Source: Sphingomonas astaxanthinifaciens DSM 22298
Lineage (GTDB): Bacteria; Pseudomonadota; Alphaproteobacteria; Sphingomonadales; Sphingomonadaceae
NCBI RefSeq assembly: GCF_000711715.1
Contig: NZ_JONN01000001.1
Coordinates: forward strand, 1,178,001-1,242,000
Direction: 5' to 3'
DNA length: 64,000 nucleotides
The notes under the pieces are model-generated. The model searched no databases, was not told the origin of the DNA, and was given only the letters and a program-made list of their open reading frames with translations. This document shows, in pieces, positions 1 to 64,000 of the stretch. A program made the position numbers and the translations under genes. Position 1 is the first letter of the stretch. The number at the start of each line of letters is the position of its first letter.

Positions 1-2648
1 AGCGTGGCGATGACATCGATCCGTGGACGGCCGAGCTCGGCCAGCGGGATGAGTTCGGCGCCGGCCAGCCGGCCATAGCCGTCGAGGCGGGGGCGCGCGC
101 CGATCAGCGCCAGCGCCTGGGCGATCTGCGCGCCCTCGCTCTTGAGATTGTCGGTGCCCCACAGGACCATGGCGAGGCTTTCGGGAAGCGCACCCGTGCC
201 GGCCCCGTGCCGCGCGATCAGCTCGCGGGCCGCGGCCTCGCCCTGGGTCACCGCAAAGGCGCTCGGCAGACGGAAGGGATCGATCCCGTGGACGTTTCGA
301 CCGGTCGGCAGCACGTCGGGATTGCGGATGACGTCGCCGCCCGGGGCCGGCCGGACATAGCCGCCGTCGAGCGCGTGGACGAGCGCGCCCAGCTCGTCGG
401 TGGCGTCGAGCCCGGCGGCGACCGCCTCGCGGCCATCCTCCGGCAGCGCGTCGAGGAAGCGGGTGCGAACGTCGCCCTCGGGCATGGCACCAAAGACATG
501 CAGGCCGTCGGGAATGAGCGTCGTCTCAAGTTCGTAGAGGCGCCGGGCGATGGCGGCGGGACCGCCGGCGACGTCGAGGTCGATCTCTTCCGCCTTGGCC
601 GCGACCAGCGCCTCGAGCTCGGCCGCCTCGGCTTCCTCGGAGGCGGTCACCCGCCAGCGTTCGACCAGCGCCTTGAGCTCGGCGAGCCCCTTGTAGAGCC
701 CGGCATTGGCAAGCGGCGGGGTCAGGTAGCTGACCAGCGTCGCGCCGCTCCGGCGCTTGGCGAGCAGGCCCTCGGACGGGTTGTTCGCGGCATAGAGATA
801 GAAATTGGGCAGGTCGCCGATCAGCCGCTCGGGCCAGCAGGTGTCCGACATGCCGGCCTGCTTGCCGGGCATGAACTCCAGCGCGCCATGGGTGCCGAAG
901 TGAAGCACCGCATTGGCGCCGAAGTCCTCGCGCAGGTAGCGGTAGAAGGCGCTGAACGCATGGGTCGGCGCGAAGCTCTTCTCGAACAGCAGGCGCATGG
1001 GATCGCCCTCGATCCCGAAAGCCGGCTGGATCCCGACGAAGACGTTGCCGAAGCGATGGCCGAGGACATGGATACCGCTTCCGTCGGCCTGCTGACGGCC
1101 GGGCGCCGGACCCCATTGTCCTTCGATCTCGGCCAAGTGGGGCTCGCGGCGGACATGATCGTCGGCGCTGATCCGCACCGCGACATTGGCATCGCTTCCG
1201 AACCGCTCGCGGTTGCCGTCGAGGACCGCCTGGCGGAGCGTTTCGACGCTGTCGGGGACGTCGACCGCATAGCCCTCGGCGGCCAGCCGGTGCAGCGTGG
1301 CGTGAAGCGACTCCCATACCGCGAGGAAGGCGGCGGTGCCGGTCGCCCCGGCATTGGGCGGGAAGTTAAACAGGACGATGGCGAGCTTGCGCGCATCGCG
1401 GGGGGTGCAGCGCAGGGCAATCAGTCGCGCGGTCTTGGCGGCGAGCGCGGCGGCGCGTTCGGGGCAGCTCGCCATCGCCCGCATCGGCTGGCCGCCGGTC
1501 GCGGTGCGTCCCCCGAACACGCTGGTGCAGGTCGCACCGTCAAGCTCGGGAATGGCGACCATCATCATCGCCTCGAGTGGAAGCAGCCCCTGGCTGCCCT
1601 CCTGCCATTGCTCGATCGACTGGAATTCGAGCGCCTGGGCGGCGATGTACGGAAGGTCGAGCCCGGCCAGGGTCGCGACCGCGCCGTCGGCGTCATTGTA
1701 GGCGGGACCGCCGACCAGGCTGAAGCCGGTCAGGCTGACGATGGCATCGACCGTCGGCTTCCCGTCACGCACGAAGTAACGCTCGATCGCAGGGCGCGAG
1801 TCGAGCCCGCTGGCGAAGGCCGGGACGACCGTGAGCCCCCTCGCCTCCATCGCCGCGATCACCCCGTCATAATGGCCGGTGTCGCGCCCGAGGAGGTAGG
1901 AGCGCAGCATCAGCAGGCCGACGGTGCCATTGGCCCCCTCGGACCTCGGCAGATCCTCGAGCCGCTCGACGATCCGCTGGCCGAGCGCGGGATGGTAGAG
2001 GCCGACGTCGGGATAGTCGCGCGGCGGCTCGGCCTTGAGCGTGCCGCGAAGGGCCCGCCGTTCACCGTCGGCATAGCGGTCGACCAATGCGCGGACCATC
2101 GCCACGACATTGTCGTCGGACCCGGCCAGCCAATATTGCAGCGTCAGGAAATAGGCGCGCACGTCCTGCGCCGCGCCCGGGATGAAGCGGAGCAGCTTGG
2201 GCAGCCGCCGAAGCATCTTCATCTGCCCCGCGCCCGAGCTTGCGCCGGGCTTCTTCGATCCGCGCAGGCGCTTCAGCAGCGCCATCGGCCCGCGCGCGGG
2301 CACGTCCATCCGGTAATTGCCGAGGCGGGTCAGCTGGACCACTTCGGCCCCGCTCATCAGCCCGAGCATCGCGTCGCATTCCTCGCGCCGAGCCTGGAGC
2401 GCCGGCATGACCGCGCGGATATGGTCGTCGAGGAACAGCATGGTCGCGACGACGATGTCGGCGCGGGCGATGTCGTCGCAGGTCGCTGCAAGCGCCGCGG
2501 GATCGCGGTCCCACTCGCTGGCGGCGTGGAAGTCGACCCGGATGCCGTCTTCGGCAAGGCGCAGGTTCGCGCGGTCGACCGCACCGGCGAGATGCTTATC
2601 GAGGGTGACGATCGCCACCCGAACGGGAATGGGCGCGCTACCGGCCAT
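1..2648 (-). CDS. bchH: Magnesium chelatase subunit H (partial, C-terminus beyond window)
   Basis: Large porphyrin-binding subunit of the ATP-dependent Mg chelatase (with BchI and BchD), which inserts Mg2+ into protoporphyrin IX at the first committed step of bacteriochlorophyll synthesis. Translation from the ATG at 2648 gives about 882 uninterrupted residues of CobN/BchH type, starting [19 protein letters not shown], with an interior stretch [16 protein letters not shown] typical of the family. Family members are about 1200 residues, so roughly the last quarter lies left of position 1. The start overlaps the end of bchB by 11 bp, which implies translational coupling in a bchF-N-B-H operon. 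In related clusters bchL, bchM, lhaA and puhABC follow, but that is outside this window. Confidence 0.97.
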
Positions 2649-4185
2649 AATGCGCCTTGGCGTCGTAGAGGGTCGCAAGCTCGATCGTCGCAAGCCCACG
2701 CTCGGCGGCGAAGGCCTCGGTGTTGCGGCGCGCCTTGCCGCGCACGAAGAACGGGATCTTGCGCAGCTCGGCCTCGGCGTCGGCGGTCCAAGCCCCTTGC
2801 CCATCCGACGGCGCACTGACCGCCGCATGCTCAGTCTCGCTCGGCACGAGCGGGGCTGGCGCATGGCTGTGCAAATGGCTCGGCCCCGCGCCGTCGTGGA
2901 ACTCGGGATCGTCGCGGAACATCGTCAGCAGATGCTCCTCGAGGCCCATGACCAGCGGATGCACCCAGCTGTCGAAGAGGACGTTCGCGCCCTCGATCCC
3001 CATCTGCGGGCTGTGCCGCGCGGGGAAATCCTGGACGTGGACCGGGGCCGAGATGACCGCACAGGGGATCCCAAGCCGCTTGGCGATGTGGCGCTCCATC
3101 TGCGTGCCCAGCACCAGTTCGGGCTGGGCCGCGATGATCGCCGCTTCGACCTCGAGATGGTCATCGGAGACGAGCGGATCGAGCCCGAGCTCGGCCGCGA
3201 CCGCGCGGATTTCGCGGGCGAATTCGCGATTGTAGCAACCGATGCCGCAGACCTCGAAGCCGAGCTCTTCACGCGCGACTCGGGCGGCGGCGGCGGCATG
3301 GGTCGCGTCGCCGAAGACGAACACGCGCTTGCCGGTGAGATAGGTGGAATCGACCGAGCGGCTCCACCACGGCAGGCGCAGCGTCGGGTCATCGAGCGCG
3401 GGCGCCGGATCGACCCCGGCGAGCGCCGCCACTTCGGCGATGAACCGGCGGGTCGCGGCGGCGCCGATCGGGATCGTCTTGGTGCAAGGCTGAACGTGCA
3501 CCCGCTCGAGCCAGCGCGCGGTCTCGTCGCCGATTTCGGGATAGAGGCAGATGTTGAAGCGGGCGTCCGGGATGCGCGCGATATCGGCCGGGGCGGCGCC
3601 AAGCGGGGCGACGACATTCACCGCGATCCCAAGCATCTCGAGCAGGCGGGTGATCTCGCGGACGTCGTCGCGGTGGCGGAAGCCGAGCGCGCAGGGCCCG
3701 AGGATATTGGCGCTCAAGCGGCTGCGATCGGGCACCGCCTCGGGTTTCGGGCAGAGCGCGCGAACGATCTGGTAGAAGGTCTCGGCCGCGCCCCAATGTT
3801 CCTTGCGGCTGTAGCTAGGAAGCTCGAGCGCGACGACCGGGCACGGGAGGCCGAGCGCCGTGGCAAGGCCGCCGGGATCGTCCTGGATGAGTTCGGCGGT
3901 GCAGGACGCGCCGACGATCATCAGTTCGGGCTTGAAGCGATCGTAAGCGTCGCGCGCGGCGGACTTGAACAGGTCGGCGGTGTCCTTGCCGAGGTCACGG
4001 GCCTGGAAGGTGGTGTAGGTCACCGGCGGCCGCTCGCCCCTTCGCTCGATCATGGTGAAGAGGAGGTCGGCGTAGGTGTCGCCCTGCGGCGCGTGGAGGA
4101 CGTAGTGGACCCCGCGCATGGCGGTCGCGACCCGCATGGCTCCGACATGCGGCGGTCCCTCGTAGGTCCAGACGGAGAGTTTCAT
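2638..4185 (-). CDS. bchB: Light-independent protochlorophyllide reductase subunit B
   Basis: One half of the nitrogenase-like NB catalytic component of DPOR, which reduces ring D of protochlorophyllide in the dark using electrons from the BchL Fe-S protein. The protein has 515 residues, normal for the family, and starts with the canonical [18 protein letters not shown]. Asp36 (in APQGD) sits exactly where the family uses Asp36 as the unusual fourth ligand of the 4Fe-4S NB cluster. The C-terminal 50 residues (from [14 protein letters not shown]) match the small PCP-reductase domain. It follows bchN by 6 bp and overlaps bchH by 11 bp. Confidence 0.98.
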
Positions 4186-4191
4186 CGCCGC

Positions 4192-5982
<1,791 letters not shown>

Positions 5983-5996
5983 TCACTTCAACGCGA

Positions 5997-6054
5997 AGGT
6001 TACGCCCCCCTTGCGCAAAGTGTCAATCTGCCTTGACGTAAGCTATTTTTGACA
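5997..6054. promoter_or_regulatory. Divergent bchF/aerR promoter region with two PpsR-type boxes
   Basis: Two boxes abut, sharing 2 bp: TGTCAATCTGCCTTGACG at 6021-6038 and, on the minus strand, TGTCAAAAATAGCTTACG at 6054-6037. Both have the form TGT-N12-ACG, one base off the PpsR/CrtJ consensus TGT-N12-ACA. Reading leftward, TTGACA (6026-6021) and TAACCT (6002-5997) form a plausible sigma70 promoter for bchF with the -35 inside the first box. Reading rightward, TTGACA at 6049-6054 is a possible -35 for aerR, but I see no convincing -10. PpsR is encoded next door, which supports the assignment. Binding itself is inferred. Confidence 0.7.
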
Positions 6055-6185
6055 GATGTCGGCTACCCGCATTGCCAGCCCGCTCCGAGTTCGATAGCCT
6101 CCCGGCCGGAACGACGTTCACGCGGCAGGTACGCCCATCGTTTCTGGCCGACGCAAAAGCGCCGACTACACTCGAGGAGACCGCA

Positions 6186-7049
6186 ATGGCCTCAGTGATC
6201 GGTGTCGGACCCTGGGGGACGGGGACTGGCAGGACGGGACGAAGGAAGCGCGACTCGGGCCATCGCGGTGCCCGCGGCAAGGCGCACGTCGAACACGTCA
6301 TCGAGTCGGAAGTCATTCCCCGCCTGCTCGTCTCGCACGACATCCTCCCGCATTCGATGCCGACGGGCAGCGGTGCCGTCGACCCGATCGAGGTCGCCGC
6401 CTTCGCGCCGCTCGCGGTCACGCTCGAAGCCCATGAACTGCTCGCCGAGGTCGAGGCCTTCGCCCGCCGCGGCCTCAGCGTCGAACGCATCTTCATCGAA
6501 CTGCTGGCCCCCGCCGCCCGCTGGCTCGGCGACGAATGGACCGAGGACCGGATCGACTTCCTCGACGTCACCATGGGGCTGTGGCGGCTTCAGGAAGTGC
6601 TTCGCGAGCTCGCCGCGCGCTATCCCTCGTGCGGGCTCGGGCCGTGCTCGCCCCGCTCGGCGCTGTTCGCGCCCGTCCCCGGCGACCAGCACAGCTTCGG
6701 CGCCGCGATGATCGACGAATGCTTCTCGCGCGCGGGTTGGGATACCGAATTGCTGCTCAGCCCGACCCGAACGAGCCTGCTCGAGGAAATCAGCACGAGG
6801 CATTTCGACGTGGTCGGATTGACCGTCTCCAACGACTGCCATATCGGCCCGCTCTCCTCGCTTGTGACGGCGGTGCGAAACGTGTCCCGGAATCCGAATA
6901 TCTGCATCATGCTGGGCGGCCGCGTGCTGACCGCGGACCCGGGACTTGCCGAACGGGCAGGCGCGGATGCGACGGCAGCGACGGCGATTGACGCCCTCGC
7001 CATCGCGGATCGCCTGATCGCCCCGTCCGTTCACGTCGCCACCGCCTGA
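6186..7049 (+). CDS. aerR: Cobalamin-binding photosynthesis antirepressor (AerR/PpaA family)
   Basis: Light and redox modulator that in Rhodobacter binds B12 and antagonises CrtJ/PpsR. The protein has 287 residues. A helical B12-associated domain (about residues 80-145, with LAPAARWLGDEW) is followed by a B12-fold domain (about 160-285). Asp167, His169 and Gly172 (DQHSFG) form the DxHxxG cobalamin signature, with LTVS (212-215) and LGG (243-245) loops in the expected places. The start at 6186 is chosen over an ATG-like start 38 codons upstream because GAGGAGA lies 5 bp before it. It sits immediately upstream of ppsR, as in other phototrophic alphaproteobacteria. Confidence 0.93.
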   Translation: MASVIGVGPWGTGTGRTGRRKRDSGHRGARGKAHVEHVIESEVIPRLLVSHDILPHSMPTGSGAVDPIEVAAFAPLAVTLEAHELLAEVEAFARRGLSVERIFIELLAPAARWLGDEWTEDRIDFLDVTMGLWRLQEVLRELAARYPSCGLGPCSPRSALFAPVPGDQHSFGAAMIDECFSRAGWDTELLLSPTRTSLLEEISTRHFDVVGLTVSNDCHIGPLSSLVTAVRNVSRNPNICIMLGGRVLTADPGLAERAGADATAATAIDALAIADRLIAPSVHVATA

Positions 7050-7075
7050 TTGCGCCACCCGGCGCCGGAGCATTG

Positions 7076-8497
7076 ATGAAGCAAGCGACCCCCAGCGCCG
7101 ACGATACGCGTCGCTTCAGGCAGGCCAGCCAGTGGCTGGGCCAGCTTGACGCCGATGTCGCCGCCGAGCTGGCCGCCGCCGGCGGGGACCTTGCGCTGCT
7201 GATCGATCGCGACGGCGTCATTCGCGACGTCGCCTCGGGCGAGGAAGACGAGCTCGAACTTCGGCAGTGGCTCGGCCGGCAATGGGCCGACACCGTGACC
7301 GACGAGGGCCGGGTCAAGGTTGCCGAGATGCTGGCGAGCCCGTCCGGCGCCGCCGCGCGCTGGCGTCAGGTCACCCACCCCGCCACCGGCCACGACATCC
7401 CCGTTCGCTACCGGGTGGTGAAGCTCGCCAATGGCGCTACGCTGGCGATCGGCCGGGACGAGCGGATCCTCGCCCGATTGCAGCAGCGCCTGCTCCAGGT
7501 GCAGCAAAGTCTCGAGCGCGATTATCTGCGGCTGCGCCAGGCGGAATCGCGCTACCGGCTGCTGTTCGAAATGACGGCCGAGCCGATGCTCATCGTCGAT
7601 GCCGCCAGCCTCCGCATTCGCGAGATCAATCCGGCCGCGTCGCGGATCCTCACCGGCAGCGGCAACCTCCCCGGCCAGCCGCTGGTCGCGCAGGTCAATG
7701 CCGAGCATCGCGACCGGCTGATCGCCTTCCTCGGCGCGGCCGGCACCGGCAACAGCATCGCCCCGGTTCGGATCGAGCTCGCGCGCTCGGGCGAGGAAGT
7801 GGCGCTGTCGGCACGCCTGTTCCGCCAGCAGGGCGAGGGCTATTTCCTGGTCGGCCTCGCCACCGACCGCGACTCCGCGCTCCAGCCCGAAGAACGGCTC
7901 ACGCTCGATCTCGTCGAGCGCCTGCCCGACGCCTTCGTCCTCACCGATTCCGCGCTCACCGTCGTCAGCGCCAACAGCGCCTTCTCCGAACTCGTCCATG
8001 CCGCCACGGTCGAGCAGCTGGTCGGGCGCCCGCTCGGCGACTTCCTCGGGCGGCCGGGGATCGACCTCGACCTCATCCGCGCCCAGGTCGGCGAGCATGG
8101 CGTCGCCCGCAATGTCGCCACGATCGCCCGCGGTATCGACGGCGGGCAGGAGGAGGTCGAAGTGTCGGCCGTCCGCACCGGCGACGGGCACGCCCATTAT
8201 GCCTTCACCATGCGGCTGGTCGCTCGCCGCCTGCGCGACCTGCCCCCGGTCACCCGCGACCTCCCCCGCTCGGTCGAGCAGCTGACCGACCTCGTCGGGC
8301 GGATGCCGCTCAAGGACATCGTGCGCGAGAGCACCGACCTCATCGAGCGGCTCTGCATCGAGGCGGCGCTCAACTACACCTCGAACAACCGCGCCTCGGC
8401 CGCCGAAATTCTTGGCCTCAGCCGGCAGAGCCTTTATTCCAAGCTTCACCGCCACGGCATGGCCAGGATGGACGACACTGACGCCGCCGCCGAATAA
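7076..8497 (+). CDS. ppsR: Photosynthesis gene repressor PpsR/CrtJ
   Basis: DNA-binding repressor of bch, crt and puc genes under aerobic conditions. The protein has 473 residues: an N-terminal PAS-like region, a Q-linker helix (about 125-155), two further PAS domains (about 158-265 and 285-390), and a C-terminal Fis-type helix-turn-helix (about 425-465, NNRASAAEILGLSRQSLY). The ATG at 7076 is chosen rather than the TTG three bases upstream, with GGAG 5 bp before it. Only one cysteine is present, Cys427 in the HTH, equivalent to Cys420/424 of the Rhodobacter proteins. The second cysteine needed for their intramolecular disulfide is missing. Confidence 0.96.
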   Translation: MKQATPSADDTRRFRQASQWLGQLDADVAAELAAAGGDLALLIDRDGVIRDVASGEEDELELRQWLGRQWADTVTDEGRVKVAEMLASPSGAAARWRQVTHPATGHDIPVRYRVVKLANGATLAIGRDERILARLQQRLLQVQQSLERDYLRLRQAESRYRLLFEMTAEPMLIVDAASLRIREINPAASRILTGSGNLPGQPLVAQVNAEHRDRLIAFLGAAGTGNSIAPVRIELARSGEEVALSARLFRQQGEGYFLVGLATDRDSALQPEERLTLDLVERLPDAFVLTDSALTVVSANSAFSELVHAATVEQLVGRPLGDFLGRPGIDLDLIRAQVGEHGVARNVATIARGIDGGQEEVEVSAVRTGDGHAHYAFTMRLVARRLRDLPPVTRDLPRSVEQLTDLVGRMPLKDIVRESTDLIERLCIEAALNYTSNNRASAAEILGLSRQSLYSKLHRHGMARMDDTDAAAE

Positions 8498-8498
8498 G

Positions 8499-8542
8499 TG
8501 TCCAATTCGTTTGACGCCGTAGAGTGTCTGACATAGCCTACG
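8499..8542 (+). promoter_or_regulatory. bchG promoter with two PpsR-type boxes; predicted leaderless start
   Basis: The 48-bp ppsR/bchG gap holds TGTCCAATTCGTTTGACG (8499-8516) and TGTCTGACATAGCCTACG (8525-8542), both TGT-N12-ACG, with starts 26 bp apart. TTGACG (8511-8516) and TAGCCT (8534-8539) form -35 and -10 elements separated by exactly 17 bp, one in each box. Transcription would begin near 8546, the A of the bchG ATG, and no Shine-Dalgarno sequence precedes bchG. This is the geometry of a promoter shut by a dimeric or tetrameric repressor, with a leaderless mRNA as the likely product. Confidence 0.72.
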
Positions 8543-8545
8543 GCC

Positions 8546-9448
8546 ATGACTCGGCTTGCCCGCCAGCTCGCGCCGCCGGCGCCTCCTGCCGCTGCCGACA
8601 TCCTTGAGCTTACCAAGCCGATCACCTGGTTTCCGCCGATGTGGGCGTTCGGCTGCGGCGTGGTCGCCTCGGGCCAGCCGGTTGGCGGAAAGCTCCTCCT
8701 CCTCATTGCCGGCGTGGCGCTGACCGGGCCGCTCGTCTGCGGCACCAGCCAGATGGTCAACGACTGGTTCGACCGCCACGTCGACGCCATCAACCAGCCC
8801 GAGCGGCCGATCCCCTCGGGACGGATCGCGGGAAGCTGGGGGCTGTGGCTCGCCTGTCTCGGCACTGCCGGGTCCCTGGCGTTGGCCGCGACCATGGGCA
8901 GCCTCGTCTTCCTGGCGACCATCGCCGCGCTGGTGCTGGCCTGGGCCTATAGCGCCCCGCCCGCGCGGCTGAAGACGAGCGGCCTGTGGGGCCCCCTCGC
9001 GGTCGGCCTCAGCTACGAATCGCTGACCTGGTTCACCGGCTCGGCGCTGATGCTCGGCGCCCTGCCCCCGGTCACGACCCTCGAGGTGCTGCTGCTCTAC
9101 GGCATTGGCGCCTGGGGCATCATGACCCTGAACGACTTCAAGGCGGTGGAGGGTGACCGGCTGACGGGCGTGCGCTCGCTCCCGGCGGAAGTCGGAATCA
9201 ACCCGGCGGTCCTGCTGGCCTGCCTCGCCATGGCCATTCCCCAGGCGCTGGTGGTGCTGCTCCTGCTCGGCCAGGGACTGGACAAGAGCGCGGGGGCGGT
9301 AGCGATCAGCCTCGCCCTGCAGGTCGCCTGCATGGCGCGGCTTACCACCGATCCCAAGCGCTTCGCTCCCTGGTACAATGCGACCGGGGTCACCCTCTAC
9401 GTCCTCGGCATGGCGGCCGCGGCGATCGGGCTCGGATCGCTCGCATGA
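8546..9448 (+). CDS. bchG: Bacteriochlorophyll synthase (geranylgeranyl transferase)
   Basis: UbiA-family integral membrane prenyltransferase that esterifies bacteriochlorophyllide a with geranylgeranyl or phytyl diphosphate, the last assembly step of the pigment. The protein has 300 residues with about eight or nine membrane segments. The first Asp-rich motif NDWFDRHVDAINQP is intact, followed by ERPIPSGRI, both signatures of chlorophyll synthases. A second conserved loop around LNDFKAVEGDR is present. It is followed with a 4-bp ATGA overlap by the PucC-like gene and then bchP, the usual order. Confidence 0.97.
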   Translation: MTRLARQLAPPAPPAAADILELTKPITWFPPMWAFGCGVVASGQPVGGKLLLLIAGVALTGPLVCGTSQMVNDWFDRHVDAINQPERPIPSGRIAGSWGLWLACLGTAGSLALAATMGSLVFLATIAALVLAWAYSAPPARLKTSGLWGPLAVGLSYESLTWFTGSALMLGALPPVTTLEVLLLYGIGAWGIMTLNDFKAVEGDRLTGVRSLPAEVGINPAVLLACLAMAIPQALVVLLLLGQGLDKSAGAVAISLALQVACMARLTTDPKRFAPWYNATGVTLYVLGMAAAAIGLGSLA

Positions 9449-10758
9449 ACGGCTGGGGCGTGATCCTCCGCCTCGGCACCGTCCAGGCGGCGATCGGCGC
9501 CATGGTGATGCTGGCGACATCGCTTCTCAACCGCGTCATGGTGGTCGAGCTCGGGCTCGCCGCGGCCATCCCCGCGGGTCTGGTCGCCTGGCATTATGCG
9601 GTGCAGCTGTCGCGCCCCTTGAGCGGCCATGCCTCGGACCGCACCGGCCGGCGGACGCCGTGGATCGTCGCGGGCATGAGCCTGCTTGCGCTGGGCTCGC
9701 TGATCGCGGTCGAGGCCGTCGCCGCGCTGCCCGTCGGCGCGGCGTCACAGCTGACGACCCTCGTCCTCGGCTTCACCATGATCGGCCTCGGGGTCGGCGC
9801 CGCCGGGACCGCGCTGCTCGCGCTGCTTGCCGCCGCGGTCCCGCCCGACCGCCGCGCCGCCGCCGCTGCGACGACATGGATCATGATGGTGGCGGGGATC
9901 GCGGTCGCGGCGGGAGTCGCGGGTAGCCTGCTCCAGCCCTTCACCTTCGACCGTCTGGTCGTGGTCGCGGGCGGGCTGGTCGCCATCGCCCTCGCCGCCG
10001 CGCTCGCCGCGATCGTCCGGCTCGAGCGCGGCATCACCGTCGCCGAGCCCCGGCCGGCGGTGCCTTTCGGGAGCGCCCTCCACGAGGTCCGCCGGGACCG
10101 CGAGGCCGTCCGCTTCACCCTCTTCGTCTTCCTGTCGATGCTCGCCTACAGCATGCAGGACCTGATCCTCGAGCCCTTCACCGGCCTCGTCTTCGGTGCG
10201 GCACCCGGCCAGTCGACCCAATATGCCGGGGTCCAGCACGGCGGGATCCTGATCGGCATGGTGCTGGCGGGCCTGGGCGGCGGGCGGGCGCGGCGGCGCT
10301 GGGGCCTGTCGCTCCAGTGGTGGACCGTCGGCGGCTGCCTCGGCTCGGCCATCGCGCTCGCCGGCCTCGCCGGCTCGGCGCTCGCCGGACCTCCCTGGCC
10401 GATTGCCGGCAACATCTTCCTCCTCGGCCTGATGAACGGCATCTTCGCCGCCGCTGCGATCGGCGCGATGATGGAGCTTGCCGGCACCGACGGCTCGGCG
10501 CGGGCCGGCGTCCGGATGGGAGTGTGGGGCGCGGCGCAGGCTTTTGCCTTCGGCACCGGCGGCCTCCTTGGCGCGGTCATCACCGACATCGCGCGGCGCT
10601 TGCTTGGCCATGACGGGCAAGCCTTTGCGCTCACCTTCGCCGGCGAGGCCGGCCTGTTCCTCGTGGCCGCCTTGTTCGCGGTCCGCCTGCCCGCCGCAGC
10701 CCGCGGCCGCCCCGAAGCTGGAGACTATCAATGGAGCGCTTCGACGCCGTCGTCATAG
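9445..10758 (+). CDS. bch2: PucC/LhaA-family (BCD) MFS protein
   Basis: A 437-residue polytopic membrane protein of the bacteriochlorophyll delivery (BCD, PucC/LhaA) branch of the major facilitator superfamily, with about 12 hydrophobic segments. The intracellular loop GHASDRTGRRTPWIV is the MFS motif A variant seen in this branch. Its position between bchG and bchP is that of the gene called bch2 or ORF428 in purple bacteria. The family is implicated in assembly of light-harvesting complexes, though the exact role of this paralog is not established. It overlaps bchG by 4 bp and bchP by 28 bp. Confidence 0.9.
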   Translation: MNGWGVILRLGTVQAAIGAMVMLATSLLNRVMVVELGLAAAIPAGLVAWHYAVQLSRPLSGHASDRTGRRTPWIVAGMSLLALGSLIAVEAVAALPVGAASQLTTLVLGFTMIGLGVGAAGTALLALLAAAVPPDRRAAAAATTWIMMVAGIAVAAGVAGSLLQPFTFDRLVVVAGGLVAIALAAALAAIVRLERGITVAEPRPAVPFGSALHEVRRDREAVRFTLFVFLSMLAYSMQDLILEPFTGLVFGAAPGQSTQYAGVQHGGILIGMVLAGLGGGRARRRWGLSLQWWTVGGCLGSAIALAGLAGSALAGPPWPIAGNIFLLGLMNGIFAAAAIGAMMELAGTDGSARAGVRMGVWGAAQAFAFGTGGLLGAVITDIARRLLGHDGQAFALTFAGEAGLFLVAALFAVRLPAAARGRPEAGDYQWSASTPSS

Positions 10759-11918
10759 GTGGCGGCCCCTCGGGGGCCACCGCCGCCGACGACCTCGCGC
10801 TGGCCGGCCGCAAGGTGCTGCTGCTCGACCGGGCCGGGCGGATCAAGCCATGTGGCGGCGCGGTCCCGCCGCGGCTGCTCGAGGACTTCGCCATCCCCCA
10901 TTCGCTGCTGGTCGCCCGCGCGACTTCGGCGCGGATGATCGCCCCCTCCTCCAAGGCGGTGCGGATGCCCGTCGGCGATGGCTTCGTCGGAATGGTCGAC
11001 CGCGACACCTTCGACGAATGGCTCCGCAATCGTGCCGCCAGCCACGGCGCGCACCGTCGCACCGGCTCGTTCGAGCGGATCGAGCGCAATGCCGAGGGCG
11101 GCGCGGTCGTCTGCTATCGCGAGGAACGCGGCGGCGAGTTGATCCGGGTCGGGGCACGCTCGGTGATCGGGGCCGACGGCGCTCGGTCCGCCGTCGCCCG
11201 CGAGTCCCTCCCCGGCGCCGAGCGCGTGCCCTGCGTCTTCGCCTATCACGAGGTGATCAGCGCGCCCGACATCGACAACAAGGCCTATGAAGGCGAGCGC
11301 TGCGACGTCTTCTACCAGGGCGACCTCTCGCCCGATTTCTACGGCTGGATCTTTCCGCACGGGAAGACCGCCAGCGTCGGCGTCGGCGTCGCCAACAAGG
11401 GCTTTGCCCTGCGCGACGCGGTCAAGACCATGCGCGCGCGAAACGGGCTCGAGGATTGCACGACGATCCGCCGCGAGGGCGCGCCGATTCCGCTGAAGCC
11501 CCTCAAACGCTGGGACAATGGCCGCGACGTGGTCGTCGCCGGCGACGCCGCAGGCGTGGTGGCACCAGCCTCCGGCGAAGGCATCTATTATGCCATGACC
11601 TGCGGGCGCATGGCGGCCGAAGCGGTCGCCGAATTCCTCGACAGCGGCGACCCGAAGGCACTCGGGCTCGCTCGCAAGCGCTTCATGAAGGCCCATGGCC
11701 GGGTCTTCTGGGTGCTGCGGATGATGCAATATTTCTGGTATTCGTCGGACAAGCGACGCGAGCGCTTCGTCCACATCTGCGACGATCCCGACGTCCAGCA
11801 TCTCACCTGGCAGGCCTATATGAACAAGCGGCTCGTCAAGGCGAAGCCCGGCGCTCACCTGCGCATCTTCCTCAAGGATACCGCCCATTTGCTGGGCCTG
11901 GCGACGGTGCGGGCATGA
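10731..11918 (+). CDS. bchP: Geranylgeranyl reductase for bacteriochlorophyll
   Basis: FAD-dependent reductase that saturates three double bonds of the geranylgeranyl tail to give phytylated bacteriochlorophyll a. The protein has 395 residues. The N-terminal dinucleotide fold has VVIGGGPSGATAADDLA (about residues 7-23) and the conserved KPCGGAVPPRLL that follows in chlorophyll-type reductases. A second FAD motif, VVVAGDAAGVVAPASGEGI, lies around residues 265-285. The start overlaps the preceding gene by 28 bp, and its stop overlaps tspO by 4 bp, so all five genes from bchG onward are tightly coupled. Confidence 0.97.
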   Translation: MERFDAVVIGGGPSGATAADDLALAGRKVLLLDRAGRIKPCGGAVPPRLLEDFAIPHSLLVARATSARMIAPSSKAVRMPVGDGFVGMVDRDTFDEWLRNRAASHGAHRRTGSFERIERNAEGGAVVCYREERGGELIRVGARSVIGADGARSAVARESLPGAERVPCVFAYHEVISAPDIDNKAYEGERCDVFYQGDLSPDFYGWIFPHGKTASVGVGVANKGFALRDAVKTMRARNGLEDCTTIRREGAPIPLKPLKRWDNGRDVVVAGDAAGVVAPASGEGIYYAMTCGRMAAEAVAEFLDSGDPKALGLARKRFMKAHGRVFWVLRMMQYFWYSSDKRRERFVHICDDPDVQHLTWQAYMNKRLVKAKPGAHLRIFLKDTAHLLGLATVRA

Positions 11919-12415
11919 CCCGCGAGGACGATCTCGGGCGGCCCTGGCTGCTGCCGGCCACGCTGGCGGCGGGCTGCGCGATCATCGTCGCGATGGTCGG
12001 CATGACGCTGACCGACCTCGGTCCTTGGTATCAGTCGCTGCGCCAGCCCGACTGGGCGCCGGCGCCGGCCGTCTACGGGGTCGCCTGGACGACCATCTAT
12101 GCGCTGGCGGCGCTCTCGGCGGTCAGTGCGTGGAGCGCCGCGCCCAATCGCGCCTCGGCCGAGCTGATCGTCGGCGCCTTTGCGCTCAACGGCTTCCTCA
12201 ACATCGTCTGGAGCCTGCTGTTCTTCAACGCGCGACGGCCCGACCTCGCTTTCTACGAGGGGATCGCGCTGTGGCTGTCGGTCGCCGCGCTGATCCTCCT
12301 GTGCCTCAGACATTCGCGCCCGGCAGCGCTCCTCCTCCTGCCCTATCTGGCGTGGGTGAGCGTTGCCGGGCTGCTGAATGCCGAGGTGGTCCGCCTGAAC
12401 GGACCCTTCGGTTGA
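11915..12415 (+). CDS. tspO: Tryptophan-rich sensory protein TspO/MBR family
   Basis: Five-helix membrane protein that binds porphyrins and, in Rhodobacter, modulates photosynthesis gene expression in response to oxygen, probably through tetrapyrrole efflux or breakdown. The protein has 166 residues, with family blocks WYQSLRQPDWAPAPAVYGVAW, NGFLNIVWSLLFF and LPYLAWVSVAGLLN (tyrosine and leucine in the ligand pocket). The ATG at 11915 overlaps the bchP stop. Linkage to bchP suggests a role in balancing tetrapyrrole intermediates. Confidence 0.93.
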   Translation: MTREDDLGRPWLLPATLAAGCAIIVAMVGMTLTDLGPWYQSLRQPDWAPAPAVYGVAWTTIYALAALSAVSAWSAAPNRASAELIVGAFALNGFLNIVWSLLFFNARRPDLAFYEGIALWLSVAALILLCLRHSRPAALLLLPYLAWVSVAGLLNAEVVRLNGPFG

Positions 12416-12418
12416 GCC

Positions 12419-12958
12419 TTACTTCTGGGTCGCCAGCCAGGCGATCAGGTCGGCGCGCTTCTGCGGGTCCTGGATGCCGGCAAAGGCCATCTTGGTGCCC
12501 GGAACGACGCGCTGCGGGTTCTCGAGATACTGGAACAGCTTCTCGGGGGTCCAGGTGATGCCGCTGTTCTTGTTGGCGGCCGAATAGGCATAGCCCGGCT
12601 CGACGCCCGAGTGGCGGCCGACAATGGCATGGAGGCTCGGCCCGATCCGGTTCACGCCGGCGTCGGTGACGTGGCAGGTCTTGCACTGGATGAAGACCGC
12701 CTCGCCCTTGCTGGCATCACCGGTGAAGTCGGCGAGCTTGGCGCCGCTGACGGTGGCGGTGTCGGCAGCGGCCGGAGCAGCCGCGGCGGCGGGAGTCGCG
12801 GCGGGCGCGGCCGCAGCGGTGTTGGTGGCGGCCGGCGCCGTGGTGTTGGCCGCGGTCGTCGTTCCCTCGCTCTTCGAGGAGTCGCCGCCGCCGCCGCAAG
12901 CTGTGGCCGATACAGCAACGAAAAGGGCAGAGGCGATAAAGCTGGAAGTGCGATTCAT
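12419..12958 (-). CDS. Lipoprotein class I cytochrome c
   Basis: A 179-residue exported cytochrome c. The signal peptide ends in a lipobox (SATAC, Cys21), so the protein is predicted to be a membrane-anchored lipoprotein. An Ala/Pro/Thr-rich linker of about 45 residues (about 26-70) joins a single haem domain. Haem is bound by Cys92, Cys95 and His96 (CKTCH), with Met157 (PGTKMAF) as the distal ligand, as in cytochrome c2/c550. The ATG at 12958 has GGGAGGAA upstream and begins a proper signal sequence, unlike an earlier in-frame start. It converges on tspO with a 3-bp gap. A role as electron donor to the reaction centre or an oxidase is possible but inferred from location. Confidence 0.88.
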   Translation of the reverse strand: MNRTSSFIASALFVAVSATACGGGGDSSKSEGTTTAANTTAPAATNTAAAAPAATPAAAAAPAAADTATVSGAKLADFTGDASKGEAVFIQCKTCHVTDAGVNRIGPSLHAIVGRHSGVEPGYAYSAANKNSGITWTPEKLFQYLENPQRVVPGTKMAFAGIQDPQKRADLIAWLATQK

Positions 12959-13087
12959 GAACGATTCCTCCCTGACTGCGACGCGGAAGTAAGCAGAAAC
13001 TTCGAAGCCCGGCAATGAATACAAAGGCCAGTTGTCAACGTCGCAATTACCGGGTTTTCTCCATCAAACGGCAGAAGGGTCACACCC

Positions 13088-14341
13088 GTGGAATTCCACC
13101 CCTCGCGCGATACCCTGCTTGCCGAGGTCCATGCCCGGCCCTCGACTCCGATCGAAGCGCCGATGCTGGTCACCCGGATCGCCGCTCTGTCGGGCCAGGA
13201 GGGGGTCGCCGCCGACCGCCGGCACATCGCCGACCTCTGCACCCGCATGGGCAAGACCAGGCCCGCCGACGACTCGGTCTGGTGCGCGATCGACGGCGGC
13301 GACTGGCAGCTCCGCTGGGAGCGGCACGGCGAATTCTCGAGCTGGACCTTCTTCGCCAAACCCAATTGGGTCGCGGGCGAAAGCGCGACCGACCGGGTGC
13401 CCAAGGCGTGGCTCGACTCGCTGCCGGGGCCGGTCCTCGTGCTGACCACCCTCATCATCGACCGGGTCGAGGAGGAACAGGCAATCGACGCCGCCCGCTC
13501 CGAGGCGATCGGCTCGCGCGTGATGGGGGGCGCCGCGACCGTCCTTACCGATCTTCGCGCCGATGCCGCGGGTATGACCCGCTTCCTGCTGACGATGCAC
13601 CGCGACGACCCCGTCCTCACGGGCCGGATTGCGCTCATCCTGCTCGAGATCGAGAGTTACCGGCTGATGGCGCTGCTCGCCTTCCCGGTCGCCCAGCAGA
13701 CCGCCGCCAAGCTGTTCGACATCGAGGCCGAAGCCCGCGAGCTGACCGAGAAGATCGCGACGCATCTCGGGGTCGACGACGACCGCGACCTCCTCGCCAG
13801 ACTGGTCGCCCTGTCGGGACGGATGGAGGCCATGGGGGCGAGCACCAGCTTCCGCTTCGGCGCCGCGCGCGCCTATTTCGACATCGTCCAGACCCGCATC
13901 GGCTGGCTCGGCGAAGAGCCCCTGCCCGGCCGCCAGACCATCCGCGAATTCATGGATCGCCGCCTCGTGCCCGCGATCCGGACCTGCGTCAGCGTCGCCG
14001 ACCGCGAGGCCGGGATGATCGCCCGCATCGCCCGCGCCGGCCAGATGCTCAGCACCCGGGTCGAGCTCGTCACGCAGAAGATCAACGCCGACCTCCTGAA
14101 CTCGATGAACCGCCGCGCCTCGATGCAGCTCGGGCTCCAGCGGACGGTCGAGGGCCTGTCGGTCGCGGCGGTCTCTTATTACGTTGTCTCGCTGCTGCTG
14201 ATCCCGGTGAAGGCGCTCGGCGACCATCGCGCGGGGCTCCGGACCGACCTCATCACGATCGCCCTGGTGCCCATCGTGGTCCTGCTGGTGTGGCTGTCGC
14301 TGCGCCGGATCGGCAAGCGGATCGACGACGACGACCACTAG
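13088..14341 (+). CDS. DUF3422 family membrane protein
   Basis: A 417-residue protein of the DUF3422 family, recognised by its N-terminal HPSRDTLLAEVHARP and overall length. Two hydrophobic helices near the C-terminus (about 350-370 and 385-405) with a basic and acidic tail suggest a membrane-anchored protein with a large cytoplasmic part. It starts with GTG, preceded by AAGGG at 8 bp. Biochemical function is unknown to me. It lies between the cytochrome c gene, from which it diverges, and regA, on which it converges with a 3-bp gap, so it is not in either operon. Confidence 0.85.
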   Translation: MEFHPSRDTLLAEVHARPSTPIEAPMLVTRIAALSGQEGVAADRRHIADLCTRMGKTRPADDSVWCAIDGGDWQLRWERHGEFSSWTFFAKPNWVAGESATDRVPKAWLDSLPGPVLVLTTLIIDRVEEEQAIDAARSEAIGSRVMGGAATVLTDLRADAAGMTRFLLTMHRDDPVLTGRIALILLEIESYRLMALLAFPVAQQTAAKLFDIEAEARELTEKIATHLGVDDDRDLLARLVALSGRMEAMGASTSFRFGAARAYFDIVQTRIGWLGEEPLPGRQTIREFMDRRLVPAIRTCVSVADREAGMIARIARAGQMLSTRVELVTQKINADLLNSMNRRASMQLGLQRTVEGLSVAAVSYYVVSLLLIPVKALGDHRAGLRTDLITIALVPIVVLLVWLSLRRIGKRIDDDDH

Positions 14342-14344
14342 GCC

Positions 14345-14878
14345 CTAGCGGACCGGGCGCTTCTCCAGCTTCCGGGCAAGCGTCCGGCGGTGCATCCCGA
14401 GCCGCCGCGCCGTCTCCGAGATGTTGAAGCCCGTCGCGATCAGCGTCTCGTTGATCTTCTCCCATTCGAGCGTCTTGATCGAGGTCGCGCGCCCGTCGAC
14501 CGGGACGTCGGCATCGCCCGCGACCCGGCCGAAGGCGGCCTCGATGTCGTCGGTGTTGCTCGGCTTGGGAAGATAATGGGCCGCGCCGAGCTTGATCGCC
14601 TCGACCGCGGTGGCGATGCTGGCGAAGCCGGTGAGGACGACGATGCGGGTGTCGGGATTGGCCTCGGCGAGCGCGGCGACGCACGGCAGTCCCGAATGCA
14701 CGCCGAGCTTGAGGTCTACCACCGCGAAGTCGAAGCCGGTCTGGGCCAGCAGCGCCTCCAGCGCATTCGGGCTGAACGCGGTGCTGACGGCATAACCCCG
14801 CCGTTCGAACGAACGGGCGAGGGTGCGCGCGAAATCCTCGTCATCCTCGACGATCACCAGTCGCCGCCCGGCGCTCAT
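14345..14878 (-). CDS. regA: Redox response regulator RegA/PrrA/ActR
   Basis: Global redox response regulator. In Rhodobacter it activates photosynthesis, respiration, CO2 and nitrogen fixation genes when phosphorylated by RegB. The protein has 177 residues: a receiver domain (1-115) with phospho-acceptor Asp55 (VVDLKLG) and Lys in YLPKPSN, a short hinge, and a Fis-like HTH (about 140-175, NISETARRLGMHRRTLARKL), which is almost invariant in the family. The ATG at 14878 overlaps the regB stop (ATGA). It is the last gene of the cyo-surf1-regB-regA run. Confidence 0.95.
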   Translation of the reverse strand: MSAGRRLVIVEDDEDFARTLARSFERRGYAVSTAFSPNALEALLAQTGFDFAVVDLKLGVHSGLPCVAALAEANPDTRIVVLTGFASIATAVEAIKLGAAHYLPKPSNTDDIEAAFGRVAGDADVPVDGRATSIKTLEWEKINETLIATGFNISETARRLGMHRRTLARKLEKRPVR

Positions 14879-16182
14879 GCGGAGGCCTCGGCACCGACCA
14901 GCGGAAGCGCGATGCGGACCGACGCCCCGCCCTCGCGGCGATTGCGCGCGGTCAGTTCGCCGCCCAGCCGGCGCGCGACACTGGCAGCGAGGAACAGCCC
15001 GAGGCCATGGCCCGGCCCCTTGTTCGAGCGCCCGGCGAGGCCGAGCTCGTCGAGCTGCTGGCGGGTAAAGCCGCGCCCGCGGTCGACGACGTCGATGACC
15101 AGTCGCTCGCCGCGAATTCCGGCGCGCAGGCCGATTCCTCCCGGCGAGGCCTCGCCGGCATTGTCGAGCAGGCTCCACAATGCCTGCCGGAGCGCGGGCT
15201 CGGCGGGAACGCGAAGCCCGCGGACATGGGCGACGTCGCAGGCGATCGGCACGCTCTCGCGCATCTCGCGCCAGTCGGCGACCAGCCCCTCGAGCAGGCC
15301 GGCGGCCTCGACCGAGGCCATGGCCTCGCCCCGCGTCTGACCGGACGTGTCGAGAATGTCGCTGACGATCTCGCGGCAGCGCTCGACCGCCCGGCGCGCG
15401 TCGCCCAGTTCCTCGAGGAAAGCCGGGTCACGCGACAAGGCGGGATCGCGCTGCCAGTCGCCGATCAGCACCGACAGCGAGGACAGGGGGGTGCCGAGCT
15501 CGTGCGCCGCGCCGCTCGCGAACAGGCCCATGCGCACGATGCTGTCCTCCTCGGCGGCGCTGCGGCGAAGCTCGGCGACATAAAGCTCGCGCGCGCGCAG
15601 GTTGCGGATGATCCGGGTCATGAAGGCGACCAGCAGCACCGCGACCATGACGAAGGCGATTTCCTCGCCCAGCAGGCGCAGGTCGAGCTTGCGGTCGACC
15701 GCCGGCGGAAGCGCCAGCGGCAGGTGGTTGAAGGTCAGGAAAACGAAGGCCACCACCGAGAGGACGACCAGCAGCCAGGCCCGGCTGGCAGGCAGCAGGA
15801 TGGCGCCGAGCACGATCTGGAGGAGGTAGAGCGAGACGAAGGGATTGTTGGTCCCGCCCGACAGGTAGAGCTGCGCGGTCAGCGCCGCCATGTCGAGCAG
15901 CAGCGCGAGGAGGAGCTCGCCCGGGACCACCCAGGCAGTGCGCAGCGTCGAAGCGAAGAGGAGGTTGCCCAGGGCGAGCAGCGCGGCGATCGCCAGCATC
16001 GGCCCCAGCGGCAGCGGCACGCCCAGCCCGAGGCTCGCCGCCAGGATCGCCGCCACCTGGCCGCCGACCGCGATCCACCGCAGCTGGTTCAGCAGCCGCA
16101 TGTTCTCGACCACGACCTGCTGGGTGCTGCGGCCGGTGGTGCGCGTCGTGTGCGGCGTCAGGGCGAGCAACGGGGCGTCCAT
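14875..16182 (-). CDS. regB: Redox sensor histidine kinase RegB/PrrB
   Basis: Membrane histidine kinase sensing ubiquinone redox state and cytoplasmic redox. The protein has 435 residues with six membrane helices (about 30-195). The quinone-binding motif GGTNNPF is at 109-115, the H-box GAAHELGTPLSS carries phosphorylated His227, and the redox-active cysteine is Cys269 (VERCREIVSD). An HATPase domain with DNAGEASPGG and GHGLGLFLAASVARR follows. The start overlaps the surf1 stop by 1 bp (TGATG). In Rhodobacter the gene between regB and regA is senC. Here regA follows directly and an oxidase operon precedes. Confidence 0.96.
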   Translation of the reverse strand: MDAPLLALTPHTTRTTGRSTQQVVVENMRLLNQLRWIAVGGQVAAILAASLGLGVPLPLGPMLAIAALLALGNLLFASTLRTAWVVPGELLLALLLDMAALTAQLYLSGGTNNPFVSLYLLQIVLGAILLPASRAWLLVVLSVVAFVFLTFNHLPLALPPAVDRKLDLRLLGEEIAFVMVAVLLVAFMTRIIRNLRARELYVAELRRSAAEEDSIVRMGLFASGAAHELGTPLSSLSVLIGDWQRDPALSRDPAFLEELGDARRAVERCREIVSDILDTSGQTRGEAMASVEAAGLLEGLVADWREMRESVPIACDVAHVRGLRVPAEPALRQALWSLLDNAGEASPGGIGLRAGIRGERLVIDVVDRGRGFTRQQLDELGLAGRSNKGPGHGLGLFLAASVARRLGGELTARNRREGGASVRIALPLVGAEASA

Positions 16183-16883
16183 CAGGGACGACTATCGGGG
16201 CTTTTCCAGACCAGGACCAGCCCGACGATGCTGAGCGCGGCGAGGCCGAACCAGGTCAGCGCGTAGACGAGGTGCGCATTGCGGAAGCGGACCACGGTCA
16301 GCCCGCCGCGCGGCCAGCCGGCCTGGCCCCTGGCGGCGGCGGCATCGATGAAAAAGGGCGCGACCTTGCCCAGTCCCCTCCTCGCCGCGATGGCCGCGAC
16401 GTCGCGCGAATAGAACAGGTCCTGCGCGGGCCGGTTGGGGCGGAGGACGCGGCCCCCGGGCTCGCTCGGACGGAGAAGCCCGGTGACGCTGACCTCTCCG
16501 GCAGGCGAAGGCGCAAAGGCGGTCTTCTTGGGCACGAAGCCGCGATTGACGAGGATGGTGCCGGTGGCGGTGCGAAGCGGGGTGAGGACCCACCATCCGG
16601 GCCCGAGCTCGGTCAGTGCGTCGACCCGGGTGGCCTGGTCGTCCGCGAACCGGCCGCTGACGGCGACCCGGCGATAGTCGATGTCCGAAGGCGCCAGGGT
16701 CGCCCACTCCCCTGGCGCGGGCGGCGCGACCGGCGGGGCGGCGAGCCGGGCCTCGACCCGGCGGATGAGGTCGAGCTTCCACTGAAGCCGCTCGACCTGC
16801 CAGATGCCGAGGCCGCCGAACAGCAAGGCGAGGAGCCCGCAGAGCGACAGCAGGAGGACGCGCTTGGGCGCACCCCGGGTCAC
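16182..16883 (-). CDS. surf1: SURF1-family oxidase assembly protein
   Basis: Haem-copper oxidase assembly factor of the SURF1/Shy1 family, involved in haem a/o insertion into subunit I. The protein has 233 residues with two membrane helices, one near the N-terminus (about 10-30) and one near the C-terminus (about 205-225), flanking a periplasmic domain. Family motifs include GIWQVERLQWK, LTPLRTATGTILVNRGFVP and the C-terminal RNAHLVYALTWFGLA. The GTG at 16883 is chosen because it overlaps the cyoD stop as GTGA. It closes the cyo gene set and is coupled to regB by a 1-bp overlap. Confidence 0.9.
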   Translation of the reverse strand: MTRGAPKRVLLLSLCGLLALLFGGLGIWQVERLQWKLDLIRRVEARLAAPPVAPPAPGEWATLAPSDIDYRRVAVSGRFADDQATRVDALTELGPGWWVLTPLRTATGTILVNRGFVPKKTAFAPSPAGEVSVTGLLRPSEPGGRVLRPNRPAQDLFYSRDVAAIAARRGLGKVAPFFIDAAAARGQAGWPRGGLTVVRFRNAHLVYALTWFGLAALSIVGLVLVWKSPDSRP

Positions 16884-17263
16884 GGCGTGCCGGCGACCTC
16901 GCCGCTGTCCATCATCCCCGGCATCATGTTGCTGTTGAGATGGTACATGATCCACAGCGAGCCCGCGATGGTGATCACCAGCAGCACGCCGGTGAAGACA
17001 TAGGCGAGCAGGGTCCAGCCGCCTTCCGAGGTCGTGTTCACGTGCAGGAAGCAGATGGTGTGAACGAGGATCTGCGCCACCGCGAACAGGATCACCAGCA
17101 CCGCGGTCGCGGTCGGGTCGGCGAGCGGACGGGCCATCACCAGCCAGAAGGGGATGATGGTCAGGACCGCCGACAGCGCGAAGCCGATCAGATAGCTCTT
17201 GCGGGTGCCGTGGGTCTGGCCGTCGTCATGCGCGTGGAGGTCGGTGTCGGCGGACGAACTCAT
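16880..17263 (-). CDS. cyoD: Cytochrome o ubiquinol oxidase subunit IV
   Basis: Small subunit of the proton-pumping cytochrome bo3-type quinol oxidase, with a role in assembly. The protein has 127 residues and three membrane helices (about 23-45, 50-73 and 83-105), with FAVAQILVHTICFLHVN typical of CyoD. A His/Asp-rich N-terminus precedes the helices. It overlaps cyoC by 4 bp at its start and surf1 by 4 bp at its end. The Met-rich tail (NSNMMPGMMDSG) is longer than in the E. coli protein. Confidence 0.93.
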   Translation of the reverse strand: MSSSADTDLHAHDDGQTHGTRKSYLIGFALSAVLTIIPFWLVMARPLADPTATAVLVILFAVAQILVHTICFLHVNTTSEGGWTLLAYVFTGVLLVITIAGSLWIMYHLNSNMMPGMMDSGEVAGTP

Positions 17264-17892
17264 CGCAGCATTCCCAGAAGATAGACGAAGGTGAAGACGC
17301 CGATCCAGATGACGTCGAGGAAGTGCCAGAACATGCTGAGGCACATCAGCCGGCGCTTGTTGACCGTGTTGAGGCCGAACCGGCCGACCTGCACCAGCAT
17401 GATCCCGATCCACAGGATGCCGACGCTGACGTGAAGCCCGTGGGTCCCGACCAGGGTGAAAAAGCCCGACAGGAAGCCCGAGCGCTGCGGTGTCGCGCCC
17501 TCGTGGATCAGCTTGCCGAACTCGTAGAGCTCGACCGCGACGAAGCTCATTCCGAGCAGCGCGGTGATGGCGAGCCAGGTCTGGACCGAGCGGACCCGGC
17601 CCTTGTCCATGGCCAGCATCGCGAAGCCGTAGGTGATCGAAGACACCAGCAGGATCGCGGTATTGAGCGCGACCAGCGGAAGCTCGAAGATCTCGCGCGG
17701 GCTGGGACCGCCGGCGAAGCTCGAGGAGAGCACGCCATAGGTCGCGAACAGCGAGGCGAAGATGAGCGCGTCGCTCATCAGGTAGATCCAGAAACCCAGC
17801 AGGACCGGGCTCGAGTGGCTGCCGTGGCCGTCCGCCTCGTCGAGGTGGAAGACGTCGCGGTCGACGGGGGCGGCGGGAGTGGGCTTGAGCAT
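17260..17892 (-). CDS. cyoC: Cytochrome o ubiquinol oxidase subunit III
   Basis: Subunit III of the quinol oxidase, a five-helix membrane protein of the COX3 family. The protein has 210 residues. LLGFWIYLMSDALIFASLFATY at the first helix and GTHGLHVSVGILW near helix 4 are family hallmarks, and the last block FWHFLDVIWIGVFTFVYL ends the protein as expected. Its start abuts the cyoB stop with 1 bp overlap, and its stop overlaps the cyoD start by 4 bp. Confidence 0.95.
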   Translation of the reverse strand: MLKPTPAAPVDRDVFHLDEADGHGSHSSPVLLGFWIYLMSDALIFASLFATYGVLSSSFAGGPSPREIFELPLVALNTAILLVSSITYGFAMLAMDKGRVRSVQTWLAITALLGMSFVAVELYEFGKLIHEGATPQRSGFLSGFFTLVGTHGLHVSVGILWIGIMLVQVGRFGLNTVNKRRLMCLSMFWHFLDVIWIGVFTFVYLLGMLR

Positions 17893-19943
17893 CAGCGGGC
17901 TCCCACCGGCGCCGGGTGGCGGTCTTCGATGGTCGGCACGGGCTTGGCCGGCGCCGCGGCGGCGGGGGTGAGGAAGCCGATCCGCTCGCGTTCGGTCCTC
18001 GCGACCTCGTCGGCCGGGATGTCATAGTCCCGGTCGTAGTCGAAGCTGTGCCAGATGGTCACCGCGACCAGCGCCAGCGCCGAGACGATCGCCAGCCACC
18101 AGATGTACCAGACCATCGCGAAGCCGAGCGCGGCGGCGAGCCCGGCCTGGATCACCGGCGTGCCCGTGTTGCGCGGCATGTGGATCGGCCGGAAGCCGTC
18201 CTTGGGGTGGTCGTAACCGCGGCACTTCATGTCATACCAGGCGTCGAGGTCGTGGATCACCGGCGTGAAGGCGAAATTATAGGCCGGCGGCGGCGAGCTC
18301 ATCGACCATTCGAGCGTCCGCGCGTCCCACGGATCGTTGCCGACCCTGAGCCTTTCGCGGTCGCGGATCGAGACCACGATGCTGATCAGGAAGCCGACGA
18401 TGCCGACGAGGATGATCGCGGCGCCGATCGCGGCGACGATGAAGTAGGGCTGGAGCGTCGGATCGTCGAAATGACGCACCCGGCGCGTGGTCCCCATCAG
18501 GCCGACGATGTACATCGGCGTCCAGGCGACCCAGTAGCCGATCACCCAGCCCCAGAAGTGGACCTTGCCCCACTTCTCGTCGAGCTTGAAGCCGAACGCC
18601 TTGGGCCACCAATATTCGATCCCCGCGAACAATCCGAACACCACGCCGCCGATGATCACATTGTGGAAATGGGCGACGAGGAACAGGCTGTTGTGGAGCA
18701 CGAAGTCGGCCGGCGGGACGGCCAGCAGAACGCCGGTCATGCCCCCCACCGTGAAGGTGAGCAGGAAGGCGACGACCCACATCATCGGCAGCTCGAACCT
18801 TATCTCGCCCCGGTACATGGTGAACAGCCAGTTGAAGATCTTCGCGCCCGTCGGGATCGAGATCACCATCGTCGCAATGCCGAAGAAGCTGTTGACGCTG
18901 GCGCCCGAGCCCATGGTGAAGAAGTGGTGGAGCCAGACGAGGAAGCTCAGGATCGTGATGACCACCGTCGCATAGACCATCGACGAATAGCCGAAGAGGC
19001 GCTTGCCGGTGAACGTGCTGGTCACTTCCGAGAAGATGCCGAACACCGGCAGGACCAGGACGTAGACCTCGGGGTGACCCCAGATCCACACCAGGTTCCA
19101 GTACATCATCGGATTCCCACCAAGGTCGTTGGTGAAGAAGTTGGTGCCGATGTAGCGGTCGAGCATCAGCATGCCGAGCGCGCCCGTCAGGATCGGGAAG
19201 ATGGCGATGGCGAGCGTCTGGCTGCACAAAGTCGTCCAGCAGAAGACCGGCATCTTCATCATGCTCATGCCCGGCGCGCGCATCTTGATGATGGTCGTCA
19301 CCATGTTGATCGCGCTGAGCGTGGTGCCGACGCCCGCGATCTGGAGCGCCCAGAGATAATAGTCGGGCCCGACGCCGGGCGAATTCTCGAGATTGGCGAC
19401 GGGCACGTAGTTGAGCCAGCCCGCGGTCGAGAACTCGCCGACGAACAGCGAGACCATCACCAGCCCGGCGCCCGCCGCGGTCAGCCAGAAGCTCAAGGAG
19501 TTGAGATAGGGAAAGGCAACGTCGCGCGCGCCGATCTGGAGCGGCATCACGAAGTTGATCACGCCCGAGATCAAGGGAATCACCACGAAGAAGATCATGA
19601 TCGTCCCGTGGGCGGTGAAGATCTGATCGTAATGGTGGGCGTTGAGGTAGCCCTCATTCGCCCCGAAGGCGATCGCCTGCTGCGCGCGCATCATGATCGC
19701 GTCGGAGAAACCGCGAAGCAGCATCACCACGCCGAGGATCATGTACATGATCCCGATCTTCTTGTGGTCGACGGTGGTGAACCACTCGTTCCACAAATAG
19801 CCCCACAGCTTGAGCTTGGTGATGGCGCCGAGCACCGCGAGCCCGCCCAGCGCGACCACGATGAAGGTGCCGACTACGATCGGCTCGTGGATCGGCAGGC
19901 TGTCGAGGCCGAGGCGGCCGAAGATGATCTTGGGATCGAACAC
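17892..19943 (-). CDS. cyoB: Cytochrome o ubiquinol oxidase subunit I
   Basis: Catalytic subunit with low-spin haem, high-spin haem and CuB, reducing O2 to water and pumping protons. The protein has 683 residues, as in E. coli CyoB, with about 15 membrane helices. The ligands are visible: the first haem-ligand His in [10 protein letters not shown], CuB His and cross-linked Tyr in [12 protein letters not shown], paired CuB histidines in [10 protein letters not shown], and haem histidines in [11 protein letters not shown]. The haem type (o3 or a3) cannot be told from sequence alone. cyoA ends 9 bp upstream. Confidence 0.97.
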
Positions 19944-19952
19944 GGGTGGTGC

Positions 19953-21065
19953 CTAGCTCATGTTGCGGTTGGCAGGATCGCCGGGCTTGGTGACGCCAGG
20001 CGCCTTGCTCGGATCGATCGGCTTGCCGACGTTGGTTCCGGTGCCCTTTTCCTCGGGCGACTTCATCAGCGCGCCCTCGGGCTTCTGGCCGGCGATGGGC
20101 GCCGAGCCGCGGCCCGCCGGCATCGCCATGCCCTGGTGCATGCCACGGCCCATGTCCTTGGCCATGACCTCGCTCATGCACGGCTGGCCGGGGAGCAGGC
20201 AGCGCTCAAGGATGCGCTTGTAGATGTCGGGCTCGGCCGCGGCGAACAGGATCGGCGGGACCTTTTCGGTCGGCTTGAGGAGCGCGATGGCGGTCGCCCG
20301 GTCGAGCGTCCGGCCGCTCGCCTTGGCCTGGCCGATCCAGCCGGCGAACTGCTGCTCGCTCACCCCGCGGATGCGGAAGCGCATGCCCGAGAAGCCCGCG
20401 CCACTGTAATTGCCCGAATAGCCCTGGTCGTCGACCGGCCGGTCCAGCACCGCGTGGAGCGTGCTCTGCATGCCCGGCATGGCATAGACCATCCCCGCCA
20501 TGGTCGGCGCGTAGAAGGTGTTCATCATGTTCGACGAGGTGATGTCGAAGCGCACCGGCCGGTCGAGCGGGAGGACGAGGTCGTTGACCGTCGCAATGCC
20601 CTGTTCGGGGTAGATGAACAGCCACTTCCAGTCGAGCGAGACGACCTGGACCCGAAGCGGCGGGAGGCTCTTCTCGGCCTGCCCCTCGAGCGCGGTCGCC
20701 TTGGCATTGATCGGCCGGAAGGGATCGAGCAGGTGGGTGCTCGACCAGGTCAGCGCGCCCAGCGCGATGATGATCAGCAGCGGGGCCGACCAGATGACGA
20801 GCTCGAGGCTGGTCGAATGGTCGAACTTGGGATCGTAGGTTCCGCCATTCCCCTTGCGGTAGCGCCAGGCGAAAACCACGATCAGCACCATCACGGGCAC
20901 GATGATCAGCAGCATCAGCGCGGTCGAGATGTAGATCAGATCGCGCTGCTGGCGCGCGACGTCGCCCGCGGGATTGAGCACCCCGCGGTCGCAGGCGCCG
21001 AGCAGCAGTACGCAAACGGCAAGCGCCGCGCACTTCAGTCGATTGGAAACGGTCTGCAATTGCAT
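19953..21065 (-). CDS. cyoA: Cytochrome o ubiquinol oxidase subunit II (lipoprotein)
   Basis: Subunit II of the oxidase, 370 residues. A lipoprotein signal (VCVLLLGACDRG) is followed by two membrane helices and a periplasmic cupredoxin domain. The CuA ligands of cytochrome c oxidases are absent, which identifies a quinol oxidase. The C-terminal tail (about 290-370) is unusually long and low in complexity, rich in Met, Gly, Pro and Lys. The ATG at 21065 is preferred over a GTG nine bases upstream that lies inside the ribosome-binding sequence AGGTGGG. It is the first gene of cyoABCD-surf1-regBA. Confidence 0.95.
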   Translation of the reverse strand: MQLQTVSNRLKCAALAVCVLLLGACDRGVLNPAGDVARQQRDLIYISTALMLLIIVPVMVLIVVFAWRYRKGNGGTYDPKFDHSTSLELVIWSAPLLIIIALGALTWSSTHLLDPFRPINAKATALEGQAEKSLPPLRVQVVSLDWKWLFIYPEQGIATVNDLVLPLDRPVRFDITSSNMMNTFYAPTMAGMVYAMPGMQSTLHAVLDRPVDDQGYSGNYSGAGFSGMRFRIRGVSEQQFAGWIGQAKASGRTLDRATAIALLKPTEKVPPILFAAAEPDIYKRILERCLLPGQPCMSEVMAKDMGRGMHQGMAMPAGRGSAPIAGQKPEGALMKSPEEKGTGTNVGKPIDPSKAPGVTKPGDPANRNMS

Positions 21066-21099
21066 GGCGCCCACCTAGGCTGCCGCCAAAATCGGCGAC

Positions 21100-21118
21100 A
21101 TTGGACAAAATGTCCAAT
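21100..21118. promoter_or_regulatory. Perfect palindrome upstream of cyoA (operator candidate)
   Basis: ATTGGACA-AAA-TGTCCAAT is a perfect inverted repeat with 8-bp arms and a 3-bp spacer. It is centred 44 bp upstream of the cyoA ATG and about 100 bp upstream of the divergent transporter start. It does not match FNR (TTGAT-N4-ATCAA) or PpsR (TGT-N12-ACA) sites. The half-site TGTCCAAT also occurs at 8499-8506 at the start of the first box in the bchG promoter. A dimeric regulator of the oxidase operon is likely, but its identity is unknown. Confidence 0.55.
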
Positions 21119-21211
21119 CCCTCCCAACCGACTGCTGCGGCATTGGCTCCTCATGCGTTCGTGCGCGCGGTGTCGCGTGCTATGAAGGTGCCCGTGGGAG
21201 ACGAAGAATCA

Positions 21212-22570
21212 ATGACTGCCACCGCCGACCAGGCCAGCAGCGAGACGCTCGAGCGCGACGCCCGGGTCCTCCATGCCGATGAGGATCACGTCCGGCCGGG
21301 CGAGATCGCGATCGGGGTGATCATCGGCCGAACCACCGAATTCTTCGACTTCTTCGTCTACGCCATCGCCTCGGTTCTGGTCTTCCCGAGCTACGTCTTT
21401 CCCTATGTCGATCCGCTGACGGGGACGCTCTACAGCTTCGCGCTGTTCAGCCTGGCCTTCTTCGGCCGGCCGCTCGGCACCTTCCTCTTCACCTACATCG
21501 ACCAGCACCACGGGCGCGGGGTGAAGCTCACCATCGCTTTGTTCCTGCTCGGCGGCTCGACCATGGCGATCGCGCTCCTTCCGAGCTATGCGCAGGTCGG
21601 CGCGACGAGTGCCTGGCTGCTCGGCCTGTTCCGGCTGCTGCAGGGCGTCGCGCTCGGCGGCGCCTGGGACGGCCTGCCTTCGCTCCTTGCCCTCAACAGC
21701 CCGCGCGACCGGCGCGGCTGGTATTCGATGATCCCTCAGATCGGCGCGCCGCTCGGCCTCGCGCTCGCCTGCGGCCTGTTCGCCTATTTCGTCGCGCTGC
21801 TCGAGCCCGCCGATTTCCTGTCCTGGGGCTGGCGCTATCCCTTCTTCGTCGCTTTGGCGCTCAACATCGTCGCCTTGTTCGCGCGCCTGCGGCTGGTCGC
21901 GACGCCCGAATTCAAGCGACTGTTCGACACTCGCGAGCTGCAGCCCTCGCCGCCGTTCGAGACCCTTTCGGCGGAGTGGCGGACGATCCTCCTCGGGGCC
22001 TTCGCTCCGCTGGCGAGCTTCGCCCTGTTCCACCTCGTCGCGGTGTTCCCGCTCTCCTACAACCAGCTCTTCACCGACACCGACCCGGTCCGCTTCCTCA
22101 TCATCGAGGGAGTCGGCGCGCTGATCTGCGTGCTTGCGATCGTCGGGTCGGGCGTGCTTGCCGACCGGGTCGGCCGCCGCGCGGTGCTCGGGGTCTCGGC
22201 AGCGCTGATTGGTGCCTACAGCGGCTTCGCGCCCCAGCTACTCGGCGCCGGCCAGCTCGGCGAGGCCATCTACCTGTTCGGCGGCTTCGTCCTTCTGGGG
22301 CTCGCCTTTGGCCAGTCGTCGGGCGCGGTGAACAGCAGCTTCAGCCTCAATTATCGCTACACCGGCGCGGCGATCGTCTCCAACTCGGCCTGGTTCATCG
22401 GCGCGGGCTTCGCCCCGCTGGTCGCGCTGTGGCTCACCGCCCATGTCGGGCTGTGGGCGGTCGGGCTCTACCTCCTGTCGGGGGTGATCTGCACGCTGGG
22501 CGCGCTGCTCATCAACCGCGAGTGGGGCCTGCGCGAGGCCGAAAGCGCTCGGGCCGGCGCCGCCGGCTAG
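21212..22570 (+). CDS. MFS transporter, metabolite:H+ symporter (MHS) family
   Basis: A 452-residue, 12-helix major facilitator protein. The block IGRTTEFFDFFVYAIASVLVFPSYVFP in helix 1 and RLLQGVALGGAWDG in helix 5 place it in the metabolite:proton symporter branch (alpha-ketoglutarate, proline/betaine and related carriers). The substrate cannot be read from sequence. The start is uncertain: ATG 21212 has GGAGACGAAGAA upstream, but in-frame starts exist at 21182 and 21101. It is divergent from cyoA, sharing the region with the ATTGGACA palindrome, and overlaps the convergent mfd gene by 4 bp. Confidence 0.85.
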   Translation: MTATADQASSETLERDARVLHADEDHVRPGEIAIGVIIGRTTEFFDFFVYAIASVLVFPSYVFPYVDPLTGTLYSFALFSLAFFGRPLGTFLFTYIDQHHGRGVKLTIALFLLGGSTMAIALLPSYAQVGATSAWLLGLFRLLQGVALGGAWDGLPSLLALNSPRDRRGWYSMIPQIGAPLGLALACGLFAYFVALLEPADFLSWGWRYPFFVALALNIVALFARLRLVATPEFKRLFDTRELQPSPPFETLSAEWRTILLGAFAPLASFALFHLVAVFPLSYNQLFTDTDPVRFLIIEGVGALICVLAIVGSGVLADRVGRRAVLGVSAALIGAYSGFAPQLLGAGQLGEAIYLFGGFVLLGLAFGQSSGAVNSSFSLNYRYTGAAIVSNSAWFIGAGFAPLVALWLTAHVGLWAVGLYLLSGVICTLGALLINREWGLREAESARAGAAG

Positions 22571-25500
22571 GCCTCGGCCAGCCCGGCCAGCACTTCCTCG
22601 AGCGCAGCGGACCGGTCCGGACCTTCCGCCGCCCGGAACAGCCAGCGCCCGTCCTTGGCCTTCACCCCGTCGGGCGCCGCCGCCTTGGGGTCGCGCGGCG
22701 TCAGCGCGATCGCCGCAGGACCGGCGTCGATCCGGCCGATGTTCGCTGACTGGGCGAGAATGCGCAGCCGCGCTTCCTCGACCAGCGCCTCGGCCTCGGG
22801 CGGCAAGTCGCTGAACCGGTCGGCAAGCTCGTCCGCGAAATCCTGCAGCGCGCCAAGATCGGTCAGCCGCGCCAGCCGGAGATAAAGCGACAGCCGAACC
22901 TCCTCCTCGGGGATCCAGTCGGCCGGCCACCGCCCCGCGCTGCCCAGCCTGATCTCGGGCGCGAGCTCGTCGGCCGGCTCGCCCCGCGCCTGCTTCAGCG
23001 CCTGGCCGAGGAGATGCTGGTAGAGGTCGATTCCGATCAGCTTGACGTGGCCCGACTGCTCCTCGCCGAGCAGGTCGCCCGCGCCCCTCAGATCGAGGTC
23101 GCGGGCACTGATCGCGAACCCCGCCCCCAGCCGGTCGAAGGCGGCGAGCGTGTTCAGCCGGTCGAGGGTCCGCGGCGCGATCGCCTTGTCCTTGCCGGTC
23201 ATCAGCAGGATGTGCCCGCGCCGCGCGCCGCGGCCGACCCGGCCGCGCAACTGGTGAAGCTGACCGAGCCCGAAGCGCTCGGCATTGACCACCACCATCG
23301 TATTGGCGCGCGGAACGTCGAGCCCGGCCTCGATGATGTTGGTCGCGAGCAGGACGTCCCCCTCGCCACTGGCAAAGCCGACCATCGCCTCGTCGATCGT
23401 CGCCGCGGCCATCTTGCCGTGCGCCTCGACCACCGACAGCTCGGGCACCAGTTTCTTGAGCGTCTCGGCGAGCGGGGCCATGTCCTCGATCCGCGGAACC
23501 ACCACGAAGCTCTGCCCCCCGCGCGAGCGCTCGCGCAGCAAAGCGGTCCGCAGCCGGGCGGTGTCGAAGCCGCCGACCTCGGTCCGGATCGGCTGGCGCC
23601 GCGCGGGCGGGGTCGCAAGCACGCTCATCGGCTGCAGTCCGATCAGCGCGGACTGGAGGGTACGCGGGATCGGGGTCGCGGTGAGGCTCAGGGCATGCGG
23701 TGCGCCGAGCGATCGGAGCTTGTCCTTGTCCTTGAGGCCGAAGCGCTGCTCCTCGTCGATGATGACGAGGCCGAGGTCATGATATTGGACCCCCTTGCCC
23801 GCGACCGCGCCGGTCCCGACCACCATCGCGATACTGCCGTCGGCGAGCCCCGCCTTGATCGTCTTCTTGTCCGCGGCCGACACCAGCCGCGACAGCATCG
23901 CGACCTCGATCCCCACTTCGGCGAAGCGCTCGCGGAAGGTCTCGAGATGCTGGCGGGCGAGCACGGTGGTGGGCGCGGCGAGCGCGACCTGCTTGCCCGC
24001 GAGGATCGCCATGGCCGCGGCGCGAAGCGCGACCTCGGTCTTGCCGAAGCCGACGTCGCCGATCACCAGCCGGTCCATCGGCTTGCCGCTAGCCAGGTCG
24101 GCGCGGATCGCGGCAATGGCCTTCAGCTGGTCGGAAGTCTCGCTGTGCGGGAAGCTTCCGGCGAGCTGCTCGTAGCGGGCGGAATCGGGCTCGAGCACGG
24201 GCGCGGTCTCGGCCTCGCGCTCCTTGGCGAGGGCCACGAGCCCGCGAGCGCTGGCGGCAACCGCGGCCATCACCTCCCCGCGGCGCTGTTCCCAGGTCGA
24301 GCCGTCGAGCTTGTCGAGCGTTACCGCTTCCTCGTCCGACCCGTAGCGCCACAACTTGCCCGCGTCGGCGACCGGGACCAGCCGCCGCGCCTCGCCGGCA
24401 AAGCGCAGGACGATGGCGTCGCCGCCGTCGGGCAGGTCGGTGAGGCCGGTGACCACTCCGAGCCCATGATCCTCGTGGACCACGACGTCGCCTGGACGGA
24501 TTTCGGGCGCGGCAAAGGCTTCGACCGCCGAGGGGCCGCCGGTGCCCGCCTGCTCGGCGCGCGAGCCGATGATGTCGTTGGCGGCGATGGCGACGATGTC
24601 GCCGCGGGCGAACCCGCGCGGCACCGTCATCGGCAGGCAGTGGACCGTGCCCGCCTTGGCGGCGGCGACCTCTGCCCAGCTGTCCGCGGCACGGATGTCG
24701 CGCTTCAGCACCCGCTCGGCCCGTCGGACGAGGAAGCGCAGGTCGCGGCGCGAGCCCAGCAGCACGAGCTTGCGGCCCTCGTCGAGCGCGGCCTTGGCGA
24801 AGCGCGCAAAGGCCCGCTCGGGTGATTTCTGCTCGACGAAGCGCGGCGGCGAATCGCCCGCGCCTGCGCCGAGGTCGATCCGCGCACGGCCCTTGACGCT
24901 TTCGGCCCAGCGCTCCTCCGAGCAAATGTCGGCCAGCGCCCGCGCCGGTCGCCGCCGGGCCACGTCGGCGGCGAGGGCGAGGAACGTCTGCCGGCGCCGG
25001 TCTGCCCCGCGCTCGATCGCGATGGCGGCGTCGGGAAGATGCTCGGCGAGCGCCACGCCGCCTGCCGCCCGGGGTTCGGTGACGATCCCGATCTCGAGCC
25101 GCGCGCGGTCCTCGGTGGTGAGCTGGGTCAGCGGGTCATAGGCGCGCAGCGCGGTGATCGTGCCGTCCGCCACCTCGATCCGCGCGGGCCCGTGCGAATC
25201 GCCCGGAAAGATGTCGATCACCCCGCCACGGATCGCGACTTCGCCCGGCTCGTCGACCCGCTCGTCCTCGACATAGCCGAGCTTGAGCGCGGTCTCGCGA
25301 AAGTCCTCGGGGTCGAGCGCCTGCCCGACCTCGAGCGAGGGAGGCTTGGCCGCATAGGCCTTGGGGTCCGCGACCAGCCGGCCCGCCGCCTCGCCGGTCG
25401 ACACAAGGAGGACGGCTTTGCCCTTTCCGAGCGCGTCGTGGAGATGGCGCAGCGCCGCGGTGCGCTGGCCGGCCACGGCGGGCGAAGCCGGTGCCTCGTC

Positions 25501-25704
25501 GCCCGGAAGCGCGTCGCTGCCGGGCAAGAGAAAGACCATTCGGTCGCCCCCGCCCTCCCGCGCCGCGTCGGCAATCGCCGCCGCGCGGACGTCGTCTCGG
25601 GCGAGGAACAGCAGCCGCTCCTGCGGTGCCTCGATCAACGCCGCGGCGATTTCGCCAATTTCAAGTTCACGCTCACGCGCAGGTGGTTCGTCGCCCCGTG
25701 CCAT
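22567..25704 (-). CDS. mfd: Transcription-repair coupling factor
   Basis: DNA translocase that removes RNA polymerase stalled at lesions and recruits UvrA. The protein has 1045 residues, about 100 shorter than E. coli Mfd, the shortfall being in the N-terminal UvrB-like module. The RNA polymerase-interacting domain is around EDHGLGVVTGLTDL. The RecG-like helicase has Walker A GDVGFGKTEVALRAA, Walker B DEEQ, TATPIPRTLQSALIGL (motif III region) and NIIEAGLDVPRANTMVV (motif V). The C-terminal autoinhibitory domain is present. It is likely monocistronic, with its stop overlapping the convergent transporter stop. Confidence 0.96.
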   Translation of the reverse strand: MARGDEPPARERELEIGEIAAALIEAPQERLLFLARDDVRAAAIADAAREGGGDRMVFLLPGSDALPGDEAPASPAVAGQRTAALRHLHDALGKGKAVLLVSTGEAAGRLVADPKAYAAKPPSLEVGQALDPEDFRETALKLGYVEDERVDEPGEVAIRGGVIDIFPGDSHGPARIEVADGTITALRAYDPLTQLTTEDRARLEIGIVTEPRAAGGVALAEHLPDAAIAIERGADRRRQTFLALAADVARRRPARALADICSEERWAESVKGRARIDLGAGAGDSPPRFVEQKSPERAFARFAKAALDEGRKLVLLGSRRDLRFLVRRAERVLKRDIRAADSWAEVAAAKAGTVHCLPMTVPRGFARGDIVAIAANDIIGSRAEQAGTGGPSAVEAFAAPEIRPGDVVVHEDHGLGVVTGLTDLPDGGDAIVLRFAGEARRLVPVADAGKLWRYGSDEEAVTLDKLDGSTWEQRRGEVMAAVAASARGLVALAKEREAETAPVLEPDSARYEQLAGSFPHSETSDQLKAIAAIRADLASGKPMDRLVIGDVGFGKTEVALRAAAMAILAGKQVALAAPTTVLARQHLETFRERFAEVGIEVAMLSRLVSAADKKTIKAGLADGSIAMVVGTGAVAGKGVQYHDLGLVIIDEEQRFGLKDKDKLRSLGAPHALSLTATPIPRTLQSALIGLQPMSVLATPPARRQPIRTEVGGFDTARLRTALLRERSRGGQSFVVVPRIEDMAPLAETLKKLVPELSVVEAHGKMAAATIDEAMVGFASGEGDVLLATNIIEAGLDVPRANTMVVVNAERFGLGQLHQLRGRVGRGARRGHILLMTGKDKAIAPRTLDRLNTLAAFDRLGAGFAISARDLDLRGAGDLLGEEQSGHVKLIGIDLYQHLLGQALKQARGEPADELAPEIRLGSAGRWPADWIPEEEVRLSLYLRLARLTDLGALQDFADELADRFSDLPPEAEALVEEARLRILAQSANIGRIDAGPAAIALTPRDPKAAAPDGVKAKDGRWLFRAAEGPDRSAALEEVLAGLAEA

Positions 25705-25740
25705 CGCGCAGCAACGGGCCGCCGGTCACGCATGTTCCGC

Positions 25741-27138
25741 TCAGTCGACGAGCTTGCCCGGATTGAAGATGCCGTGCGGATCCATCGCCCGCTTGATCGC
25801 CCGCAGCGCCTGCAGCCGCGCGGGAGGCGCGATCCGGGTCAGTTCGTCCCTCTTCATCTGCCCGATTCCGTGCTCGGCCGAGATCGAGCCACCGGCGGCG
25901 GTGACGAGATCATGGACGAAGGCGCTGACCGCCTTGCCCTCGGCGCTGTCCGCCCAGTCGCGAGCGGCCCCTTGAGGGGCGCGGACGTGGAAATGGACGT
26001 TGCCGTCGCCGAGGTGACCGTAGCCGCTCGCCGCCGTGCCCGGAAAGCGCTGCTCGACCGCCCTTGCGTCGTCGACAAGGAAGCCCGGCACCCGGTCGAC
26101 GGGGAGCGAAATGTCGTGCTGCGCGGCCGGCCCTTCGCTCCGCTCGGCCTCGGAGATCGAATGGCGGAGCCGCCACAATTGCTCGTTCTGGTCGAGGCTC
26201 TGGGCGATGACCGCGTCGGCGACACCCGCCTTGCCGAGCAGCTCCTCGAGCAGCGCGGCGGGCGGCTGCTCGCCCTCGGGAGATACCGCCTCGATCAGCA
26301 CGTTCCACGGATGCGCGGCCGCGAGCGGTGCGCGGGTGCCGGGGATGTGGCGAAGGACATGGGCGAGGCTGCTGGCGGGGATCAGCTCGAACGCCTCGAT
26401 CCGGTCGGTGGCGCGCTCCACCCGGCGGAGAAGATCGAGCGCCGCGCCCGGGGTGGAAAGGCCGAGCCAGGCGACCGCGCGATGGACCCGGCCCGGCACC
26501 AGCCGAAGCCGGAGCGCGGTGATGATCCCGAGCGTCCCCTCCGCCCCGATCAGCAGCTGGTCGATCGAGGGACCGCGATTGTCCTTCTTGAGGCCGCCCA
26601 GGCCATCGTGGACGAGTCCGCCCGACAGCACCGCCTCGACCCCCAGCACCTGCGCCCGCATCGTCCCGAACCGCAGCACCTGGACGCCCCCCGCATTGGT
26701 CGAGGCGAGCCCTCCGACCGTGGCCGAGCCGCGCGCGCCGAGGTCGAGCGGAAAGCGCGCGCCGACCCCCTCGGCCGCCTCGTGCAGGTGATGAAGGATC
26801 ACCCCGGCCTCGGCCACGGCATGACCGGGGGCGATGTCGCGAAGGCGATTCATCCGCCGCAGCGAGAGCAGGACTGCGCTGCCGTCGGCCGGGGGCGTCG
26901 CGCCGCCGACCATCGAGCTGTTCCCACCCTGGGGGACGAGCGCGACCCCGTGCTCCTCGGCCGCCGCGACGATTCTCGCCACCTCGGCCGTGTCGCCAGG
27001 CTCGAGCATCACCGCGCTCGTCCCGGTCCAGCGTCCGCGCCAGTCGGTCAGCCAGGGCGCAATGCGCTCGGCGTCGGTGACCAGCGAGCGCGGCTCGAGG
27101 AGCGGCGTCAGCGCGGCGATGAACGAGGCGAGACTCAT
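25741..27138 (-). CDS. FAD-linked oxidase (D-2-hydroxyacid dehydrogenase, GlcD-like)
   Basis: A 465-residue flavoprotein of the VAO/PCMH fold. The FAD-binding loop VPQGGNSSMVGGA is around residues 65-77, and the C-terminal FAD-oxidase domain ends with GSISAEHGIGQMKRDEL, the motif of the glycolate, D-lactate and D-2-hydroxyglutarate dehydrogenase group. The exact 2-hydroxyacid substrate is not determined. The ATG at 27138 has GGGGGAAG upstream. An open frame continues further 5' but reads through the divergent methyltransferase gene. The gene ends 36 bp upstream of mfd and may be cotranscribed with it. Confidence 0.88.
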   Translation of the reverse strand: MSLASFIAALTPLLEPRSLVTDAERIAPWLTDWRGRWTGTSAVMLEPGDTAEVARIVAAAEEHGVALVPQGGNSSMVGGATPPADGSAVLLSLRRMNRLRDIAPGHAVAEAGVILHHLHEAAEGVGARFPLDLGARGSATVGGLASTNAGGVQVLRFGTMRAQVLGVEAVLSGGLVHDGLGGLKKDNRGPSIDQLLIGAEGTLGIITALRLRLVPGRVHRAVAWLGLSTPGAALDLLRRVERATDRIEAFELIPASSLAHVLRHIPGTRAPLAAAHPWNVLIEAVSPEGEQPPAALLEELLGKAGVADAVIAQSLDQNEQLWRLRHSISEAERSEGPAAQHDISLPVDRVPGFLVDDARAVEQRFPGTAASGYGHLGDGNVHFHVRAPQGAARDWADSAEGKAVSAFVHDLVTAAGGSISAEHGIGQMKRDELTRIAPPARLQALRAIKRAMDPHGIFNPGKLVD

Positions 27139-27222
27139 TATCTTCCCCCTATCCAACTGCGCCTTGGCAGGCGAGCCCGCAGCCGCCACAAGGCCGCGGG
27201 GCTTGAGAAGGAAATAACGGCG

Positions 27223-28098
27223 TTGAACGGGTGGATGTTGGGCTTGGTGCTGGTCGTTTTCGTGGTGGCGACGATCGTGGTGGCGGGGCGGATGGTCCAG
27301 CTTCGGCTGCGCAGGCTGCGGGATGACCACAGCCTCCGTCCCAACCTGTGGAACCGCTTCTACGACGTCGACTGGGGCGACACCGCGACCAACAATTACG
27401 GCTTCGCGCCCGCCGACCCCGCCGATCCCGCGCCCGACCGCTTCCAGCGCCAGATGTACCGCGAGATGTTCAAGGCGCTGCAGGCAAGCGGCAAGACCAT
27501 CCCGCCCGGTGCGCGCCTGCTCGAGGTCAGCTGCGGGCGTGGCGGCGGGCTCGATGCCTTTCTCGAGGCAGCCGGGCCCGGCGCGTTCCAGGCGACCGGC
27601 CTCGATGTCGCGACAAGCGCGGTGAGCTATTGCCAGCGCCAGTGGACCCGGCGCGACGGCCTCGATTTCGTCGAAGGCAGCGCCATGGACCTCCCCTTCC
27701 CCGACGCCAGCATCGACGTGCTGCTCAACGTCGAGGCGTCGAACGACTATCCCGATCGCCAGCGCTTCTTCCGCGAGGTGCGGCGGGTTTTGAAGCCGGG
27801 CGGCACCTTCCTCTACGCCGACACCGAAAAGGCCAAGAACGAGGGCCGGATGGCGGCCGAGCTGACCGAGGCCGGCTTCCGCTTCACGCTTCGCGAGATC
27901 ACCCCCAATGTCGTCGAGGCCTGCCGCGAGGATAGCCCGCGCCGCCGCCAGGTGATCGCCGATCGCGCGCCCCTCGCCGCCCGGCTCCTGCTGCGCCGAG
28001 AGCTTGCCAATTATGCCGCGATCGAGGGCAGCAAGAAGTTCAACCGCTTCGCCAGCGGCGCCCGGCGTTATTATCTGACCGCGGCCGAGCCGGCATGA
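27223..28098 (+). CDS. Membrane-anchored class I SAM-dependent methyltransferase
   Basis: A 291-residue protein with one N-terminal hydrophobic helix (about 5-23, MLGLVLVVFVVATIVVAG) followed by a Rossmann methyltransferase domain. Motif I is RLLEVSCGRGGGLDAF, motif II is near LDFVEGSAMDLPFPDASID, and VLKPGGTFLYAD is the post-II strand. The SCGRGGG form resembles methyltransferases acting on phenolic lipids and macrolides, so a lipid or quinone-like substrate is possible but not shown. The start is taken as TTG 27223 because AAGGAAA lies 8 bp upstream. ATG 27235 is an alternative with a weaker site. It overlaps folA by 4 bp. Confidence 0.78.
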   Translation: MNGWMLGLVLVVFVVATIVVAGRMVQLRLRRLRDDHSLRPNLWNRFYDVDWGDTATNNYGFAPADPADPAPDRFQRQMYREMFKALQASGKTIPPGARLLEVSCGRGGGLDAFLEAAGPGAFQATGLDVATSAVSYCQRQWTRRDGLDFVEGSAMDLPFPDASIDVLLNVEASNDYPDRQRFFREVRRVLKPGGTFLYADTEKAKNEGRMAAELTEAGFRFTLREITPNVVEACREDSPRRRQVIADRAPLAARLLLRRELANYAAIEGSKKFNRFASGARRYYLTAAEPA

Positions 28099-28574
28099 TC
28101 CAGCTGGTCGTCGCGCGGGCGCGCAACGGAGTGATCGGCCGCGACGGCGCGCTTCCCTGGCACCTGCCGGCCGACCTGCAGCGGTTCAAGCGACTGACCC
28201 TCGGCACCGCGATGGTGATGGGCCGCAAGACCTTCGAGAGCCTGCCTGGCCTGCTGCCGAAGCGGCGTCACATCGTCATCACGCGCGATCCCGACTGGAC
28301 CACGCCTGGCGCCGAGGTCGTCCACTCGCTCCCCGACGCCTTCGCCCTCGCCGAGCCCGATCCGGTGAGCGTCATCGGCGGCGCGGAGATCTTCGCGCTC
28401 GCGGTCCATTACGCCAACCGGATCGAACTCACCGAGGTGCTGGCCGACATTGCCGGCGACACGATCATGCCCGACCCCCGCGAAACCGGCGCGTGGCGCG
28501 AGACCTTTCGCGAGGAGCATTGCGCTGCGGGCGATGGCCCGGCTTATGCGTTCGTGACGCTCGAGCGCGCCTAG
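28095..28574 (+). CDS. folA: Dihydrofolate reductase
   Basis: NADPH-dependent reduction of dihydrofolate to tetrahydrofolate. The protein has 159 residues, the usual length. Family motifs are VVARARNGVIGRDGALPWHLPADLQRF (substrate and M20 loop), VMGRKTFESLP (NADPH pyrophosphate site) and VIGGAEIF (conserved GG). The start overlaps the methyltransferase stop as ATGA. No thyA is present, although folA often accompanies it. The stop overlaps the convergent SRPBCC gene by 4 bp. Confidence 0.96.
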   Translation: MIQLVVARARNGVIGRDGALPWHLPADLQRFKRLTLGTAMVMGRKTFESLPGLLPKRRHIVITRDPDWTTPGAEVVHSLPDAFALAEPDPVSVIGGAEIFALAVHYANRIELTEVLADIAGDTIMPDPRETGAWRETFREEHCAAGDGPAYAFVTLERA

Positions 28575-29098
28575 CGCCGGGCAAGTCCCGCCGCATAGGG
28601 ACCGATCCGCTTCACCTGCTCGCCCAGCACCTCGTCGACGGCAGGCGCCAGCTTCGCCGCGCCGCCCTTGAAGAAGCCCGCGGCGCGATAGTTGATCACC
28701 AGCACTGATCCGGTGGGGGTCGCGTCGATCGCGACCTGCATGACGCCGGTGGTCGCCTCGGCCAGCAACGGCCCGAGCGAGCCGGTGAGGACGACGCGCT
28801 TGCCGGGCTCCACATAAGCCACCCGCATGTGCTCGACCCCGCCGCCGCGAGGCAGCCTTTCGCACCAGCAGCCGCCAGGCCTGAGGTCCAGGCTGAGATT
28901 GGCCGCCTTGCCCGAATAGGTGTGCGCGTCGGACCACCAGCCCGGAAGGTCGGCGAAGGCGCGGTAGAGAATGGCGGGCGGAACGGCGACCTCGGCGCGC
29001 TGTTCGACTTCGAAGCCATTGCTTCCCGCCGATTTGACCTCGGCCAGCGCGGGCGACGCGGCCGCCATCACGGCCAGTCCGATTGCCAGTTGTCGCAT
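28571..29098 (-). CDS. Secreted SRPBCC (START-like) domain protein
   Basis: A 175-residue protein with a cleavable signal peptide (about 1-19, ending SPALAEV) and an SRPBCC/AHSA1-like fold recognised by IYRAFADLPGWWSDAHTYSG and the GCWCERLP segment. The family binds hydrophobic ligands in a deep cavity, and the ligand here is unknown. The ribosome-binding sequence GGAGGGGGG lies in the 3' arm of a hairpin (CCCCCTC 29103-29109 with GAGGGGG 29118-29124), so translation may be limited by mRNA folding. It is 39 bp downstream of adk on the same strand and may be expressed by readthrough. Confidence 0.75.
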   Translation of the reverse strand: MRQLAIGLAVMAAASPALAEVKSAGSNGFEVEQRAEVAVPPAILYRAFADLPGWWSDAHTYSGKAANLSLDLRPGGCWCERLPRGGGVEHMRVAYVEPGKRVVLTGSLGPLLAEATTGVMQVAIDATPTGSVLVINYRAAGFFKGGAAKLAPAVDEVLGEQVKRIGPYAAGLARR

Positions 29099-29137
29099 GA
29101 TCCCCCCTCCGATCGCAGAGGGGGAGGATGCCCGCGA

Positions 29138-29788
29138 TCAGCGTGCGCTGTCGAGTATCCGGTCGATCTGCGCCGCGACCTCTTCGACCGAGGCCATGCC
29201 GTCGACCCGGCTGACCAGCCCGCGCTCCTCGTAATAAGGAAGGATCGGCGCGGTCTTGGCGCGATATTCGGCCATGCGGGTGCGGACGGTCTGCTCGTTG
29301 TCGTCGGGGCGGCGCTTGAACTCGTGCCCGCCGCAGACGTCGCAGGTGCCCTCGACCTTGGTCGGCTTGAACCGGTCGTGATAGGGCGCGCTGCAGGTCG
29401 CGCAGGTGAAGCGGCCGGTGATGCGCTCGACCAGCGCTTCCTCATCGACGCCGAGCTCGATCACGTGGCTGAGCGCGCGGCCGCGTTCGCCGAGCAGGAT
29501 GTCGAGCGCTTCGGCCTGGTGCTGGGTGCGCGGGAAACCGTCGAAGATCGCGCCCTTGCCCGCGCTCTGATCGAGATGCTCGCCGATCAGCGCCGAGACG
29601 ATGGCGTCGCTGACGAGCTCGCCCGCCTCCATCACCGCCTTGGCCTTGAGGCCGACGGGGGTGCCGGCCTTGACCGCCGCCCGCAGCATGTCGCCGGTCG
29701 AGAGCTGGACCATGCCGCGCCTGTCCACCAGCCGTTGCGCCTGGGTGCCCTTGCCCGCACCCGGCGGCCCCAAGAGGATGATGTCCAC
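29138..29788 (-). CDS. adk: Adenylate kinase
   Basis: Interconverts ATP, ADP and AMP. The protein has 216 residues with P-loop GPPGAGKGTQA at 7-17, STGDMLR in the AMP site and DGFPRT around residue 85. The LID domain carries four cysteines in two CxxC pairs (CATC and CDVC), so it binds structural zinc, unlike the E. coli enzyme. The GTG at 29788 is the canonical start before DIILLGPPG. It lies downstream of secY as in other alphaproteobacteria, but the alpha operon (rpsM onward) does not follow. Confidence 0.96.
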   Translation of the reverse strand: MDIILLGPPGAGKGTQAQRLVDRRGMVQLSTGDMLRAAVKAGTPVGLKAKAVMEAGELVSDAIVSALIGEHLDQSAGKGAIFDGFPRTQHQAEALDILLGERGRALSHVIELGVDEEALVERITGRFTCATCSAPYHDRFKPTKVEGTCDVCGGHEFKRRPDDNEQTVRTRMAEYRAKTAPILPYYEERGLVSRVDGMASVEEVAAQIDRILDSAR

Positions 29789-29822
29789 GCCCGAAAAGCT
29801 CCCTGTTGTGCAGTCGGTTGTC

Positions 29823-29842
29823 ACGGGCTTGTCACAGCCCGT
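29823..29842 (-). terminator. Hairpin between secY and adk
   Basis: ACGGGCT (29823-29829) pairs with AGCCCGT (29836-29842) around a 6-base loop, starting 6 bp after the secY stop on the minus strand. No T-run follows, so it is more likely an attenuator or RNA-processing site than a full terminator. Confidence 0.35.
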
Positions 29843-29848
29843 CAAGCG

Positions 29849-31222
29849 TCAGCGGCGCGCCGGTCGTCCGCCGCTCTTGAGCTTCGACTTCTTGATGAGG
29901 TCGCCATATTGATGGGCGATGAGGTGGCCCTGGATCTGGCTGACCGTGTCCATCGTCACGTTGACGACGATGAGCAGGCTGGTCCCGCCCAGATAGAACG
30001 GAATGCCGGCCTGGGTGACCGCGAATTCGGGCAGCAGGCAGATCACGGCCAGATAGGCCGCGCCGATCACCGTCAGGCGGGTCAGCAGGTGATCGAAATA
30101 GGCTTCGGTCGCCTTGCCCGGGCGGACGCCCGGAATGAACCCGCCATGCTTCTTGAGGTTGTCGGCGGTCTCTTCCGAGTTAAACTGCACCGAGGTGTAG
30201 AAGAAGCAGAAGAAGACGATGCCGAGCCCGTAGAGGGTCATGAAGACCGGGCTGCCATGCTGCAGGTAGGTCGAGAGCGTGATCAGCCACTCCGAGCCGC
30301 CTTCGCTGCCCGGGGTTGCCCCGGCCATCTGGATGACGGTCAGCGGCATCAGTAGCAGCGACGACGCGAAGATCGGCGGGATGACGCCGGCGGTGTTGAT
30401 CTTGATCGGCAGGTGCGAGCGCTCCTGCGCCATCATCCCGCGCGCGGTCGCCCGCTTCGGATACTGGATCAAGACGCGGCGCTGGGCCCGCTCCATGAAG
30501 CAGATGAAGAGGATCAGCCCGACCACCAGCGCGATCACCAGCACGATGATCAGCGGGTCGATGGTGTTGCTGCGGCCGCCTTCGAGCAGCTGCGCCAGCG
30601 TGCGCGGAAGCGAGGCGACGATTCCCGCCATGATGATCAGGCTGACGCCGTTACCGATGCCGCGGCTGGTGATCTGCTCGCCGATCCACATCAGGAACAG
30701 CGTGCCGCCGACGAGGCTGACGGTGGCGGCGACGCGGAACATGATGCCGGGGTCGACGACCGCCGGAATGCCCTGGTTGGCGCCAAGGCCCTCGAGCCCG
30801 ACCGCGATGAAATAACCCTGCACCGTGGTCAGCAGGACCGTCAGGTAGCGAGTGTACTGGTTGAGCTTCTTGCGCCCGGTTTCACCCTCCTTCTTGAGGG
30901 CCATCCATGGGCCGTACATGGTCGCGCCAAGCTGCACGACGATCGACGCGGTGATGTAGGGCATGACGCCGAGCGCGATGATGCTCATCCGCGCCAGGCT
31001 GCCGCCCGAGAAGGTGTTGAAGAAGTCGAGGACGCCGCCGCGCTGCGTGTTGAACAGCGCGGCCATGGCACGCGGGTCGATGCCCGGCATCGGCACGTGG
31101 CTGAGCAGCCGGAACAGGATCAGCGCACCGATCGTGAACCAGATGCGCTTCTTGAGCTCGGTCGCCTTGCCAAAGCTGGCGAGGCTGATGTTCGAAGCCA
31201 GTTGCTCGGCTGCGGATGCCAT
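29849..31222 (-). CDS. secY: Preprotein translocase subunit SecY
   Basis: Core of the SecYEG protein-conducting channel. The protein has 457 residues and ten membrane helices. IDPRAMAALFNT and GGSLARMSIIALGVMPYITASIVVQL (first helices and plug region), and HGGFIPGVRPGKATEAYFDHLLTRLT near helix 9 are family signatures. It is the last translocase gene of the spc operon, separated from rplO by 143 bp that contain a strong hairpin. Confidence 0.97.
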   Translation of the reverse strand: MASAAEQLASNISLASFGKATELKKRIWFTIGALILFRLLSHVPMPGIDPRAMAALFNTQRGGVLDFFNTFSGGSLARMSIIALGVMPYITASIVVQLGATMYGPWMALKKEGETGRKKLNQYTRYLTVLLTTVQGYFIAVGLEGLGANQGIPAVVDPGIMFRVAATVSLVGGTLFLMWIGEQITSRGIGNGVSLIIMAGIVASLPRTLAQLLEGGRSNTIDPLIIVLVIALVVGLILFICFMERAQRRVLIQYPKRATARGMMAQERSHLPIKINTAGVIPPIFASSLLLMPLTVIQMAGATPGSEGGSEWLITLSTYLQHGSPVFMTLYGLGIVFFCFFYTSVQFNSEETADNLKKHGGFIPGVRPGKATEAYFDHLLTRLTVIGAAYLAVICLLPEFAVTQAGIPFYLGGTSLLIVVNVTMDTVSQIQGHLIAHQYGDLIKKSKLKSGGRPARR

Positions 31223-31342
31223 GTGTTCTTTTCGTCCCTACCCCAGGCGGCCCATATAGGGGGCGGCGCTGCGGATGAAAGCCGTCCTCCAGCGAAAGCC
31301 GGAGCCCAGTCGCTTCTTCACCACGCGGGAAGGCACACTGGG

Positions 31343-31360
31343 CCCCGGCGGTCGCCGGGG
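31343..31360 (-). terminator. Strong GC hairpin between rplO and secY (attenuator candidate)
   Basis: CCCCGGCG-GT-CGCCGGGG is a perfect 8-bp stem with a 2-base loop, 5 bp past the rplO stop on the minus strand. A wider pair, GCCCAGT (31302-31308) and ACTGGGC (near 31337-31343), brackets it. No T-run follows, so readthrough into secY is expected. This may set the ratio of SecY to ribosomal proteins, or it may be a REP-like element. Confidence 0.45.
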
Positions 31361-31365
31361 ATCAG

Positions 31366-31917
31366 TTACTTGGCCTGCTTGGCAGCCTTGTCGGCGATAC
31401 GCGCGTCGCGGGCCTTGCCCTTCTTGGCCTTGGCCAGCTCGGCCTTGTCCTTGCGCTCGATCAGCTCGACGCTGCCGCCGGCCTTCTCGATCGCCTCACG
31501 GGCGCCCTTGCTGACGCCGGCGACCTTGAAGTTCAGCTTGGCCGAATAGTCGCCCTTGCCGAGGATGCGCACGCCGTCCTTGCCACCGCGAGCGACGCCC
31601 GCCGCCTTGAGCGCGGCATGGTCGATCACGCCCTTGGCATCGAGGGTGCCGGCGTCGATCAGCTTCTGGATCGCGCCCAGGTTCACCTCGGCATGGTCCT
31701 TGGCGAAGATGTTGTTGAAGCCGCGCTTCGGGATCCGCATGTGGAGCGGCATCTGGCCGCCCTCGAAGCCGAAGATCGAGACGCCCGAGCGGCTCTTCTG
31801 GCCCTTCTGGCCGCGGCCGCCGGTCTTGCCGACGCCCGAACCGATGCCGCGACCGACGCGCACGCGGCTCTTGCGGGCACCGGGGTTGTCGCGGAGGTCG
31901 TTGAGCTTGATCGTCAT
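31366..31917 (-). CDS. rplO: 50S ribosomal protein L15 (uL15)
   Basis: Late-assembly large-subunit protein. The protein has 183 residues. The N-terminal block [22 protein letters not shown] and [20 protein letters not shown] are canonical. It carries a basic Lys/Ala-rich C-terminal tail of about 25 residues ([19 protein letters not shown]) beyond the usual end. The ATG at 31917 is chosen over a GTG three codons upstream. It is flanked on both sides by hairpin-bearing gaps of more than 100 bp, unlike the rest of the operon. Confidence 0.97.
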
Positions 31918-31949
31918 GTTCTGCACTCGCTTTCGCTGTTGTCGCGCAT

Positions 31950-32024
31950 CTGGCCCCCGAACGAAACCGGAGGCCAGTCACTGGTGATGAAATGGAAACG
32001 AGCCCCTGCACGAACAGGGGCTCG
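31950..32024 (-). terminator. Two tandem hairpins between rpmD and rplO
   Basis: On the minus strand, downstream of rpmD, the first hairpin is CGAGCCCCTG / CAGGGGCTCG (arms 32015-32024 and 31999-32008, 6-base loop), followed by TTTCCATTTC. The second is CTGGCC / GGCCAG with an inner CCG/CGG pair (31950-31977). The first resembles an intrinsic terminator with a short, imperfect U-run. Because rplO and secY follow without an evident new start, partial termination is the likely effect. Confidence 0.55.
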
Positions 32025-32032
32025 AAGCCAAC

Positions 32033-32215
32033 TTACTTTTCGACGGCCACCAGATGCTGGACCTTGCGGATCTGGCCGAGGACCTCGGGGGTCTCCTCCA
32101 CTTCCACGGTACGGTGCATCTTGTTGAGGCCGAGACCGACCAGCGTCGCGCGCTGGGTCTTGTCGCGGCGGATCGGCGAGCCCGTCTGGGTGATCTTGAT
32201 GGTCGCCACTTGCAT
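32033..32215 (-). CDS. rpmD: 50S ribosomal protein L30 (uL30)
   Basis: Small large-subunit protein of 60 residues with the bacterial L30 pattern [28 protein letters not shown]. The ATG overlaps the last base of the rpsE stop (TAATG). It ends 8 bp before the first hairpin of the rpmD-rplO gap. Confidence 0.96.
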
Positions 32216-32964
32216 TACTCCGTGATGCTGTCGGCGGTGGCCTCGGCCTCCGCCTGGCTCACGCCACCGCGGCCGAGCAGGTCGGCGACCTTCTTGCCGC
32301 GACGCTGCGCCACCGAACGGGGGCTGGTCTGATCCTTGAGCGCCTCGAAGGTGGCGCGGATCATGTTGTACGGGTTGGAGGTACCGACCGACTTGGTCAC
32401 CACGTCCGCCACGCCCAGGCTCTCGAAGATGGCGCGCATCGGGCCACCGGCGATGATCCCGGTGCCGGCCGGCGCCGCACGAAGCGCGACCTTGCCGGCG
32501 CCGAAGTGGCCCTTGCCGTCGTGGTGCAGGGTGCGGCCGTCGCGCAGCGGAACGCGGATCATGGCCTTCTTGGCCGCCGCGGTCGCCTTGCTGATCGCTT
32601 CCGGCACTTCGCGGGCCTTGCCGTGGCCGAAGCCCGCGCGACCCTTGCCGTCGCCGACCACGACCAGCGCCGCGAAACCGAAGCGCTTGCCGCCCTTCAC
32701 GGTCTTCGAGACGCGGTTGATGTGGACCAGCTTCTCGATCAGCTCCTCGCCGCCGTCGTCGTCCTGGTTGCGACCGCCGCGGCGATCGTCACGACGACCA
32801 CGGTTGCCACCGCCACGATTGTCGCCGCCGCGGCCACGGCCGCCACGGGGACCGCGCGGACCGCGGGCATCCTGCGCCGGCTGACCGGCATCGGCCGCCT
32901 CGGTCACGGCGCCCGCTTCGGGAGCACCGGCCTGGGTCTGGGTTTCAGTCTCGTCAGCCATCAT
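32215..32964 (-). CDS. rpsE: 30S ribosomal protein S5 (uS5) with long RG-rich N-terminus
   Basis: Decoding-fidelity protein of the small subunit. The conserved core starts near residue 75 ([20 protein letters not shown]) and is complete ([20 protein letters not shown]). Ahead of it is an extension of about 74 residues: an acidic Glu/Thr/Ala part (1-30), then an Arg/Gly/Asp-rich part (33-70, [18 protein letters not shown]). The protein is 249 residues against about 165 in E. coli. The first of two adjacent ATGs (32964, 32961) overlaps the rplR stop by one base. Confidence 0.96.
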
Positions 32965-33317
32965 TAGAACTCCAGCCCGCCCTCACGGGCGGCATCGGCC
33001 AGGGCCTTGACCCGACCATGGAAGAGGAAGCCACCGCGGTCGAACACGACCCGGTCGATGCCAGCGGCCTTGGCGCGCTCGGCAAGCGTCTTGCCGACCA
33101 GCTTGGCGCCCTCGGTGGTGGCGTTGGCCTTGCCGCGCAGGTCCTTGTCCAGCGTCGAGGCGGCCGCGATGGTCCGCCCGGCGGCATCGTCGATCAGCTG
33201 CGCATAGATGTGGCGCCCCGAACGGTGCACCGACAGCCGCGGCTTGCCCGACGCGCGGGCCCGAAGGGTCGTGCGCACGCGGCGCCGACGACGGTCGAAG
33301 AGGGAGAGCTTGGCCAT
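32964..33317 (-). CDS. rplR: 50S ribosomal protein L18 (uL18)
   Basis: 5S rRNA-binding protein of 117 residues. The basic N-terminus [16 protein letters not shown], then [18 protein letters not shown] and the C-terminal [26 protein letters not shown], are typical. The ATG at 33317 overlaps the last base of the rplF stop. Confidence 0.97.
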
Positions 33318-33853
33318 TACTTCTTCTTCCCTTCCTTGCGGAAGATGAACTCGCCGCGATACTTGATGCCCTTGCCCTTGTACGGCTCGGGCTTGCGCCA
33401 GCGACGGATCTCGGCCGCGACCTGACCGACCTTCTGCTTGTCGATGCCGCTGATCTCGACCGTGTTGGGGTCGGGAGTCTTGACGTCGATGCCCTCGGGG
33501 ATCGCGTAGTTGACGTCGTGGCTGTAGCCGAGCTGCAGGCGCAGGTTCTTGCCCTGGGCTGCGGCGCGATAGCCGACGCCGGTGATCTCGAGCACCTTGG
33601 TGAAGCCCTCGGTCACGCCGGTGACGAGGTTCAGCACGTTGGTGCGCTGCATGCCCCACGCCGCGCGCGAGCGCTGGCTGTCGTTGACCGGCTGCACGCT
33701 GATCTGACCGTCCTCGATCGAGGTACGGACCAGGTCATCGAGAACCTTCATCGACAGGGTGCCCTTGGGGCCCTTGACGCTGAGGGTCTGGCCCTCGAGG
33801 CTCGCCGTCACGCCGGCCGGGACCGGGACCGGCTTCTTGCCGATACGGGACAT
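33317..33853 (-). CDS. rplF: 50S ribosomal protein L6 (uL6)
   Basis: Large-subunit protein near the GTPase centre. The protein has 178 residues, starting [15 protein letters not shown], with the C-terminal RNA-binding block [13 protein letters not shown]. The ATG at 33853 is 1 bp after the rpsH stop. A longer frame upstream lies inside rpsH and is not used. Confidence 0.97.
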
Positions 33854-33854
33854 C

Positions 33855-34250
33855 TTAGAACACCTCCGCCAGGACTTCGCCACCGACGTTCTGCTCACGC
33901 GCTTCCGCATCGGAAAGCACGCCGCGCGGCGTCGAGACGATGGTCATGCCCAGGCCGTTGCGGACCCGCGGAAGCTCGCGAGCGCCCGAATAGACCCGGC
34001 GACCGGGCTTCGAGACGCGCGCCAGATGCTGGATCGCGGGCTGGCCTTCGAAATATTTGAGTTCGATCCGGAGGCCCTTCTGGCCCGCCAGTTCTTCCTC
34101 GGAATAGCCACGGATGTAGCCCTCGCGCTGGAGCACGTCGAGGACGTGCGCGCGGAGCTTGCTGGCGGGAGTGAGGACGCTGTCCTTCTTCGCCTGCTGG
34201 CCGTTGCGGATGCGGGTGAGCATATCACCCAGGGGATCGGTCATCGCCAT
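33855..34250 (-). CDS. rpsH: 30S ribosomal protein S8 (uS8)
   Basis: Primary 16S rRNA-binding protein, 131 residues, starting [18 protein letters not shown] and containing KPGRRVYSG and the C-terminal [20 protein letters not shown]. In E. coli S8 is the translational repressor of the spc operon, and a similar role here is possible but no target site was identified. Confidence 0.97.
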
Positions 34251-34260
34251 CTTGTGACCC

Positions 34261-34566
34261 TTACCAGCTCGACTTGGTGAGACCCGGAATCAGGCCCTTG
34301 TTGCCCAATTCGCGAAGCATCACGCGCGAGAGACGGAACTTGCGGTAGTAAGCGCGGGACCGGCCCGTCAGCTCGCACCGATTGCGGATACGGGTCGGAT
34401 TGCCGTTACGGGGCAGCTCCGCCATCTTCAGACGCGCGATCAGACGCTCGGTCTCGTCGCGGCTCTCGTCGTTCGCGAGGGCCTTGAGCTTGGCGTACTT
34501 GGCCGCCTGCTTCGCGACGAGCTTCTTGCGACGCTCGTTCTTGTTGATGGAACTCAGTTTCGCCAT
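34261..34566 (-). CDS. rpsN: 30S ribosomal protein S14 (uS14)
   Basis: Small-subunit head protein. At 101 residues it is the long, zinc-independent form, as the zinc-ribbon cysteines of the short form are absent. The C-terminal [21 protein letters not shown] and [11 protein letters not shown] are canonical. It sits 10 bp from rpsH and 21 bp from rplE. Confidence 0.97.
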
Positions 34567-34587
34567 GACTTAAGTTCTCCTGACCGC

Positions 34588-35172
34588 TTACGCGGCAGCC
34601 TTTTGCTGTTCAGCGTCTGCGGGGAACGGGAAGTTGAAGAGGCGCAGCAGCTCGCGCGCTTCCTCGTCGGTCTTCGCCGTGGTGGTGACGATGATGTCCA
34701 TGCCGCGGACCTTCTCGATCCGGTCATATTCGATCTCGGGGAACACGATCTGTTCCTTGAGACCCATCGCATAATTGCCGCGCCCGTCGAAGCTCTTCGG
34801 GTTGAGGCCGCGGAAGTCGCGGACGCGCGGAAGGGCGATCGTGACGAGGCGGTCGAGGAACTCGTACATGCGCTCGCGGCGAAGGGTGACCTTGCAACCG
34901 ATCGGCATGCCCTCACGCAGCTTGAACTGCGCGATCGACTTCTTCGCCTTGGTGATCACCGGCTTCTGGCCGGCGATCGCCTGCATCTCGGCCGCAGCGG
35001 CCTCGACCTTCTTCTTGTCCTGGGTGGCTTCACCGACACCCATGTTGATGACGATCTTTTCGAGCTTCGGAACCTCGAGACGGTTCTTGTAGCCGAACTT
35101 CTCGGTCATCGCCTTGACGATGCGCTCGTCATAATCCTTCCGCAGGCGCGGAGTGTAAGCCTGCTCAGCCAT
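34588..35172 (-). CDS. rplE: 50S ribosomal protein L5 (uL5)
   Basis: 5S rRNA-binding protein of the central protuberance, 194 residues. [30 protein letters not shown] and the C-terminal [19 protein letters not shown] are family blocks. The start overlaps the rplX end by 8 bp. Confidence 0.97.
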
Positions 35173-35485
35173 TGATCAGCTCCCCGGACTTGGCCGCGAT
35201 GCGGACCTTCTTGCCGTCGCGCTCCTCGAAGCGAACGCGGGTCGCCTTGCCCGTCTTCGGGTCGGCGATCGCGACCTTCGAGATGTGCAGCGGCGCTTCC
35301 TTGCGCTCCAGACCACCCTGCGGGGCCGCCTGGGTCGGCTTCTTGTGGCGGACGGCGACGTTGACACCGCTCACCACGACCTTCTGTTCCTTGGGCATGG
35401 AGCGCACGACCTCACCGGTCTTGCCCTTGTCCTTGCCCGAGAGGACGACGACCTTGTCGCCCTTCTTGATCTTCGCGGCGGCCAT
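35165..35485 (-). CDS. rplX: 50S ribosomal protein L24 (uL24)
   Basis: Assembly initiator of the large subunit, 106 residues. The KOW motif [20 protein letters not shown] is at the N-terminus. The ATG at 35485 overlaps the rplN stop by one base (TAATG), and the stop overlaps rplE by 8 bp. Confidence 0.97.
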
Positions 35486-35853
35486 TACAGCACCTCCGGC
35501 GCAAGGCTGATGATCTTCATGTGCTTCTTGGCGCGCAGTTCGCGCACCACCGGCCCGAAGATACGGGTGCCGATCGGCTCCTCGTTCTTGTTGACCAGCA
35601 CGGCGGCATTGCTGTCGAAGCGGATCACCGAGCCGTCGGGACGGCGGATGTCCTTGGCGGTGCGAACGATGACGGCGCGATGCACGTCACCCTTCTTCAC
35701 GCGGCCCTTCGGCGCAGCTTCCTTTACGGAAACGACGATGATGTCGCCGACGCCCGCGGTGCGACGCTTCGAGCCACCGAGCACCTTGATGCACATGACT
35801 CGCTTGGCGCCGCTGTTGTCCGCGACATCGAGGTTGGACTGCATCTGGATCAT
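35485..35853 (-). CDS. rplN: 50S ribosomal protein L14 (uL14)
   Basis: Interface protein, 122 residues, starting [18 protein letters not shown] and ending with [19 protein letters not shown]. It lies 29 bp downstream of rpsQ and is the first gene of the classical spc segment, here continuous with the S10 segment. Confidence 0.98.
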
Positions 35854-35882
35854 GGGTCTATCCTATCCTTGACCAGTGCCGC

Positions 35883-36158
35883 TCAGACGTTGGCCGCTTC
35901 GGCCAGGTCGGAGGCCTTGGCCTCGCCAACCAGCCCGGCAACGGTCCAGGTCTTGAGCTTCGAAACGGGGGCGCATTCTTCGATGCGCACCTGCTGACCC
36001 ACCGAATAGGCATTCGCCTCGTCGTGGGCATGGTACTTCTTCGACAGCTTGATGATCTTGCCGTACAGCGGGTGCTTCACCCGCCGCTCGACGCGGACCA
36101 CCACGGTCTTGTCACCCTTGTCGGACACCACGGTGCCGGTGAGGACGCGCTTGGGCAT
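35883..36158 (-). CDS. rpsQ: 30S ribosomal protein S17 (uS17)
   Basis: 16S rRNA-binding protein, 91 residues. [21 protein letters not shown] and [19 protein letters not shown] are diagnostic. The C-terminal 15 residues are a less conserved Ala-rich tail. It is 12 bp from rpmC. Confidence 0.97.
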
Positions 36159-36170
36159 CTGTTACTCTCC

Positions 36171-36383
36171 TCAGCCCTGCTGCGCCGGCGCGCTCTTCGA
36201 GCGCTGGCCCTGAAGGGTCTTGATGCGGGCGATGGTCCGACGGACCTCACGCACGCGGCTCGGCTTCTCCAGCTGGTTGGTTGCCGACTGGAAGCGCAGG
36301 TTGAACTGCTCGCGCTTCAGCTCGGCGAGCTGGGTCGAAAGCTGGTCGTCGGTCTTCACCGACAGGTCGTCACGCTTCGCCAT
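36171..36383 (-). CDS. rpmC: 50S ribosomal protein L29 (uL29)
   Basis: Exit-tunnel rim protein that contacts signal recognition particle and trigger factor, 70 residues. [22 protein letters not shown] and [12 protein letters not shown] are characteristic. It starts 2 bp after the rplP stop. Confidence 0.97.
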
Positions 36384-36385
36384 GG

Positions 36386-36817
36386 TCAGTCGGCCTCAAC
36401 CAGGGTTTCGCCAAGGCGGGCAACCACCTTGACCTTGATGGGGAGCTTCTCCGCCGCCCGCTCGAAGGCGGTCTTGGCGAGCGGGCCGGGAACGCCGTCC
36501 AGCTCGAACAGGATGCGGCCGGGCTTGACCCGGGCGACCCAGAATTCGGGCGAACCCTTACCCGAGCCCATGCGGACTTCGGCGGGCTTGCTCGACACCG
36601 GCACGTCCGGGAAGATCCGGATCCACAAGCGCCCCTGGCGCTTGATGTGACGGGTGATCGCGCGGCGAGCCGCTTCGATCTGGCGGGCGGTGATCCGCTC
36701 CGGCTCCATGGCCTTCAGGCCAAAGGCGCCGAAGTTGAGCTCGGTGCCACCCTTGGCATTGCCATGGATGCGGCCCTTGAAGGCCTTGCGGAACTTGGTG
36801 CGCTTAGGCTGCAACAT
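36386..36817 (-). CDS. rplP: 50S ribosomal protein L16 (uL16)
   Basis: tRNA-site protein of the large subunit, 143 residues, starting [19 protein letters not shown]. The conserved [19 protein letters not shown] loop, which approaches the peptidyl-transferase centre, is intact. Confidence 0.98.
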
Positions 36818-36829
36818 TGGTTCTGTTCC

Positions 36830-37542
<713 letters not shown>

Positions 37543-37543
<1 letters not shown>

Positions 37544-37920
37544 TAGGCTTCTTCCTGCTCGCGAACGACGACGCGGATGCGGCTGAACGGCTTGACGATG
37601 CGGCTCGAACGACCACGCGCACGGGTCGCGAAGCGCTTCATCGAGATCGACTTGCCAACGCTGGCCTCGGCGACGACGAGCGCGTCGACGTCGAGGTTGT
37701 GGTTGTTCTCGGCATTGGCCACGGCCGACGCGAGGACCTTGTAGACATCCTCGCTCATGCCCTTGGGCGAGAACTTGAGGATGTTCAGCGCTTCCTCGAC
37801 CTTGCGGCCGCGGATGAGCTGCGCCACCAGGTTCAGCTTGCGCGCCGAGCCACGGATGGTGTTGCCGACGGCGAGCGCTTCCTTGTCGCCCACCTTGCGG
37901 GGTGCTGCCACCTTGCCCAT
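37543..37920 (-). CDS. rplV: 50S ribosomal protein L22 (uL22)
   Basis: Lines the nascent-peptide tunnel, 125 residues. [22 protein letters not shown] and the C-terminal hairpin around [20 protein letters not shown] are typical. Its ATG and the rpsS stop share one base. Confidence 0.97.
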
Positions 37921-38195
37921 TAGCGCTTGCCCTTCTTGTCGGCCGCGTGACCCGGGAAATACCGGGTCGGCGCGAACTCGCCGAGCTTCATGCCGACCAT
38001 GTCCTCGTTGACCGAGACGGGCACGAACTTGCGGCCGTTGTAGACGTTGAAGGTCAGGCCGACGAACTGCGGCAGGATGGTCGAGCGACGCGACCAGGTC
38101 TTGATCGGCGCGCGGCCACCATTCTCCTGGGCCGTCTCGGCCTTCTTCAGGAGCGACAGCTCGACGAACGGACCCTTCCAGACGGAACGAGCCAT
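37920..38195 (-). CDS. rpsS: 30S ribosomal protein S19 (uS19)
   Basis: Small-subunit head protein, 91 residues, starting [20 protein letters not shown], with [22 protein letters not shown] and [12 protein letters not shown]. It lies 3 bp from rplB. Confidence 0.98.
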
Positions 38196-38198
38196 CTC

Positions 38199-39041
38199 TT
38201 AGCCCTTCTTCTTCGCGTGACGGCTACGGATGATGAACTTGTCCGTGGCCTTGTTGTGACGGGTGCGGGCACCCTTGGTCGGCTTGCCCCACGGGGTGAC
38301 CGGGTGACGGCCGCCCGAGGTCCGGCCTTCACCACCGCCGTGCGGGTGGTCGACCGGGTTCTTGGCGACGCCGCGGGTGAGCGGGCGACGGCCGAGCCAG
38401 CGGGTACGGCCGGCCTTGGCGAGGGTCTGGTTGCCGTTGTCCGGGTTGGACACCGCACCGACGGTCGCCATGCAGTCCGAGCGGACATAGCGCTGCTCGC
38501 CCGAGTTCAGGCGAACGATGACCATGCCCTTGTCGCGGCCCACGACCTGCACATAGGTGCCGGCGGCGCGGGCAATCTGGCCACCCTTGCCGGGCTTGAG
38601 CTCGACATTGTGGACGATGGTGCCGACCGGCATCTGGCCGATCTCCATCGCATTGCCCGGCTTCACGTCGACCTTCTTGCCGGCGACGACCTTGTCGCCC
38701 GGCGCGAGGCGCTGCGGCGCGAGGATGTACGCCTGCTCGCCGCCTTCACCCTCGTAGGTGATGAGGGCGATGAACGCCGAGCGGTTGGGGTCGTACTCGA
38801 GCCGCTCTACGGTGGCCGAGACGTCCCAGTTACGACGCTTGAAGTCGATGATCCGGTACTTCTGCTTGTGGCCGCCCGCGATGCCGCGGCTGGTCACATG
38901 GCCCTTGTTGTTGCGGCCGCCGGTCTTGCGCTTGCCTTCGGTCAGCGCCTTGACGGGCTTGCCCTTCCACAGCGCGCTCTTGTCGACGAGGATCAGGCCA
39001 CGGCGGGCCGGGCTCGTCGGCTTATATGCTTTGAGTGCCAT
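38199..39041 (-). CDS. rplB: 50S ribosomal protein L2 (uL2)
   Basis: Essential protein for subunit joining and peptidyl transfer, 280 residues. The conserved [20 protein letters not shown] loop, containing the functionally important histidine, is intact. The N-terminus [15 protein letters not shown] is standard. Confidence 0.98.
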
Positions 39042-39047
39042 CGGTCC

Positions 39048-39368
39048 TTAGATCCCGCTCGTGATGTCGATCGGGTCCTGGCCCGGGGCCAGGGTCACGA
39101 TCGCCTTCTTCTCGTCCGACCGCTGGTAGGGCTTGCCCTTCCAGCGCTTCGACTTGCCCTTGGTGACGAGGGTGTTCACGTTGGCAACCTTGCGGTTGAA
39201 CAGCGCTTCGACCGCCGCCTTGATCTCGGGCTTGCTGGCGTCGCCCGCCACCTTGAACACGACCGCATTATGCTCGGAGAGCATGGTCGTCTTTTCGGTG
39301 ATGTGCGGCCCGCGGATCACGTCATAGTGGCGGATGTCGACCGCCTGGGTGGTCGGCTTCTTAGCCAT
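39048..39368 (-). CDS. rplW: 50S ribosomal protein L23 (uL23)
   Basis: Exit-tunnel docking site for trigger factor and SRP, 106 residues. [18 protein letters not shown] at the N-terminus and [20 protein letters not shown] are family blocks. Its start overlaps the rplD stop by 8 bp. Confidence 0.97.
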
Positions 39369-39987
39369 TGAACCGGGCCTCCAGCTTCTCGACCGCGGCC
39401 TTGGTCAGGACCAGGGTCTCGTGGCGCATGATGTCGTAGACGTTGGCGCCAACCGCCGGCAGCAGGTTGATGCCGACGAGGTTGGACGAGGCGTGCGCGA
39501 AGCTGACGTTCAGCGCGTCGCCGTCGATCACCAGCGCGGTCTTGCCGAAGCCGAGCTTGCCCAGCTTCTCGACCAGCGCCTTGGTCTTGCCTTCGGCCAC
39601 GTCGAGGTTGTCGAGAACGATCAGCTGACCGCCCTTCGCCTTGCTCGACAGCGCCATCTTGAGACCGAGCGCGCGGACCTTCTTGTTCAGCGACAGCGTG
39701 AACAGGCGGGCACGCGGGCCGTGGGCCTTGCCGCCGCCGATGAAGATCGGGGCGCGGCGATCGCCGTGGCGAGCCGTACCGCCGCCCTTCTGGCGACCGA
39801 ACTTCTTGCCCGAACGGGCGACATCCGACCGCTCGCGGGCCGCGCGGGCCATGCCGCGGCGGTTGGCAAGCTGCCAGGTGACGACGCGGTGCAGGATGTC
39901 GGCACGCGGCTCGACGCCGAACACGGCATCATTGAGCTCGACATTGCCACTTCCAGCGGCGTCGAGGGTCTTGACTTCGACCTTCAT
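39361..39987 (-). CDS. rplD: 50S ribosomal protein L4 (uL4)
   Basis: Tunnel-constriction protein, 208 residues, with [19 protein letters not shown] and [20 protein letters not shown] in the extended loop. In E. coli L4 also represses the S10 operon by acting on its leader. A comparable target in this genome could be the structured rpsJ-rplC gap, but this is untested. Confidence 0.97.
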
Positions 39988-39990
39988 CGC

Positions 39991-40740
39991 TTAGCCTTCC
40001 GTGCTCTCGTCGGCGGCCGGCGCATTGTCCGTCACCTGAGCGTCGTTGTTCTGGGGAGCCGCAGCCGCGGTCCGAAGACCGGCCGGATACGGCGCATTCT
40101 CGTTGCGGGCGATCTTCACGCTGTCCTTGACGGTCAGCCAGCTGCCCTTGTGACCGGGCACCGAGCCCTTCACGAACAGCAGGCCGCGCTCGACGTCGGT
40201 GCGGACGATCTCGAGGTTCTGCTGGGTGCGGTTGCGGGCGCCCATGTGGCCGGCCATCTTCTTGTTCTTGAAGACGCGGCCCGGATCCTGGCGGTTACCG
40301 GTCGAACCGTGCGAACGGTGCGAGACCGAGACGCCGTGGGTGGCGCGCAGACCGCCGAAACCCCAGCGCTTCATCGCGCCGGCGAAGCCCTTGCCCTGGG
40401 TGACACCCGAGATGTCGACCAGCTGGCCCTCGACGAAGTGATCGGCGGCGATCTCGGCGCCGACATCGAGGAGCGCGTCCTCGGCGACCCGGAACTCGAC
40501 CACCTTGGCCTTCAGCTCGACCTCGGCCTTGCCGAAGGCACCGCGCTGCGGCTTGTTGACATTCTTGGCCTTGGCCGCGCCCGCGCCGAGCTGCACGGCG
40601 GTATAACCGTCCGTACCCTCTTCGCGGCGGCCGACCACCTGGACGCCTTCGAGCTGGAGAACCGTCACGGGAACGTGACGTCCGTCCGCCTGGAACAGGC
40701 GGGTCATTCCAACCTTCTTAGCGATCACGCCAGTGCGCAT
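39991..40740 (-). CDS. rplC: 50S ribosomal protein L3 (uL3)
   Basis: Early-assembly protein near the peptidyl-transferase centre. The protein has 249 residues, starting [39 protein letters not shown] is the central conserved block. A tail of about 30 residues rich in Ala, Asn, Asp and Glu (from [12 protein letters not shown]) extends past the usual C-terminus. It is preceded by a 208-bp gap with a long hairpin. Confidence 0.97.
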
Positions 40741-40804
40741 GATCTTGCACTCCTCACAGAGGCCTAACCCGTTACCGGGAGAGGCATGCAGCCCGTGAAA
40801 AAAT

Positions 40805-40854
40805 GCGTCGGCCCCGCCTGGGCTATTCCTGCGAAAACAGGAAGCGGGGGACGC
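40805..40854 (-). promoter_or_regulatory. Long interrupted hairpin in the rpsJ-rplC gap (attenuator/autoregulatory candidate)
   Basis: Within the 208-bp gap between rpsJ and rplC, nested complementary segments form one extended stem: GCGT (40805-40808) with ACGC (40851-40854), CCCCGC (40812-40817) with GCGGGG (40844-40849), and TTCCTG (40826-40831) with CAGGAA (40838-40843) around a 6-base loop. Every other S10 gene junction is 12 bp or less, so this spacer is exceptional. No U-run terminates it. A ribosomal-protein binding site or attenuator is plausible. Confidence 0.5.
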
Positions 40855-40948
40855 AGGCCGGACAACCTTGTGAAAAGGTCGCCCGCGGTATCCCTAACTT
40901 GTTGGCGCAGCAGGATCGCTAAGCGATTCAACCGCCACGCCGAGGCCC

Positions 40949-41260
<312 letters not shown>

Positions 41261-41595
41261 GGGTTCCACTACCGATTGCAAAGAGCCGCTGGACGGTTAC
41301 CCGCCCAAGAAAACATGAGGCCGCACCCGACTGTCCCCGGTTTCCCGGGTCGGACGACCCCAACGCTGAAACTTGACTGGCCGGGACGAATCCCCGCCGG
41401 TGGAGCGCCTCTACAGAGGACGGGGGGCGAGATCAAGCCCTTCGACCCGATGTCGAACCGAGAGCGGCCTGTCGGCGTCTCCCGAAGATAGGGGGAAACG
41501 GGTGCGCTTTGGAAAGAAATCTCTGATAGGCCGGGCCTCAGCGAGCTCCGATCCGGGAGCGTGCTGGCGGACAGGCGTGATGGGAGGGGGGAACG
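41261..41595. other. 335-bp gap between rpsJ and the Imm11-like gene (divergent control region)
   Basis: No credible gene lies here. The segment separates two divergent genes and must hold the S10 operon leader and promoter (leftward) and a start region for the Imm11-like gene (rightward, with SD GGGAGGGGGG at 41581-41590). A short inverted repeat, TCCCCGGTTTCCCGGG, occurs near 41333-41348. I could not pick a convincing -35/-10 pair for either direction. Confidence 0.5.
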
Positions 41596-42354
41596 ATGGT
41601 CTGGGGGATGAGCCTGCCGTCAACATTCGGCGAGTTTTGGCCCGACGGCGAGTTCGAAGGACCCGACACCGGCAGCCTTCCTCCCTGGTGGGAGCGGCTG
41701 CGTCTGCATTATCTGGCGCAGTCGCCGGACGAGCAGCGTCGGCTCTACGACCCTGGCGACCAGCATGTCGGGTACGGCGCGGGCAACTACCCCTCCTTCG
41801 TGACCGCCAAGTTCAGGCAGGAGCAGGGAACGCGCACCGAACCCGAAGGTCCGCCCATCGGCGCGATTCAAACGCACGAGCCGCCGCAGTCGTTCGTCAC
41901 TGTGAAGAGCTACGAAACGCTCGGATCGATCATCGCCCTGAACTTCGGCCTGATCGCAGTCGAAACGAGCTTGAAGACGATCATCGAGCGATTCGAGCCG
42001 GGACGGCACCTGTTCTTTCCCATTGAGATCCGGATGCCGCGGGGCCGGGCCCTCCCCGTCAACTATCACGTGCTGGTCGTCGGGCGGTTCCTGCACGCGT
42101 TCGTGCCGGAGGAGAGCAAGAGCGGATCATGGTCCGGCTTCGGCCCCGCCTATCCGGACACTTACGCCTTTATCGACAAGGCCGCCGGGATCCAGGGGCT
42201 GGCGATGTCTGAGGCGAAGTTCGGCGACGTCCACTTGTGGCGCGAACGAAACTCCACACAGATCCTCTTCTGCCTCTCGGACGACCTTCGAGGTGCGATC
42301 GTCGATGCGGGGCTGCGCCTGCCTAGGCATTTCAAGATGAAGCAGGTCCCGTGA
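41596..42354 (+). CDS. Imm11/DUF1629-like protein (possible immunity protein)
   Basis: A 252-residue soluble protein without signal peptide or membrane segment. The C-terminal half resembles the Imm11 (DUF1629) immunity family: FPIEIRMPRGRALPVNYHVL, and then GDVHLWRERNSTQILFCLSDDLRGAIVDAGL, corresponding to the family's HLWR and SD-L patterns. Imm11 proteins are usually partnered with polymorphic toxins, but no toxin gene is adjacent. A strong SD (GGAGGGGGG) precedes the ATG. It is the only rightward gene in an otherwise leftward ribosomal block and appears to be an insertion between rpsJ and tuf. Family assignment is from memory of motifs and is tentative. Confidence 0.6.
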   Translation: MVWGMSLPSTFGEFWPDGEFEGPDTGSLPPWWERLRLHYLAQSPDEQRRLYDPGDQHVGYGAGNYPSFVTAKFRQEQGTRTEPEGPPIGAIQTHEPPQSFVTVKSYETLGSIIALNFGLIAVETSLKTIIERFEPGRHLFFPIEIRMPRGRALPVNYHVLVVGRFLHAFVPEESKSGSWSGFGPAYPDTYAFIDKAAGIQGLAMSEAKFGDVHLWRERNSTQILFCLSDDLRGAIVDAGLRLPRHFKMKQVP

Positions 42355-42424
42355 GATCACTCGTCGAGGGATGGCTCGTTCAGCTGGCCTCGACGACCGG
42401 CTGAACGCGGGTCCCCGCGTCAGG

Positions 42425-42814
42425 TCAGGCCCGCCGCCGCCGGTCGAGCGCGATTCCGGCGAGATTCTGGTGACGGGCGATCCAGCGGATCCGGCGCGGC
42501 GGGAGGACGGCGGCGACCCGATCGAAACGGGTCTTGTGGCCCTGTGCGGCCGGGTTCCGGCACGGCGCCTGCCCGTTCGCCTGACGAACGACGGCGAGGC
42601 TATCGCCGATGAGGTCGAAGGCTTGAGCCCCGAGGGCCTGCGCGACTTCCAGCGCCTTGCCGAGCGCCAGCCACTCGGCATCGGCGTGATCGCCGGTCCC
42701 GAGATCGTCGAAGAAATACACCTGCCCGCGCGCCACCACGGCGACCTCGATCCGGCCGGGATTGGGCCGGCAACCGCCGTCGAAGAAGATCTTCAGGACC
42801 CTGGCCGAAGTCAC
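42425..42814 (-). CDS. Ribonuclease H-like protein
   Basis: A 129-residue protein with the RNase H fold pattern. Asp12 (FFDGGCRPNPG), Glu47 (ADAEWLAL), Asp71 (IGDSLAVVRQANG), His115 and Asp124 (RHQNLAGIALD) correspond to the catalytic D-E-D-H-D set of RNase HI, so the active site looks complete although the protein is about 25 residues shorter than E. coli RNase HI. It starts with GTG, preceded by AAGGGGG. Substrate could be RNA:DNA hybrids or tRNA-like RNA, as in the RVT_3 group. It lies between DUF6481 and the Imm11-like gene. Confidence 0.75.
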   Translation of the reverse strand: MTSARVLKIFFDGGCRPNPGRIEVAVVARGQVYFFDDLGTGDHADAEWLALGKALEVAQALGAQAFDLIGDSLAVVRQANGQAPCRNPAAQGHKTRFDRVAAVLPPRRIRWIARHQNLAGIALDRRRRA

Positions 42815-42841
42815 GGCGCCCCCTTCAGGCGATGATCCCCG

Positions 42842-43189
42842 CTACTTGCGCGCCTTGCGCGCAGCATAGCGGGCATCGCGCGCCGCCTTCATCTCTTCCG
42901 GCGATGCGGGCTTGAGGCGGGCCGCCTTGAGCTCCGCCGCCGCCTTCGCCGCCTCAAGGTCGGCCGCCTTCCGGGCCGCCTTCTCGGCCTTCAGCCGGGC
43001 CGCGGCTTCCCGCTTCGCCGTGCGCTCGGCCGCAAGCCTGAGCTGCTCGGCTTCCCACGCCTCGCGCTTCGCGGCCAATTCCGCCGCATCAGGCGCCGGC
43101 TTCGCCTTGAGCTGGGCCAGCGCTTTGTGCCTTGCGTTTCCGGCCGCTGCGACGCGGTCCTGGAACGAGGGATCCTTGAATGAAGCCAA
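42842..43189 (-). CDS. DUF6481-type Lys/Ala/Glu-rich small protein
   Basis: A 115-residue, highly charged, almost wholly helical protein. The short N-terminal SFKDPSFQDRVAAAGNARHKAL is followed by repeats of Ala, Lys, Glu and Arg (about 30-105) that should form one long helix or coiled coil, and it ends DARYAARKARK. I recognise this as the DUF6481 family of sphingomonads, whose function is unknown. The start is TTG 43189 with GTGGGAA upstream. A longer frame upstream runs through the tuf terminator and is rejected. It follows tuf on the same strand beyond a terminator. Confidence 0.7.
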   Translation of the reverse strand: MASFKDPSFQDRVAAAGNARHKALAQLKAKPAPDAAELAAKREAWEAEQLRLAAERTAKREAAARLKAEKAARKAADLEAAKAAAELKAARLKPASPEEMKAARDARYAARKARK

Positions 43190-43221
43190 TGTAGATTCCC
43201 ACTTTTGTTGAAGGAAGCACC

Positions 43222-43261
43222 AAAGAGAAAAGGCCCGGCACCTCATGCGAGGCGCCGGGCC
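43222..43261 (-). terminator. Intrinsic terminator downstream of tuf
   Basis: The stem GGCCCGGC-A-CCTC (43232-43244) pairs with GAGG-C-GCCGGGCC (43249-43261) around ATGC, starting 38 bp after the tuf stop on the minus strand. The following minus-strand sequence TTTTCTCTTTGG is a usable U-rich tract. It ends the rpsL-rpsG-fusA-tuf transcript and isolates the DUF6481 gene. Confidence 0.85.
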
Positions 43262-43299
43262 CAATCTGTCAATTCCTCGCACCCGAAGGCGCGAAGCGC

Positions 43300-44490
43300 T
43301 TACTTGGTGATGGTGCCCACCACGCCGGCGCCGACGGTGCGGCCGCCTTCGCGAATTGCGAAACGCAGGCCCTGGTCCATCGCGATCGGAGCGATCAGCT
43401 TGACGCCGAGGGTGACGTTGTCGCCCGGCATGACCATCTCGGTGCCCTCGGGGAGGGTCACTTCGCCGGTCACGTCAGTGGTGCGGAAGTAGAACTGCGG
43501 ACGATAGTTGGCGAAGAACGGCGTGTGACGGCCACCCTCGTCCTTCGACAGCACGTACACTTCGGCCGAGAAGTCGGTGTGCGGAGTGATCGAGCCCGGC
43601 TTGCAGAGAACCTGGCCACGCTCGACTTCGTCACGGGCGACGCCGCGGATCAGCGCACCGATGTTGTCGCCGGCCTGGCCCTGGTCGAGCAGCTTGCGGA
43701 ACATCTCGACGCCGGTGACGACGGTCTTCTTGGTGTCCTTGATGCCGACGATCTCGACTTCCTCGCCAACCTTGACGATGCCGGTCTCGACGCGGCCGGT
43801 CACGACGGTGCCGCGGCCCGAGATCGAGAACACGTCCTCGATCGGCATCAGGAACGGCTTGTCGAGCGGACGCTCCGGCTGCGGGATCCACTCGTCGACG
43901 GCCTTCATCAGCTCGAGGATCTTCTCGTCGCCGATTTCGGGGTTGCGGTCCTCGAGGACGGCCAGCGCCGAACCGTTGACGATTGGAATGTTGTCGCCGT
44001 CGAAGCCGCGCTTCGAGAGCTCTTCGCGGATCTCGAGCTCGACGAGCTCGAGCAGCTCGGGATCGTCGACCTGGTCGACCTTGTTGAGGAACACGACCAT
44101 GGTCGGAACGCCGACCTGCGCCGCGAGCAGGATGTGCTCCTTGGTCTGCGGCATCGGGCCGTCAGCGGCCGACACGACCAGGATCGCGCCGTCCATCTGG
44201 GCGGCACCGGTGATCATGTTCTTCACATAGTCGGCGTGACCCGGGCAGTCGACGTGCGCGTAGTGGCGGTTGGCCGTCTCATACTCGACGTGGGCGGTCG
44301 AGATGGTGATGCCGCGCTCGCGCTCTTCCGGCGCCTTGTCGATGTTCGCGAAGTCGACGGCTTCGCCGCCGCCGTGCTTCGAGAGCACCTTGGTGATCGC
44401 CGCGGTGAGCGAGGTCTTGCCATGGTCGACGTGACCGATGGTGCCAATGTTCACGTGCGGCTTGTTCCGCTCGAATTTCGCCTTCGCCAT
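43300..44490 (-). CDS. tuf: Elongation factor Tu
   Basis: Delivers aminoacyl-tRNA to the ribosome. The protein has 396 residues. G-motifs [27 protein letters not shown] and NKVDQVDD are present, as are the switch I region and the C-terminal [14 protein letters not shown]. It follows fusA by 74 bp with a hairpin between. tuf normally leads directly into rpsJ in this cluster, but here a terminator and four non-ribosomal features intervene. Confidence 0.98.
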
Positions 44491-44516
44491 TTTACGCCTC
44501 TTCTTGGGTTGTCAGC

Positions 44517-44546
44517 GGGCCCGCTCGCCCGATTGCGAGCGCGCCC
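44517..44546 (-). terminator. Hairpin in the fusA-tuf gap
   Basis: CGCTCG (44522-44527) pairs with CGAGCG (44536-44541) and the outer GGGC (44517-44520) with GCCC (44543-44546). It lies in the 74-bp gap after fusA. No U-run follows on the minus strand, so at most it modulates the relative level of tuf mRNA. Confidence 0.35.
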
Positions 44547-44564
44547 TTAGCGTCAAAAAACAGG

Positions 44565-46658
<2,094 letters not shown>

Positions 46659-46728
46659 GGGTCTCAGTTCCTTAGCGATGTGGGGAAGAGCCGGGGTGCG
46701 GCCCTCCCCCACGATATAGGGATGGTTT

Positions 46729-47199
46729 TTACCAGCGGTAGTGGCTGAAGGCGCGGTTCGCCTCGGCCATGCGGTGCGTGTCCTCGCGCTTCTTGACCGC
46801 GTTGCCGCGGTTCTGCGCGGCATCCATCAGCTCACCCGACAGGCGGGCGGCCATGGTCTTCTCGCTGCGCGCACGGGCGGCACCGATCAGCCAGCGGATG
46901 GCCAGCGCCTGGGCACGCTCGGTACGGACTTCGACCGGGACCTGGTAGGTCGCACCGCCGACGCGGCGGCTGCGGACCTCGATGCCCGGCTTCACGTTAT
47001 TGAGCGCGTCGTGGAACACGCCGAGCGGCTCGCGCTTCAGGCGGGTCTCGACGACCTCGAGGGCACCGTAGACAATGCTCTCGGCGACCGACTTCTTGCC
47101 GTCGAGCATGATGTTGTTCATGAACTTCGACAGGACGATGTCACCGAACTTCGGGTCCGGCAGGATCTCGCGCTTTTCTGGGCGACGACGACGGGACAT
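46729..47199 (-). CDS. rpsG: 30S ribosomal protein S7 (uS7)
   Basis: Primary assembly protein of the 30S head, 156 residues, starting [20 protein letters not shown], with [15 protein letters not shown] and the C-terminal [14 protein letters not shown]. In E. coli S7 represses the str operon in the rpsL-rpsG gap. The gap here is 59 bp and has no obvious equivalent structure. Confidence 0.98.
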
Positions 47200-47258
47200 A
47201 GGATATTCCTTCTTGAGCAGCGCGCCCGCGTGACGACGCGGCGCGGCCGACGATCAGC

Positions 47259-47630
47259 TTACTTGGGCCGCTTGGCGCCATACTTGGAGCGCGACTGACG
47301 CCGGTCCTTGACACCCTGCGTGTCGAGCACGCCGCGAAGCACGTGGTAGCGCACGCCCGGAAGGTCGCGCACACGGCCGCCGCGGATCAGCACGACGCTG
47401 TGCTCCTGGAGGTTGTGACCCTCGCCCGGGATGTAGCTGATGACTTCGCGCTGGTTGGTCAGGCGGACCTTGGCCACCTTGCGCAACGCCGAGTTCGGCT
47501 TCTTCGGGGTCGTGGTGTAGACACGGGTGCAGACGCCGCGCTTCTGCGGATTCTGCTCCATCGCAGGGACCTTGCTCTTGGCCTTCTGCGGCTCGCGACC
47601 CTTGCGGATCAGCTGGTTGATCGTTGGCAT
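47259..47630 (-). CDS. rpsL: 30S ribosomal protein S12 (uS12)
   Basis: Decoding-centre protein, 123 residues. [17 protein letters not shown] carries the lysine usually altered in streptomycin resistance, here in the sensitive form, and [17 protein letters not shown] the second hot spot, also wild type. The ATG at 47630 gives [13 protein letters not shown]. It is the first gene of the str segment, with its promoter expected in the 183 bp to its right. Confidence 0.98.
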
Positions 47631-47813
47631 GAAGCCCTTCACCTTATGATTGCCGGAAGACCCGGCGGTTACTTTGGCTCTCAAGCGCGAAGGCCGGCCG
47701 ACCCGAAGGCCGCCGGCCATCCCGCTTCAAGAAACGCAATGTTCTGCTCTGTCCGCCTTCGGCTCGAGACCGGCGCCGGACGAGCGGCCCCTTAGCGCCA
47801 GCCCCCGATCAGG

Positions 47814-48509
47814 TCAACCAGCCTGCGACTTGCGCCCGAAGACCGGGCGCGCCGGGGCGACGGGTTGCGTCGGCGCGGCGGCGGCCTGCGCGGCGGCGAC
47901 CGGGTCGGCGTCCTTGCGGGCGAGGTAGCGGGCCAGCGCCGCGTCGGCGTCGAACTCGCTCGCGGCCTGCGGCTGGCTCCCGAGACTGACCGATTTCGCG
48001 CCCCAGCCGTGGCGCCCGGCCCCGGCCATCGCGACCCCCGCCTCGCCCACCGCCGCCACCTGCGCGGCGGTGAGCATCGCCACGAGCTGCCCGGCCCCGC
48101 CCGGCGGCAACTGCACCAGCTTGAGCGCGGTCCGCAGCCGACGCGCGCCGAACAGCCCGCCGTCGCAGCGCACGACCAGTGTTTCGTGGCGTGCGATGGG
48201 GATGATCCCCCAGTAGCGCATGGTCAGCACCTCGACCGAAATGCCCTGCACCTCGTCCCACGCAATGACCGCGGTCTGGCCCCAGGTGCGGCGGATCCGC
48301 AGCCCCTCGGCGTCGAAGGCGATCGCGGGCGCGTCGCTCATCGCGTCCAGCGTCAACTTGACCGCCGCCAGTCCGCAAACGAGCGCAATCCCCAGCGAGA
48401 AGATGCCGCCATCGGGGTCGAGCCAGCTCCATCCCGCCAGCAGCGCCGCGACTCCCGACACCAGCGCCAGAAAGGCCGACTTGCCCGATCGATAGTGAAA
48501 CTTGTGCAT
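47814..48509 (-). CDS. Hypothetical membrane protein with PH-like domain
   Basis: A 231-residue protein with two N-terminal membrane helices (about 12-28 and 33-52) followed by a segment (about 58-155) with the pattern of bacterial PH-like domains (AFDAEGLRIRRTWGQTAVIAWDEV and an alternating beta pattern). The last 70 residues are Ala/Pro-rich and probably disordered. Function is unknown. It lies 183 bp upstream of rpsL on the same strand but is probably a separate unit, and it is divergent from the plcP-like gene. Confidence 0.6.
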   Translation of the reverse strand: MHKFHYRSGKSAFLALVSGVAALLAGWSWLDPDGGIFSLGIALVCGLAAVKLTLDAMSDAPAIAFDAEGLRIRRTWGQTAVIAWDEVQGISVEVLTMRYWGIIPIARHETLVVRCDGGLFGARRLRTALKLVQLPPGGAGQLVAMLTAAQVAAVGEAGVAMAGAGRHGWGAKSVSLGSQPQAASEFDADAALARYLARKDADPVAAAQAAAAPTQPVAPARPVFGRKSQAG

Positions 48510-48664
48510 TCCCCGCCCCCTCGGGCGTGATCCTGGGCCGGCAAGGTACAGAAAAGTTTAACGGCCAGCCGGCCGCCCGTTCACCAATCTGTCGCGAGAC
48601 CGACAAACCGGCGACTCGCGCCCCTCCTATGCTGCGACCGCAAGCAGGCAGGGGAATGCCCGTC

Positions 48665-49570
48665 ATGACGAAGAAGATGCTCGCAAGGGTGGCGGCGCTG
48701 GCCCGGACCAGCCGTCCGCCGGAGCGCCCGTCGGCCGACTGGATCGCCGAGCCGCGCCACTTCGATCCCCGCAAGCCGCGCCTCGCCTATCGCACCGTGT
48801 TCATCAGCGACTTCCACCTCGGCACGCCCGGCTGCAACGCCGAGCTGCTGCTCGACTTCCTGAAATCGGTCGAATGCGAGACGCTCTACCTCGTCGGCGA
48901 CATCATCGACGGGTGGCAGCTCAAGAAAGGCTTCTACTGGCCGGCCCGCCACAACGACGTCGTCCGCGCGATCCTCAAGATGGCCAAGCACGGCACCCGC
49001 GTCGTCTATATCCCCGGCAACCACGACGAATTCCTGCGCGGCTATACGACCCTGGCCTTCGGCGGGGTCGAGTTCGCGCAGGAGGCGATTCACGTTACCG
49101 CCGACGGCCGCCGCCTGCTGGTCCTCCATGGCGACGAGTTCGACGGGGTTGTGCTCTACGCCCGCTGGCTCGCCTTCCTCGGCGACCATGCCTACACCCT
49201 GCTCCTCAAGCTCAACCGGCTTGTGAACCTCGGCCGCAAGCTCCTCGGCCTGCCTTATTGGTCGCTGTCGGCGCACCTCAAGAAGAAGGTGAAGAACGCC
49301 GTCTCCTACATCTCGGGGTTCGAGGCGGCGGTCGCCCACTCGGCCGCCGAACGGGGCGCGACGGGGGTCGTGTGCGGCCATATCCACAGCGCCGCGATCG
49401 AGCAGATCGGCACGGTTACCTATTACAATGACGGGGACTGGGTGGAGAGCTGCACCGCGCTGGTCGAGGATTATTCGGGCGAGATGTCGATCCTCAACTG
49501 GGCCGAGCGGGTCCGCGCCGAAGCCATGGCCGCCCGCCGCGCTGCTGCCCCGCTCGCCCTTCCCGCATGA
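48665..49570 (+). CDS. PlcP/LpxH-type metallophosphoesterase
   Basis: A 301-residue calcineurin-like phosphoesterase. All dimetal motifs are present: SDFHLGTPGCN, VGDIIDGW, GNHDEF, LHGDEFD and CGHIHSA. The sequence resembles proteins annotated as UDP-2,3-diacylglucosamine diphosphatase but is longer than LpxH (about 240), and it is joined by a 4-bp overlap to a GT4 glycosyltransferase. That pairing is the hallmark of plcP-agt, where PlcP removes phospholipid head groups under phosphate limitation so that Agt can make glycolipids. The ATG at 48665 has AGGGGAA upstream. An LpxH role is the alternative. Confidence 0.72.
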   Translation: MTKKMLARVAALARTSRPPERPSADWIAEPRHFDPRKPRLAYRTVFISDFHLGTPGCNAELLLDFLKSVECETLYLVGDIIDGWQLKKGFYWPARHNDVVRAILKMAKHGTRVVYIPGNHDEFLRGYTTLAFGGVEFAQEAIHVTADGRRLLVLHGDEFDGVVLYARWLAFLGDHAYTLLLKLNRLVNLGRKLLGLPYWSLSAHLKKKVKNAVSYISGFEAAVAHSAAERGATGVVCGHIHSAAIEQIGTVTYYNDGDWVESCTALVEDYSGEMSILNWAERVRAEAMAARRAAAPLALPA

Positions 49571-50628
49571 AGCTTGCCCTCGCCAGCGACGCCTGGCACC
49601 CGCAGGTCAATGGCGTCGTCCGGGCGCTGAGCGAAACCGAACGCCGCCTCCGCTCGCGCGGCTGGACGGTCGAGCTTCTCACCCCGGACCGCTTCCGCAC
49701 CATCCCCTGCCCGACCTATCCCGAAATTCGCCTCGCACTCGGCTGCGGACGCGCGGTGGCGGCACGGCTCGACGCCTTTGCGCCCGCCGCCGTCCACATT
49801 GCCACCGAAGGCCCGGTCGGCCTCGCCGCGCGGCGCTGGTGCGTCAGGAACGGCCGCCCCTTTACCACCAGCTTCCACACCCGCTTTCCCGATTATGTGG
49901 CGGTCCGCACCGGCCTGCCCGCCGACTGGATCTGGCCGATGATCCGCCGCTTCCATGCGCCGGCCGAGCGGGTCTTCGCCGTCACGCCGACGCTGGCCTC
50001 GGAACTTGCCGAGCGACGGATCGGCCCGGTCCATCGCTGGCCGCTCGGCGCCGACCTCGGCCTCTTCTCGCCGTCGACCGGTCCGCACCCGGCGCTAGCC
50101 CTGCTGCCGCGCCCGATCCTGCTCAGCGTCGGCCGCGTCGCGGTCGAGAAGAATCTCGCCGCCTTCCTTGCCGCCGATGTCCCTGGCACCAAGGTCGTCG
50201 TCGGCGACGGACCTGCCTTGCCCGAGCTGCGCGCGGCCTTCCCGCAGGCGATCTTCCTCGGCGCCCTCCACGGGCCCGAGCTCGCCGCCGCTTATGCTGC
50301 CGCCAACCTGTTCATCTTTCCGAGCCGGACCGACACCTTCGGCCTCGTCAACATCGAGGCGCTCGCCTCGGGCCTGCCGGTCGCGGGCTTTCCGGTCCCC
50401 GGACCGCGCGACATCCTCGGGCCCAGGGGCACCGGCACGCATGGGGGCGACCGGCGGATCGGTGCCGTCCACGAGGATCTCGCCGTCGCCATTCGGCTCG
50501 CGCTAGACGCCGACCGCGCTGCCTGCGTCCGCGAAGCGGCCCATTACGACTGGGAACGGTGCACCGACGCCTTCGTCGCCGGTCTCGCCACCGTCAGCGA
50601 ACTCGCGCCGAGCCTCGCCTTCGCCTGA
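49567..50628 (+). CDS. GT4-family glycosyltransferase (Agt-like, diacylglycerol acceptor proposed)
   Basis: A 353-residue GT-B glycosyltransferase. The N-terminal acceptor domain has HIATEGPVGLAARRWC and TSFHTRFPDYV. The C-terminal donor domain has SVGRVAVEKNLAAFL, VVGDGPALPEL and FPSRTDTFGLVNIEALASGLPV (E-x7-E region). It begins inside the stop of the phosphoesterase gene (ATGA). By context it is proposed to transfer a sugar from a nucleotide sugar to diacylglycerol, as Agt does in Agrobacterium. Without that context it would be called a GDP-mannose-dependent transferase. Confidence 0.75.
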   Translation: MKLALASDAWHPQVNGVVRALSETERRLRSRGWTVELLTPDRFRTIPCPTYPEIRLALGCGRAVAARLDAFAPAAVHIATEGPVGLAARRWCVRNGRPFTTSFHTRFPDYVAVRTGLPADWIWPMIRRFHAPAERVFAVTPTLASELAERRIGPVHRWPLGADLGLFSPSTGPHPALALLPRPILLSVGRVAVEKNLAAFLAADVPGTKVVVGDGPALPELRAAFPQAIFLGALHGPELAAAYAAANLFIFPSRTDTFGLVNIEALASGLPVAGFPVPGPRDILGPRGTGTHGGDRRIGAVHEDLAVAIRLALDADRAACVREAAHYDWERCTDAFVAGLATVSELAPSLAFA

Positions 50629-50630
50629 CC

Positions 50631-51050
50631 TCACTCGGTCGTCCGGCCGTCCCACTCGTCCTCGTCATGCTGGGCCTCGGCCTGCGCCTTGGTCTGGTGG
50701 ACCGTGCCGTCCTTGTGCTCGGGCGGGCCGTAGAGCGTGTAGAACTGCAGCGGCTCCTCGCCCGTGTTCTTCACATTGTGGCGCGCGCCGGCCGGAACGA
50801 TCACCGCATAATCGTCCTTCACCCGGTTCTCGACCCCGTCGATCACCACCACGCCCTCGCCTTCCTCGAAGCGAAAGAACTGGTCGCGGTCGGGGTGGGT
50901 CTCCTCGCCAATCTCCTCGCCGGGCGCGAGGCTCATCAGCACCAGCTGCAGATGCTCGCCGGTGTAGAGAACCCGCCGGAAATCGTTGTTGGCGATGGTC
51001 GCTTCGTCGATGTCGGCGCAATAACCGCGCTTGGTCGTCAGCGTGTTCAT
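50631..51050 (-). CDS. Cupin-domain protein
   Basis: A 139-residue single-domain cupin. The first motif contains EEIGEETHPDRDQFFRFEEGEG and the second VPAGARHNVKN, supplying two histidines and a glutamate for a metal site. Small cupins of this type include phosphomannose isomerase-like and storage-type proteins, and no activity can be assigned. The ATG at 51050 follows GGAGGG at a good distance, whereas a GTG 9 bp upstream sits on the SD itself. It converges on the glycosyltransferase with a 2-bp gap. Confidence 0.8.
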   Translation of the reverse strand: MNTLTTKRGYCADIDEATIANNDFRRVLYTGEHLQLVLMSLAPGEEIGEETHPDRDQFFRFEEGEGVVVIDGVENRVKDDYAVIVPAGARHNVKNTGEEPLQFYTLYGPPEHKDGTVHQTKAQAEAQHDEDEWDGRTTE

Positions 51051-51113
51051 GGGATCCACCCTCCTACCATGTTCGCAGCGCCAACCCGGAAGGGCGGCGG
51101 GTCGTTCCGCGCC

Positions 51114-52409
51114 TCAGCGTGGGGCGGCGGGGGCCTTCACCAGCACGCCGCCCTTGACCACCGCCAGCGGGCTCGCGAGCACCGTCGGATCGCGCAAGGG
51201 ATCGCCGCCGACCGCGACCAGGTCGCCGTAGCGCCCCACCGCGATCGCCCCGACGTCGCCCTCCCGGCCCAAAGCCTCCGCGCCGTTGCGGGTCGCCGCC
51301 TGGATCGCCTCCAACGGGGTCATCCCATATTGCACCATGGTCGCGAACTGGCGGCCGGCAAGGCCGTGCGGCATCACGCCGGCGTCAGTCCCGAACACCA
51401 TCCGCACACCCGCCCGGTGGCTTTTCCGGAAATTGTCGCGCTGGATCTGGGCGACCTCGCGGTCCTTCCTCAGATTGTCCTCGAGAATGCCGTTCTTCTT
51501 GCCCTCGGCCTGCGTGTAGTCGGTGTTGTAGATGTCCATCGAGAACCAGCAGGGCTGCTTGCGCTCCTTGCAGAGCCTGATGCCCTCGTCGTCGACCAGG
51601 CTGACATGCTCGATGGTGTCGATGCCCGCGCGGATCGCGGCCTTGATCCCGCTCGCGCCATGGGCGTGGGCGGCGACCCGCAGACCCCATTGATGCGCTT
51701 CGTCGGCAATGGCGCGAAGCTCGGTCTCGGACAATTGCTGCTGCCCGGGCTCGGTGTTGCGCGAGAAGACCCCGCCGGTCGCGCAGACCTTGATCACCTC
51801 GGCCCCGAACTTGCGCTGGCGGCGGACCTGGTAGCGAAGCTCCTCGACCCCGTCGCCGACGCCCTCCTCCTTCTTCGCCTTCTCAAGGCTGGGCGGGAGG
51901 AAGGTGCTGTCGCAATGCCCGCCGGTCGCGCCCAGCGCGTAGCCGGCCGGCACGATCCTCGGGCCCACCGCATAGCCATTGTCGATCGCCTGCTTCAGCC
52001 CGATGTCGTTGCGATTGCTCGACCCGACGTTGCGGACCGTGGTGAACCCTGCGTCGAGCATGTCGCGCGCATTCCTGACCGCGGTCATGCCGAAGAAGCT
52101 GTCGGTGAACTCCAGCCCGCGATAGCCGCCGATGTCGGCCGGGCTGTCGAGGTGGACGTGCATGTCGATCAAGCCCGGCAGCAGCGTGCCGCTCAGCGCG
52201 ATGTGCCGGACGTCGCTCGACCAGCGGACGAGCCGCGCGTCGGCGATTCCCGTGATCCGCCCGTCGTCGCCGATGAACACGGCCGGGCTCTCGACCACCT
52301 TGCCGGTCAGTACGTCGACCATCCGGTCGGCGGTGACCACGACCTTCTCGGCCGCCGCCGGCGTCGCCAGGCCGAGCAGCGCCGCCGCGCCAAGGAGCAA
52401 TCGCTTCAT
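51114..52409 (-). CDS. Exported metal-dependent amidohydrolase (prolidase/imidazolonepropionase-like)
   Basis: A 431-residue protein with a signal peptide (about 1-20, ATPAAAEK). Metal ligands of the amidohydrolase superfamily are visible: HVHL after LPGLIDM, a Lys-containing EVIKVCATGG, AAHAHG, DTIEHVSL and FGTDAGV. Family members of this type are Xaa-Pro dipeptidases or related hydrolases. The substrate is unknown, and a periplasmic location is expected. It lies 19 bp downstream of lpdA on the same strand, so it may be transcribed with the pyruvate dehydrogenase genes. Confidence 0.85.
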   Translation of the reverse strand: MKRLLLGAAALLGLATPAAAEKVVVTADRMVDVLTGKVVESPAVFIGDDGRITGIADARLVRWSSDVRHIALSGTLLPGLIDMHVHLDSPADIGGYRGLEFTDSFFGMTAVRNARDMLDAGFTTVRNVGSSNRNDIGLKQAIDNGYAVGPRIVPAGYALGATGGHCDSTFLPPSLEKAKKEEGVGDGVEELRYQVRRQRKFGAEVIKVCATGGVFSRNTEPGQQQLSETELRAIADEAHQWGLRVAAHAHGASGIKAAIRAGIDTIEHVSLVDDEGIRLCKERKQPCWFSMDIYNTDYTQAEGKKNGILEDNLRKDREVAQIQRDNFRKSHRAGVRMVFGTDAGVMPHGLAGRQFATMVQYGMTPLEAIQAATRNGAEALGREGDVGAIAVGRYGDLVAVGGDPLRDPTVLASPLAVVKGGVLVKAPAAPR

Positions 52410-52428
52410 GTGGTCCCCCGCTACCAAA

Positions 52429-53841
52429 TCAGATGTGAATCACCCGCCCCTGCGCGGCGAGGATGCTTTCGTGCATCATTTCGCTCAGCGTCGGGTGCGG
52501 GAAGATGGTCTGCGCGAAATCCTCGTCGAGGAGTTCGGCGGTCTTGCCGACCGTATAGCCCTGGATCAGCTCGGTCACTTCGGCCCCGATCATGTGCGCG
52601 CCGAGCAGTTCACCGGTCTTGGCGTCGACAACCGTCTTGATGAAGCCCTCGGTCTCGCCGAGCGCGATCGCCTTGCCGTTGCCGATGAAGGGGAACTTGC
52701 CGACCCGCACCTCATAGCCCGCTTCCTTGGCCTTGGCCTCGGTCAGCCCGACGCTGGCGACCTGCGGGTGGCAGTAGGTGCAGCCCGGAATGGCCGAGCG
52801 ATTGAGAGGATGCGGATGCACCTCCTTGTTGCCGAGCTCCTGCGCGATCGCTTCGGCAGCGGTGACGCCTTCGTGGCTCGCCTTGTGCGCCAGCCACGGC
52901 CCCGGCGTGCAGTCGCCGATCGCCCACAGCCCCTTGGACCTGGTCCGGCCATAGGGATCGATCTGGATGAAGCCGCGGTCCATCTCGACCAGCGTCTCGA
53001 TTCCCACATTCTCGGTATTGGGGACGATCCCCACCGCGACGATGCAGTGGCTGAAATCCTGATCGGCGACCTTGCCGTCCTTGCCCTTGATCTTCGCCTT
53101 CACGCCCGAGGCCGAGGCGGCGATCGATTCAACCCCCGCGCCGGTCATGATGGTGATGCCCTGCTTGGTCAGGCTCTTCTCGAGCTGGGCGGAGATTTCG
53201 GCATCCTCGACGGGCACGATCCGGTCGAGCATCTCGACCACGGTCACTTCCGCCCCCATGTCGTTGTAGAAGCTCGCGAACTCGATCCCGATCGCGCCCG
53301 AGCCGATGACTAGCAGCCTGGTCGGCATCTCGGTCGGGGTCATCGCGTGGCGATAGGTCCAGATCCGCTTGCCGTCGGCCGGCGCGAACGGAAGGTCGCG
53401 GGCCCGCGCACCCACCGCCAGGATGACATGCTTGGCGCTGAGCTGTTCCTCGCCCTTGTCGCCTTTCACCGTCATGCTGGTCGGGCCGGTCATCGTCCCC
53501 GTCCCCAGATGCACGGTGATCTTGTTCTTCTTCATCAGGTGCGTGACGCCCTGATTGAGCTGCTTGGCGACGCCGCGGCTGCGCTTCACCACCGCCGCGA
53601 GATCGGCCTCGATCTTGCCCGCGAGCTTCAGGCCATAGCTGTCGGCATGCTGCGCATAATGGAGGATCTCGGCCGAGCGGAGCAGCGCCTTGGTCGGGAT
53701 GCACCCCCAGTTGAGGCAGATGCCGCCCAGGAGCTCGCGCTCGACGATGGCGACCTTGAGCCCGAGCTGCGCCGCCCGGATCGCCGCGACATAGCCGCCG
53801 GGCCCCGAGCCCAGCACGATGAGGTCGTAATTCTCAGCCAT
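52429..53841 (-). CDS. lpdA: Dihydrolipoyl dehydrogenase (E3)
   Basis: Flavoprotein that reoxidises lipoyl groups of 2-oxoacid dehydrogenase complexes with NAD+. The protein has 470 residues. GSGPGGYVAAIRAAQLG (FAD), GGICLNWGCIPTKALL with the redox-active Cys pair, GSGAIGIEFASF (NAD) and the C-terminal HPTLSEMMHE with the catalytic His-Glu pair are intact. It overlaps the thioesterase gene upstream by 8 bp and belongs with pdhC in one operon, so it likely serves pyruvate dehydrogenase. Confidence 0.97.
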   Translation of the reverse strand: MAENYDLIVLGSGPGGYVAAIRAAQLGLKVAIVERELLGGICLNWGCIPTKALLRSAEILHYAQHADSYGLKLAGKIEADLAAVVKRSRGVAKQLNQGVTHLMKKNKITVHLGTGTMTGPTSMTVKGDKGEEQLSAKHVILAVGARARDLPFAPADGKRIWTYRHAMTPTEMPTRLLVIGSGAIGIEFASFYNDMGAEVTVVEMLDRIVPVEDAEISAQLEKSLTKQGITIMTGAGVESIAASASGVKAKIKGKDGKVADQDFSHCIVAVGIVPNTENVGIETLVEMDRGFIQIDPYGRTRSKGLWAIGDCTPGPWLAHKASHEGVTAAEAIAQELGNKEVHPHPLNRSAIPGCTYCHPQVASVGLTEAKAKEAGYEVRVGKFPFIGNGKAIALGETEGFIKTVVDAKTGELLGAHMIGAEVTELIQGYTVGKTAELLDEDFAQTIFPHPTLSEMMHESILAAQGRVIHI

Positions 53842-54217
53842 GTGTCTCTTCCTTCGCCGCGATCGGCCGCGGCCGGTTGTTCTCGTCCAGGGCGACGAAG
53901 GTGAACTCCCCCTCCGCCACCAAAGTCTCTTTGTCGCCGTCGCGCTCGCGGGCGATGCCCTCGGCCTTGAGGCGGAGCGAGGTCCGTCCCTCCTTCAGCA
54001 CCTCGACATAGACCGACAGTTCGTCGCCGACCGCCATCGCGCCCGGAAATTTCAGCGCGTCCGCCGCCACCAGGATCGCCTTGCCGCCCGTCCGCCGCGA
54101 CACGAAGCTCCCGCAGGCCAGCCCCATCTGCCCCATAAGCCACCCCCCGAACACGCCGCCATAGGGGTTGGTGTCGGTCGGCATGGCCGTGGTGCGGATA
54201 AGCGGAGCGCGGGTCAC
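53834..54217 (-). CDS. Acyl-CoA thioesterase, YciA/hotdog family
   Basis: A 127-residue single-hotdog thioesterase that hydrolyses acyl-CoA. TTAMPTDTNPYGGVFGGWLMGQMGLACG is the YciA pattern, with the catalytic Asp in PTDTNP. The GTG at 54217 overlaps the stop of the preceding gene (GTGA), and its 3' end overlaps lpdA by 8 bp. Location between pdhC and lpdA suggests control of acetyl-CoA or other acyl-CoA pools near pyruvate dehydrogenase. Confidence 0.88.
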   Translation of the reverse strand: MTRAPLIRTTAMPTDTNPYGGVFGGWLMGQMGLACGSFVSRRTGGKAILVAADALKFPGAMAVGDELSVYVEVLKEGRTSLRLKAEGIARERDGDKETLVAEGEFTFVALDENNRPRPIAAKEETHG

Positions 54218-54666
54218 GACTGCCTCTCGCTCACACTGATCCGGGCTCGCCTCCTGATACTCGACCACCACGCCAATCCGGTGAATGCCCCGATCACGGC
54301 CCCGACACTCCCCGCCAACACAATGTCGCCAAGAGGCGAGATCCGACCCTCAGGGCTCTTCAAGCCAAGAAGCGACATGAAAGCAAACCCGATGAGAGCC
54401 CCCGTAAGCGGCAGCATCATCACCAGTGGTTGCGATAGGGCAGATAACCATCGAACCAACGGACTTGCGCAAGCGACGATGACGGCGATGATCGGCAGCG
54501 AAATCGCAAAAACCATTGCCGCAAAGCCGATCGCCTCTAGTACCGATGGGGGAGGCTGGGACCATCCCGCCCAAACGGTTATCAGAACAGCAGCTACCAA
54601 TGCCGCTGACACGGCGGCGTCGCGGGCCGCCGCGAATCCCTGAGTGCCTTCGAGTTGCGGCGTCAA
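54214..54666 (-). CDS. Hypothetical four-helix membrane protein
   Basis: A 150-residue protein with about four membrane helices (about 15-35, 43-65, 75-100 and 112-135) and a basic C-terminus ([15 protein letters not shown]). No family recognised. The frame starts at TTG 54666, overlapping the pdhC stop as TTGA. This start is unusual but fits the coupled layout, while internal ATGs would cut into a helix. Base composition is visibly lower in G+C than its neighbours, which suggests a later insertion into the pdhC-lpdA operon. Confidence 0.55.
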
Positions 54667-55988
54667 GCCACCAGACCCAGCGGGCTTTCGATCAGTTCCT
54701 TGAGCGTCTTCATCAGCCTGGCCCCGTCGGCGCCGTCGATCGCGCGGTGGTCGAAGCTGCCGGTGATGCTCATCACGGTCGCCACCGTCACCGCGTCGCC
54801 GTCAACCCACGGACGCTTCTCGCCCGCGCCGACCGCAAGGATCATCGCCTGGGGCGGGTTGATGACCGCGTCGAACTGCTTGATCCCGAACATGCCCATG
54901 TTCGAGATGCTCGCGGTGCCACCCTGATATTCGTACGGCTGGAGCTTGCCTTCCTTCGCACGGCTCGCGAGCTCGTGCATCTCGGTCGAGATGCGGCTCA
55001 CCGACTTCGAACCGGCGTCGACGATGATCGGGGTGATGAGCCCGCCCGGGATGCTGACCGCGACCGCGATGTCGCTGCGGCTGTACTTGATCAACTGGTC
55101 GGGGGTGAAGCTGACGTTGCACTCGGGCACCGCCTCGAGACCGACTGCCAGTGCCTTGATCAGGAGGTCGTTGACGCTGAGCTTGACCCCGCGTCCCGAC
55201 AGGCCGGCGTTGAGGTCGCTGCGCAGCTTCAGGAGTGCGTCGAGGCGGACGTCGACGGTCAGGTAGATGTGCGGGATCTCGCGCTTCGCCTCGGTCAGGC
55301 GCCGCGCGATCGTCTTGCGCATGTTCGAAAGCTTGACCGCCTCGTGCGGGATGTCGGTCGTGAAGGGCTGGGCCGGAGCCGCAGCGGCGGCCGGGGCCGG
55401 GCTGGACGGCGCGGCGGCGGCCTGCGGCTGGGCAACTGCCCCCCCGGCGGCCTGGCCAAGGTCGGCGCGAACGATCCGCCCGCCCGGGCCTGAACCCGTG
55501 AGGGTCGACAGGTCGATCCCCTGCGCTTCCGCCAGCTTGCGCGCGAGCGGGCTCGCCTTGATCCGCTCGCCCTCGGCCTTGGGCGCAGCGGCCGGCTGGG
55601 CCGGAGCGGGCGGCGTTTCGACCGGGGCGGGGGCCGGTGCGGCGGGCGCGGGCGCGGGCGCCTCGGCCTTCGCCGGAACCGCATCGGCCTTGGGCGCGGG
55701 CGCCGGAGCCGCAGGAGCGGCCGCCGCGGGAGCCGCCGCTTCCTCGCCCTCGCCGCCGATCAGCGCGATCGGGGTTCCGACCTTCACCCCGTCGGTGCCT
55801 TCGGACACCAGGATCTTGGTCACGGTCCCCTCGTCGACCGCCTCGAATTCCATCGTCGCCTTGTCGGTCTCGATCTCGGCGAGGATGTCGCCGCTGGCGA
55901 CCGTGTCCCCCTCCTTCACTAGCCATTTGGCAAGCGTGCCCTCCTCCATGGTCGGGCTGAGCGCGGGCATCTTGAGTTCGATCGCCAT
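54663..55988 (-). CDS. pdhC: Pyruvate dehydrogenase E2, dihydrolipoamide acetyltransferase
   Basis: Core acyltransferase of the pyruvate dehydrogenase complex. The protein has 441 residues: one lipoyl domain with Lys43 (ETDKATMEF), an Ala/Pro-rich linker, an E3-binding domain (about 150-190, [22 protein letters not shown]), a second linker, and a catalytic domain ending [15 protein letters not shown] (HRxxDG motif). It starts at ATG 55988, with an alternative ATG immediately before. The E1 genes pdhA/pdhB, often just upstream, are not here: the gene on the right is a divergent stress protein. Confidence 0.95.
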
Positions 55989-56081
55989 CATGAACCTTGT
56001 GGCTTGGAGGGGAGGAATCGCGGTCCTCAAAAGACCATGCCCCCTTGCCCGTCAAGCAGCGCTGGGCCAGTTGTAGCTACG

Positions 56082-56552
56082 ATGGCCACCGGCAAGCGCA
56101 CCTATCTGGTCGTGATCGACGACAGCAAGGAGGCCCGCGTCGCCTTGCGCTTCGCCGCCCGCCGGGCCGCCAAGACGGGCGGCGCGATCGAGGTGCTGGC
56201 AATCACCGAGGCGCAGGAATTCGTCCAGTGGGGCGGGGTGCAGGCCGCGATGGAGGAAGAACAGCAACTCCGCATCGAGGCCCGCGTCGCCGCCGCTCTG
56301 GGCGACCTTCCGGGCATCGACGGGATGAAGCCCGACGCGATCCTGCTCCAGCCGGGCGAACCCGTCGCGGTGGTCCGCGAGATCGTGTCGCGCCGCGACG
56401 ACATCGCCGCCCTCGTCCTCGGCGCCGCCCCGGCCGGCGACCCCGGCCCGCTCGTCACCGCCTTCTCCGGCAATGACGCGGGCCGCCTGCCCTGCCCCGT
56501 GATGGTCATTCCCGGCGGCCTCAGTGACGAGCGGCTCGAAGCGCTGAGCTAA
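56082..56552 (+). CDS. Universal stress protein (UspA-like)
   Basis: A 156-residue Usp-fold protein, starting TYLVVIDDSKEARVALRFAARRAAKTG, which carries the conserved Asp of the nucleotide site and the helix typical of the family. The ATP-binding G-x2-G-x9-G(S/T) loop is not clear (LVLGAAPAGDPG), so it may be of the non-ATP-binding type. The ATG at 56082 has a poor SD. It is divergent from pdhC. Confidence 0.8.
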   Translation: MATGKRTYLVVIDDSKEARVALRFAARRAAKTGGAIEVLAITEAQEFVQWGGVQAAMEEEQQLRIEARVAAALGDLPGIDGMKPDAILLQPGEPVAVVREIVSRRDDIAALVLGAAPAGDPGPLVTAFSGNDAGRLPCPVMVIPGGLSDERLEALS

Positions 56553-56585
56553 CGCGCCTGTCGAAAATCGTCGCGTCGCTTCCGT

Positions 56586-56593
56586 TAACCATT
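56586..56593 (+). promoter_or_regulatory. TTAACCAT motif inside an inverted repeat (CtrA-like half site)
   Basis: TTAACCAT is identical to the short CtrA-binding motif known from Caulobacter. It sits between two arms of an inverted repeat, AATCGTCGC (56566-56574) and GCGACGATT (56604-56612), about 75 bp upstream of the secreted-protein gene at 56669. CtrA control is inferred only from the motif. Confidence 0.35.
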
Positions 56594-56668
56594 GATTGTC
56601 TTGCGACGATTGCAAAGATCGTCAACATCGGACCAGCCATTACTGGCTAGTCACAACGGGGGTTTTTC

Positions 56669-57241
56669 ATGTTTGATCACGTTCGCGCCGGTCTCGGCGT
56701 CGCGGCGCTGTGCCTTGCAGCGACCGCCGGTGCCCAGTCGGCCGACCCGGTCGTCACACCGACGCCGCCGGTCGCCGTCACCGTCGCCAAGCCGCTCGAG
56801 GTCGTCTCGGGCACCATGCTGCCCAGCAATACCGAAGTCTTCCTGGCTCTCGACAAGGATCTCACCTCGAAGAAGGCGCGAGTTGGTGATTCGCTTGAAT
56901 TCCACGTCGCGCGCGACGTGATGCTCGGCCAGTATGTGGTGATCCCGCGCGGCACCCCCGCGACCGGCAAGATCACCTACCGCACCGGCAAGGGTGTCTT
57001 CGGCAAGTCGGCCAAGATGGAATTCAGCATCGATCAGCTGGTGCTCGCCGGCAAGCCAATCACCTTGAGCGGCGTGCATCGCATCTCGGGCGACGGCAAC
57101 ACCGGTGCGACGGTCGGCGCAGTTGTCGCAGCCGGCGTCATCGGCGGCCTCGTCGTCACCGGCCGCAGTGCGACCGCCGCCGCCGGCAGCGAGTGGAAGG
57201 CGATGACCAAGGAACCGGTCGCGGTGTCGATCACCGGCTAA
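56669..57241 (+). CDS. Secreted hypothetical protein
   Basis: A 190-residue protein with a signal peptide (about 1-22, TAGAQS). The mature part has a beta-rich stretch (about 45-115) with GTPATGKITYRTGKGVFGKSAKMEF, resembling periplasmic proteins that contain a conserved GxxxxGxI turn, and a glycine/alanine segment (GATVGAVVAAGVIGGLVVTG, about 147-166) that could cross a membrane or form a glycine-zipper. No family named with confidence. It is a single gene downstream of a TTAACCAT motif and ends at a perfect hairpin. Confidence 0.65.
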   Translation: MFDHVRAGLGVAALCLAATAGAQSADPVVTPTPPVAVTVAKPLEVVSGTMLPSNTEVFLALDKDLTSKKARVGDSLEFHVARDVMLGQYVVIPRGTPATGKITYRTGKGVFGKSAKMEFSIDQLVLAGKPITLSGVHRISGDGNTGATVGAVVAAGVIGGLVVTGRSATAAAGSEWKAMTKEPVAVSITG

Positions 57242-57247
57242 AGGTTC

Positions 57248-57276
57248 GGCGAAGCGGCGGTCAGAGCCGCTTCGCC
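57248..57276. terminator. Perfect 11-bp hairpin between convergent genes
   Basis: GGCGAAGCGGC (57248-57258) pairs with GCCGCTTCGCC (57266-57276) around GGTCAGA. It begins 7 bp after the secreted-protein stop and overlaps the last codons of msrC. No T-run on either side, so it may serve as a bidirectional RNA-stabilising or weak terminating structure. Confidence 0.5.
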
Positions 57277-57740
57277 AATACCTCACAAAGTTTCACGCAG
57301 CCCGCCTCGTCCTCCGCGTCGAAGCGGGCTTTTTGCGGGCTGTCGAGGTCGAGCACGGCGATCAGCTCGCCATTGCGGACGATCGGCACCACCAGCTCGC
57401 TCTGGCTCGCAGCGTCACAGGCGATGTGGCCGGGGAAGGCGTGGACGTCCTCGACCCGCTGGACCTTCAGCGTCTCGGCCGCCGCTCCGCATACCCCGCG
57501 CCCGAACGGGATGCGGATGCAGGCCGCGCGGCCCTGGAACGGCCCCAGCACCAGTTCGCCGCCGACGTTCCGATAGAAGCCGGCCCAGTTGAGGTCGGGC
57601 AGCGTTTCCCAGATCAGCGCCGCCGTATTGGCCATGTTGGCGATGGCGTCGCTCTCGCCAGCGGTCAGCCCGTCGAGGGCCTGGGCGAGGTCGTCGTAGA
57701 GCGTCGCCTTGTCGGCGGCAGCGATCTTGAAGTCGTACAT
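57261..57740 (-). CDS. msrC: Free methionine-(R)-sulfoxide reductase (GAF domain)
   Basis: Reduces free methionine-(R)-sulfoxide. The protein has 159 residues, a single GAF domain. The three cysteines used by fRMsr enzymes are in place: ACIRIPFGRGVCG (two) and GHIACDAASQSE (one), followed by VLDLDSPQKARFD. It is leftward, 10 bp downstream of the DUF4112 gene, and its end overlaps the hairpin shared with the convergent gene. Confidence 0.92.
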   Translation of the reverse strand: MYDFKIAAADKATLYDDLAQALDGLTAGESDAIANMANTAALIWETLPDLNWAGFYRNVGGELVLGPFQGRAACIRIPFGRGVCGAAAETLKVQRVEDVHAFPGHIACDAASQSELVVPIVRNGELIAVLDLDSPQKARFDAEDEAGCVKLCEVLAKRL

Positions 57741-57750
57741 GGAAATGTTC

Positions 57751-58170
57751 CTAGCGGGCCGGCACGTCGAGCGTCACGGTCGAGGGGTGATGCTTGTCGA
57801 GATGCCGCTTGATCATCCGGAGGTTGCGGGTGTTCGAGCGGAAGAAATAGTCGGGGATCGCGCCGACGAACGGGATCAGGCCGAGCAGCCAGTCGATCCC
57901 GATATTGCTCCCCATGCGAGTGATCTGCCACTTGGACATACCGAGGTTGCGCGCTTCCCAGGCCAGATAGGCACCCAGCCCCGCCGCCACCGTCGGTCCC
58001 ACGCCGGGCACGAAGTCCAGCAACACGTCCAACCCCACCTTCTTGCTGGTGCCGGGGATCGTCACCAGCCCCTCGAGCAGATGCTCGAGCGCCTCGATCC
58101 GCTGGCGGACGTGGGACGGCTCGCGGCCAAGGGGCAAGTCGCGGCGAAGGGCCTGGGGTCTGACGCTCAT
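57751..58170 (-). CDS. DUF4112 family protein
   Basis: A 139-residue protein of the DUF4112 family, recognised by the paired blocks GLDVLLDFVPGVGPTVAAGLGAYLAWEA and GIDWLLGLIPFVGAIPDYFFRSNTRNLRMIKRH. Each block holds a hydrophobic helix with a G-D-x-x-L-x-x-(I/V)-P pattern. The role is unknown. The ATG at 58170 starts 4 bp after the stop of the solute-binding protein gene. An in-frame upstream start would overlap it by 26 bp and is less likely. Confidence 0.85.
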   Translation of the reverse strand: MSVRPQALRRDLPLGREPSHVRQRIEALEHLLEGLVTIPGTSKKVGLDVLLDFVPGVGPTVAAGLGAYLAWEARNLGMSKWQITRMGSNIGIDWLLGLIPFVGAIPDYFFRSNTRNLRMIKRHLDKHHPSTVTLDVPAR

Positions 58171-58174
58171 GCCC

Positions 58175-59686
58175 CTAATCTTGGGTGCCGCGCTTGGCAC
58201 GCAAGTCCGTCAGCGTGTGGCGGGCGAAGCGATTCTCGCTGAAACCATCGATTCCGCGCCCGACGAGCGACCAGCGGACCGGTGCCGCGACCGGGATGAA
58301 CAGCACGGACTCGCGCATCATCCGCTCGGCATCGGCGAAGAAGGCGTTGCGCTGGGGGACAAACCCCGTCAGCCGGGCCGCGTCGAGCAACTTGTCCGCT
58401 TCCTCCGAGCAGATCGGCACGAACTCGCAGCGGAAGCTGCGCAGGAACCAGGCGGGCGAGGTCGAAGGCGCGACCGAATCGACCCACCGGAAATCGGCCG
58501 GTCCGCCGGGCTTCGCCGCCGCCACCGTCAGATGGCCGAGCGGCTCCCAGTCGGCCTTGAGTCGCTGCAGGATGATCGCCCCGCCCGGCCCCGGCGGAAG
58601 CGCGACCAGGATCGGGCGCGGCGGCTCCAGGGTCGGCGGCTGCTGCGCTCCGCTCGGCCGGGGAAAGAGGCGGTCGCCGGTCTCGACCAGCAGCTGGCGG
58701 CGCTCGGGCGTCATCGGGCTTGCCGACCAGGCCGGCTGGGCGGGCGCACTAACCCCATCGAGCCCCGGTTGGAGGATGGTCGCGCGCGGCTGGAGATCGG
58801 GAACGCCAAGTGCCCCGACCAGCGCCGCGCGGTCGAGCGCTTCGTCGAGCAGGGCGCGGACTTCGGGATCGGCGGCCGGGCCGTCCTTGCGCGCCGGGAC
58901 CAGCCCGAACAGCCCCGCAACCGGATCGAGCCGGAGCGCGCCACGCGGCAACTTCGCGCCCAGCGCCACCGCGAGGTCGCCGACCGTGCCGCCGAGCACC
59001 AGCTCGGTCTGGCCGTCGACGAACGCCTTGACCGCCCGCTCGGCCGGGGCCGCCGAAAGCGCGACTTCCTGCTTCTGGTCCTGGTCGCCGTCGAACCCCG
59101 GCAGCGTCCGGCTCAGCAGCAGCGCCTCGTCCTTGCGGGTCGCCTTGAACGGGCCGGTCCCCTGGTCGTTGCTGACAAGCCCGAACTCGGGCTGGGCCAG
59201 CAGCTGCAGAAGATGCGGCCGCGGCGCGTTCAGTTCGATCGCGATCACCCGATCGGTCATCGCCACCACCTGGGCGATCGCGCCGATCGAATCGCGCACA
59301 GGATCGCGCCCGGCACGGGCAAGCTGGCGCTGGAGCAGCCGCACCACGTCGCGGGCGCGGACCTTGCGGCCGTCGCTCCAGTTCGTCTTCTGGAGCCGGA
59401 AGACGTAGCTCAGGCCGTCGTCGCTGACCGCCCAGCGCTCGGCGAGGCCGGGCGCGATATTGCCCGCCGCGTCGAACCGGACCAGCCCCTGCGCGACATT
59501 GCCGACCAGCACCAGATCGGCGGGCGACAACGGCTTCGCGACCGGATCGCCTAGCGCCGGCGGGCGATCGCCGATCACGGTCGCGCTGACCGCTTCATTG
59601 TCCTGGTTGCGGCATCCCCCGAGCGCGGCCAGCACCAGCAGGGGCATGGCGCCAAGCCAGAGTCGATGCGCTCGCCGTCTCGTCAC
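58175..59686 (-). CDS. ABC-type peptide/nickel solute-binding lipoprotein (SBP_bac_5)
   Basis: A 503-residue lipoprotein (LVLAALGGCRNQD lipobox) with the cluster C solute-binding fold. APGLAERWAVSDDGLSYVFRLQKTNWSDGRKVRARDVV is the diagnostic SBP_bac_5 segment. No permease or ATPase genes accompany it, so it may work with a transporter encoded elsewhere or have a different role such as murein peptide or sensory binding. It is leftward, sharing the upstream region with the divergent class A PBP. Confidence 0.85.
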   Translation of the reverse strand: MTRRRAHRLWLGAMPLLVLAALGGCRNQDNEAVSATVIGDRPPALGDPVAKPLSPADLVLVGNVAQGLVRFDAAGNIAPGLAERWAVSDDGLSYVFRLQKTNWSDGRKVRARDVVRLLQRQLARAGRDPVRDSIGAIAQVVAMTDRVIAIELNAPRPHLLQLLAQPEFGLVSNDQGTGPFKATRKDEALLLSRTLPGFDGDQDQKQEVALSAAPAERAVKAFVDGQTELVLGGTVGDLAVALGAKLPRGALRLDPVAGLFGLVPARKDGPAADPEVRALLDEALDRAALVGALGVPDLQPRATILQPGLDGVSAPAQPAWSASPMTPERRQLLVETGDRLFPRPSGAQQPPTLEPPRPILVALPPGPGGAIILQRLKADWEPLGHLTVAAAKPGGPADFRWVDSVAPSTSPAWFLRSFRCEFVPICSEEADKLLDAARLTGFVPQRNAFFADAERMMRESVLFIPVAAPVRWSLVGRGIDGFSENRFARHTLTDLRAKRGTQD

Positions 59687-59798
59687 GCCGCTTCACTAGA
59701 CGAGGGCGCGCTTCGACACCAAGGGTTCAGTTCACCGGCCCTAGTCACGGCACTTTGAGTGTATTAGGGCGTTAGGTCACCTCTTGTCGACGGGATCA

Positions 59799-61886
59799 AT
59801 GGCGGATCGCGACTCACCCTGGCAGCGCGGCGGACGCAACATCGAGGATCTTCCCGATCCCTTTGCCGCACCCCTGTTCGGCGCGCCGCCGACGGTGAAG
59901 CGCCTCAACTGGTGGCAGCGCCGTGAGCAGCGCCTGGCGGAGGCCAGCCGCGAGCAGGCGGTCTTTCCGACCGAGCCCGGGGCCGCCGAGCCCCCGCCGC
60001 CCCCCACGCGGCCGTCGAATCGCCGCCGCTACTGGCGCTGGGGCTTCACCGCGTTCGGCGCGCTCCTCCTCGTTATCCTGCTCTGGCTGGTCGTCACCGC
60101 GCCCTTGAGCCGTGCGCTCGAGCCGCTGCCCGACCCGGCCATGCTGATCGTCTCGAGCGAGGGGCGGGCCATCGCCCGCCGCGGCGCGATCAAGGAAGCG
60201 CCGGTCGAGGTCGCGAAGCTCAATCCCCACACCCCGGCCGCCTTCGTCGCGATCGAGGACCGCCGCTTCTACCGCCATTGGGGGATCGATCCGCGTGCCA
60301 TCGCCCGCGCGATGGTCGCCAACTTCCGCGCCGGCGGGGTCCGCCAGGGCGGCTCGACGCTCACCCAGCAGCTTGCCAAGACCAGCTTCCTGAACGGTGA
60401 CCGGAGCCTCAAGCGCAAGGCGCAGGAGGTGATCATCGCCTTCTGGCTCGAAGGCTGGCTGACCAAGGACGAGATCCTCTCGCGCTACCTGTCGTCGGTC
60501 TATTTCGGCGACGGCGTCTATGGCCTGCGGGCCGCCTCGCATCATTATTTCGGCCGCGAGCCCGAGCGGCTGAGCCTCGCCCAGTCGGCGATGCTCGCCG
60601 GGCTCGTTCAGGCGCCGAGCCGCCTCGCCCCAACCCGCAACCTCGCCGGCGCCCAGAAGCGCAGCCGGCTGGTGCTCGCGGCGATGGCGGATACCGGCGT
60701 CATTTCGCCCGCGCGAGCCCGCGCGACCGTGCCCGCCCGCCCGATCCGGCAGCTCGAGAAGGTGCCCACCGGCACCTATTTCGCCGACTGGGTCGCGCCT
60801 CAGGCCGCCCAGGCCTTCGAGAGCGACTTCGGTGAGGTGAAGGTCCGGACCACCCTCGACGCCGACCTTCAGCGCCTCGCCACCCGCGCGGTCGCCAACG
60901 CCCCGCTCGGGCCCGGCGTCCAGGCGGCGCTGGTCGCGATGCGCCCTGACGGGCGGGTCGTGGCGATGGTCGGCGGCCGCTCCTACAAGGATTCGACCTT
61001 CAACCGCGCAACCCAAGCGCGGCGCCAGCCGGGCTCGGCCTTTAAGCTGTTCGTCTATCTCGCGGCGATGCGCGCGGGCTACACGCCCAGCACGATCCTG
61101 CAGGACAGGCCGATCACCATCGACGGCTGGACCCCGGCCAACAGCGACGGCGTCTATCGCGGCCCCATCCCCTTGCGCGCCGCCTTCGCCCGGTCGAGCA
61201 ACGCCGCGACCGTCCGCCTGTCCGAAGCCGTCGGCCGGGCCAATGTCCTGCGCACCGCGCGCGAACTGGGCATCAGCTCGCCGCTCCCCGACACGCCCAG
61301 CGTCGCGCTCGGCACCGCGGGCGTTAGCCTGCTCGAGCTGACCTCGGCCTATGCCGCGGTCGCCGGGGGCCGCTATCCCGTCGCGGCGACCGGCCTGCCG
61401 CTGGTCCCGGCCAAGGACGAAGCGCCGGGCTTCACCGCCTCCTTCTTCGGCCGTGGCGGACAGCTGGACGAGGCGCGCGACTGGCGCCCGATGCTCGACA
61501 TCCTGTGGGCCGCCGCCAACGAGGGCACGGGCAGGCGCGCGGCGCTTTCCACTCCGACCTTCGGCAAGACCGGCACCAGCCAGGACAATCGCGACGCCCT
61601 GTTCGTCGGCTTCGCGGGCGATCTCGTGGTCGGCGTGTGGGTCGGGCGCGACGACAACAAGTCGCTTGGGCGCGACGTGTCGGGCGGGACCACCCCCGCG
61701 CAGATCTGGCGCAGCTTCATGGCCCCCGCGCTCAGCATCGATGGCCGAGGCGCTTCCTCGCTCCCCGCCGGCTACCGAGTCCCGCGCCGCACCGCCGCGT
61801 CGGCGCCGGCCGCCGATACCAGCCTCGACGACTTCATCGCCGGCGCCGCCAAGGCCATCGAGGAGATGTTCGGCAGCGGACGCTGA
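59799..61886 (+). CDS. Class A penicillin-binding protein (PBP1-type)
   Basis: Bifunctional peptidoglycan synthase, 695 residues. A cytoplasmic N-terminus of about 85 residues and one membrane helix (about 86-106) precede a GT51 glycosyltransferase domain (AFVAIEDRRFYRHWG, GGSTLTQQLAKTSFLN, KDEILSRYLSSVYFG). The transpeptidase has SxxK in QPGSAFKLF, SxN in RSSNAATVR and KTGT in GKTGTSQDNRD. It is shorter than PBP1a and lacks the OB insertion, like PBP1C-type or Mrc-like enzymes. ATG 59799 (GGGA upstream) is preferred to a TTG five codons earlier. Confidence 0.93.
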   Translation: MADRDSPWQRGGRNIEDLPDPFAAPLFGAPPTVKRLNWWQRREQRLAEASREQAVFPTEPGAAEPPPPPTRPSNRRRYWRWGFTAFGALLLVILLWLVVTAPLSRALEPLPDPAMLIVSSEGRAIARRGAIKEAPVEVAKLNPHTPAAFVAIEDRRFYRHWGIDPRAIARAMVANFRAGGVRQGGSTLTQQLAKTSFLNGDRSLKRKAQEVIIAFWLEGWLTKDEILSRYLSSVYFGDGVYGLRAASHHYFGREPERLSLAQSAMLAGLVQAPSRLAPTRNLAGAQKRSRLVLAAMADTGVISPARARATVPARPIRQLEKVPTGTYFADWVAPQAAQAFESDFGEVKVRTTLDADLQRLATRAVANAPLGPGVQAALVAMRPDGRVVAMVGGRSYKDSTFNRATQARRQPGSAFKLFVYLAAMRAGYTPSTILQDRPITIDGWTPANSDGVYRGPIPLRAAFARSSNAATVRLSEAVGRANVLRTARELGISSPLPDTPSVALGTAGVSLLELTSAYAAVAGGRYPVAATGLPLVPAKDEAPGFTASFFGRGGQLDEARDWRPMLDILWAAANEGTGRRAALSTPTFGKTGTSQDNRDALFVGFAGDLVVGVWVGRDDNKSLGRDVSGGTTPAQIWRSFMAPALSIDGRGASSLPAGYRVPRRTAASAPAADTSLDDFIAGAAKAIEEMFGSGR

Positions 61887-61905
61887 GCCGCGAAAAATGG
61901 TGAAC

Positions 61906-61917
61906 TTGCGTTTACCG
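61906..61917 (+). repeat. Upstream motif of flp1, shared with flp2 (copy 1)
   Basis: TTGCGTTTACCG, preceded by CGAAAAAT at 7-bp spacing (61891-61898), 115 bp upstream of the first Flp pilin ATG. The same two elements occur before the second pilin gene at 8-bp spacing. They may be a promoter or regulator site carried along in the duplication. Confidence 0.6.
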
Positions 61918-62032
61918 GCGCGTGCAAGAACTCCTTAACTCCTCGCTCCTAGAACGGGCTTCGACCGACGGGCTTCAACGTCTGCCGGTCCGGGGCCAGG
62001 CCCCGGGGACAAGTGGAACTAGGAGACCGGAC

Positions 62033-62197
62033 ATGACCAATTTCATCAAGATGCTGAACAACGAAGATGGTGCCACCGCGATCGAGTACGGCCTGATTGC
62101 CGCCCTCATCGCCGTTGCCGCGATCACCGCGCTCACCAACATCGGCGGCAACCTGAACAAGACGTTCTCGAACGTCGCTTCGAACCTGAACAAGTAA
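62033..62197 (+). CDS. flp: Flp/Fap-type pilin (copy 1)
   Basis: A 54-residue prepilin of the tight-adherence (Tad) type IVb pilus. The leader of 13 residues ends EDG, with cleavage expected before ATAIEYGLIAALIAV, where Glu at position +5 of the mature protein and the adjoining Tyr are the family signature. The mature chain is about 41 residues. AGGAG lies 8 bp before the ATG. A hairpin, CCGGGGCC-A-GGCCCCGG (near 61990-62006), sits in the leader just before the SD. No tad assembly genes are in the window. Confidence 0.95.
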   Translation: MTNFIKMLNNEDGATAIEYGLIAALIAVAAITALTNIGGNLNKTFSNVASNLNK

Positions 62198-62214
62198 GCT
62201 TCAGGTCAGCAAAA

Positions 62215-62262
62215 GGGGCCCCGTCGCTCACCTCCCGCGCGGAGGTGAGGGCGGGGCCTTCC
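62215..62262 (+). terminator. Strong intrinsic terminator after flp1
   Basis: Nested stem: GGCCCCG (62217-62223) with CGGGGCC (62252-62258), and CTCACCTCC (62227-62235) with GGAGGTGAG (62241-62249), followed by TTCCTGTTTT. It separates the two pilin transcripts. Confidence 0.85.
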
Positions 62263-62294
62263 TGTTTTCGGCCTTGGCCGAAAAATCAGTTGCG

Positions 62295-62306
62295 TTGCGT
62301 TTACCG
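62295..62306 (+). repeat. Upstream motif of flp2, shared with flp1 (copy 2)
   Basis: TTGCGTTTACCG, preceded by CGAAAAAT at 8-bp spacing, 97 bp upstream of the second pilin ATG. It matches the copy at 61906-61917 exactly over 12 bases, while the rest of the leader differs. Confidence 0.6.
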
Positions 62307-62402
62307 AATGGGAAGCATTGGCATCCATCATTGATGCCCTGGGACGCGGGGAGCGTGTAAGGGTAAGCTCGAAGGCCTGCGATCCTCTCGGGAGATTGCA
62401 CG

Positions 62403-62567
62403 ATGACAAGCTTTATCAAGCTGCTGACCAACGACGACGGCGCCACCGCCATCGAATATGGCCTGATCGCCGCGCTCATCGCGGTTGCCGCGATCACCGC
62501 GCTGACCAGCATCGGCACCAACCTCAACACCACTTTCAGCAACGTCGCCAGCAACCTCAACAAGTAG
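62403..62567 (+). CDS. flp: Flp/Fap-type pilin (copy 2)
   Basis: A 54-residue prepilin, 47 of 54 residues identical to copy 1. The substitutions lie in the leader (N3S, M7L, N9T, E11D) and the C-terminal half (N36S, G39T, K43T), while the hydrophobic helix from ATAIEY through ITAL is unchanged. GGGAG is 8-9 bp before the ATG. It has its own leader, upstream motif and terminator, so it is independently expressed rather than cotranscribed with copy 1. Confidence 0.95.
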   Translation: MTSFIKLLTNDDGATAIEYGLIAALIAVAAITALTSIGTNLNTTFSNVASNLNK

Positions 62568-62596
62568 GCTGGCGTCCGCGTCGAGTGGACAAGTGG

Positions 62597-62628
62597 GCGG
62601 CGCCGCGTACTGGCGCCGCTTTCTTTTT
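62597..62628 (+). terminator. Intrinsic terminator after flp2
   Basis: GCGGCGCC (62597-62604) and GGCGCCGC (62612-62619) form an 8-bp stem with a 7-base loop, followed by TTTCTTTTT. Classical rho-independent form, 30 bp past the stop. Confidence 0.92.
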
Positions 62629-62700
62629 GCGGGAAGCCGCCAAGAGGCAACAAAGGGGTTGGCAGCGGCCGAATGACCCCCTAAAGGCCGCCGCGGACAA

Positions 62701-62776
62701 GGGGCCGTAGCTCAGCTGGGAGAGCGTCGCAATGGCATTGCGAAGGTCAGGGGTTCGATCCCCCTCGGCTCCACCA
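62701..62776 (+). tRNA. tRNA-Ala (anticodon GGC)
   Basis: A 76-base cloverleaf: acceptor GGGGCCG/CGGCTCC with one G-U pair, D-arm GCTC..GAGC, anticodon arm TCGCA-ATGGCAT-TGCGA with anticodon GGC, T-arm AGGGG-TTCGATC-CCCCT, discriminator A and encoded CCA end. It reads alanine codons GCC and GCU, GCC being heavily used in this G+C-rich genome. A terminator follows 11 bases later. Confidence 0.97.
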
Positions 62777-62787
62777 TTGTCCTGAAA

Positions 62788-62812
62788 GGCTCGCCGAACG
62801 GCGGGCCTTTTT
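62788..62812 (+). terminator. Intrinsic terminator after tRNA-Ala
   Basis: GGCTCGCCG (62788-62796) pairs with CGGCGGGCC (62799-62807), with one T-G pair, followed by TTTTT. It lies directly before the end of the convergent gene at 62814 and can also stop transcription from that side. Confidence 0.88.
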
Positions 62813-62813
62813 G

Positions 62814-63347
62814 CTATCGGCCTTCCTCGGGCGGAGCGCTGCCGGTCTCCTCAACCTCGCGCTCGCGCTTCAGCAGCTGGTAGATCTCATATTCGGTGAG
62901 CTCGTGCCCGGTCTGGAGGATCTTGCCGACATCGCCCCCGGTCGCGAGGGCCTGCGCTACCGCCACCGCCGTGGCCGCCGCGCCGACGACGTTGATGGTC
63001 GGCTGGTTGATGCAGCCCATCGGACCCACGACCTGGCAGCTCGTGTCAACGAAGCGCTCGGGGCCACGCGGCGCGCTCTGGTTCTTCACCATCTTGCGCG
63101 CGGCCATCACGTCGGGGTCGATGCGATAATCCTGCCGCTTGCCGCAGACGAGGATCACCCCCGGCTCGACCGCCTGGCTGAGGCACGGGTCGCTCGCGGC
63201 CGACGTCACGGGCTTCTTCTTCGGCGCCTTGGGTTCGACCGGGCCATAATCGGTCGTCGCGGCGGATGCGGCCTCGGGCTCGGGCGCCGACGGTACCGCC
63301 GCGACACTTTGCGCGAACAGCAGCAGGGACAGGAGCGGGCCGGCCAT
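62814..63347 (-). CDS. Secreted hypothetical protein
   Basis: A 177-residue protein with a signal peptide (about 1-18, LLSLLLFAQSVAAVP). The mature part is Pro/Lys/Ala-rich at first, then has four cysteines (SDPCLSQ, LVCGKRQDYRIDP, TSCQVV, MGCINQP) that could form disulfides, and a charged C-terminal helix. The VCGKRQDYRIDPDV segment resembles short periplasmic proteins common in sphingomonads. No function known. The ATG at 63347 has AGGGGAGGG immediately upstream. Confidence 0.65.
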   Translation of the reverse strand: MAGPLLSLLLFAQSVAAVPSAPEPEAASAATTDYGPVEPKAPKKKPVTSAASDPCLSQAVEPGVILVCGKRQDYRIDPDVMAARKMVKNQSAPRGPERFVDTSCQVVGPMGCINQPTINVVGAAATAVAVAQALATGGDVGKILQTGHELTEYEIYQLLKREREVEETGSAPPEEGR

Positions 63348-63457
63348 CCCTCCCCTGATCCCGTCCAGCGGCTGAACGCCAGCCGAACGGGTGCTCACAC
63401 GAAAAAGGGCGGAAGCCTTGCGGCCCCGCCCCTCTTCTTCAATCGCGTCAGAAGCGA

Positions 63458-63787
63458 CTAGAGATTTTCTTCGTCGTCGCTCGCCGCCTCGACCCCGAGG
63501 TCGTCGTCGCCGGTCGACAGATCGACCTCATCGTCGGCGCTGGGCTCCTCGTCCTCGTCGGGCAGGGCCAGATCCTCGGCACCGAGATCGCTGTCCGCCT
63601 GCTGGGCCGGGGCCGCGGTGGTCGAGACCTGCTCGAACGGCATCGGCTGCTTGGACTTGAGCACGGGCTCGGGAACGAAGGTCGTGCCGCACTCGATGCA
63701 GGTGACCGGGTCATCCTTGCCGAGGTCGTAGAAACGAGTGGCACATTTGGGGCAGGTGCGCTTGGCGCCCCACTCGGGCTTCACCAT
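63458..63787 (-). CDS. TIGR02300/FYDLN_acid family zinc-ribbon protein
   Basis: A 109-residue protein. The N-terminal half is a zinc ribbon with two CxxC pairs (CPKC and CIEC) and the diagnostic RFYDLGKDDPV. The C-terminal half is strongly acidic (many Asp and Glu, about 65-109) and likely disordered. The family is typical of alphaproteobacteria and of unknown function. It is commonly found near cmk and rpsA, and is here divergent from cmk with a 102-bp gap. Confidence 0.9.
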   Translation of the reverse strand: MVKPEWGAKRTCPKCATRFYDLGKDDPVTCIECGTTFVPEPVLKSKQPMPFEQVSTTAAPAQQADSDLGAEDLALPDEDEEPSADDEVDLSTGDDDLGVEAASDDEENL

Positions 63788-63889
63788 GGACTGATGATCT
63801 CCAACTGAAATGAGGCCGGCGGCATGACTGCCCCGGCCGGTTCGGGGCGCGCCTTGCCATAGCGGGGGGTGGCTGTCAAAGCCCGCCCC

Positions 63890-64000
63890 ATGTCCGATCG
63901 CCCGCTCGTCATCGCCGTGGACGGCCCCGCCGCCAGCGGCAAGGGGACCATCGCCAAGGGCCTCGCCCAGCATTTCGGCCTGCCCCATCTCGACACCGGC
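63890..64000 (+). CDS. cmk: Cytidylate kinase (partial, 5' end only)
   Basis: First 37 codons of CMP/dCMP kinase: [21 protein letters not shown] with the P-loop GPAASGKGT, then [13 protein letters not shown]. The gene runs off the right edge. Divergent from the FYDLN-family gene, the common alphaproteobacterial arrangement, with rpsA expected beyond. Confidence 0.93.

What the first reader, a model, noticed from the sequence alone, without database searches (positions are those of the whole stretch)
14345..21065. Quinol oxidase, SURF1 and the RegB/RegA redox system in one overlapping gene run
cyoA-cyoB-cyoC-cyoD-surf1-regB-regA are in one direction with 9, 1, 4, 4, 1 and 4 bp contacts. RegB keeps the quinone motif GGTNNPF and Cys269. 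The sensor of quinone redox state would be cotranscribed with an enzyme that oxidises quinol, which is a direct feedback design. In Rhodobacter the partner gene is senC and the operon carries no oxidase structural genes.
Basis: partly seen in the sequence, partly recalled or inferred. Interest (0 to 1): 0.72.

Follow-up and report, generated by a model that had tools for sequence, protein, structure and literature searches.

The report
Quinol oxidase operon with built-in redox regulator
Many bacteria carry a backup respiratory enzyme in one gene block with the sensor and regulator that probably control it, and a short mirror-image DNA sequence in front of the block goes together with the regulator genes, which points to a self-regulating respiratory switch.

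Summary
In detail: cyoA-cyoB-cyoC-cyoD-surf1-regB-regA lie on the minus strand, 21065 to 14345, with contacts of 9, 1, 4, 4, 1 and 4 bp. The arrangement is not new: papers on Sphingopyxis granuli TFA (2019, 2020) describe a putative cyoABCDsurF1regBA operon, its induction, and possible RegBA autoregulation. Nor is it confined to Sphingomonadales (also Bradyrhizobium, Azospirillum, Variovorax, Herbaspirillum, a Steroidobacter MAG).

The addition is a 19-bp palindrome (ATWGGACANNNTGTCCWAT; window 21100-21118) between cyoA and a divergent MHS transporter gene. In the genus sample it occurs exactly, once each, in the same 15 of 61 genomes that carry this RegB. It stands upstream of cyoA in 161 of 161 scored loci with regB in the stretch and in five more whose genome holds regB elsewhere, but in 0 of 14 other cyo loci (three of them second copies in RegB genomes). 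The co-losses are few (2 to 4 changes on a CyoB tree). Its core matches the published RegR motif. A -10-like TA at fixed spacing places it near -44 of a predicted leaderless cyo promoter, with a weaker mirror image toward the MHS gene.

Best reading: RegA binds here and drives its own operon. Binding and direction of control are inferred.

The parts
19953..21065 (-). cyoA, ubiquinol oxidase subunit II (370 aa)
   Evidence: TIGR01433 281.3 bits, over the cut-off; no CuA cysteines in the C-terminal domain (read from the translation; ligand motif recalled)
17892..19943 (-). cyoB, ubiquinol oxidase subunit I (683 aa, GTG start)
   Evidence: TIGR02843 1062.1 bits, over the cut-off
17260..17892 (-). 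cyoC, subunit III (210 aa)
   Evidence: TIGR02842 260.5 bits, over the cut-off
16880..17263 (-). cyoD, subunit IV (127 aa)
   Evidence: TIGR02847 108.4 bits, over the cut-off (run on a slightly longer reading)
16182..16883 (-). surf1, oxidase assembly factor (233 aa, GTG start)
   Evidence: PF02104 174 bits
14875..16182 (-). regB-like sensor histidine kinase (435 aa): GGTNNPF 109-115, His227, Cys269
   Evidence: NF033792 194.7 bits, below its cut-off of 350; HisKA and HATPase_c
14345..14878 (-). regA-like response regulator (177 aa): receiver plus Fis-type HTH
   Evidence: PF00072, PF02954; NF033791 152.9 bits, below its cut-off of 250
21100..21118 (.). palindrome ATTGGACA-TTT-TGTCCAAT, candidate RegA operator; the only site in the genome with 0-2 mismatches
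21073..21078 (-). predicted -10-like element CTAGGT of the cyo promoter; predicted start at about 21065, the A of the cyoA ATG (leaderless)
   Evidence: T and A at fixed spacing from the palindrome, each in 78 of 90 loci; coordinates
21141..21146 (+). predicted -10-like element (CATTGG) of the divergent MHS promoter, weaker
   Evidence: mirror position, A in 70 of 90 loci; coordinates
21101..22570 (+). divergent MHS-type metabolite/H+ symporter gene (MFS); longest ORF listed, the real start is probably downstream of 21150 (inference)
   Evidence: TIGR00883 259.5 bits, below its cut-off of 443.45; PF07690, PF00083; homologue beside cyoA in most fetched loci

Best explanation
This is a bo3-type ubiquinol oxidase operon that encodes its assembly factor (SURF1) and a divergent, cyo-linked RegB/RegA-type redox two-component system. 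Most likely mechanism: when the cytochrome c branch is blocked or overloaded (low O2, NO, an inhibitor), the quinone pool becomes reduced; RegB senses this through GGxxNPF and Cys269 and phosphorylates RegA; RegA binds the palindrome centred near -44 of the cyo promoter and activates cyoABCD-surf1-regBA, and probably the divergent MHS transporter gene too. More bo3 oxidase re-oxidises quinol and quenches the signal, while regBA in the transcript gives positive autoregulation. Shown here: gene content and order, conserved sensor residues, co-occurrence of palindrome and regBA, fixed spacing to a -10-like TA, one exact site per RegB genome in the genus sample. Inferred: RegA binds the site, activation rather than repression, the signal, the leaderless start.
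For: (1) Genus sample: cyo-type RegB in 15 of 61 genomes (E <= 5.6e-99); the exact palindrome once each in the same 15 and in 0 of the other 46, of which G103 and G199 keep a close cyo. (2) Scored loci (180 of 196): 161 of 161 with regB in the stretch have the site (lowest score 14.7); so do five whose genome holds regB elsewhere (two detached, three contig-split); 14 of 14 others lack it (highest -1.8). Of 600 shuffles 99% stay below 6.0; the highest, 15.6, exceeds the weakest real site. (3) The site persists where regBA is not in the cyo transcript: G062 (about 34 kb away), G530 (2.2 Mb away on the contig), G194 (behind the divergent MHS gene), Labrys L299 (opposite direction). (4) T and A 23-24 nt past the site edge in 78 of 90 loci each; mirrored A on the MHS side in 70 of 90. 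(5) The core GRCRTTNNGNC of the B. japonicum RegR motif (quoted in PMC5506826) is matched 11 of 11; 44 of 5000 shuffled-half palindromes do as well. MHRRTL of the DNA-binding helix is found in 12 of 13 cyo-linked RegA rows (L122 has LHRRTL) and 5 of 5 canonical rows. (6) Published: the operon is induced in S. granuli by nitrate respiration and, in air, by an NO donor; RegA of another species raises cyo mRNA (PMC8191878).
Against: No binding or mutant data exist for this RegA. Co-loss rests on few events: 4 changes on the best CyoB tree, bootstrap range 3-4, only 2 forced by well-supported branches, and the direction (loss rather than gain) is read, not shown. Second cyo copies in three RegB genomes (G132, G424, G436) have no site, so RegB in the genome does not by itself bring a site. 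The detached regBA loci of G062 (L123) and G530 (L228) have no strong site of their own (best 2.1 and 5.0), so autoregulation is not universal. The R. capsulatus RegA motif is matched no better than by many shuffled palindromes (672 of 5000). S. granuli has an internal regB promoter, so regBA there is not solely under the cyo promoter. The same group saw no cyoC induction by NO in anoxia without nitrate, which a simple quinone model must explain.
Confidence: 0.7

Rival explanations
1. The palindrome is the operator of a different, unlinked regulator of cyo and the MHS gene, and its co-occurrence with regBA only reflects shared ancestry of this cyo lineage.
For: Only 2 to 4 independent changes; no binding data; second cyo copies in three RegB genomes lack the site; the detached regBA of G062 and G530 lack a strong site.
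Against: The site and regBA sit at opposite ends of the operon with five genes kept between them, yet both are missing in G103, G112 and G199. The core matches the RegR motif. No other regulator gene was noticed as constant, but the neighbourhoods were not systematically annotated and unlinked genes were not compared.
Confidence: 0.18
2. RegA represses rather than activates: the palindrome overlaps the -35 region of both promoters and RegA shuts them until the quinone pool changes.
For: The predicted position overlaps the -35 region on both sides; such regulators can act either way (general knowledge).
Against: A centre near -44 fits class II activation; the operon is strongly induced in S. 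granuli; in another species the regA mutant has less cyo mRNA in air (log2 1.35 to 2.44).
Confidence: 0.2
3. The neighbourhood is only a convenient gene cluster: regBA is mainly expressed from its own internal promoter and works as a global regulator, with no special feedback on cyo.
For: Internal regB start site with Fnr box and aerobic transcription in S. granuli; RegA is a global regulator in other species.
Against: The exact palindrome occurs once per RegB genome in the genus sample and with 0-2 mismatches once in this genome; gene order is kept in alpha-, beta- and gamma-proteobacteria; no exact Fnr pattern within 300 nt upstream of regB in 172 loci.
Confidence: 0.12

Closest known systems
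cyoABCDsurF1regBA operon (SGRAN_2997-2991) of Sphingopyxis granuli TFA (PMC6472365, PMC7713065; passages and named sections read)
   Same: Same seven genes in the same order, overlapping or very close; the 2020 authors propose that RegBA could activate its own operon.
   Different: They report an internal Fnr site at regB and no Fnr site upstream of cyoA; no other operator was seen in the passages read. TFA itself was not among my loci, so the palindrome was not checked there; it is present in 7 of 7 loci titled Sphingopyxis (L236, L237, L238, L240, L241, L247, L251).
RegB/RegA (PrrBA, ActSR, RegSR) redox two-component systems
   Same: GGxxNPF, H-box and redox Cys in the sensor; receiver and Fis-type HTH in the regulator; operator core like RegR.
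   Different: About 27-31% (RegB) and 40-45% (RegA) identical to five canonical-type pairs of the same order; below the NCBIfam cut-offs; encoded with an oxidase; a strict palindrome, usually one per genome, rather than degenerate sites.
Group 1 / group 2 RegBA paralogues (duplicated in R. capsulatus, C. crescentus, M. loti; quoted in PMC8191878 from an earlier work; a 2004 review that I tried is not held)
   Same: A second RegBA group is already recognised; C. crescentus CC_1768/CC_1767 may be a cyo-linked pair (my recall of its neighbours, not checked).
   Different: Whether earlier work notes the cyo linkage could not be read; no operator was seen in the passages read.
regBA beside ctaRUS (cytochrome aa3 oxidase biogenesis) genes in Acidithiobacillus ferrooxidans (PMC2754497, passages)
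   Same: RegBA next to oxidase-related genes, proposed to regulate them.
   Different: Transcribed in the other direction from those genes; no RegA motif could be predicted there (PMC5506826).

Membership tests
cyo bo3-type ubiquinol oxidase | Subunits I-IV pass the CyoA-D equivalog models | tested here: met
   TIGR01433, TIGR02843, TIGR02842, TIGR02847 all over the cut-off
cyo bo3-type ubiquinol oxidase | No CuA centre in subunit II | tested here: met
   No cysteines in the region where CoxB carries CuA ligands; read from the translation, ligand motif recalled
RegB/PrrB/ActS redox sensor kinase | Quinone motif GGxxNPF, H-box His, redox-active Cys | tested here: met
   G109, G110, N113, P114, F115, H227, C269 invariant in 12 sequences; motif and Cys265 quoted in PMC8191878
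RegB/PrrB/ActS redox sensor kinase | Over the NCBIfam equivalog cut-off NF033792 | tested here: not met
   194.7 vs 350 bits: best hit but below the curated cut-off, so filed as a cyo-linked subgroup and not as an ActS/PrrB equivalog
RegB/PrrB/ActS redox sensor kinase | Kinase activity responds to quinone redox state | not testable with these tools
   needs biochemistry
RegA/PrrA/ActR response regulator | Receiver domain plus Fis-type HTH | tested here: met
   PF00072 72.7 bits, PF02954 43 bits; MHRRTL shared with 5 of 5 canonical rows
RegA/PrrA/ActR response regulator | Over the NCBIfam equivalog cut-off NF033791 | tested here: not met
   152.9 vs 250 bits
RegA/PrrA/ActR response regulator | Binding site with GNC-N5-GNC type core | tested here: inconclusive
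   Palindrome matches the RegR core 11 of 11 (null 44 of 5000), PrrA 13 of 17 (null 134 of 5000), R. capsulatus RegA 13 of 15 (null 672 of 5000); binding not shown
S. granuli type cyoABCDsurF1regBA operon | Same gene order, one direction, overlapping or very close genes | tested here: met
S. granuli type cyoABCDsurF1regBA operon | Internal Fnr box upstream of regB | tested here: not met
   no exact TTGA-N6-TCAA in 300 nt upstream of the window's regB, nor in 172 loci (171 with the full 300 nt)
SURF1 assembly factor | SURF1 domain | tested here: met
   PF02104 174 bits

The most novel reading that the evidence does not exclude
The cyo-linked RegBA pair is a dedicated quinone thermostat and not a global regulator: in this genus RegA has one high-affinity palindrome per genome, which switches on both the bo3 oxidase operon that encodes RegBA itself and a divergent metabolite transporter gene. 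The same circuit (sensor, regulator, oxidase, assembly factor, operator) is conserved across alpha-, beta- and gamma-proteobacteria, and palindrome and regBA disappear together.
Probability: 0.5. Interest if true: 0.62.

Novelty: new variant of a known kind. Interest (0 to 1): 0.5.

Why it matters
RegA-family binding sites are hard to recognise; for A. ferrooxidans the authors could predict no motif (PMC5506826). A near-perfect palindrome that goes with the regulator gives a clean substrate for binding and structural work, and a way to ask whether RegB measures the quinone pool, because here the likely target enzyme directly oxidises quinol. It would also help to explain how many soil and plant-associated proteobacteria switch to a bo3 oxidase when cytochrome c oxidases are blocked by NO or low oxygen.

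Tried and rejected
Sigma-70 promoter scan and terminator scan: no promoter (0.7 expected) and 6 terminator-like sites (4.7 +/- 2.0 expected), so it neither supports nor excludes internal promoters. Rejected: a conserved internal Fnr box at regB. Rejected: Fnr control upstream of cyoA as the general rule; Fnr-like boxes were found in 5 of 29 loci (L109, L117, L118, L119, L122). Rejected: a Sphingomonadales-only feature. Not supported: a large regulon carrying this palindrome. In the own genome eight other places match with 3 mismatches, against 3 matches for the control pattern. By my reading of the listing, 17 of 320 RegB-negative family genomes have a one-mismatch site and none an exact one. 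Not resolved: five RegB genomes carry 2 or 3 sites with at most one mismatch (G255, G356, G353, G110, G530). The R. etli cyoABCD paper (PMC4274787, passages) has no mention of RegB or a two-component system in its main text.

Limits of the counts. Loci scored: 180 of 196; the rest have no cyoA or no upstream DNA in the stretch. One search reports 166 positive loci because I labelled five by hand (L111, L170, L217 contig-split; L113, L169 detached), while three loci in RegB genomes (L128, L165, L167, second cyo copies) were left as negatives; the labelling is thus not one rule, and the report gives 161, 5 and 14 apart. The 161 include close relatives and some genomes seen both unnamed and named (160 distinct upstream regions), so they are not independent. 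The score matrix is hand-weighted from sites. 'Close' cyoA means 55% identity or more in the genus and about 325 bits or more in the family sample. The independent-pairs test has no power (2 pairs on supported branches, 4 on all), and there I set the site label equal to the RegB label, so it adds only the number of changes. Stops inside CyoB stretches were read as X for the trees.
Full report
What is there. Seven genes run on the minus strand from 21065 to 14345: cyoA, cyoB, cyoC, cyoD, surf1, regB, regA. The four oxidase subunits pass their curated models, and SURF1 passes Pfam. The sensor has GGTNNPF, His227 and Cys269; GGxxNPF, the His and the Cys are invariant in a 12-row alignment that includes two canonical-type RegB rows. 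Both regulators score best against the RegB/RegA models but below the curated cut-offs, so they are a divergent subgroup. The genome (2.53 Mb) has one RegB of this kind and two matches to PF00115 (heme-copper oxidase subunit I), this cyoB and one other.

It is published. A full-text search led to Sphingopyxis granuli TFA. Passages and sections read describe a putative cyoABCDsurF1regBA operon with overlapping or very close genes, induced 7- to 48-fold in anaerobic nitrate growth and 2.5- to 9-fold by an NO donor in air; an internal regB start site with an Fnr box centred at -43.5; no Fnr site upstream of the first gene; and the suggestion that RegBA could activate the whole operon. So the arrangement and the feedback idea are known. 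A word search of the 2020 paper for the palindrome and for RegA binding gave nothing relevant. Searches listed no paper on such an operator, but I opened only some of the papers listed, and the library holds only open-licence papers.

Survey. In 61 genomes of the genus, 15 carry the cyo-type RegB (E <= 5.6e-99); six further genomes have only weak kinase matches, E above 1e-14. CyoA is found in 34 of 61; 17 are close (55% identity or more) and 17 only distant. All 15 RegB genomes are among the 17; the other two are G103 and G199. In 397 genomes of the family, 77 have RegB at E <= 1e-50 and 82 have a close cyoA (about 325 bits or more, 84 places). In 72 the two lie codirectionally within 9 kb; in three more (G452, G495, G520) the contig ends cut the operon but regB and regA follow surf1, cyoD and cyoC. 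In two, regBA is detached: about 34 kb away in G062, and 2.2 Mb away on the contig in G530. Six family genomes have a close cyo and no such RegB (G103, G112, G238, G295, G377, G441), and two RegB genomes have a second close cyo without regBA (G424, G436). In G194 of the genus, regBA lies behind the divergent MHS gene.

The palindrome. Upstream of cyoA a 19-bp inverted repeat stands out. In this genome it is unique at 0 to 2 mismatches; eight further places have 3 mismatches. In the genus it is present without mismatch, once each, in exactly the 15 RegB genomes; of the other 46, one (G147) has a one-mismatch match and none an exact one. In the family, by my reading of the listing, sites with at most one mismatch are found in 71 of 77 RegB genomes and 17 of 320 others; all 17 are one-mismatch matches. 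Of the six RegB genomes without one, five have a weaker version at the same place (L171, L207, L208, L216, L221) and one (G495) has no cyoA in its contig. A matrix scan of the cyoA upstream region was possible for 180 of 196 loci. All 161 with regB in the stretch score at least 14.7. Of 19 without, five have the site and carry regB elsewhere in the genome (L113 and L169 detached; L111, L170, L217 contig-split), and 14 score at most -1.8. Of these 14, eleven are in genomes without cyo-type RegB and three are second cyo copies in RegB genomes (L128 in G132, L165 in G436, L167 in G424), whose other, regBA-linked copy has the site. Of 600 shuffles 99% stay below 6.0; the highest, 15.6, is above the weakest real site.

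Geometry. Anchored on the palindrome, 90 loci show a T and an A 23 and 24 nt past its edge on the cyo side (78 of 90 each), with ATG mostly about 12 nt further on. Read as a -10 element this puts the start of transcription at or near the cyoA ATG (21065 here) and the palindrome centre near -44. On the other side an A at the same distance is found in 70 of 90, followed by G at 27 (54 of 90) and 28 (61 of 90). This is what one operator serving two divergent promoters would look like. It is a prediction from conservation; no start site was mapped.

Which protein binds. The published RegR consensus GNGRCRTTNNGNCGC (quoted in PMC5506826) fits 12 of 15 (282 of 5000 shuffled-half palindromes do as well), its inner eleven positions 11 of 11 (44 of 5000); PrrA fits 13 of 17 (134 of 5000) and R. 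capsulatus RegA 13 of 15 (672 of 5000). The MHRRTL segment of the RegA DNA-binding helix is the same in 12 of 13 cyo-linked rows (L122 has LHRRTL) and in 5 of 5 canonical rows. Site and regBA are at opposite ends of the operon, yet both are missing in G103, G112 and G199, and the site stays where regBA has moved. These lines favour RegA. Against: the number of independent changes is small (4; bootstrap 3-4; 2 forced), second cyo copies in RegB genomes lack the site, the detached regBA loci have no strong site of their own, and no binding was tested.

Breadth. In 78 of 80 cyoB, cyoC, cyoD, surf1, regB and regA are together in one direction. In Labrys (L299) regBA runs opposite to cyo, and in L290 no cyo lies within the stretch. 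All 76 scorable loci have the palindrome (lowest score 18.3), with variants such as ATTGGACAAATTGTCCAAT (Bradyrhizobium, Azospirillum), ATAGGACAAAACGTCCAAT (Variovorax) and GTGGGACAAAACGTCCAAT (Herbaspirillum). The unit therefore spans alpha-, beta- and, by a Steroidobacter MAG, gamma-proteobacteria.

Mechanism. RegB senses quinone redox state (established for RegB; GGxxNPF and Cys265 quoted in PMC8191878). In S. granuli the operon rises when nitrate is reduced and with NO in air. NO inhibits cytochrome c oxidases (general knowledge; for cbb3 also stated in the paper), which would leave quinol to accumulate; a bo3 oxidase would drain it. With RegA acting on its own operon, the loop has positive autoregulation and negative feedback through quinol oxidation. 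Activation is favoured by the position and by lower cyo mRNA in a regA mutant of another species. One published result does not fit easily: NO without nitrate in anoxia did not induce cyoC. That might mean that turnover of the respiratory chain is needed, or that another signal acts.

Verdict. Observation confirmed, interpretation partly supported and largely anticipated in print. The operator, its co-occurrence with regBA and the breadth of the unit are the additions. Interest 0.5.

Noticed in passing
window 2638-12415: Part of a photosynthesis gene cluster lies beside the operon: bchB, bchN, bchF, ppsR, bchG, pucC-like, bchP, tspO. bchP and the cytochrome c gene lie at the same side of regA in three genus relatives (L096, L097, L099), so a RegBA pair sits next to photosynthesis genes; no palindrome with 0-2 mismatches was found near them.
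   Followed up: partly
L107:1514-3710 (G103): Where regBA is missing after surf1, a different two-component system follows: a kinase with HATPase_c and a weak MASE1 match (29.4 vs cut-off 29.8 bits) and a LuxR-type response regulator, possibly a regulator swap.
   Followed up: partly
window 21101-22570: An MHS-type metabolite/H+ symporter gene is the divergent neighbour of cyoA in most regBA-linked loci, in beta-proteobacteria too; of the 80 named loci 75 have it, and three of the other five are cut by contig ends. Its substrate and link to the oxidase are unknown.
   Followed up: partly
L124-L128: A second, distant cyo class (cyoA about 39-45% identical) has no palindrome and no surf1 or regBA match nearby.
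   Followed up: partly
L117, L118, L119, L122: Fnr-like boxes (for example TTGATCCAGATCAA) lie just upstream of the palindrome in some relatives, suggesting a second, oxygen-dependent input there.
   Followed up: no
L232 (G476): A second copy of this RegBA kind without cyo in the 6.7-kb stretch.
   Followed up: no
window 12419-14341: A cytochrome c-like protein gene and a DUF3422 gene lie between the photosynthesis genes and regA.
   Followed up: no
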